The notes under the pieces: model-generated
The model's database searches: none
The model's input: the letters and a program-made list of their open reading frames with translations, nothing else
What the model was told of the DNA's origin: nothing
Origin: a bacterium
GTDB lineage: Bacteria > Lindowbacteria > 2-12-FULL-62-27
DNA length: 30,342 nucleotides
Assembly: GCA_016202645.1 (NCBI GenBank)
Contig: JACQOF010000096.1
Coordinates: 1 to 30,342, forward strand
Reading direction: 5' to 3'
Translations under genes and position numbers: made by a program
In this document: one piece after another, positions 1 through 30,342 of the stretch
Layout: each line of letters starts with the position of its first letter
Numbering within the stretch: the stretch's first letter is position 1

Positions 1-116
1 CGCGTTTCGTAGGGCCTTTCGGCCACCACATTTCCCTTCGCCCCATCAGGTTGCCCGATCACACGGCCCGCGAGATCATGGCACCTCAGCTGACCGAGAG
101 GGTGTGGCACTCGGCC

Positions 117-224
117 CATGATGCATTGCCCCGCCCTGGACCCGACTTCGCAGCCTTCTTCCCGGTGTCCACGTGTGGCGGATGAGCGCTGAACCGCCTT
201 GCGGGTGCCCGCAGCCTCCGTACA
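117..224 (-). repeat. Copy A of a 108-bp interspersed repeat (inverted relative to copy B)
   Basis: Read on the minus strand, this stretch aligns without gaps to 4445-4552 on the plus strand; by eye I count about 10 differences in 108 bases. The shared part starts with TGTACGGA, contains the block CGCTCATCCGCCACACGTGG and ends with GCATCATG. The two copies lie in opposite orientation on either side of the four-gene lipid operon. Beyond the end of the match a degenerate form of the second dyad of copy B may persist (GGTGCCATGATCTCGC on the minus strand). The remainder of 1-349 shows no convincing gene; the ORFs that cross it are repeat-derived or shadows. Confidence 0.85.
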
Positions 225-349
225 GGGGGGAGGCGGGTTCGTCGCGAAGGCGCTTGACTCGCGCGGGCAGCCCCCATAGGTTCATCGCAACAGCCCGTCC
301 CGGCATTGAGCAGTCGCGTCGCGAGCCGCTATGACGCAGGGAGGGCTCG

Positions 350-1033
350 GTGAGGATGACCGACACGACCGCGCGCCGCCCGCTCCGGACACGGCAGACG
401 CGCCTGGCGCGCGCCGCGGCGGCCCGGCTCGCGCGAGCCGGCGTGGCGCCGAACGCGATTTCCCTCGCAAGCGTTGTCTTCGCCGCGTGCGCGGCGCTCG
501 CGCTCGTGCTCCACTCCCGCGCGCCGATCGCGGCGCGCGCCGGCCTCCTGATCGCCGCAGCCCTCTCGATCCAGCTCCGGCTCCTCTGCAACCTCCTCGA
601 CGGGATGGTGGCGATCGAAGGCGGCCGCGCGACGCCCACCGGGGAGGTCTTCAACGACGCCCCCGACCGGCTGGCCGACGCGGTCGTGCTCGTCGCCGCC
701 GGGTACTCGCTCCCCGGAGACGCCTGGGGCCGCGACCTCGGCTGGGCCGCGGCGCTCCTCGCAGTCGGCACCGCCTACGTCAGGGTCCTGGGCACATCGC
801 TCGGGCTGCGGCCGGACTTCAGCGGCCCGCTTGCCAAGCCGCACCGCATGGCCGTAATGACCGCCGCGTGTCTCGTCGCCGCGCTCGAAGCGGCGCTCGC
901 GTCGGAGGGCCGAGCGATCACCGTCGCCCTGGTCGTCGTCGCCGCCGGCAGCGCGCTCACCATCGCGAGGCGCCTGACCGGCATCGTGCGGGCGCTCCGA
1001 GCGCGGGCGGGCGCGACGGGAGGGCCGCGATGA
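350..1033 (+). CDS. ynbA: CDP-alcohol phosphatidyltransferase-like membrane protein (YnbA-type)
   Basis: About 227 aa, hydrophobic, with several membrane segments. The CDP-alcohol phosphotransferase motif lies at residues 81-106: N-LL-DG-MVA, then G98-EVF-N-DAP-D106. Compared with the textbook motif (DxxDGxxAR...GxxxDxxxD), the first and third Asp are Asn (N81, N102) while D84, G85, G98 and D106 are kept. As I recall, Asn at these places is seen in the YnbA-like branch, but this needs an alignment. The family transfers a phosphoalcohol from a CDP-activated lipid or alcohol at the membrane. A GTG start at 350 follows AGGGAGGG; ATG at 356 is an alternative. The stop overlaps the next start (ATGA), so the four genes 350-4348 are translationally linked. 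The substrate is unknown. Confidence 0.85.
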   Translation: MRMTDTTARRPLRTRQTRLARAAAARLARAGVAPNAISLASVVFAACAALALVLHSRAPIAARAGLLIAAALSIQLRLLCNLLDGMVAIEGGRATPTGEVFNDAPDRLADAVVLVAAGYSLPGDAWGRDLGWAAALLAVGTAYVRVLGTSLGLRPDFSGPLAKPHRMAVMTAACLVAALEAALASEGRAITVALVVVAAGSALTIARRLTGIVRALRARAGATGGPR

Positions 1034-2775
1034 CGTCGTCGCGCGAGCCCTCCGAGCACACGCTGACGACCCGGGACGGAACCGCGCTCTTCTACCGCGC
1101 CTGGCTTCCCGTGGCGCGCGCGGACCGGCCGATTGACAGGGCGCTGCTCCTCTTCCACCGGGGGCACGAGCACTCCGGCCGCTGGCACGACGTAGTCGCG
1201 GCGCTCGGCTTCGACGATGTCGCCGTCTTCGCCTGGGACGCGCGGGGTCACGGGCGCTCGCCCGGCGAGCGCGGTGCGGCCGACAGCCTCGCCGTTCTCG
1301 TCGAGGACGTCGACGACTTCGTGCGTGCGCTCACCGAGCGCCACCGAATCCCCGTGGAGAACATGGTCGTCCTGGCCCACAGCGTCGGCGCCGTCGTCGT
1401 GGCGGCCTGGGTCCACGACTACGCGCCCCCGATCCGGGGGCTGATCCTCGCCACGCCCGCCTTCCGCGTGAAGCTGTACGTGCCGTTCGCGGTCCCCCTG
1501 CTGCGCCTCCGCCAAGCTTTGCTCGGCTCTGGCTACGTGAAGAGCTATGTCAAAGCTCGGATGCTCACGCACGATGCCGTCGAGGCCGAGCGGTACCGGC
1601 AGGACGCGCTCGTGTTCCGCCAGATCGCCGTCAACATCCTCCTCGACCTGCACGACACCTCGACCCGGCTGCTCCGCGACGCCGGCGCCATCCACGCGCC
1701 GACCCTCATCCTCGGGGCTGGCGCCGACTGGGTGGTCAGCCTCCGGGCGCAGCGACGCTTCTTCGACGGTCTCGCGTCGCCCATCAAGGAACTGCACGTC
1801 TTTCCCGGCTTCTACCACGCGATCTTTCATGAGCGCGACCGCCACCTACCGATCCAGAGGGCTCGCGCATTCATCCACGACCGGTTTCAGCATCCGCCCG
1901 TGCGCCCCTCCCTGCTCGCCGCGGACGCGAACGGCCCGTCGCGCGCTGCGTACGAGCGCCTGCGCGAGGGCCGCGGGGCCAGGTTCTTGCCTGCCGCATG
2001 GGCCATGAAGACGGTCGGGCGGCTCAGCGACGGAATCCGCCTCGGCTGGCGGGCCGGCTTCGACTCGGGCGTCATGCTCGACTACGTGTACGAGCACCGC
2101 CCGCGCGGCCTAACGCCGCTCGGCCGGCTGATCGACCGCGCCTACCTCAACAGCATCGGCTGGCGTGGCATCCGGCAGCGGAAGGCGCACCTCGAGCAAC
2201 TCCTCCGCGCCGCCGTCGGGCGGGTGCACGCCGAGGGACGGCCGATCCGACTGCTCGACATCGCCTCCGGGCCGGGGCGGTACCTTCTCGAAACGATCGA
2301 TGCGCTCGCTCCGCTCCCCGTGACCGCGCTCCTGCGCGACGACAAGACGGAGAACGTCGCCGCCGGCCGCGAGCTCGCCCGCCAACTGGGGCTCGAGACC
2401 GTGACCTTCGCGCAGGGCGACGCCTTCGACCGCGGCGCCCTCGCCGCCGTTCGCCCGCGTCCCACGATCGCGATCGTCTCGGGACTCTATGAGCTGTTCC
2501 CGGAGAACGAGGGGGTGCTCGCCTCGCTCCAGGGCGTCGCCGACGCGCTCGAGCCCGGCGGCTACCTGATCTACACGAACCAGCCCTACCACCCCCAGCT
2601 CGATTTCATCGCCCGCGCGCTGATCAATCGCGAGGGCCGCCCCTGGGTCATGCGGTGCCGCGCACAGGCGGAGATGGACCAGCTCGTCGCCGCCGCCGGC
2701 TTCGAGAAGATCCGCATGGCGATCGACCGCTGGGGGATCTTCACGGTCTCCCTGGCGCGGCGCCGCGAGGGATGA
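1030..2775 (+). CDS. ynbC: Alpha/beta hydrolase - SAM methyltransferase fusion (YnbC-type)
   Basis: 581 aa, close to the length of E. coli YnbC. Residues 1-290 are an alpha/beta hydrolase: the oxyanion-side motif LLFHRGHEHSG (41-50), the DARGHG turn (70-75) and the nucleophile elbow AHSVG with Ser118. A late Asp (GAGADW) and His (GFYHAIFHE) complete a likely catalytic triad. Residues from about 400 form a class I methyltransferase with the SAM-binding motif LLDIASGPGRYL. The start ATG overlaps the previous stop (ATGA), and the open frame running upstream of 1030 is only a shadow of the phosphotransferase gene. The stop overlaps the next ATG. In ynb operons this protein probably remodels the lipid or lipid headgroup made by its neighbours; the real reaction is not known. 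Confidence 0.88.
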   Translation: MTSSREPSEHTLTTRDGTALFYRAWLPVARADRPIDRALLLFHRGHEHSGRWHDVVAALGFDDVAVFAWDARGHGRSPGERGAADSLAVLVEDVDDFVRALTERHRIPVENMVVLAHSVGAVVVAAWVHDYAPPIRGLILATPAFRVKLYVPFAVPLLRLRQALLGSGYVKSYVKARMLTHDAVEAERYRQDALVFRQIAVNILLDLHDTSTRLLRDAGAIHAPTLILGAGADWVVSLRAQRRFFDGLASPIKELHVFPGFYHAIFHERDRHLPIQRARAFIHDRFQHPPVRPSLLAADANGPSRAAYERLREGRGARFLPAAWAMKTVGRLSDGIRLGWRAGFDSGVMLDYVYEHRPRGLTPLGRLIDRAYLNSIGWRGIRQRKAHLEQLLRAAVGRVHAEGRPIRLLDIASGPGRYLLETIDALAPLPVTALLRDDKTENVAAGRELARQLGLETVTFAQGDAFDRGALAAVRPRPTIAIVSGLYELFPENEGVLASLQGVADALEPGGYLIYTNQPYHPQLDFIARALINREGRPWVMRCRAQAEMDQLVAAAGFEKIRMAIDRWGIFTVSLARRREG

Positions 2776-3404
2776 GCGTCGGCGTCGCTCTGATCTTCGT
2801 CGGGCTGGCCCGTCTGATCAGCGGCGCGCAGGCCCGCTGGGTCGGGTGCGAGCCCAGCACGCGCCAGCGGATCTACTTCGCCAACCACACGAGCCATCTC
2901 GACTTCGCGGTGCTCTGGTCCGCGCTCCCGCGCGAGGTCCGGGCCCTGACCCGTCCCGTCGCCGGCCGCGACTACTGGGAGCGCACGGCGCTGCGCCGGT
3001 ACCTGGCGGTCAGCGTCTTCCACGCGGTCCTCGTCGACCGCGGTGGCCCGCCGGACCGCGCGCCAAGGCTCGCGGCCGCCCAACGCACGGTCGCCCTCGC
3101 GGCCGCCGCCCTCGGGACCCGGCACTCGCTGATCATCTTCCCGGAGGGTACGCGGGGCAGCGGTGAGCACGTCGCGCCGTTCAAGGCTGGTCTCTATCAC
3201 CTGTGCCTCCTCCGGTCAGACGTCGAGCTCGTCCCGGCCTGGCTCGAGAACCTGAACCGGGTTCTCCCAAAGGGCGAGATTCTCCCCGTTCCCGTGCTGG
3301 GCTCCGTGACCTTCGGGCCGCCGCTGCGCCTCAAGCCGGGAGAGCCGAAGGACGAATTCCTGGAGCGCACGCGTCGGGCGCTCCTCGGCCTGAGGCGTGG
3401 GTGA
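2772..3404 (+). CDS. plsC: 1-acyl-glycerol-phosphate acyltransferase family protein (PlsC-like)
   Basis: 210 aa. It shows the two main acyltransferase motifs: NHTSHLD (H-x4-D, the catalytic pair) at about residues 39-45, and FPEGTRG, the phosphate-binding motif, at about 124-130. The family transfers acyl chains from acyl-CoA or acyl-ACP to lysophosphatidate or related lysolipids at the membrane. The protein is a little short compared with housekeeping PlsC (about 240 aa), and the first 25 residues are a hydrophobic lead-in that could anchor it. ATG overlaps the preceding stop (ATGA), and the stop overlaps the GTG of the next gene (GTGA). E. coli ynb lacks an acyltransferase at this place, so this is a local variation that could supply the acyl chain of the final lipid. 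Confidence 0.85.
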   Translation: MSVGVALIFVGLARLISGAQARWVGCEPSTRQRIYFANHTSHLDFAVLWSALPREVRALTRPVAGRDYWERTALRRYLAVSVFHAVLVDRGGPPDRAPRLAAAQRTVALAAAALGTRHSLIIFPEGTRGSGEHVAPFKAGLYHLCLLRSDVELVPAWLENLNRVLPKGEILPVPVLGSVTFGPPLRLKPGEPKDEFLERTRRALLGLRRG

Positions 3405-4348
3405 GCCCCCTCGTCGATCGGCAGATCGCGTGGTTTTTCGGAGGTGTGCTCGCGGCGCTCGTCGTCGCGACCGTGCTCGGCCGCGTCCTCCTGCGCCGCG
3501 CGGCGCCGTCCAGCCGCGCGGCGCTGGTCAACCTGAACGCCAGGATCACGGCGTGGTGGGCCATGGCCGCGGTGTTCGCCGTCGCGGTCCTCAGCGGCCG
3601 CCTCGGCGCCGTGGTCCTGTTCGCGGTCCTCTCGTTTCTCGCGCTGCGCGAGTTCATCACGCTGACCCCGACACGCCGAGGCGACCACCGCACGCTCTTC
3701 TACGCGTTCTTCGTCGCGATCCCGCTCCAGTACTACCTGGTCGCGATCAACTGGTACGGGCTCTTCAGCATCCTGATCCCCGTGTACGCGTTCCTCTACA
3801 TCCCGACGCGCAGCGTGTTGAGCGGCGACACCGAGCGCTTCCTCGCGCGCATCGCGGAGATCCAGTGGGGGCTCATGGTCGCCGTCTACTGCGTCAGCCA
3901 CGCGCCGGCGCTCCTGATGCTCGAGATCCCCGGCTACGAAGGCCAGAACGCCAAGCTGCTGCTCTACCTGATCCTCGTGGTGGAGCTGAGCGACGTGCTC
4001 CAGTACGTCTGGGGCAAGCTGCTCGGGCGGCATCCGATCGCGCCGGGCGTCAGCCCCAACAAGACCGTCGAAGGGTTCGTGGGCGGGGTCCTCAGCGCGA
4101 CCCTGCTGGGCGCCCTGCTCTGGCCGATGACGCCGTTCCGGCCGTGGCAGGCCGCCGCCATGTCGCTGGTCGTGACGCTCCTCGGGTTCGCGGGCGGACT
4201 CACGATGTCCGCCATCAAGCGCGACCGCGGCGTCAAGGACTGGGGACGCGCGATCGCCGGCCACGGGGGCGTCCTCGACCGGATCGACTCCCTCTGCTTC
4301 GCGGCGCCGATCTTCTTCCACCTCACGCGATACTTCTTCACGCCGTGA
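3401..4348 (+). CDS. cdsA: Phosphatidate cytidylyltransferase (CdsA/YnbB-type)
   Basis: 315 aa, polytopic membrane protein with about eight hydrophobic segments. The CdsA signature is intact near the C terminus: S-A-I-K-R, then K-D-W-G, then GHGGVLDRID, which in the family binds Mg2+ and CTP. The enzyme makes CDP-diacylglycerol from phosphatidate and CTP, which would feed the CDP-alcohol phosphotransferase at the start of the operon. A longer frame is open upstream, but it runs inside the acyltransferase gene; the GTG at 3401, overlapping the previous stop as GTGA, fits both the operon's coupling pattern and the start of the hydrophobic sequence. It ends the four-gene operon. Confidence 0.88.
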   Translation: MSPLVDRQIAWFFGGVLAALVVATVLGRVLLRRAAPSSRAALVNLNARITAWWAMAAVFAVAVLSGRLGAVVLFAVLSFLALREFITLTPTRRGDHRTLFYAFFVAIPLQYYLVAINWYGLFSILIPVYAFLYIPTRSVLSGDTERFLARIAEIQWGLMVAVYCVSHAPALLMLEIPGYEGQNAKLLLYLILVVELSDVLQYVWGKLLGRHPIAPGVSPNKTVEGFVGGVLSATLLGALLWPMTPFRPWQAAAMSLVVTLLGFAGGLTMSAIKRDRGVKDWGRAIAGHGGVLDRIDSLCFAAPIFFHLTRYFFTP

Positions 4349-5215
4349 AGCGTGACCGCTCGACGAGGAGGGCGCCAGGCGAACCCGGCGCTCCCGGCTC
4401 GCGGTGTTCCAAGGAACGTAGGCACCATCCATCGTGGGCGGGAGTGTACGGAAGCTGCGGGCAGGCGCAAGGCGATCCAGCGCTCATCCGCCACACGTGG
4501 ACACCGAGAAGAAGGCTGCGAAGTCGGGCCCAAGGCTGGGCGATGCATCATGCATCAGGGGCCTGGACGTCGCCTGCTACGTCAAGTGGTACATGATGTA
4601 CCACGGGCTGTCTGGGCTGGGCGATGACTCATGCATTCCGCGTTTGGACGTCGGACTCCGTGAAATCGAGGGGGCTATAGGTCGCATTCTGGGCCCTCGG
4701 GCGGCGGCGCGTTGCTCGAATTCGCGCCTGGCCCAACTGGCGGCGTCTCGTACGATTGACATCTGTTGTTGACATGACATCTTGCTGGCGCTCGATCGGA
4801 GAACTATGATGGCCAGCATCGTGGGTTGCTTGACCGCCGCGGCCCGCCGCTCGTACCGGAGCGTGTCAGACGCCGCACCCGCCGTGCGTGAGACCCGCTC
4901 GCGTCCTGCCCGCCCCGCTCCCCGAACGCGTGCGCACGGGGCCTGCCGCCGTGCGGAGCCCGGCGGACCGGATGTTCAACTCGTGACCAGATCCTTGCAG
5001 CCCGAAAATTTCGCGCAGACGCGCCACGCGGCGGCGGCCGGCAGCCCACCCGGTCGTGATCGGGTCTTACCGACCAGAGCAAAATGTGTGCGGCAGAAGC
5101 GAAAACTGTTCGAGTCGTGACTGGCTCAGATGGCCGGCGACGCGTGGGTCGCAGCGTTCGCTGCACGACGCGGACGCCGACCTGTCTACTTCGAGTTACT
5201 GTAAAGCCACCAACG
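4349..5215. other. 867-bp gene-poor gap containing repeat copy B; no convincing gene
   Basis: Besides the repeat described separately, 4370-4393 holds a weak GC hairpin (GGGCGCC/GGCGCTC) without a U-tract that could end the lipid operon. At 4754-4780 TTGACAT occurs twice close together. A TATGAT box at 4805-4810 has only a poor -35 partner. ORFs of 60-110 codons crossing this gap are Arg/Ala-rich, follow the repeat, or are antisense to the next gene, and I do not accept them. The region marks the switch from the lipid operon to the defence island. Confidence 0.6.
4445..4691 (+). repeat. Copy B of the interspersed repeat, with two perfect odd-length dyads
   Basis: 4445-4552 is the 108-bp block shared with copy A in inverted orientation (about 91% by eye). 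It ends in the dyad GATGCATCATGCATC (4542-4556), followed by a 19-bp dyad GTGGTACATGATGTACCAC (4586-4604), then by AGGTCGCATTCTG (4679-4691). Both dyads and the last motif recur, rearranged, at 26585-26716. Perfect symmetry around a single central base suggests protein-binding sites or the ends of small hairpins rather than coding sequence. Confidence 0.8.
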
Positions 5216-6103
5216 ATGACAAAGAGCGTCCTGTGGATCGACGACAGTGCTGAGGAGCGCGCTGCGGGCGAGGCGTTGCTCCGCGGGGTCGGCGGTATCA
5301 CCCCCCGACTTGCCGCCTCGTCCGACGAGGCGAGGAGAGTGCTGGAGACAATACGGGTGGATGCCGTCATCACGGACATCCTCAGGCGACGCCCGGATCG
5401 CTCCGTCGCGGCCGACGACGGATACCGGTTCTTTCGGGAGTACATCCGCCGTAGATTTCCGACGCTCCCGGTGCTGTTCCATACCAAGAACCTGCCCTCA
5501 ACGTTTGACACTGACGAGCACTCACAATACCTCTCCAAGTGGGAGCCTCCAGCCAAGAAGGCGATCGAACTCGAGGTGCGCCTGACAGACACGGTGCGGC
5601 TCTACGAGGCCTATGCCGATTGGGCGACGTGGCAGCGAATAGAACCCCGCCTCGTCGAGGTGACGTCAAAGCTCTTGGATAGGCTTCGCGCGGTGGACGA
5701 CATCTGGCGCCTCACACCGGACCAGTTCGAACAGCTAGTCGGCGAACTACTTGCGAGGCTGAGATACTCCGTGCTTTGGGTGCCAGGCGGGAAAGACGGT
5801 GGAATCGACATCGTAGCATCCTCAGGGGAACGAGATTTCCTCATCGACGTCAAGCGATATAGGGCAAGCGAGCCGGTTTCGGTGGAGTTGGTCAGGAGTG
5901 TGTACGGAGTCGCAGAATCCATCTCACCCACCCGGCCCGGCCGAATCGTCCACGGCGGAATCATCACGTCCAGCAGGTTCACCAAGGAGGTCGAGATATT
6001 CCGACAGACAGTGAGGCGACGCCCTTTGCTCCGCGACGGCGACTGGCTGAGGACGGAACTCGCGAAGTTTGTGCCGCGGACACGATTCACACAGCATGAC
6101 TAA
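5216..6103 (+). CDS. Receiver-domain / Mrr-type restriction endonuclease fusion
   Basis: 295 aa. Residues 4-120 look like a response-regulator receiver: acidic pair D9-D10 after VLWI, candidate phospho-acceptor D54 (VITD), T90 (PVLFHT) and K108 (YLSKWEPP). Residues 165-265 match the Mrr/REase_Mrr fold: LTPDQFEQLVGELL with E172, GGKDGGID with D198, then DVK (D211-K213) and the ending GGIITSSRFT typical of the family. Mrr-like nucleases cut modified or foreign DNA. No histidine kinase is nearby, so the receiver could be a signal or dimerisation module. ATG 5216 was chosen because the receiver begins directly after it; an in-frame ATG at 5084 would add 44 unfamiliar residues. The gene starts the defence island and is followed by a large inverted repeat. 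Confidence 0.82.
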   Translation: MTKSVLWIDDSAEERAAGEALLRGVGGITPRLAASSDEARRVLETIRVDAVITDILRRRPDRSVAADDGYRFFREYIRRRFPTLPVLFHTKNLPSTFDTDEHSQYLSKWEPPAKKAIELEVRLTDTVRLYEAYADWATWQRIEPRLVEVTSKLLDRLRAVDDIWRLTPDQFEQLVGELLARLRYSVLWVPGGKDGGIDIVASSGERDFLIDVKRYRASEPVSVELVRSVYGVAESISPTRPGRIVHGGIITSSRFTKEVEIFRQTVRRRPLLRDGDWLRTELAKFVPRTRFTQHD

Positions 6104-6107
6104 ACTA

Positions 6108-6221
6108 AGGGCCCGCGGAGAAATAAGTGGACCAGATCCCACTTGGTTCCCCGGCCGGCGTGGGAGGGATCATTGACTAGCCAGCTCGATGACCTGGCAC
6201 AGTTATTTCGCGGCGGGCCCT
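6108..6221 (+). repeat. Long imperfect inverted repeat directly after the receiver-Mrr gene
   Basis: AGGGCCCGCGGAGAAATAA at 6108-6126 pairs with TTATTTCGCGGCGGGCCCT at 6203-6221 (19 positions, two mismatches). Inside are smaller hairpins: ACCA/TGGT around 6130-6146 and GCCAG/CTGGC near 6180-6197. The RNA would fold as a closed multi-branch structure. It may be a terminator without a U-tract, a small RNA or a short non-autonomous element; the sequence alone does not decide. Confidence 0.6.
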
Positions 6222-6329
6222 CTTACAGACCCCGACCTCTTCAAGATCATCGGGAGAAAGCTACTTCGAGACTTGCCACGCAGGCGTGAGGACTCCTGAC
6301 GTCGCACCCCAAGGCGCTACCTTGTCGGG

Positions 6330-6452
6330 GTGACGATCCTCGGGAACCTCGACGCCTTTCTGGAGGAGCATCGTCGCTCCGGCGACCTCGATGGCGGCGT
6401 CGAGGGCGAGCGGGTCTTGCTGACGCTGCTCGTGGAAAGACCCGAGTTTTGA
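6330..6452 (+). CDS. Short hypothetical protein (40 aa), probably truncated
   Basis: The frame starts GTG and reads VTILGNLDAFLEEHRRSG, then DLDGGVEGERVLLT, and stops at 6450-6452. I recall short ORFs with the LD-F-EEHRR-GDLD-GVEGE pattern in several environmental genomes, where they continue with a Cys-containing tail. Here that tail is missing, so this may be a remnant. The GTG sits in the right arm of a hairpin (CACCCCAAGG 6305-6314 with CCTT 6320-6323 and GGGGTG 6327-6332), which would hide the start. Function unknown. Confidence 0.4.
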   Translation: MTILGNLDAFLEEHRRSGDLDGGVEGERVLLTLLVERPEF

Positions 6453-6569
6453 TCTCGGGCTCGTCGTTTTTCCTCTCGCTCACGGCGATTTCCGCCATAG
6501 TGCGCCGGAGCGCCGATTCGATGCTACTCTTGTCCATCGTTCTCAACCTTTCGGCCGCGGGGGCGGCTC

Positions 6570-6815
6570 GTGTATGCTGGCGTGGTGCGTGGCGAGGTGC
6601 TGTCGGTGAGGGGGCGCGACCACATGCAGGTCCGTGGCAGCGTTCGGCTTCGGACGCGTGCCTCTGCTCTTCTGCTCCGTCCTGCCGAACGCGGCTATCC
6701 AAGGCGCGCGCTGCCCGCCAACGCCGAACTGCAGAAGCTCCTGCGGGACGAGGCGCCCTGGGGCTTTCCAATCAAGACGGTCTGGATATACGAAGTGAAG
6801 GTGGTGCCGCGATGA
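6570..6815 (+). CDS. Small hypothetical protein upstream of the NACHT gene
   Basis: 81 aa from a GTG at 6570; an internal ATG at 6624 would give 63 aa. Codon third positions are strongly G/C, as in real genes here, and the end (GFPIKTVWIYEVKVVPR) looks like a folded domain end rather than a shadow. The first part is Arg-rich. No family is recognised. Its stop overlaps an ATG (ATGA at 6812-6815) that opens an 11-codon cistron leading into the NACHT gene, so it may be co-translated with it. It could also be the tail of a degraded gene. Confidence 0.45.
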   Translation: MYAGVVRGEVLSVRGRDHMQVRGSVRLRTRASALLLRPAERGYPRRALPANAELQKLLRDEAPWGFPIKTVWIYEVKVVPR

Positions 6816-6847
6816 GTCTGACACACAGGTTCCCGTTGATGAAGTGA
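6812..6847 (+). promoter_or_regulatory. 11-codon coupling cistron before the NACHT gene
   Basis: ATG at 6812 overlaps the stop of the 81-aa ORF (ATGA). The mini-ORF reads MSLTHRFPLMK and its stop (TGA 6845-6847) overlaps the GTG start of the NACHT gene (GTGA). The NACHT start has no Shine-Dalgarno sequence of its own, so translation may depend on ribosomes that end here. This is inference from the overlaps only. Confidence 0.35.
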
Positions 6848-9294
6848 GCAGCACAGCGATGTCTCAGAGCCAGGTCTACGGCAAGTTTCTAAGCGGCCTG
6901 TCCTACAGGATTGACCGCGCTAACGACGACTTTCTGCTCGTCTCTCGGACAACACCCACAGGTGTCAAAGACGCTGTTTACATTCGGTGCCGCACGGCCG
7001 ACCCCTCCGACACTGAATGGGAGCGTCACCTTTCGGAGTTCGAGAGGAACAAACGGGAACAGCCGAAGACCAAGCGCTTCCTCGTTTATCCATCCGGTGC
7101 AATAGCGGACGCAGGCAGCGTAGCCGATGGCAGGCGGCTCGGTTTCGAGGTGCTCAGCGAGGGCGAGTTCCTCGACCGCTTCGCAAATCTCATTGAGCTA
7201 AGCGAGAAGATCCGTCTAGGTCTCGAAGGTCTTTCCGCTAAGGAACGACAAGAGTGGGCGGTCCTCCAGCGCACTTACACCGAACAGGAGGTGGTTGTCG
7301 GGGAGGCCCTCCAGGAATCTGCAAGCAGCTTTATTTTGGAGGACTGGTCCAAGCGACCGGGCGCCCAAGTCCTTGTCCTTCTCGCTCCCGCCGGTCATGG
7401 AAAAACCGCCCTCACGAAGTTCATAGCCTCCACCATGCTAAAGAGCTATCAAGAATCGAAGTCCTCTCCCCTTCCCATCCTCATCCCGTTCGCCAGTTAC
7501 CGACGCCTCGTGACGTTCCGGGCCCTCATCCTCGAGTTCTTCGATGACCATCGGCATCCGATCGCCATGGACACGTTCAATCTCCTGCTCAGTGCCGGCC
7601 GCCTCCTCCTTGTCCTTGACGGCTTTGACGAGCTCTGCGAGCAGGCGGGACTCGTCACCGCCCGCGAAAACCTGCGCACCTTCGCCGAAGGGATTAGCAC
7701 TGGCGGCAAATTTGTTCTGACTTCACGGACGATCTTCTACCGTACAAACATCGAAGGCGCCAGCCTCGTGAGTGATGTTATCGACGAAACCCGCGTCACC
7801 CATGCCGAACTCCAGCCGCTCGACGAACCTCGCCAACGACGTTTCCTGCAGAAACTGTCGCGCAATGAGAAGCTCGTCTCTCGCACCCTGCAGGTCCTAA
7901 AGGACGTGCCCCAGATCAAGGAACTGGCGGGTAGCCCCTTCTTGCTCAAAGAACTCCACGATATCTTCACGGCCAGCGAGCAAGCCACGTACACAGCCGC
8001 TGCCAAGAGTTCCGACCTCTACGCATGGATGCTAGATCGCCTCTGCGAACGGGAGCGCGACCGTCAAAACTACGATCTCTCTAACAAGGATCAAACCGCC
8101 TTTCTGGAGGAGCTCGCCAACTGGATTTTCACCGACACGCCGTCCACGGCTTCGCATGCCCTTGCGCTCGATACGGGTGCCGTCCAGTTCATGGTCGAAT
8201 ACGTCTTCGACGATTACATTCGGCGCTTTCCTGACCCTGATAGTAAGAAGAGCGAGCTGATCGAAAAACTCACTCACCACGCCGTTCTCAATGCGGTCGG
8301 CGGTGAGGCCGACAGGGTTCAGTTCATTCACCACACCTGGAAGGATTTTCTCGTTGCCAGGAGACTGGAGCGCAGCATTCGTCGCGCTAGCGCCAGGAAA
8401 GAGTGGGAGGAAGTCGCTCACGTCCTGCTGACACGGCCACTCCCTGAGTGGGTCGCGATGTTCCTGGCAAGCGGCCTTGAGGAAGCCGAACTCAAAATAC
8501 TCTGCCAGGATGCCCCGCGTCTTCGGGATCCCAGGATCTTCCCTAAGGTTCTCAGCGTTGCACTAAATCACGCCGAGTGGCGTGAGCCGACGGATTCCGA
8601 ACGACAGACCGAGCTCTTCCTCCGGCTTCTCGGCGGTTATACGTTCAAGGGGAAACTCCTTTCCTCGGTCAGATTCGCGCGCCTCAACTTCCACAGCCAT
8701 TCCTTCGACTCAGCTGAAATCCGCGACGGCGTGTTTTTCGAGTGTAACTTGCAAGGTAGCTCATTCCGTTCCTCCAGGCTGACAAACACCATTTTCGAGG
8801 CGTGCGACCTTCGAGCAGCGGATTTTACGCGCTCCACGCTCAACAACATTACCTGCCCCGATTGCGACGTCGCCCAAGCCGACTTCCGGGGCTCTAGCGG
8901 ACTATCTCTCCCGACGCTCCAGTTGCTGTCCGACCAAGGTGCTCTCGTTGACATGATCGGCATCATTCCTCGCCATCCTCCAGAGCGGAGAGATATCGTC
9001 AAGGATCTCTTGAAGAGGGTGTTGGCGAAGTTTCGGTATGATGCATCAAAGAAGGAGAGTGCTCTCGTCAGGGGGATCGAGCTAGGCAATCGGCGCTTCA
9101 TTGGTGAACGCCTCGTGAAGCGGCTGGTTAATTCAAACTACCTAACCGTCATCGATCGCGGAAAGTCCACCCCTGTAATCATTAAGCGCAATGACAAACG
9201 CAATCCTGAAGTCTGGCAATTCGTTGACACGGGCGAAGAGTCTTCCGAGCTTAGCCAGCTTATAGAAAACCTTCTACACGAGTACCCAGGCTAA
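6844..9294 (+). CDS. NACHT-type STAND NTPase with C-terminal pentapeptide repeats
   Basis: 816 aa from GTG 6844 (ATG 6859 is an alternative, 5 codons later). Residues 1-130 form an unassigned N-terminal domain, the likely effector. The NTPase has Walker A APAGHGKT (181-188) and Walker B LLLVLDGFDEL (254-264), the latter with the extra acidic residue typical of NACHT proteins. A helical middle part follows. Residues about 605-685 carry pentapeptide-type repeats (phrases such as FFECNLQGSSF, DLRAADF and VAQADF), which probably form the sensor, and a unique tail of about 130 aa ends the protein. STAND NTPases of this kind recognise phage components and then trigger an effector. It lies between the receiver-Mrr gene and the nurA operon on the same strand. 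Medium GC and less extreme codon use than the lipid operon suggest transfer. Confidence 0.82.
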   Translation: MSSTAMSQSQVYGKFLSGLSYRIDRANDDFLLVSRTTPTGVKDAVYIRCRTADPSDTEWERHLSEFERNKREQPKTKRFLVYPSGAIADAGSVADGRRLGFEVLSEGEFLDRFANLIELSEKIRLGLEGLSAKERQEWAVLQRTYTEQEVVVGEALQESASSFILEDWSKRPGAQVLVLLAPAGHGKTALTKFIASTMLKSYQESKSSPLPILIPFASYRRLVTFRALILEFFDDHRHPIAMDTFNLLLSAGRLLLVLDGFDELCEQAGLVTARENLRTFAEGISTGGKFVLTSRTIFYRTNIEGASLVSDVIDETRVTHAELQPLDEPRQRRFLQKLSRNEKLVSRTLQVLKDVPQIKELAGSPFLLKELHDIFTASEQATYTAAAKSSDLYAWMLDRLCERERDRQNYDLSNKDQTAFLEELANWIFTDTPSTASHALALDTGAVQFMVEYVFDDYIRRFPDPDSKKSELIEKLTHHAVLNAVGGEADRVQFIHHTWKDFLVARRLERSIRRASARKEWEEVAHVLLTRPLPEWVAMFLASGLEEAELKILCQDAPRLRDPRIFPKVLSVALNHAEWREPTDSERQTELFLRLLGGYTFKGKLLSSVRFARLNFHSHSFDSAEIRDGVFFECNLQGSSFRSSRLTNTIFEACDLRAADFTRSTLNNITCPDCDVAQADFRGSSGLSLPTLQLLSDQGALVDMIGIIPRHPPERRDIVKDLLKRVLAKFRYDASKKESALVRGIELGNRRFIGERLVKRLVNSNYLTVIDRGKSTPVIIKRNDKRNPEVWQFVDTGEESSELSQLIENLLHEYPG

Positions 9295-9392
9295 GGCGGA
9301 GGCCAACGTCCCCGACAAGGTCGTCACAGCGACGGTGATCTGAATCGTGTGGATGGACCGGTAGGGCCCGCGGGGCTCGGCCGGCAGCCTGC

Positions 9393-9429
9393 GGGGGCCG
9401 GCCCGGAACGGGTGGGCCGGTTCGCCCCC
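9393..9429 (+). terminator. GC-rich hairpin between the NACHT gene and nurA
   Basis: GGGGG-CCGGCCC (9393-9404) pairs with GGGCCGG (9414-9420) and CCCCC (9425-9429), with a small bulge TTCG. No U-tract follows. It could stop or slow transcription from the NACHT gene before the nurA promoter. The rest of the 282-bp gap shows no convincing gene on either strand. Confidence 0.4.
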
Positions 9430-9498
9430 GCTGCCGTGGCCCGGGCGCTATCTGCATCAAGAAGCGGATACGGGCCGCCTCAGGACAGAACCCATTTC

Positions 9499-9528
9499 TT
9501 GGTGACCACAACCCAACTTTGCTATTCT
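9499..9528 (+). promoter_or_regulatory. Possible sigma-70 promoter of the nurA-herA-druA operon
   Basis: TTGGTG (9499-9504), an 18-bp spacer and TATTCT (9523-9528) stand 48 bp ahead of the nurA ATG in a locally AT-rich stretch, after about 150 bp of very GC-rich sequence. The match to consensus is modest. Confidence 0.35.
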
Positions 9529-9576
9529 AAACCTCTCCATAAATTGGGGTATGCGGACGCCACGGAGGGGGCGACG

Positions 9577-10818
9577 ATGCAATTCATGAATCTCCCGGAG
9601 GAGGTGATCAACGGCGTCGCCGCGCAAATCCACTCGAGAACCAATAAGGACTATCACATCCCCGTCGTGGGCATTCCGAACAATCTCGAGACTCCACAGA
9701 TATTCGAGATCATGCCCTTCGACCAGATCGACCTTCCAGGCAGCCGCTTTTATGCCATCGATGGAAGCCGCAATAGTCACACCTTCTACAACGGTATTTC
9801 TCTGTGTTTCTATCAAGCTGGCTATGTTTGCTTTCAGCAAGGTCGTCAACTGCGCCTGAACGAGACTGACGACCCCGTTGTTCTTGGGAAGCTCTTCCAC
9901 GGGACGAAGATGCTCGTGCTTAGCGAGGAGGACCTGAGCGACATCTACGATGAGTTTCTCTCGATCAGCCCCGTCGTTGTTCTGTTGACATTCTTCGAAG
10001 ACAGCCCCGATCAGATCTTCCCGTATTCGAAGGAGATAGTTATCACGAGCGCGTCGAATCTTCTCGGATTCTGCCAAGAGGTCCTGGAGTGGGCCTGCGT
10101 CTACGATATTCTCACTCACGCACCATTATCGTCAGGAGACATCATCCTCCGTGATGGCGCCCTCCGAAGTCTCCAGATCAAGCAGCGGTACATGGTAAAG
10201 CTCGGCTATCTCGCCCACTCGAAAGGCATCCATGTTGTAGGCGTTACTAAACAGAGCCCAATCAAGACCGAGCTAGGATACACGTACGCGAAGATAGACA
10301 ACTATCTCCAGTCGAAGCTCAAACCAGAATACCCCTTCAAGACGCAGAATCCGAAGAGCCAAAAGTTATGCTGTTACTTCGAAGTGCGTGATGATGTGCT
10401 CGAAGCTGCGTACCGAGGAAGCAGCAGCGGCATGTATGCGAAGAAAGATATCGTGGGCGGTCGGGGCTTTGGCCTTTTCTTTTCCACCCGCCTCGATTAT
10501 GTCGAAAAGCTTCAGAACTATGATTGGCTGGTCTGTGACCTGAACATTTACGACTGCATACCTGGCATCGCGAACAAGGAGACCACGAGAGACGCTGGCA
10601 AGATCGCCGCGATCATGCACTTGCTCACAGCGACGACTCAGGAACACTACATCCTAGGATATCCGTACCCACTGGTCGAAGCCCACCATTTGGTGTCGCT
10701 CACCAGCGATTTCAAGCAAGAAGCCATAGCCAGAGTCAAGGCTGCGCTTTATGCCTCTCAGCACATGGATCACACCGACATCGAGAACCTATTCCTGGAC
10801 CTCCACTCCAGGTTCTAA
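9577..10818 (+). CDS. nurA: NurA-domain 5'-3' nuclease
   Basis: 413 aa. The NurA active-site pattern is visible: FYAIDGSR with D62 near the N terminus, a second Asp in IILRDGALRSL (about residue 192), and the late YPYPLVEAHH (about 362-372). NurA proteins are RNase H-like nucleases that work inside or against a HerA hexamer during end resection; herA follows directly. ATG 9577 was chosen over the long upstream frame because GGAGGGG lies six bases ahead and the upstream part is GC-rich noise. It is the first gene of a three-gene run with herA and a druA-like gene. Its stop codon lies in the left arm of a long hairpin (10816-10900). Bacterial NurA-HerA pairs occur both as repair factors and in anti-phage loci; the setting here favours defence. 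Confidence 0.85.
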   Translation: MQFMNLPEEVINGVAAQIHSRTNKDYHIPVVGIPNNLETPQIFEIMPFDQIDLPGSRFYAIDGSRNSHTFYNGISLCFYQAGYVCFQQGRQLRLNETDDPVVLGKLFHGTKMLVLSEEDLSDIYDEFLSISPVVVLLTFFEDSPDQIFPYSKEIVITSASNLLGFCQEVLEWACVYDILTHAPLSSGDIILRDGALRSLQIKQRYMVKLGYLAHSKGIHVVGVTKQSPIKTELGYTYAKIDNYLQSKLKPEYPFKTQNPKSQKLCCYFEVRDDVLEAAYRGSSSGMYAKKDIVGGRGFGLFFSTRLDYVEKLQNYDWLVCDLNIYDCIPGIANKETTRDAGKIAAIMHLLTATTQEHYILGYPYPLVEAHHLVSLTSDFKQEAIARVKAALYASQHMDHTDIENLFLDLHSRF

Positions 10819-10900
10819 TGAATCTCGCGTATCAGGTTAACGCCAAAACGGCTGCTTTCACGAGGGCGACGCTCGTTAACCAGTTCCGCGAGATTCATTA
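10816..10900 (+). promoter_or_regulatory. Two-tier hairpin between nurA and herA
   Basis: TAATGAATCTCGCG (10816-10829) is perfectly complementary to CGCGAGATTCATTA (10887-10900). After a symmetric 5/5 internal loop a second perfect stem follows: GGTTAACG (10835-10842) with CGTTAACC (10874-10881). The apical loop is 31 nt. The structure begins on the nurA stop codon and ends two bases before the herA ribosome-binding site (GGGGGAGG, 10903-10910). It could set the NurA:HerA ratio by attenuation or RNA processing, or be an operator or recombination site. Confidence 0.8.
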
Positions 10901-10916
10901 GCGGGGGAGGTCGCTT

Positions 10917-12548
10917 ATGGACAAGAAGGATTTCGGCGTTCTCTACGGCCAGAAGACGACGGAGGATGCTCTCCTCATCTACTCCTCATACGAGGACGCG
11001 AAGGCGTCACCCAAGATGGGTGATTTCATCGTGCTCTCGCCAAAGGATGAGGGCGGCACGAAGTACCTCGCGCGCGTGGAAGCCGAGGTGTACGACGAGG
11101 ATCCCCTGTTTCGGTCGCAGGACAAGACTCTTGTCGCGGTTCACTATGCCCGCATCGCTGAGCGTGAACTCTCCGAGCGGGACAAGCAGAAGATGTTCAG
11201 CTATACCTACAAGGTCCGGATGCTCGGTACCTTTGAGGACAAAGGAACGTCGATTTCGTTTACAACGGCCGTTCGGAAGCTACCCGTCGTGTCCTATCAC
11301 GCTCGCCACCTCCAGCCTATCGAAGTGGCACACATCCTGAACATCGGAAACGAGACTGGCGTGTCCCTCGGCCATCTGTGCGTCGGTGAGGACGTTCAGG
11401 ATGACAAGGGCCACATTCTCTTTGACACGGCCCGCCTGAAGTCAAAGCGCACTATGATATTTGCGCAATCCGGGTTCGGCAAGACCAATCTAATGAAGGT
11501 CCTCCTTTACAACACGATCGGTGATAACACATTTGGGAAACTCGTGTTTGACCTTAACGGCGAGTACTATTCAAAGACTGCCGCCCAGACTGTCGGCCTC
11601 GGCGACGTGGACGAGGAGAAGGTACGGCAGAATCTGATTGTCTACTCCGACCGCAAGATCTCCAAGCCGAAGGGCTACACGTACTCCGGCAAGGTCCAGG
11701 TCAACACCCACAAACACATGACGGTGGGCGACATTCTCACGTTTTCTACTGGCTTCTCGGAAGTGATGAAATCCTTCCTGCTGTATCTCGACGACAAACA
11801 GGTTGAGGGGTTTGTTAAGAAGATAGACTCGTACTGCGACTCACCCCAGAATCTATACAAGGATTTCCCTGACTTCTTCGGCTCGAAGTCCGAGGGGGAC
11901 GACAAGAAGCAGGATAAGAGCGCCCGCGGCACAATTATGGCCATTAGGAAGCGCATTCGTCATTTCATTGACGAAGGCGGTGTTCACTCTTCAAGCTCGA
12001 CGCTACTGGAGGATACCTTCAAGGTACTGCGCCAGGGCAAGACAGTAATAATAGATCTGTCATTACGCGACAGCCTCGACGCTTCTATCATATCCACAAT
12101 GATTGTCCGTAAGCTATTCGAGGACAATAAGAAGAACTACACTGAGGCGAAGGATCAGGAGATCATCCGCTCCGTCATCGTAGTCGAAGAAGCCCAGAAC
12201 GTTCTTTCGGATGAGCAGGTCAGAACCTCAGAGAATCCATTCGTGCGGGTAGCAAAGGAGGGCCGCAAGTTCGGTATTGGCCTAGTTGCCATCACTCAGC
12301 GTCCATCTGCCATCTCAGAAGAGATACGGAGCCAGGCCGAGAATTTCTTTGCCTTCTACATGGGCAACTCGGATGACATCAAGGCACTCGTCAAGTCAAA
12401 CGTAAACTATGATGGGGTCGTAAGCTCCTTCATCCAGAGAGAGACAATCCCGGGAAATCTCTATTTTGTTACATCGTCGCACCCCTTTGTCATACCAGTC
12501 AGGGTCATTGAGTTCGACAGGTTGGTTGCGAAGAAGCAGTACAAGTAA
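10917..12548 (+). CDS. herA: HerA-type hexameric DNA translocase ATPase
   Basis: 543 aa. The N-terminal 130 residues fit a HAS-barrel. The FtsK/HerA ATPase follows with Walker A AQSGFGKTN (about 183-191), a strand FDLNGEY typical of HerA, Walker B SVIVVEEAQNVL (about 420-431), and the arginine-finger region ITQRPSAISEEIRSQ (about 459-473). HerA hexamers pump DNA and activate partner nucleases, here presumably NurA. ATG 10917 stands six bases after a strong GGGGGAGG. The druA-like gene starts 30 bp after the stop. AT content is higher than in the lipid operon, which points to acquired DNA. Confidence 0.88.
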   Translation: MDKKDFGVLYGQKTTEDALLIYSSYEDAKASPKMGDFIVLSPKDEGGTKYLARVEAEVYDEDPLFRSQDKTLVAVHYARIAERELSERDKQKMFSYTYKVRMLGTFEDKGTSISFTTAVRKLPVVSYHARHLQPIEVAHILNIGNETGVSLGHLCVGEDVQDDKGHILFDTARLKSKRTMIFAQSGFGKTNLMKVLLYNTIGDNTFGKLVFDLNGEYYSKTAAQTVGLGDVDEEKVRQNLIVYSDRKISKPKGYTYSGKVQVNTHKHMTVGDILTFSTGFSEVMKSFLLYLDDKQVEGFVKKIDSYCDSPQNLYKDFPDFFGSKSEGDDKKQDKSARGTIMAIRKRIRHFIDEGGVHSSSSTLLEDTFKVLRQGKTVIIDLSLRDSLDASIISTMIVRKLFEDNKKNYTEAKDQEIIRSVIVVEEAQNVLSDEQVRTSENPFVRVAKEGRKFGIGLVAITQRPSAISEEIRSQAENFFAFYMGNSDDIKALVKSNVNYDGVVSSFIQRETIPGNLYFVTSSHPFVIPVRVIEFDRLVAKKQYK

Positions 12549-12577
12549 GGACACGTTAGGACCGAGCGCATCCAGGA

Positions 12578-13804
12578 ATGGCTAGCCGCCTGTCTCGCCG
12601 AGCACAGAAGCTCCGCGAGAATCTGCTCGGGCTTCTCAAGAGGCAAGGCTTCGAGCTGGGTCCGAATCTGTTGCTAAAACAGAGATCATACGGCAAGGAA
12701 GAGGTTCGACAGATTCATTCGCTCTCAAGGCGCGAACATCTATCTGAGGAGCGAGCATTCGTTGAGGCGAACCTGCCGCAGGTCTGGAAGTACCTTGCGT
12801 CGGGTCGCGACCTCCATCCGGACAAGATCCAGCCGTACCCGGTACTGGTGGGCGATGATGAGGAACTCGGCGCGCTCTTCCGGATCGCATCGCTCTGGTG
12901 GAGCGTGCCCGTCTCCCGGGGCTTTGGTCGAAGGTTTCGCATTGTCGTACTTGACAGATCTAACGCCAAGCTGATCGGACTCCTAGGGCTTACTGATCCG
13001 GTATTCAATCTCAAGGTCAGGGATTCGTGGATCGGATGGACGGCTGACGACCGGGAAGAGAGGCTCGCGCACGTGATGGATGCTTACGTGCTCGGCGCCG
13101 TTCCTCCGTACAACCGACTGCTTGGAGCCAAGCTCATAGCGCTCCTCGCGGCTAGCGACTTCGTGAGAGCAGTGTTTCAAGATCGTTACCGGGCCGTAAA
13201 GTCGATCATTCGAGGCAAGCAATTCGATGGACGGCTCGCCATGATAACCGCGACCAGCGCTCTGGGTAGATCCTCAATCTACAACCGCTTGCGATTTTCA
13301 GGTGTCGAGGTGTTTCGGCCCGTTGGACTGACCGAAGGCTACGGCCACTTTCATTTGGCGAATGGTACCTACAAGAAGCTGCGCGAATATTTGAGGGCCG
13401 AGGGAGAGGATGAGGTGGACCGTCATGAGTTTGGCCAAGGGCCCAATCATCGAATTCGAGTAGTGCGAAAGGCGCTCGAGTGCTTAGAGCTGCCCGCAGA
13501 TCTTCTCCGACACGGCGTCAGACGGGCTGTCTACTTGGCGCCTCTCGCTTCGAACGCGACGAAGTTTCTGAAGGGCGAGGCTACCAGGCTCGGGTGGCAC
13601 AAGCGACCACTGGATGAGGTGATCCAATTGTGGCGAGAGCGCTGGTTGATTCCGCGAGCCGAACGAGACACATCGTATGCTTCCTTTGACCGGGACACGT
13701 GGAGGCAGATACTGGAGCTGCCCACGCCAGAGCACGGCGCCGCCTCCCGTCGGGGCGGCCAGCCACGGAGTCATGACAGCGGGTCGAGGGGTCGAGGGGG
13801 ATGA
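12578..13804 (+). CDS. druA: DUF4338 (Druantia DruA-type) protein
   Basis: 408 aa, close to the usual length. Features I associate with the family run through the protein: SLWWSVPVSRGFGRRFR (about 106-122), KLIGLLGLTDPVFNL, SWIGWT, MDAYVLGAVPPYNRLLGAKL (about 168-187) and TSALGRSSIYNRLRFSGV (about 228-245). DruA is one of the proteins of type I Druantia, where it acts with a large DruE helicase; its biochemical role is not settled. No DruE, DruB, DruC or DruD is present here. The upstream partners are HerA and NurA, 30 bp away on the same strand. AGGA abuts the ATG directly, which is a poor spacing, so translation may depend on herA. The last 25 residues are Gly/Arg/Ser-rich and may be a read-through tail. 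Confidence 0.8.
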   Translation: MASRLSRRAQKLRENLLGLLKRQGFELGPNLLLKQRSYGKEEVRQIHSLSRREHLSEERAFVEANLPQVWKYLASGRDLHPDKIQPYPVLVGDDEELGALFRIASLWWSVPVSRGFGRRFRIVVLDRSNAKLIGLLGLTDPVFNLKVRDSWIGWTADDREERLAHVMDAYVLGAVPPYNRLLGAKLIALLAASDFVRAVFQDRYRAVKSIIRGKQFDGRLAMITATSALGRSSIYNRLRFSGVEVFRPVGLTEGYGHFHLANGTYKKLREYLRAEGEDEVDRHEFGQGPNHRIRVVRKALECLELPADLLRHGVRRAVYLAPLASNATKFLKGEATRLGWHKRPLDEVIQLWRERWLIPRAERDTSYASFDRDTWRQILELPTPEHGAASRRGGQPRSHDSGSRGRGG

Positions 13805-13862
13805 AAACGGGATTATCGTACCGGTGAAATGATGCGGATTTGGTCTCACTCAGTATCAAAGC

Positions 13863-14075
13863 ATGGTGAGCCCTACTGTAAGTCTCGACGAGACCGAGAA
13901 AATCCGCGACAGACCGAACGCAATCGAGAACGCCTCGAACGAATCCTCGCTTCGGCACCACTCTCTTTCCACGCCGCGCGAGCGAACCTTTACCACACAG
14001 CAGGCCGGCGTGATAGTGTCGGGCATGGAACGCCACACGCCCTTCATGCCTTTCAGCTTGACGCCGTCGGGATGA
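13863..14075 (+). CDS. Possible small protein overlapping the next gene
   Basis: 70 aa from ATG 13863. Its stop overlaps the ATG of the following gene (ATGA at 14072-14075), the arrangement used by genuine gene pairs in this window. No family, no clear ribosome-binding site and only moderate codon bias. It may equally be a chance frame in the 267-bp gap after the druA-like gene. Confidence 0.3.
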   Translation: MVSPTVSLDETEKIRDRPNAIENASNESSLRHHSLSTPRERTFTTQQAGVIVSGMERHTPFMPFSLTPSG

Positions 14076-15007
14076 AGCCGCTGCTCGAGTTCGAGCCCTT
14101 CGGGTCAACGGGAAGACGAAAATGGATTCTCTCCCTCAGCCCGGAGGAGCGGCACTCCTGGGCTCGGCTGCGGTTATTCGTCCGCTCTTGTCGGCTGCAG
14201 GGCGTCAGCTTCAACTGCAAGCCTGAGGGGCAGGGGGCGACCCTTCAAGAGATGACGAAGCGACTCGAGCAGGGTATTGTCGCCCACGGCCTGCCCTACG
14301 AACTGCTCCCCGATACCCTGCTCGCCGACGTCATGGCCGCCGTGAAACACGCCGCAGGCAATCCGGCCGCGTTCTCGCTCCCACGGGTTCTGCAGCTCCT
14401 CGAACGCGTCACCATAGACGTCGGCGGAGCCACGGTGAATTGGGCGGCCTACCGCCGGGCCACAGCGGCATCGCCACGCCGGCTCGCCGCCGAGGTCATG
14501 GATCTCGGCAGCGATTGGGCAGACCAAGAAGTGCCGAAATGGATCGAGTGGTGCGCCTCGACATCGGAGCGAGACCTCGGGCTCCTCACGCAGTACGAGG
14601 ATGTTCGTGATCAGCTCGCGCAGCTTGAAACGAAGGGCACCCACCTCTCGGTCGTGTTGCAAGAGCGTGTGGGCCTGCACGGCGCGCACCTTCGGCTCGG
14701 CCACTGGTCTGTGGAGGTGCGAGACCGCTGGAAGATGCGGAGCGAGTTCGACTGGGCCCCGAGTGAATGGGCGATCTTCCTGATTGCGGAGAAGGAGCGA
14801 ACCCATACGCGTGCGATCAAGCACGAGCTCGCCGCTCAAAACCTGGAACGACAGATCGCTAGCGCCTGGACCCACTACGGACGCTGGCTCGGCGAGCAAC
14901 CCCACGAACTCCGTGAACTGGAGATCCTCCTGGGCGGCATCACGATCACTCCTGTTGGTACTGAAAGCGGGGCCAAAATCAGTACCAACGTCGATTCAAT
15001 AGCTTAG
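14072..15007 (+). CDS. Hypothetical protein, 311 aa
   Basis: The frame reads MKPLLEFEPFGS at its start and is probably soluble, with no membrane segment. It is rich in Trp and charged helices, for example SPEERHSWARLRLF near the start and EWAIFLIAEKERTHTRAIKHEL near the end. I recognise no domain. Coding quality is good (strong third-position G/C) from 14072 on, and the frame upstream of that ATG looks unlike protein. A perfect 11-bp inverted repeat lies inside its last 18 codons. It sits between the defence trio and the recombinase set and could belong to either, or be an independent gene. Confidence 0.7.
   Translation: MKPLLEFEPFGSTGRRKWILSLSPEERHSWARLRLFVRSCRLQGVSFNCKPEGQGATLQEMTKRLEQGIVAHGLPYELLPDTLLADVMAAVKHAAGNPAAFSLPRVLQLLERVTIDVGGATVNWAAYRRATAASPRRLAAEVMDLGSDWADQEVPKWIEWCASTSERDLGLLTQYEDVRDQLAQLETKGTHLSVVLQERVGLHGAHLRLGHWSVEVRDRWKMRSEFDWAPSEWAIFLIAEKERTHTRAIKHELAAQNLERQIASAWTHYGRWLGEQPHELRELEILLGGITITPVGTESGAKISTNVDSIA
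14954..14989. repeat. Perfect 11-bp inverted repeat at the 3' end of the 311-aa gene
   Basis: GTTGGTACTGA (14954-14964) and TCAGTACCAAC (14979-14989) are separated by 14 bases and lie within coding sequence, 18 bases before the stop. It may be a hairpin that ends transcription or a recombination site; there is no U-tract. Confidence 0.6.
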
Positions 15008-15083
15008 CCGCCGTTCGCACGCGCTCGACCGCCACGCGATCCTATCCCTGACCCCTTCCGGAGTAGCGTGGGCTCCGGATGTC

Positions 15084-15446
15084 ATGGGCCACCTGATCCA
15101 GTTCTGCAAGCGGTACAGCCCGATGCGCTGCGGCGCCGAGGACGGCGCCGTCTGTCCAGGCGGCGGCGACATCGTCTGCGTCGACCGCGCAGGTGCGCTG
15201 ACGCTCATCAGCCCGTCCCGGCAGTGCGTGAGGCTGGCCTTCCATGTCGCTCAGCCGGCCGACGACTGCCCAGCGCCGATGACCCCCGTCTCCCTCGACG
15301 CGGTCTCGCGCACGCCGTTCGTGCCCGGTCCGTTCAACCCCCGCGGCGTCCCAGCGTCCCGCCGAAAGTCTCAGCCGAGTCTCGAGCGGCGAGACGAGCA
15401 CGTCGGCGCCACGCGGATGGTGGAGGGCTCGCCGTGCGCCACATGA
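15084..15446 (+). CDS. Small Cys-containing hypothetical protein in the recombinase operon
   Basis: 120 aa, ATG 15084. The N-terminal half has spaced cysteines (FCKRYS, MRCG, AVCPG, IVCVD, RQCVRL) that could bind a metal; the C-terminal half is Arg/Pro-rich and probably disordered. No family is recognised. Its stop overlaps the ATGATG start of the P-loop protein, which supports it as the first gene of a coupled set with that protein and the tyrosine recombinase. No strong ribosome-binding site is seen. Confidence 0.5.
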   Translation: MGHLIQFCKRYSPMRCGAEDGAVCPGGGDIVCVDRAGALTLISPSRQCVRLAFHVAQPADDCPAPMTPVSLDAVSRTPFVPGPFNPRGVPASRRKSQPSLERRDEHVGATRMVEGSPCAT

Positions 15447-17740
15447 TGCCCACCGACTGGGCCCTCCTCGAGTTTCTCGCTCAGGGCGCCAGGCCCATCG
15501 CCGGACTCTTGAGCCGCTATCCCAAGGGCACGGTCTACCGGCGGTTGCGCGGGCTCCGCGCTGAGGGTCTGATCGCCACGTCCCCTCAGGGCTATGCCCT
15601 CACGTCCACCGGGGAACGCGCGCTCGCCGAGCGCGACGCGCAGGTGTTCATCGAGGGCCTGGGGGAAGCCTATCCCCCGCTGCGGGACGTGCCCACCCCT
15701 CAACACCGGGCGTGGCTCGAGCTCGCCCTCGCGGCCCTCGCCCTGCGCCGGCACACCGACCAGGAGGACCGGCACGCCGGCCTGCTCATCCTCGGCCCCA
15801 CGCTGAGCTGGAAGACCTCGGCGGCCGAGTTTCTTGCCGTCGCCCTGGGCGTGGACCCCACGACCCATATTGCCGATCTGCGGGCCGAGAGCGGGCAGAG
15901 CCTCTGGATCCGCCGCGGCCCGACGGGCGACGTCATCACCCAGCGCAGGCTCGTCAATGCGCCGATCGCGGTCTTCGACGAGTACCAAGCGGCCGACCGC
16001 GCCGTGCGGCGGGCCGTCGCGCCGTTCCTCACCGGCAAGCGCCGCCTGGCGATTGAGAACGACGTCGTCACCATCGCCCCGGTCCCCATCGTCATCCTGA
16101 ACCCCGCCCCGGGCGCAACCCTCGCGGCGCGGACTGGCTTGAGCGCGCCTCAACTCCGCCGGCTCATCCCGCTCGACGTGACGGGCCTGACCCTGTCCGA
16201 CCTCGCTGCCTCCGGCACGCGCCCGCTCGCCGCGGCCCGCCGCGCGGGGCCCTGCATGATTCCGGTGCCTCAGGACGCCGCCGACACCCTGCGCGCCCCG
16301 CTCGTGGAGGTGCTGCGCACGGTGCTGACGCCTGACGGCGCCGCGCTCCTCGATGTCGAGGTGGTGCTCGGGTTGGGCCGGGGTATGACCGCCTGGTTTT
16401 CCCCGACCGTCGCCCTCCGTCAGGCGCTCTACAACACCCTCCTCGTCGTCGAGACCGTTGGCTGGGTGAAGCCCGGATGGGTCGATGCCGTGCGCGCCTT
16501 CCCCAACGCCCGCCCGAGCCGCGCAGCGTCAACGATCGGGGCGGCGCCCGGTCAGGCGGCGCTGAACACCCGCACCATGCCCATCATTCCGCTGTTCCCG
16601 GAGCGCCGGGACCCCGCCGGAGAGGAGCGCGCCATGTCCGCGCAGGACTCGATGATGCCCGCCTTCACGCTGTCCGAGACCGCGAAGGCCGAGCTGGTCT
16701 GGCTGAGCCGTGAGCTCCAGATGCCCCTCGACATGGCCGTCGGGGTGCTCATCGACCATTACCGCTTCACGATGGGCACCGGCCACGACTTCGGGAACCT
16801 CCAGGCCATTGCGCACCTCCGGAAGGCGTGCGCGGAGACCCACGTGACCGCGCAGGATCTCCGCGACTGCGTCGAGCTCAAGGCGGCACTCCGCGAGCAT
16901 GACCTCGCGATCGACGAGGTCCGGGACGCGCTGGAGGTCGCCAAGGCGCTGGATGCCGCCGGCCTCAGCCTGGAGCAGGCGCAGGCCGTCGCCACACTGA
17001 GCGCCGACCTCGAACAGGCCGGGATCGACACCGCGATCGCCGACGAGCTCCGCAGCGCGCTCACACGCTACCAGGCCCTGGGGTACGACGTCGAACGCCT
17101 CACGGCCATCGCGGGTCTGTGGAGCCGTCTCGAGGCCTTGGGGATTGGCGTGGACGACCTGGCCGGGGCGCTGGACCACCTGGAGCAGCTCCGCGCCCTC
17201 GGGCTCGATCAGGCGACGGCCGAGGCCCTGGCCCGCGCCCTCGAGGCCGCTGGCATCACGACGGAGGACCGTGGCGTCGTCCTGCACCACGTCGTCGACA
17301 CGGGATGCGCCGCGGCCGATCGCGTGCGGCTCGACCAGGAGCGCGCCCGGCGTGCGCGCGAGGTCACGGCCCTCAAGGCGACGCTGGCCGCGCGCCGCGC
17401 CGCGCTCACCGAGATCCACCGACAGATCGACGGCGCCACGACACAGCGGGAGCAGCTTCAGCGCGAGCTGACTGACCTGACCCAGCAGGCCGCCGCGTTC
17501 CGCGACGCGATCGTCACCGCCACGGCGCTCGAGCGGTTCCTCCTCCAGCACACGGCGGCCGACGATCCGTTCTGGTCGAAACTCGAGCTGCTCCTCACCA
17601 CCAAGCGCAGCGCGCCGGCGCTCTTCTCGACCCTCCAGAGCTGGCTCGGCCCGGACCTGCGCCAGCGCGTGCGCGCCTTCCTGGACCAGATCGCCGGAGG
17701 TGGAACGACGCCGGCGACGGGCGCTGCGGGTGAGGCCTGA
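15443..17740 (+). CDS. Winged-helix / atypical P-loop / coiled-coil protein
   Basis: 765 aa from the ATG overlapping the previous stop. Residues 1-65 resemble a winged helix (LLSRYPKGTVYRRLRGLRAEG then GLIATSPQGYALT). A P-loop-like ATPase follows: GPTLSWKTS (118-126) where a Trp stands at the usual Gly of Walker A, Walker B IAVFDEYQ (175-182) and a sensor-like strand PIVILNP (215-221). From about 410 the protein is helical with recurring L-x-x-L-G-L units, then a coiled coil (about 640-720, from RVRLDQERARRAREV on) and a Trp-containing end. No described family comes to mind. A diverged partial homologue lies at 27784-28650. The tyrosine recombinase starts just after the stop, so a role in recombination or maintenance of a mobile element is inferred. 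Confidence 0.75.
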   Translation: MMPTDWALLEFLAQGARPIAGLLSRYPKGTVYRRLRGLRAEGLIATSPQGYALTSTGERALAERDAQVFIEGLGEAYPPLRDVPTPQHRAWLELALAALALRRHTDQEDRHAGLLILGPTLSWKTSAAEFLAVALGVDPTTHIADLRAESGQSLWIRRGPTGDVITQRRLVNAPIAVFDEYQAADRAVRRAVAPFLTGKRRLAIENDVVTIAPVPIVILNPAPGATLAARTGLSAPQLRRLIPLDVTGLTLSDLAASGTRPLAAARRAGPCMIPVPQDAADTLRAPLVEVLRTVLTPDGAALLDVEVVLGLGRGMTAWFSPTVALRQALYNTLLVVETVGWVKPGWVDAVRAFPNARPSRAASTIGAAPGQAALNTRTMPIIPLFPERRDPAGEERAMSAQDSMMPAFTLSETAKAELVWLSRELQMPLDMAVGVLIDHYRFTMGTGHDFGNLQAIAHLRKACAETHVTAQDLRDCVELKAALREHDLAIDEVRDALEVAKALDAAGLSLEQAQAVATLSADLEQAGIDTAIADELRSALTRYQALGYDVERLTAIAGLWSRLEALGIGVDDLAGALDHLEQLRALGLDQATAEALARALEAAGITTEDRGVVLHHVVDTGCAAADRVRLDQERARRAREVTALKATLAARRAALTEIHRQIDGATTQREQLQRELTDLTQQAAAFRDAIVTATALERFLLQHTAADDPFWSKLELLLTTKRSAPALFSTLQSWLGPDLRQRVRAFLDQIAGGGTTPATGAAGEA

Positions 17741-17870
17741 TGTGAACGACGGGGGACAGCCGTCGCACCACGACGACGCCGGCGGCGGCGCCGCGAACGC
17801 GGCGGTTGACCCCTGGCTCGTGCCCCCCGATAATCCGCCTCAGCGCGTGGCGGACAAGCGGAGGCAGCCC

Positions 17871-18773
17871 ATGCGCTTGTCCGCGCTCTTTGAGGAGTTC
17901 TGCCAGTACCTCCGGGTCGAGAAGGAGGCGGCCCCCCGCAGCATCGAGACGTATCGCTGGTGCTTTGGTGATTTCGTGGAGTTCGCGAGGCACGACGTTG
18001 GAGGCACGGTGCTCGTCACCCACTTCACCGCGGAGCGTTGCCGGGAGTATCAGTACGCACTGTCTGCGCGCGGGTTGCAGACCAACTCCATCCGCGTGCG
18101 GCTGGCGACCCTCGGCAGCTTCGGGAAGTGGGCCGTGCGCCGGGAGAAGCTCGACAAGAACCCGCTCGATCTCCTGACTCGCCCACGGCGGAAGGCCCGC
18201 TTGCCGCGGGTGCCCCGCTGGGAAACGGTTGAGCGGCTGCTCGCGGACTCGTCCGATCTGCGAGAGCGGGCGATCGTCGCACTCATGGCCTACGGGGGCC
18301 TGCGGCGGTCCGAGGTGGTCGCCCTCGACGTCGGCGACTACGCGCCGGAGTTCGGGTTACGGCGTGTGCGTGGCAAGGGCGGGCATGAGGCGGCGGTGCC
18401 CCTCCCCGAGGTCGCCCGGGCGTTCGTGTCGGAGTACGTCACCAAGGAGCGGGCCGACGCCGGCAGTAGTGACCCGATGTTCGTGGTGCGCTACCGCACC
18501 CGCGCGGGGGTCCGGCGCGAGAGCCGGATGACCGGCCAGAGGGTGTGGAAGCTCATCAAGGTCCTGGGCCGACGGGCAGGCTTACCCGAGTTACACCCGC
18601 ATGCCTTCCGTCATGGCTGCGGCGTGGAGCTGCACCGGCGCACCGGCGGGAATCTCCGTGTGGTGCAGGAGCACCTGCGGCACGCGGACATCCAGACGAC
18701 GACCGTGTATACGCGACTGACGCAGCATGAGCTCCAGCAGGCGGTCAGCGTCTTCGACGAGAAGGGGAGCTAA
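17871..18773 (+). CDS. Tyrosine recombinase / integrase (XerC/D-like)
   Basis: 300 aa, the usual length. A SAM-like N-terminal core-binding domain (about 1-95) is followed by the catalytic domain with all residues present: Arg in GGLRRSE, Lys in VRGKGGHEA, H-x-x-R in HPHAFRHG, His in HLRHADIQTT and Tyr in TVYTRL. ATG 17871 has GCGGAGG about seven bases upstream. A GTG at 17742, two bases after the previous stop, would add 43 disordered residues and is the coupled alternative. A terminator-like hairpin and a tRNA 3'-end fragment follow the gene, which fits an integrase next to its attachment site. Confidence 0.9.
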   Translation: MRLSALFEEFCQYLRVEKEAAPRSIETYRWCFGDFVEFARHDVGGTVLVTHFTAERCREYQYALSARGLQTNSIRVRLATLGSFGKWAVRREKLDKNPLDLLTRPRRKARLPRVPRWETVERLLADSSDLRERAIVALMAYGGLRRSEVVALDVGDYAPEFGLRRVRGKGGHEAAVPLPEVARAFVSEYVTKERADAGSSDPMFVVRYRTRAGVRRESRMTGQRVWKLIKVLGRRAGLPELHPHAFRHGCGVELHRRTGGNLRVVQEHLRHADIQTTTVYTRLTQHELQQAVSVFDEKGS

Positions 18774-18779
18774 ACGGAG

Positions 18780-18809
18780 ATTCTGATCCCGACACGGCGG
18801 GATCAGAAT
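18780..18809 (+). terminator. Hairpin after the integrase
   Basis: ATTCTGATCCCG (18780-18791), a six-base loop and CGGGATCAGAAT (18798-18809) form a perfect 12-bp stem a few bases after the integrase stop. No U-tract follows, so it is a terminator-like structure or a recombinase-binding dyad. Confidence 0.6.
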
Positions 18810-18840
18810 TCGGGGCTGCAAAAGATCTGAGAAATCAGCT

Positions 18841-18861
18841 TGGTGGCCCCAACGGGATTCG
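18841..18861 (-). other. tRNA 3'-end fragment, probable attachment site (tRNA-Glu-like)
   Basis: Read on the minus strand these 21 bases are a tRNA 3' end: the T-loop part CGAAT, T-stem CCCGT, acceptor strand TGGGGCC, discriminator A and CCA. The implied 5' acceptor GGCCCCA is typical of tRNA-Glu. The rest of the tRNA is missing: the T-loop is already altered (two bases lost) and no anticodon arm follows. It lies 67 bp after an integrase gene, the classical place for attL/attR. Nothing else is identified up to the next hairpin at 19027. Confidence 0.65.
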
Positions 18862-19026
18862 CCCGCTCTAGGTAACTCCTTCCGTCTGACCGTCCCCATC
18901 CGGGGCCGCGTACGGGCCGCGTGATGACGCGGAATCGAAACGCGCATATCGAGTGGCGGCCTCGCAATCCGTCACACCGGCTCGAACTACGTAAGTTCCT
19001 GCCACTCAAAGAGAATTCGCTAAGGA

Positions 19027-19054
19027 CGGTCGGGTCCCCGTCGGGACTCGACCG
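19027..19054 (+). promoter_or_regulatory. 12-bp hairpin with tetraloop ahead of the terminase genes
   Basis: CGGTCGGGTCCC (19027-19038), loop CGTC and GGGACTCGACCG (19043-19054) form a 12-bp stem with one G-T pair. It ends 14 bp before the GTG of the small-terminase-like gene. It could be a leader hairpin or an operator. Confidence 0.5.
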
Positions 19055-19068
19055 ACGATGAGTCCGCC

Positions 19069-19527
19069 GTGAAGGCTGCACGCTCCCGCTCCCGCCACGG
19101 CCTGACGGTCCCGATGGCCCGGATCAGATTGCGCGGATTCCGGGCGATTGACCGCCGATCAGCTGGCGCACGCGAAGCGCTGGCCTTCCGCCAGGAACTC
19201 GTTGCGGCGCTCGGCGGCGCAAGCGATCTCTCCCCCCAGCGGAAGCGGCTGATTGACCTAGCGGTCCGCTCCAGCCTGTTAGTCGATCACGTGGACGCCT
19301 ACCTCTTTGAGCAGCGGAGCCTCGTCAACGCCCGCACGAAGACCCTCCTGCCGGTCCTTGTCCAGCGCCAGATGCTCGCGGACCACCTCGTCCGCGTCCT
19401 CGACAAGCTCGGCCTCGACCGCGTCCCTCAGAAGGTCACGGACCTCAGTACCTATGTGCGCGAGCGGTACGGCCCCGATACGCCACCGCGCTCGGACGAC
19501 GCCGGAGCCGTACAAGAGGCCACATGA
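19069..19527 (+). CDS. Probable terminase small subunit-like protein
   Basis: 152 aa from GTG 19069; ATG 19114 would give 137 aa beginning MARIRLRGFRAIDRR. The protein is basic at the N terminus and helical afterwards (LSPQRKRLIDLAVRSSLLVDHVDAYLFEQ), the size and style of small terminase subunits, which bind phage DNA and load the large subunit. The call rests mainly on position: it overlaps a small gene (ATGA at 19524) that overlaps the large terminase. No helix-turn-helix is clear enough to name. Confidence 0.5.
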   Translation: MKAARSRSRHGLTVPMARIRLRGFRAIDRRSAGAREALAFRQELVAALGGASDLSPQRKRLIDLAVRSSLLVDHVDAYLFEQRSLVNARTKTLLPVLVQRQMLADHLVRVLDKLGLDRVPQKVTDLSTYVRERYGPDTPPRSDDAGAVQEAT

Positions 19528-19802
19528 GCGCGCCAGGGGATTTCCGGCACATCAGGCCGGGCTCGACTCGCACGTTCTTCGAAGCCCTCGATCTGGCGGG
19601 CCTCCCGCATCCCAGCCTCCCATACCCCGGCTACCTCGCCGAGATCGGCGACCTCTTCCTCTCCCTCCTAGTCGCCGGGGTCGATCACGAGGTGGTCGGC
19701 GACGAGACCTGGTACTGCCGCATCCTCGGCAATGCCCCAGACGCCGTTGATTCGCCCGGCCCCGAGCAGATAACTAAGCGCGACGGTCAGGACGACCCCT
19801 GA
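19524..19802 (+). CDS. Small hypothetical protein between the terminase genes
   Basis: 92 aa, with the start overlapping the previous stop (ATGA) and the stop overlapping the next start (TGATG). The sequence is acidic and not membrane-bound (for example FFEALDLAGLPHPSLPYPGY). Function unknown; coupled translation with the two terminase-type genes suggests a packaging or accessory role. Confidence 0.65.
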   Translation: MSAPGDFRHIRPGSTRTFFEALDLAGLPHPSLPYPGYLAEIGDLFLSLLVAGVDHEVVGDETWYCRILGNAPDAVDSPGPEQITKRDGQDDP

Positions 19803-21373
19803 TGCCAGCCGCCCCCTCGATCATCGAGTTCTGCACGGACTCCCAATTGCTCGGGCTCTCGATCTCTCCAGCGCAGGAGACGCTGCTCCGGTCCCTATAT
19901 GGCCTGCCCCTCGGGGACGAGCACCTCCATCTCTTCCGGGCTTGTACGGGACGCGCCACGTACGTGGGGACGCCCTTCAGCGAGGCGACAGTGATCGCCG
20001 GAGCCCGTGCGGGCAAGGACAGCCGGATCGCCGCGCCCGTTGCCTGCTACGAGGCCGTCTTCGGCGGCCACGAGCGCCATCTCGCCCGGGGCGAGCGCGC
20101 CGTCATCCCACTCGTCGCCCAGGATCAGCGCGCGACGAAGATCGCCTTCGGCTACATCCGCGACTACATGACCCGCTCCTCGCTCCTGGCCTCGCTCGTC
20201 GAGGAGGTGCTTGCGTCGGAGATCGTCCTCGCGAATGGCGTCACCATCGCGTGCTTCCCCTGCACCCTCCGATCGCTCCGAGGCTGGTCGATCCCTGTCG
20301 GCGTGATGGACGAGGTCGCCTTCTTCCGTTTGGAGGGTCAAGCTGACAGTGACGTGGAGATTCAGGCATCAATCCGCCGGGGAATGATCGCCTTTCCCAC
20401 CACCCGGCTCATCAAGATCAGCACGCCATACATGAAGAGCGGCGTCCTCTACGAGGACTTCAAGCGGGGCTTCGGGCAGGACGATCCCGATTTGCTCGTC
20501 TGGCGTGCCTCGTCACTCCTGATGAATCCTTCGCTTCGCGCCGAGCGCCTTCAGCGCGAGCAGCGGCTCGATCCCCTTCGCTTCGCCCGGGAGTACGAGG
20601 CGGAGTTCGCCGAGGACCTCGAAGCCTTCCTGCCCTCGGCCTGGGTCGATCACGCGGTCATCACCGGACGCCATGAGCTGCCGCCTCGCCCCGGCGTGCG
20701 CTACGTCGCCGCCGTGGACCCGTCAGGGGGCGGAGCCGACGCGTTCACCCTGGCCGTCGTCCATGCCGAGGGCCAGGGGCCGGAGCGGCGCATCGTACTG
20801 GACGTGATGCGCGGGTGGAGCCGGCGCGGGAGCGAGACGCTCGATCTCGAAGGCGTCGTCCGGGAGATCGCAGCTCTTGTGAAGCCCTATGGGCTGCGCA
20901 CCGTCATCGGCGATCGCTACGCGGCCGGGTGGGTTCGCGAACGCTTCCGGGCCGAGGGGCTCCGGTACGAGGAAGCCGAGATCAGGACCCCCAACGACCC
21001 CGGCGCCACGCGCTACCTCGAGAAGAGCACGGCCTATCTCGAAGTCGAGCCGTTGTTTGCCCAGGAACGCCTCGATCTCCTCGACCATCCCCAGCTCGCG
21101 CGGGAACTGAAAATGCTGGAGCGGCGCCACCGTGCCGGAGGCCGGACGCTCGTCGACCACCCGACGGGTGGGCATGATGATTTCGCAAACGCCCTCGCGC
21201 TGGCGGCGGCACTCGCTGCGCACAGTCGGGGACGCCCATTCGCCTCGGCGGTCCTCCCCGCTGGTGTCCACTCGATCGGCGAGCCGAGCCTCGCCCCGAT
21301 GGGCCGAGTGTCCGGCGGCGGGATGGGCGGGGTAGGCGGGCAGGCATCGTACATCGAGCGCTATTACCGATAG
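19802..21373 (+). CDS. terL: Phage terminase large subunit-like protein
   Basis: 523 aa. N-terminal packaging ATPase: Walker A-like GARAGKDS (about 66-73) and Walker B VGVMDEVAFF (about 166-175), followed by a coupling-type ISTPY. C-terminal RNase H-like nuclease: AAVDPSGGGADAF with the first Asp at about 304, VIGDRYAAGW (about 369) and HDDFANALA (about 457). These are the parts needed to translocate and cut DNA into a capsid. The last 50 residues are Gly-rich. It is coupled to the two preceding small genes. No portal, protease or capsid gene follows; the next gene is radC. This is either a prophage remnant, a satellite that uses other phages' capsids, or a domesticated nuclease. Confidence 0.82.
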   Translation: MPAAPSIIEFCTDSQLLGLSISPAQETLLRSLYGLPLGDEHLHLFRACTGRATYVGTPFSEATVIAGARAGKDSRIAAPVACYEAVFGGHERHLARGERAVIPLVAQDQRATKIAFGYIRDYMTRSSLLASLVEEVLASEIVLANGVTIACFPCTLRSLRGWSIPVGVMDEVAFFRLEGQADSDVEIQASIRRGMIAFPTTRLIKISTPYMKSGVLYEDFKRGFGQDDPDLLVWRASSLLMNPSLRAERLQREQRLDPLRFAREYEAEFAEDLEAFLPSAWVDHAVITGRHELPPRPGVRYVAAVDPSGGGADAFTLAVVHAEGQGPERRIVLDVMRGWSRRGSETLDLEGVVREIAALVKPYGLRTVIGDRYAAGWVRERFRAEGLRYEEAEIRTPNDPGATRYLEKSTAYLEVEPLFAQERLDLLDHPQLARELKMLERRHRAGGRTLVDHPTGGHDDFANALALAAALAAHSRGRPFASAVLPAGVHSIGEPSLAPMGRVSGGGMGGVGGQASYIERYYR

Positions 21374-21529
21374 AGCCGCCGTCGAACGAACCTGAGCGAA
21401 GTTGGCAGGCCGCTCCTCCATTCCTCAGGCCGATCTCGGCAGGACCTCTCGCTCGCTCTCGATACTTTTCCCTTGACCCACCTGCTCAGTCGTCTACGCT
21501 CCGTAACCTTGCTCGACGAGGAGCGTGCG

Positions 21530-22030
21530 ATGGTCAACCAGGCGAAGGTGGTCGGAAAGACCCAGACGAACGGCGGGACGCGACGGAACTACGTTCCCTT
21601 CATCACCTTCCGTGTCGTGCGCGACACTGCGATCGGCGAGGCACACGTCCTCGACGCCCCGCAGAAGGTGGCCGACCTCGCGTTCGAGGTCATCCCCGAC
21701 GACGCAAAGGAGCACTTCCTCGTGCTCCTGCTCGATGCGCAGAACGCGCTCGTCGCCGTCCACGAGGTCTCGGTCGGGACGCTGACGGCCTCCCTTGTGT
21801 CTGCCCGGGAAGTGTTCGGCCCAGCGTTGCGCACGATGGGGGTGGCCGCGCTCGTCTTGGTTCACAACCACCCGTCTGGCAGCCCGTCGCCGTCGATGGA
21901 GGACAAGCGGCTCACGAGGCAGCTCGTCGAGGCGGCGCGGTTGCTCGACCTGAAGATTCACGATCACGTCCTCATCGGCAACGGCCAAAAAAAGGCCTGG
22001 CAATCGCTCGCCGAGATGGGCCTGCTCTGA
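21530..22030 (+). CDS. radC: Short RadC/JAB-domain protein
   Basis: 166 aa. The JAMM metal-binding motif HNHPSGSPSPSMED is intact at about 111-124, and an upstream Glu lies in VHEVSVGTLTASLV. The N-terminal helix-hairpin-helix part of chromosomal RadC is absent, as in the short RadC proteins carried by plasmids, islands and phages. ATG 21530 was chosen for the ACGAGGAG ribosome-binding site six bases ahead; an in-frame start at 21473 lacks one. Role unproven; such proteins ride with mobile elements and have been linked to recombination or protection of incoming DNA. Confidence 0.85.
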   Translation: MVNQAKVVGKTQTNGGTRRNYVPFITFRVVRDTAIGEAHVLDAPQKVADLAFEVIPDDAKEHFLVLLLDAQNALVAVHEVSVGTLTASLVSAREVFGPALRTMGVAALVLVHNHPSGSPSPSMEDKRLTRQLVEAARLLDLKIHDHVLIGNGQKKAWQSLAEMGLL

Positions 22031-22339
22031 CATTGGCTCCTGTAGTCGATGCGTATCGAACTCTTTGCCTCTCTGCCTGGCTCCACCCCCTGAGATCAGG
22101 CGACTCTTTGACAATCTGCAGCGTCTCTGTCAAGCGAGACACCTTCATCCAAGCTGCCCTCTGAGCTGATCCAAGACGGGACTCGAACCCGTGTTTGAGT
22201 TACGACCACGTTTTCGCTAGATACAGCGAATAGTTGCGTATCATGTCTAGACACATTTGGGCTCGCAACTAAAACATGCGGTGTGATTGGCGAACCCCTC
22301 CGGCCCAGGCGGCACGTTGGGCACGCGCGGCCGGGGAAG
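22031..22339. other. 309-bp gap with a tRNA T-arm-like fragment; no gene
   Basis: On the minus strand, 22192-22176 reads ACGGG-TTCGAGT-CCCGT, a perfect T-stem and seven-base T-loop, but there is no matching acceptor end, CCA, D-arm or anticodon arm. Other small hairpins are TTGACA/TGTCAA (22108-22133) and TTCGCT/AGCGAA near 22210-22230. The gap separates the plus-strand packaging genes from the minus-strand block and may be the scar of a second integration. Confidence 0.5.
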
Positions 22340-23131
22340 TCATAGCCGAACATATCCGTGCGGGTCGATGTTTAGATAACGGCCTTTCTCGACTGCGTGG
22401 CGCACGTTGGCGATGTCCAACAGAACAAAAGCGCGCCCTTCAGCCTCTGTAACGTCATAGTGGAAGCCGTCCGGTAGACGGAAGGAATACTTCCAGCCAC
22501 GCGGAAAGGGCGCAATACCATGCGCCGGTCCCATGTGATTGAAAACTCGGCTTGAGAGGTCCTTCCATCGGCGCGGTCCCTCACGGGTCGACTGCCAATG
22601 AATCGCGTGGAATCGATGGATCGCTCGCGCTGCGCCAACGATATTGCCGGCGTCGCCAAACTGTTCGGCCGCCCCCCAGATTCCGTGACACTGGCCGTCC
22701 GCCTCGAACGAACAGGCCGGCAGCAACAACGGAGACGCCGTATCTCGCGGTTTGACCGTTTCCGCCCAGAGATCTTCCTGCTCAAGGACGGTGTTCACCG
22801 CCTCGATAAAGCTTCCTACGCTGTGAGGGAAATGCCCAAGGACACGGTTCGCTAACCAAATGAATCGAAAGTACGGCCGGATCTTCCGACCAATGTCTGC
22901 TTTCACTGCTGCGTCTTGCAAGGACAGTCCGAGAACATGCGGACTGACGTGGTTGTTGGCTTCTCTTATCGCCTTCTCGACTTCTGCACCTCTGACCTCA
23001 GCTCGGGCACGTCCGGTCGCGACACTGATCAACGTCCAGTCATCCCGCCATCTCGCCTGGCCGCCCGTAATTGCGGCCCTTACGCGGTGAACCTGTGTAG
23101 CAGGTATGCCGACGAGTATTGCTACTGGCAA
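22340..23131 (-). CDS. Hypothetical protein, 263 aa
   Basis: Starts at a TTG (LPVAILVGIPATQ) 19 bases after the stop of the upstream gene, so the two are probably one operon. It is soluble in appearance, with aromatic-rich middle parts (IGRKIRPYFRFIWLANRV, WKYSFRLPDGFHYDV). It ends INVDPHGYVRL-like (LNIDPHGYVRL). No catalytic motif or known domain is evident. The true start could be inside; no ribosome-binding site is clear. The neighbours (a LOTUS-like protein and AIPR) suggest a defence setting. Confidence 0.65.
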   Translation of the reverse strand: MPVAILVGIPATQVHRVRAAITGGQARWRDDWTLISVATGRARAEVRGAEVEKAIREANNHVSPHVLGLSLQDAAVKADIGRKIRPYFRFIWLANRVLGHFPHSVGSFIEAVNTVLEQEDLWAETVKPRDTASPLLLPACSFEADGQCHGIWGAAEQFGDAGNIVGAARAIHRFHAIHWQSTREGPRRWKDLSSRVFNHMGPAHGIAPFPRGWKYSFRLPDGFHYDVTEAEGRAFVLLDIANVRHAVEKGRYLNIDPHGYVRL

Positions 23132-23150
23132 CTGACAGGAATCGGCTCGC

Positions 23151-24008
23151 CTACGGACGCGGGGCGAGCATCCTCAGAACAACATCCAGGGGAACGGAAA
23201 TCCGCGCGAGGTCCTGCTCGTCGAGGTGTTCCGCCATCACAATTAGCGCCGCGCGCCAGTCACGTTGATCGGTCGCCGCGGCCTCGTGTGCCTTGGTCAT
23301 ATTCGCCAACGATGATGGTACCGCCGTCATCCACTCGTCGCGCCACACTAGGCCGGCATTCCTTGCCCAAACGCCGATACGCTCAACCAACTCCTTCGTT
23401 CTGAATACGTGCCACTGGAGTCCTAAGCCGCGCGAACGAACAATTCCAGTGAAGAGCGTCAAAGGCCGAGCGGTTGCCAGAGTTGCTTCGACATCCGCTC
23501 GAACCGGTGGCGGGAGCGTCTCTGCGAACGCACGCCGAACAGCAACTGCGTCATCGAGAGTTGCTAGCGGGATCGGAATGAGCGATTCTGACACGGTCGG
23601 AGTTGTGTTGGCTTCCGTCCAGATGATCACATCACGATCACGGTCGTACCAAGCTCGATCATCAGATATGCGTACGAAAGCGTTAAACAGATCCTGTCGA
23701 ATGCCGGGCGCTGGCCATTTGGAGCTCTCCGCAAATAGTTCAGGCTTGTTCGTTGGCGCAACCAAGACATCCTGACCGCCACGCCGGCGGACGATCAGAA
23801 TTTCTGGGTAGCGTTCAAGAAGCTGAATGAATCGTAATGTCGGCTCCTCAGCCGGCGGAAAGCACGCGCCGTGCTTTGCGGCGACCGCGTCAACAAGTTG
23901 CCGAAATCGGGTACCGAGGCATGGCTCATTCGGACGCTCAGTGGCCGCAATCGCAAGCGCCTCCTCGAGGACTGCACGCCACTTATCGTTGGGACTCACC
24001 GACAACAA
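23151..24008 (-). CDS. Protein with a possible N-terminal LOTUS/OST-HTH domain
   Basis: 285 aa from TTG 24008 (or 282 aa from GTG 23999, which reads VSPNDKWRAV). Residues about 8-85 have the pattern I associate with LOTUS/OST-HTH winged helices: WRAVLEEALAIA, then LGTRFRQLVDAVAAKHG, FPP, FIQLLERYPEI and a final strand ILIVRRRGGQDVLVAP. LOTUS domains bind RNA or helicase partners. The rest (about 100-285) is unassigned; it holds conserved-looking WYDRDRDVIIWTEAN and a helical end. It forms a minus-strand pair with the 263-aa gene downstream. The domain call is tentative and needs a profile search. Confidence 0.6.
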   Translation of the reverse strand: MLSVSPNDKWRAVLEEALAIAATERPNEPCLGTRFRQLVDAVAAKHGACFPPAEEPTLRFIQLLERYPEILIVRRRGGQDVLVAPTNKPELFAESSKWPAPGIRQDLFNAFVRISDDRAWYDRDRDVIIWTEANTTPTVSESLIPIPLATLDDAVAVRRAFAETLPPPVRADVEATLATARPLTLFTGIVRSRGLGLQWHVFRTKELVERIGVWARNAGLVWRDEWMTAVPSSLANMTKAHEAAATDQRDWRAALIVMAEHLDEQDLARISVPLDVVLRMLAPRP

Positions 24009-24078
24009 GGTACTACAGACCGGATCCGGTGGAAGGCCGGTAGAACGGAGTCATGCGCAGTCGTGCGCCCGAAAAATA

Positions 24079-24103
24079 AAATGGGGCGCCTTGCGCCCCA
24101 TTT
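24079..24103 (-). terminator. Rho-independent terminator
   Basis: AAATGGGGCGC (24079-24089), loop of three and GCGCCCCATTT (24093-24103) form a perfect 11-bp stem. On the minus strand it is followed by TTTTATTTTT, a good U-tract. It would end transcripts from the AIPR gene or from the small unit at 24116-24265 and insulate the LOTUS-like gene. Confidence 0.85.
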
Positions 24104-24115
24104 GTGTCCCAAAAG

Positions 24116-24265
24116 CTACGCCCTCACGACGCACCGGTGGGTCTTCTCCGGAGATTTCCTACGGTTGCGTGAGGGCCACCGTAGGCTGCTCCGTACCGAC
24201 CGACACACCTTCCGCCCCACAGGCCGCTTTAGGGCCCGCATTTCAGAATTGGATACAGTCTGCAT
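24116..24265 (-). other. 49-aa basic ORF or structured RNA upstream of the terminator
   Basis: The ORF starts ATG at 24265, reads MQTVSNSEMRALKRPVGRK and continues Arg/Lys-rich to the stop at 24118-24116, just before the terminator. The same DNA is strongly structured: CCTACGG (24158-24164) pairs with CCGTAGG (24179-24185), and the loop between them contains CGTGAGGG (24168-24175), which can pair with CCCTCACG (24121-24128). That makes a pseudoknot or two alternative folds. It may be a small RNA, a riboregulator or a small basic protein. The remaining bases of the 24009-24408 gap show nothing. Confidence 0.4.
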
Positions 24266-24408
24266 CGATTTCTAGCTGCAGTCAACGGAATTCTCTGCGC
24301 GGGCCCCGACGACCCGTATTGTAAGGCAGTGACTTTGTTAGACTTTCTGCTTCCTATTACATGGCGCCACGAGGCGAACGCCATGCCTCGCCTGATTCGA
24401 CCGTCGCA

Positions 24409-26133
24409 CTAGCCGCCGTTTGCGATCGACTTCCCGAGGGCCAGCAGCTCTCGCCTCACCTTCGGCAGCGCAAGCCGGCGCACTTTACGGTTGCCGAAGC
24501 TTGCCTTGAAAAAGTTCGCCGGAGTCCACAGTTCGGGATCCGCGCGGCGCGATTGACGCCAGGCGGTCCAGACTGCCTTACGGAGCCTTCTGACGGCCTT
24601 TCTGGCCCGCTGCCCCGCCCTGCCGCTTTTTTCGAAACGATCGAACGCCTCCTTAATCGCCTGGACAGAGACTCCATTCTGCAAGCCGCCTCCGACCCCA
24701 AGGTGTAGGAGCCACAACGCGTTCCAAAACCCGTGACGCTGACGCCGATACTCCCGCGCATTGCGATAACCGTACTCGTCAAGCAGCCGATAGATCCTAT
24801 ACGCCAGATACATTCGCCTAAATCGTCTCGCCACCCTCCCCTTCATCGGAAACAGCTTCCCGTACGGCTTCGGCTGAAAGATCTCTTCGACGCCTCGTTT
24901 CACCAGCAAAACGCCGTGCCCATCATGATCACCAGTCGCTGCCAAAATCTGGCCGAGGGTTCGCAACGACAATCGCTGAAAGCCGCGGAAACGAGGCTCG
25001 TTTCGAAACTCCTTCCACTCACCGCGCTTGCGCTCATAGAACACTCTCAGCTCTCGGAATCGGTTCTGCAGTTCGATCTGCTCAGGCTCATTTGAGCGAA
25101 AATCATACGCGCGAACGCGATTCTGAGTGTTCACACCGCGAATAACGCGTTGCAGCCAGTGATCGTCCTCCATCGCACCATCGTTTCTGTTGCCTCTCAC
25201 AATGACGCGCGTCGTCACCAATGCCGATGATGTCTTCTTCGGTGATCCACTAATCGCGTAAAGCGTCTGTGCGCCGTTGATGACACTCGGATTGACGAGC
25301 GTCGCAGTCCCGTCACGTTCCGCAAATTCATCACAGACCATCGTGAGACCGTTGTGCACATACCAGAAGTTATTGGGTTGCTTCTCGAACGTTGAGCGGA
25401 TCTCCCTCCCAACTCTCCCACCGAGATTGTAGCGGATGTTTCGAGCGACGAGTCGCGCGACGTCATTGTCGGCCAGATAGTCGCGAAAGTCCGACAATCG
25501 CGCATTGAATAGGTACGAGGTCACTCTTCGTTTCTTGTCGCGATAGCTAAGTTTGTCCTCAACATGAAGCGCGAGCGGTCTCGCACGCGGAGTTGCGCCT
25601 TTTCGAAACTGTCCATAGAGTCGCAGGATGTCTTGAGCATACGCGTAGTTCTCGATGGGAATTCGGCTCGACTCGCCGGAACGAAGTCGTGTATGCGTCG
25701 TAACGAGGCGGAAGGCCCGCTTCTCAGCTTTCCAGTTTCGCCGATCGGTCAGCCGGTCAAACGCCTTGCGGTACAGCGCTCTCAGATCGTCACGCACCCT
25801 AGACAGCCATTCCTCGAAAGTTTCATCGCGGCGATAAAATGCCTCCACGGCTCCAGACAGGCCCCGGTGGGCGCCATGAGGGAGGGTCGACTTGCCGACG
25901 TGCTCTGTGAACTTCGACTGAATGAGGAAGACAGGTGGAGAGTAATCGGGGTTCCAAACGACGGCATCGATGCCTCCATCGTTGGCGTCGTCGGTGAAAT
26001 GCCATTTGAGCTTACCGAACTCGGCCTCCACATACCAGTCAAGAAAAGCCTGATGAAGATGGCCATTGAAACGCTCTTCGGCTCGCTCGTTAATACCGTC
26101 GAGAAATTCTTGAATCAGAACTTCCTCACGCAT
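24409..26133 (-). CDS. AIPR-family (abortive infection) protein with N-terminal nuclease motif
   Basis: 574 aa. Residues 36-80 show a PD-(D/E)xK-like pattern: NDGGID with D56, then FLIQSK with Q72 and K74. The AIPR core covers about 225-310: ARNIRYNLGG, then NNFWYVHNGLTMVCDEF and NPSVINGAQTLYAI. A Lys/Arg-rich helical end of about 150 residues follows. AIPR proteins take part in abortive phage resistance, often next to restriction systems. The start ATG 26133 is preceded by GAGGAGA with good spacing; the frame is open 15 codons further, but that part overlaps the upstream cistron. The small gene at 26142-26375 ends eight bases before this ATG, so the two are coupled. A terminator lies about 300 bp downstream. 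Confidence 0.82.
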   Translation of the reverse strand: MREEVLIQEFLDGINERAEERFNGHLHQAFLDWYVEAEFGKLKWHFTDDANDGGIDAVVWNPDYSPPVFLIQSKFTEHVGKSTLPHGAHRGLSGAVEAFYRRDETFEEWLSRVRDDLRALYRKAFDRLTDRRNWKAEKRAFRLVTTHTRLRSGESSRIPIENYAYAQDILRLYGQFRKGATPRARPLALHVEDKLSYRDKKRRVTSYLFNARLSDFRDYLADNDVARLVARNIRYNLGGRVGREIRSTFEKQPNNFWYVHNGLTMVCDEFAERDGTATLVNPSVINGAQTLYAISGSPKKTSSALVTTRVIVRGNRNDGAMEDDHWLQRVIRGVNTQNRVRAYDFRSNEPEQIELQNRFRELRVFYERKRGEWKEFRNEPRFRGFQRLSLRTLGQILAATGDHDGHGVLLVKRGVEEIFQPKPYGKLFPMKGRVARRFRRMYLAYRIYRLLDEYGYRNAREYRRQRHGFWNALWLLHLGVGGGLQNGVSVQAIKEAFDRFEKSGRAGQRARKAVRRLRKAVWTAWRQSRRADPELWTPANFFKASFGNRKVRRLALPKVRRELLALGKSIANGG

Positions 26134-26141
26134 CGCTCTCC

Positions 26142-26375
26142 TCACCGAGATCGACACGGCGCCATTCGGGCCGTCCACACGATCGCCGCAACTAGATGAG
26201 TGTTCAACAGCATGTCCTCATGCTGACGCAACCAACGCCTGGCCAGTTCGATCTCTGTGCAAAGGCTCTGAACTGTGTGCCAGACCCCCGGCTCGCTGCC
26301 GGCAAGGCGAGTAATATTTCTTTCTGAGTCTCGTGCGTCGATGGACTTGAAGTGCTCGATATATCGGGACGCCAC
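26142..26375 (-). CDS. Small helical protein upstream of AIPR
   Basis: 77 aa from GTG 26375, which follows GGAGGGGG at close spacing. The sequence looks protein-like and helical (SRYIEHFKSIDARDSERN; CTEIELARRWLRQHEDML). The stop lies eight bases ahead of the AIPR start, inside the latter's ribosome-binding region, so translation is likely coupled. An extension of the frame to 26618 runs into repeat DNA and is not accepted. Function unknown; its place suggests a regulator or small partner of AIPR. Confidence 0.55.
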   Translation of the reverse strand: MASRYIEHFKSIDARDSERNITRLAGSEPGVWHTVQSLCTEIELARRWLRQHEDMLLNTHLVAAIVWTARMAPCRSR

Positions 26376-26584
26376 CGCCCCCTCCCTGGAGAAGGTTATT
26401 GGACATGAGGCCGTTAGTCGCCATATAGCACACACGTGGCGGCTTAGACACGCACAAGAGTTTCCATCGCCCTCGCCTGCACGAGCGGGATGCTCTGGCG
26501 CGGCCCTGCACCTCGGCTCTATCGGTACCCGGCGGTGCGACATCGGTGCCTCGTCCGCGGTCGAGTCCCGAATACCACTCGCCG

Positions 26585-26716
26585 CAGAATGCGACCTCTT
26601 GGCCAGGTGATGCATCATGCATCACGCAGCGCAGCATGCGACCTACAGCCCGGTTTCTCGACGTGAAAGTGGAGCCTGAAATGCGACTTTCGGGCCCGTG
26701 GTACATCGTGTACCAC
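26585..26716 (-). repeat. Region C: dyads shared with copy B and three spaced GTCGCAT motifs
   Basis: GTGATGCATCATGCATCAC (26607-26625) extends the first dyad of copy B to 19 bp, and GTGGTACATCGTGTACCAC (26698-26716) is a variant of its second dyad. On the minus strand AGTCGCAT (26688-26681) and two AGGTCGCAT (26644-26636 and 26597-26589) recur about every 45 bases, the last with the full AGGTCGCATTCTG of copy B. The order of parts differs from copy B, so this is a related but rearranged member of the family. Confidence 0.7.
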
Positions 26717-27098
26717 CCGATCGCGATGTTCACGCCCCCTGGTGGCTGCCCATTGGATCAGGGAAGGGACTACACAGAGAGACTTGGAGCAGCGCCGGGA
26801 ATCCTCGCGAGAATGTCCTGGGAAACCGGGAATTGGACCGACATTTCCGGGGTCCGCGCTCGCGGCATCCTGCGGGCGGCGGCGAGCTGCGACTCGCCGC
26901 GCCCGACAGGCAGGCGATGTCCCTCCCTGGCGAGCTAGACGGCCACCACACCTGAGCCGGTGCCCAAGCAGAAGCACGACCTCGAGAATACCCGCGCGCG
27001 CTCCTCGGCCACCCTCTCGCCCACTCCAGCAGCAGACACGCCGTCGGCCGTCGTGCGACCTCAGCGCGCTCCCCTCGACGCGCTTCTTCTGCTGGTGA
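26717..27098. other. 382-bp gap, no gene recognised
   Basis: Several overlapping frames of 70-130 codons on both strands are open here, but they are Arg/Pro/Ser-rich and have no start signals. I see no promoter, terminator or repeat that I would defend. It separates the repeat region from the convergent end of the spondin-domain gene. Confidence 0.5.
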
Positions 27099-27764
27099 TC
27101 ACTCGAGCCGCCGAATGATGATCTCCGCGACAGGGTTCCGCCAGTCGTGCTGCCCCGGCACCAGGTCGCCGCCACCGTGGATGCCGGCGTGCACGTGCAC
27201 GTACCCCTCGGCGGCCGCGGTGTCTCTCGCCCCGGCGCTCCCGCAGGGTGGGCCGGGGATGAACGCGCACAACTCGGAGTTGGCCTCGCTGCCGGCATCG
27301 TAGGCCACCGCGCCGACCGACCGCTCACCCCGGCGCGGCGCCTCGACGCCCCGCACGGCGAAGAACGCGTCGTTTGTGGTGGCGAGCATGCCGACCGCGG
27401 TGACGTGCCGATAGGTGCCCGGCGCCATGATCTCGATCGTCACCGAGGCGCCGGGCATCAGGACGTCGCCGGCCGCCCGGGCCTCGAACACCTCGGGGCG
27501 CGTCGCCAGGACGTCGAGGAGCGGATCGACGGCGCCTTCTTCGGCCAGCGTGACCAACTCGGCGATCGCCGGGGCGCCCGGGGTGAAGAGGCGGAAGTCT
27601 TCCGTGTGGCTCATGACGACCGGCGGGGTGATGACCTGGCCACGGGTCACATTGGTGATGGTGACCGCGTACCGCTGGCCCTCGGCGGCGGTCGCGGGAG
27701 CAGCCACGTAAAGCCCGACGGCGAGCGCAACACCGATAGCCAGACGCGACATCAGCTGGTTCAT
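27099..27764 (-). CDS. Secreted spondin-domain protein
   Basis: 221 aa. A signal peptide is clear: MNQLMSRLAIGVALAVGLYVAAP with a likely cut after ATAA. The mature part matches the spondin_N pattern: YAVTITNVTRGQVITPPVV, LFTPGAPAIAELVTLAEEG, MLATTNDAFFAVRG, VAYDAGSEANSE, then GYVHVHAGIHGGGDL and W-NPVAEIIIRRLE at the end. Two cysteines (LCAF, PPCG) may bridge. In bacteria such proteins are exported and of unknown role, perhaps in adhesion. ATG 27764 follows AGGAGGAG with ideal spacing. The junction upstream abuts the broken P-loop gene, so its promoter region may derive from that insertion or deletion. Confidence 0.88.
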   Translation of the reverse strand: MNQLMSRLAIGVALAVGLYVAAPATAAEGQRYAVTITNVTRGQVITPPVVMSHTEDFRLFTPGAPAIAELVTLAEEGAVDPLLDVLATRPEVFEARAAGDVLMPGASVTIEIMAPGTYRHVTAVGMLATTNDAFFAVRGVEAPRRGERSVGAVAYDAGSEANSELCAFIPGPPCGSAGARDTAAAEGYVHVHAGIHGGGDLVPGQHDWRNPVAEIIIRRLE

Positions 27765-27783
27765 GCCTGCCTCCTCCTGGTGA

Positions 27784-28650
27784 TCTCCGCGACCGCTCGA
27801 CGGCTCTCTGGTATCCAAACGTGCGCTCCTCGAATCGCCGTTCCTCGTGCTCGACGAGTTCCACACGGCGGATCGCAGCGTGCGGACGACCCTCAGCATC
27901 CTCCTCAGCGGGCGGCTGGTGACCCCGGTGGAAAACGAGCAGCTCACCGTCCGGCCCGTCCCGTTGCTCACCCTGAATCCCGGGGAAGCGAAGACGCTGG
28001 AGGGGCGTCTGGGACTGTCGGCCCCGCTGATCCGCCGCGCCCTCTTGGTGAATCTCGACGCCGTCCCCTTGCCCGACCTCGCCACCGCGGGCGAGCGAGC
28101 CGTGGAGGCGGCCAGGAATCACGGGCCACTCGTGCTTGGCGCCCCGCAGGATGACCTCCAAGGGTTCCACGACCCGATCGTTGCCCTGGTCCGGAATGTC
28201 TTCGCCCGGGAGGCCCATGAGCGGGTCGACATCGAGATCGTCGTGAGCCTCACCGTGGGGATGACCGCGTTCATCCCCGACCCCGTGCCCGCCATCGCCC
28301 AGGTCGCGCATGGGGTCGGCCTGATCGCCGAGACGCTCGGCTGGGCCCGACCGGGATGGATCGAGGCGGTCTCGGAGTTTCGCCGGGGGCCCAGGAGCCA
28401 GCCTCCGCGCACGTCAGCCCTTGCGCGGAGGGTCCCGTCTGCACCACCGGAGGCGAACACAGAGCAAGTATCGGCAGTATGCCCGGCCCCCGCATCGATC
28501 TCGCTCGTCGTGCCGCCGTCGCCCGCGAGGCGGCACACGCCAGTCCCCGACCTCGACCTGAGCGATGAGCTGCGGGCTCGCCTCATTTGGTTTGCGGTGG
28601 ACACCGGGCAAAGCGTCGAGGAGCCCCGCCTTGTCCACGGGCGTAAATGA
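27784..28650 (+). pseudogene. Decapitated homologue of the wHTH/P-loop protein
   Basis: The open frame from 27784 aligns along its length with residues about 160-430 of the protein at 15443-17740: LLESPFLVLDEFHTADR against LVNAPIAVFDEYQAADR, VRPVPLLTLNPG against IAPVPIVILNPA, GLSAPLIRRALLVNLD against GLSAPQLRRLIPLDVT, and ETLGWARPGWIEAV against ETVGWVKPGWVDAV. Similarity is well below identity, so this is an old relative and not a recent copy. The winged helix and Walker A are missing at the 5' end, where a stop and the spondin gene's leader begin. The protein stops shortly after LSDELRARLIW, so the coiled coil is also lost. No start signal is seen (GTG 27847 is internal). Confidence 0.78.
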
Positions 28651-28857
28651 GGCACGGTAGGATCGGCCTATGATAACCTCTTCCCCTTCGCGGCACTCTC
28701 TTGCTTGGCGTCCAACCCCAAAGTCGCCGGTTGGCGCCGGCGGCAAGAGGAGGCATCCCCGTGGCCTCGAGGCTACCGGCATCGGAGCGGACAAGCCAGC
28801 CCTCCTACTCGTGACCTTCGCGGGATGGGTCAGCCGCCACCAACAACGGCGAAGTGC

Positions 28858-30147
28858 TTAGCGGGTAACTCGTAACAGATTGGGCAGAAACATGGTGATA
28901 AACGGAATGTAGGTGACCACGAGCAATACGAGAATCTTGATCGCGAGCAGAGGAAGGATCGCCCTTGTCACCTGGCCTACGCTCGTCTTGGCGATAGAGC
29001 TCGCGACGAACAAGGCGTACCCAACCGGAGGAGTGAGCAGTCCGACGGAAAGGTTGAAGACGACCATAATGCCAAAATGAACGGGATCGATACCTAGTTG
29101 CACAGCAACGGGCATCAATAGAGGTGTGAGAATAACTAAGATAGCGATCGTGTCCATGATAGAACCCAGCGCCAGCAGCAGGACGTTGAGACCTAGCAGG
29201 ATAACGAACTTGTCCGATGTGACGGAAAGAATCGCGTTTACCATCACATTCGGAATGTCTTCCCGCGCCATGATCCATCCGAACAGGCTCGACGTCGCTA
29301 GCAGAAACATGATAACCCCGGTAAGGACCGCAGCTTCTATGAAGGAAGCTAAGACGTCCTGTAACGCGAGGCTCCGATACACAAACAAGCCAATGACGAA
29401 TATGTACATCACTCCTATGATCGCCGCTTCGGTGGGAGTCACTACGCCGCCGACAATACCACCAACGATGACGACTGGGACGAGGAGTGCCCAAAACGCG
29501 CGACGAACGCTCGTGCCGAGACGGGAACGAGAGAACTTCGTTACTGTCCCGTAGCCTTTGCGGCGTGCGACATAATACATATAGGGTGCCAATGCTAGGG
29601 CCAGCAAGACCCCGGGCAGATAGCCCCCGGCGAACAAGGCCGGGATCGATGTGTTCGTTGTCACACCGTAGATGATCATCGGTATGCTCGGAGGGATGAT
29701 GATCCCAATGGATCCGCCGGACGCGACGACGGCCGCGGCGTAGCCGGACTCGTATTTATCTTTCTGGAGCGCAGGAATCATTATGGAGCCCACTGCGGCA
29801 GTGTCTGCTGTTCCAGAGCCCGAGATGCCCGCGAAAATCACCGTGGCGGTTAAGGCGACATAGGACAGACCACCGCACATCCAGCCGACGAGACACGTAC
29901 TCAAATCGACCAGGCGCTCAACAAGGCCCGACCTTTCCATCAACGTCCCGCAAAGCATGAAGCCCGGGATGGCGATGAGTGTGTAGGAATCAACGGCGGT
30001 GAGCATCTGGTGCGCAAGCAACGTGAACGGCAACCCGAGCGCCAGCATGACGACGAGCGATGAAAGGAATATCGCGACGGCGATCGGCAGACCGATGCAT
30101 AAGCCCACGGCGAACGTACCGATGAGCAGCAGGGACACAATGGTCAC
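28858..30147 (-). CDS. dctM: TRAP transporter large permease (DctM)
   Basis: 429 aa, full length, about 12 hydrophobic segments. Family phrases are present: ATVIFAGISGSGTADTAAVG (about 100-119), YAAAVVASGGSIGIIIPPSIPMIIYG (about 136-161, read in two parts), VTPTEAA (about 226) and LTPPVGYALFVASS (about 378). The large permease couples Na+ flow to uptake of organic acids or similar solutes delivered by a periplasmic binding protein; the substrate cannot be told here. GTG 30147 overlaps the stop of the small permease gene. The operon continues beyond the window. This is ordinary chromosomal sequence. Confidence 0.93.
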   Translation of the reverse strand: MTIVSLLLIGTFAVGLCIGLPIAVAIFLSSLVVMLALGLPFTLLAHQMLTAVDSYTLIAIPGFMLCGTLMERSGLVERLVDLSTCLVGWMCGGLSYVALTATVIFAGISGSGTADTAAVGSIMIPALQKDKYESGYAAAVVASGGSIGIIIPPSIPMIIYGVTTNTSIPALFAGGYLPGVLLALALAPYMYYVARRKGYGTVTKFSRSRLGTSVRRAFWALLVPVVIVGGIVGGVVTPTEAAIIGVMYIFVIGLFVYRSLALQDVLASFIEAAVLTGVIMFLLATSSLFGWIMAREDIPNVMVNAILSVTSDKFVILLGLNVLLLALGSIMDTIAILVILTPLLMPVAVQLGIDPVHFGIMVVFNLSVGLLTPPVGYALFVASSIAKTSVGQVTRAILPLLAIKILVLLVVTYIPFITMFLPNLLRVTR

Positions 30148-30342
30148 GCCTGATCTCGGTCAACGAGCGATTCGAGTTCGAAAAGGACGACGAGAACTCC
30201 GCAGACGGGGGCGGCCGAATATACCCACGACATCGAGATCTGCATACCGGGGGAGAGCATGTGTCTCATGCTGGCAGCGACCAGGAACCCGCTGTACGTG
30301 ATCGCGGCGCCGAACGCCAAGGTGAGGAAGTGCACCAGGACC
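30144..30342 (-). CDS. dctQ: TRAP transporter small permease (DctQ), 3' part only
   Basis: The last about 65 codons of a small permease, cut by the window edge. The end reads HFLTLAFGAAITYSGFLVAA, then SPGMQISMSWVYSAAPVCGV, the usual last two helices of DctQ with its SP-x-x-Q/I-SMSW segment. The stop overlaps the dctM start. A frame start at 30335 (GTG) is internal to the gene. Confidence 0.85.
   Translation of the reverse strand, partial: VLVHFLTLAFGAAITYSGFLVAASMRHMLSPGMQISMSWVYSAAPVCGVLVVLFELESLVDRDQA

Follow-up and report, generated by a model that had tools for sequence, protein, structure and literature searches.

The nurA, herA and druA genes of the window, the 30,342-nucleotide stretch of bacterial DNA analysed here, apparently form an undescribed conserved three-gene cassette, whose motor and nuclease are nearest, as judged from sequence and a predicted structure, to TdpA and TdpB of the TdpABC system. 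The trio is almost certainly a real conserved unit, and we infer that it very probably acts in defence against phages or foreign DNA. The chances are about equal for and against its being a minimal modification-restriction system of the TdpABC type, in which DruA, most likely as the writer of an acyl mark, gives self/non-self discrimination. The window corresponds to one contig (C70) of a 2.9-Mb assembly with 146 contigs and 82% completeness, and its phylum is represented by only three genomes in the data searched.

The first gene, nurA (9577..10818, + strand), encodes a 413-aa NurA/TdpB-like nuclease of the RNase H fold, as indicated by Pfam (PF09376, E=6e-6), a structure model and an alignment. 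It is followed by herA (10917..12548, +), encoding a 543-aa HerA/TdpA-like hexameric translocase ATPase (DUF87, PF01935, E=7e-18, together with the match to TdpA), and by druA (12578..13804, +), whose 408-aa product was assigned to DruA with a GNAT-like fold from Pfam (PF14236, E=1e-86), a structure model and the PADLOC DruA1 model, which matched residues 6-379 with E=1e-127. The PADLOC HerA models matched the window HerA as well, while PADLOC 2.0.0 holds no model matching the window NurA, so that the family call of the latter comes from Pfam alone. In a search of NCBIfam 20.0, NurA and DruA obtained no named family, and all matches of HerA were far under the cut-off. On recheck, we recovered the coordinates, the single strand, the gaps of 98 and 29 bp and the IDGSR and RDG motifs as the sequence-only reading had given them, and the profile search that it proposed found all three families. 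The nurA start codon (ATG at 9577) is the same as in the homologue from locus L009. Residues D62 (of IDGSR) and D193 (of RDG) were invariant in the 15 NurAs aligned, with E171 and H370 nearly so; HerA has an intact Walker A motif (AQSGFGKTN) and a VVEEAQ motif. The hallmarks of the repair complexes, namely the catalytic acidic residues of NurA and the Walker motifs of HerA, are thus present in the window proteins according to the alignments. In Thermococcus NurA, mutation of the predicted active-site aspartate D49 abolished cleavage (PMC12977600).

To place the trio among other DruA loci, genomes were scanned with a DruA alignment, giving the 80 closest DruA loci; 88 loci were classified in all. 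DruB-type genes were found in 64 of them and DruE without a detected DruB in 12; in 10 of the 88, NurA and HerA adjoined DruA, and the remaining 2 had no known partner in the stretch examined. The order NurA-HerA-DruA was found in four genomes (the window, L009, L126 and L141, including Acidobacteria and Chloroflexota), and the order DruA-NurA-HerA in at least seven from several phyla (L012, L022, L035, L050, L080, L098 and L142), where the genes overlap or stand a few bases apart. Gaps lie between -23 and +12 bp in most trio loci. A third, very divergent form is represented by L017. The earlier proposal of a unit had been staked on the recurrence of the DUF4338 gene beside nurA-herA: the census located this adjacency in three other genomes with the window order and in at least seven with the other main arrangement.

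The closest complete relative, L009 from Acidobacteria, has the same gene order and 73% (NurA), 84% (HerA) and 61% (DruA) identity to the window proteins. Its trio is flanked by unrelated genes (a groEL-like one on one side, by eye), and the unit therefore consists of just the three genes. The gene at 13829-15007 was considered as a fourth member and rejected: it belongs to no family in Pfam, PADLOC or NCBIfam, has no similarity to the Nitrosococcus gene in the DruC position and has no counterpart by the trios of L009, L126 and L141. The latter two, which came from the Chloroflexota searches, are 68-69% (HerA), 54-57% (NurA) and 37-40% (DruA) identical to the window proteins. DruA adjoins all four HerAs of the window type and all six close HerAs of the L050 type; L143 (61%) lacks it. 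Since L009, L022, L035, L050 and L080 were found via DruA, the unbiased count is that of L126, L141, L098 and L142, or four of four. HerAs of the window and L050 types are patchy, occurring in ~0.5-2.5% of the sampled genomes per group, and the window genome has a single HerA of this kind and a single DruA, both in the window. Viral contigs scanned with NurA and HerA singly yielded no relatives; plasmids yielded no NurA relatives and only distant HerAs.

Of the three proteins, HerA varies least across the window group and DruA most. Between L126 and L141, identity is 78% for HerA and 66% for NurA versus 34% for DruA, no closer than to the DruAs of other systems, with the key residues of the family retained in both (PF14236, E<1e-58 each). 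Such divergence would be expected if a putative specificity component were exchanged or changed rapidly. On the HerA tree, where long branches leave the deep joins unsure and the L017 HerA was not placeable (the second tree was built without it), partner labels cluster, with 4 changes versus 9.4 in shuffles. For the DruAs linked to NurA-HerA, the DruA tree requires ~4-5 label changes, the very long branch of the L126 DruA being unsure in position, and therefore the partnership of DruA with NurA-HerA seems to have arisen or been swapped on more than one occasion.

The sequence-only reading had put HerA-NurA in the place of motor and nuclease. The pair itself was confirmed, and its kinship had to be revised toward TdpA and TdpB. 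Among all solved chains, the best relative of the window HerA is TdpA (phmmer E=9.6e-26, compared to 2e-14 for archaeal HerA), and the same holds for the HerAs of the L050 group and of the methyltransferase-linked group described below (L127). NurA matched TdpB by profile with E=9e-8. The NurA model, although of moderate confidence (pLDDT 61.9), had TdpB as its best match with Z 22.7 over 333 of 358 residues, while the best archaeal match, Sulfolobus NurA, reached Z 14.5 and Deinococcus NurA 11.6. By these comparisons the motor and nuclease resemble TdpA/TdpB far more than repair NurA-HerA, which makes TdpABC, rather than Druantia or repair NurA-HerA, the closest known system. TdpABC was described in Thermus (TdpAB structures 8wet, 8wfd and 8y1k); there TdpC makes phosphorothioate DNA, and unmodified DNA is degraded by TdpAB. 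The layout of a DNA-modifying partner with a translocase-nuclease would be common to both systems, with the phosphorothioation enzyme TdpC in one and DruA as the third gene in the other; the identity of NurA to TdpB in the structural alignment is only ~14%. With the bacterial and archaeal NurA-HerA end-resection complexes, the window pair shares superfamilies, the pairing and the class of active-site residues, but its predicted NurA structure is nearer to TdpB than to the NurA of Sulfolobus, Thermococcus or Deinococcus, and it has DruA as a partner. A HerA-type motor in defence is likewise common to HerA-SIR2, HerA-DUF4297 and DndFGH, which differ in the effector, a NurA/TdpB nuclease being present here: a Pfam search of the window operon for SIR2, DUF4297 and DndF/G found none, and the neighbours of HerA are NurA and DruA.

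The DruA model was obtained with pLDDT 87.8 and pTM 0.84. With Foldseek, nearly all top matches were GNAT acyltransferases, including protein acetyltransferases, with weak E-values (0.44 for Mom). A structural aligner ranked phage Mu Mom at the top (Z 10.2, 182 residues, rmsd 4.1), ahead of other GNATs (Z 9.6-8.7, 132-178 residues) by both Z and aligned length. The lead of Mom is below one Z unit (10.2 versus 9.6), a tie by the rule of the aligner: the GNAT fold is supported by the model and kinship with Mom is suggested, and the fold does not establish DNA as the substrate. GNATs acetylate many substrates, commonly proteins. A search of the PDB with the DruA sequence returned chance matches alone, and against the Mom family, whose phage and bacterial members carry out momylation, DruA shares the GNAT fold but no detectable sequence similarity and is about twice as long. 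The strictly conserved residues of DruA include a PPYN-x-LLG-x-K segment, which by pattern only is a putative acyl-CoA site, where GNATs bind acyl-CoA. DUF4338 was independently called a GNAT domain (PMC10853773). The target of Mom acylation is N6 of adenine, and fusions of Mom-type enzymes with nucleases have been predicted to act as modification-restriction systems (PMC7824862); in a HerA/FtsK system from a BREX-related setting, which has neither DruA nor NurA, a GNAT was proposed as the DNA modifier (PMC12839542). The literature searched contained no demonstrated activity of DruA.

Searching with an L050-type HerA revealed eight loci in which NurA-HerA pairs (HerA ~45% identity) stand without DruA and with an N6/N4 DNA methylase. 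The methylase precedes NurA in L118, L121, L127 and L147 and follows HerA in L128, L144, L145 and L146, that is, in the same two positions that DruA takes in its two arrangements; HerA is interrupted in L121. These TdpAB-like NurA-HerA loci with a methyltransferase are themselves a candidate undescribed restriction-modification system.

The window DruA is a full-length family member, 38-50% identical to the DruAs of type I Druantia (DruABCDE; DruA-B-C-E). The remaining components of that system, the DruE helicase with DruB, DruC and DruD, are missing here, in agreement with the first reading: no window ORF matched two DruE queries or two sets of queries from the DruB/C/D positions, the operons of L009, L126 and L141 have no DruE, and all four genes are absent from the operon in every trio locus of both arrangements. 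The motor and nuclease of the window are unrelated to DruE. A review places type I Druantia among the modification-based systems, as one relying on DNA methylation, and cites a phage protein by which methylation is promoted to evade it (PMC12904381); this listing agrees with a mark-linked DruA and leaves writer and reader undistinguished. As the sequence-only reading supposed, the composition appears to be new: PADLOC 2.0.0 does not list the trio, and neither NCBIfam 20.0 nor the papers searched, which took in only a minority of subscription papers, describe a DruA-NurA-HerA system.

Several other DruA loci deserve mention in their own right. In seven (L003, L026, L041, L048, L075, L082 and L088; Meiothermus, Dehalococcoidia, Caldilineaceae and Anaerolineales), DruE stands upstream of DruA with no DruB/C/D detected, and the DruAs of these two-gene loci form a supported cluster on the DruA tree. 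L099 carries, convergent to a DruA-NurA-HerA operon, a helicase resembling DruE (DruE3, E=6e-86) together with a DrmMI-like methyltransferase (8939-17999, - strand), perhaps as an ARMADA-type locus. In L012 (635-8559, Anaerolineae), DruA-NurA-HerA is followed by Mre11- and Rad50-like genes and preceded by a tyrosine integrase fragment (by eye).

The 98-bp gap between nurA and herA is peculiar to the window genome, its relatives having 8-12 bp or an overlap. It contains an imperfect palindrome (10815..10901, +) with 28-nt arms that are 89% complementary, which is specific to the window and may be an insertion or act as an attenuator or binding site; a genome-wide repeat was rejected, no second copy being present in the same genome. 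The shared promoter previously considered likely was not borne out, as a consensus scan found none 5' of nurA and the count for the region was no higher than in shuffles.

Directly 5' of the trio, a gene for a NACHT NTPase with pentapeptide repeats (6844-9294) is possibly a separate NLR-like defence gene. Further upstream, 5084-6103 encodes a protein of 339 aa whose C-terminal domain is an Mrr_cat endonuclease (PF04471) and whose N-terminal half is receiver-like (response regulator) by eye only. An AIPR protein is encoded at 24409-26178 (-; PADLOC AbiU match, E=6e-27). The genes at 15440-17740 and 27847-28650 are, by eye, apparent paralogues of an ATPase-like protein, and near them lie a tyrosine integrase (17700-18773), a terminase-like gene without a Pfam match (19802-21373) and a RadC JAB gene (21473-22030). 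Palindrome-containing, partly inverted repeats at 4534-4653 (GTGGTACATGATGTACCAC) and 26601-26716 (GATGCATCATGCATC), near both sides of this 22-kb defence-rich stretch, are possible element boundaries; in addition, 117-224 is an inverted, 91% identical copy of 4445-4552. We counted the defence island with its Mrr-type, NACHT and AIPR/AbiU genes in favour of a defence cassette, and the position of the L009 trio, which has no obvious defence island around it, against it.

In the mechanism that we propose, the HerA ring motor would feed double-stranded DNA into NurA, which would degrade what it is given, and DruA, through its predicted GNAT fold, would supply self/non-self discrimination by writing or reading a self mark. 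Most likely DruA would put an acyl-type, Mom-like mark on host DNA; the mark would block NurA-HerA, and unmarked DNA would be loaded, pumped and degraded. Whether DruA modifies at all we regard as evenly balanced, and it may instead recognise a mark or a sequence and leave DNA unmodified. The fully specified form, in which DruA is a Mom-like acyltransferase writing a new DNA mark in a writer slot interchangeable among DruA, the methyltransferase and, in TdpABC, TdpC, is put forward tentatively. The target recognition that the sequence-only reading assigned to DruA survives as a rival, but a DNA-modifying or mark-reading component with a GNAT fold is more likely than a pure target-recognition subunit. 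As that rival, the same cassette would contain a non-catalytic DruA for recognition or loading, which makes no self mark itself and recruits NurA-HerA once bound to its target, be this a sequence, a mark of the host or a structure of the phage. Its faster divergence compared to NurA and HerA speaks for such a factor. So does its pairing with the unrelated motor DruE in most loci, by which DruA might serve several DNA machines as an adaptor; it could also read the methylation mark linked to type I Druantia (PMC12904381). Against this stand the GNAT fold, the strictly conserved residues including the segment that resembles a CoA site, and the true methyltransferase taking the place of DruA in related loci, and we consider a non-catalytic factor possible but rather unlikely.

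Control of the nuclease by DruA through acetylation of a protein, be it NurA, HerA or a host factor, for example as a switch or in a toxin-antitoxin-like manner, would suit the frequent action of GNATs on proteins and the protein acetyltransferases among the top Foldseek matches; it is improbable given that DruA is interchangeable with a DNA methylase and that the DruA family also works with the unrelated DruE. Slightly less probable still is a cassette for the resection of DNA ends or for repair, in which DruA is an accessory and which has no role in defence. NurA-HerA does resect DNA ends in archaea and Deinococcus (PMC9960219, PMC12977600), and the L012 relative adds Mre11 and Rad50, but the effector is nearest to TdpAB, these HerA types are patchy and present as a single copy in the window genome, and DruA is otherwise accompanied by Druantia genes (76 of the 88 loci). 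Chance adjacency, with druA as a mobile Druantia fragment landed behind nurA-herA, can draw on how common DruA is across many phyla; the census of four genomes with the window order and at least seven with the other, their genes overlapping or abutting, refutes it and leaves it a negligible probability.

Returning to the cassette with DruA as the probable discriminating component, its occurrence beyond Druantia, alongside a motor-nuclease with relatives that have a DNA methyltransferase in that place, gives a direct test of DruA function. With these loci, TdpAB-type effectors also become a modular family that has two or more additional partners, and Druantia would join the modification-based systems on mechanistic grounds. 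If DruA is indeed a Mom-like writer, type I Druantia itself would be a restriction-modification system based on an acyl mark.
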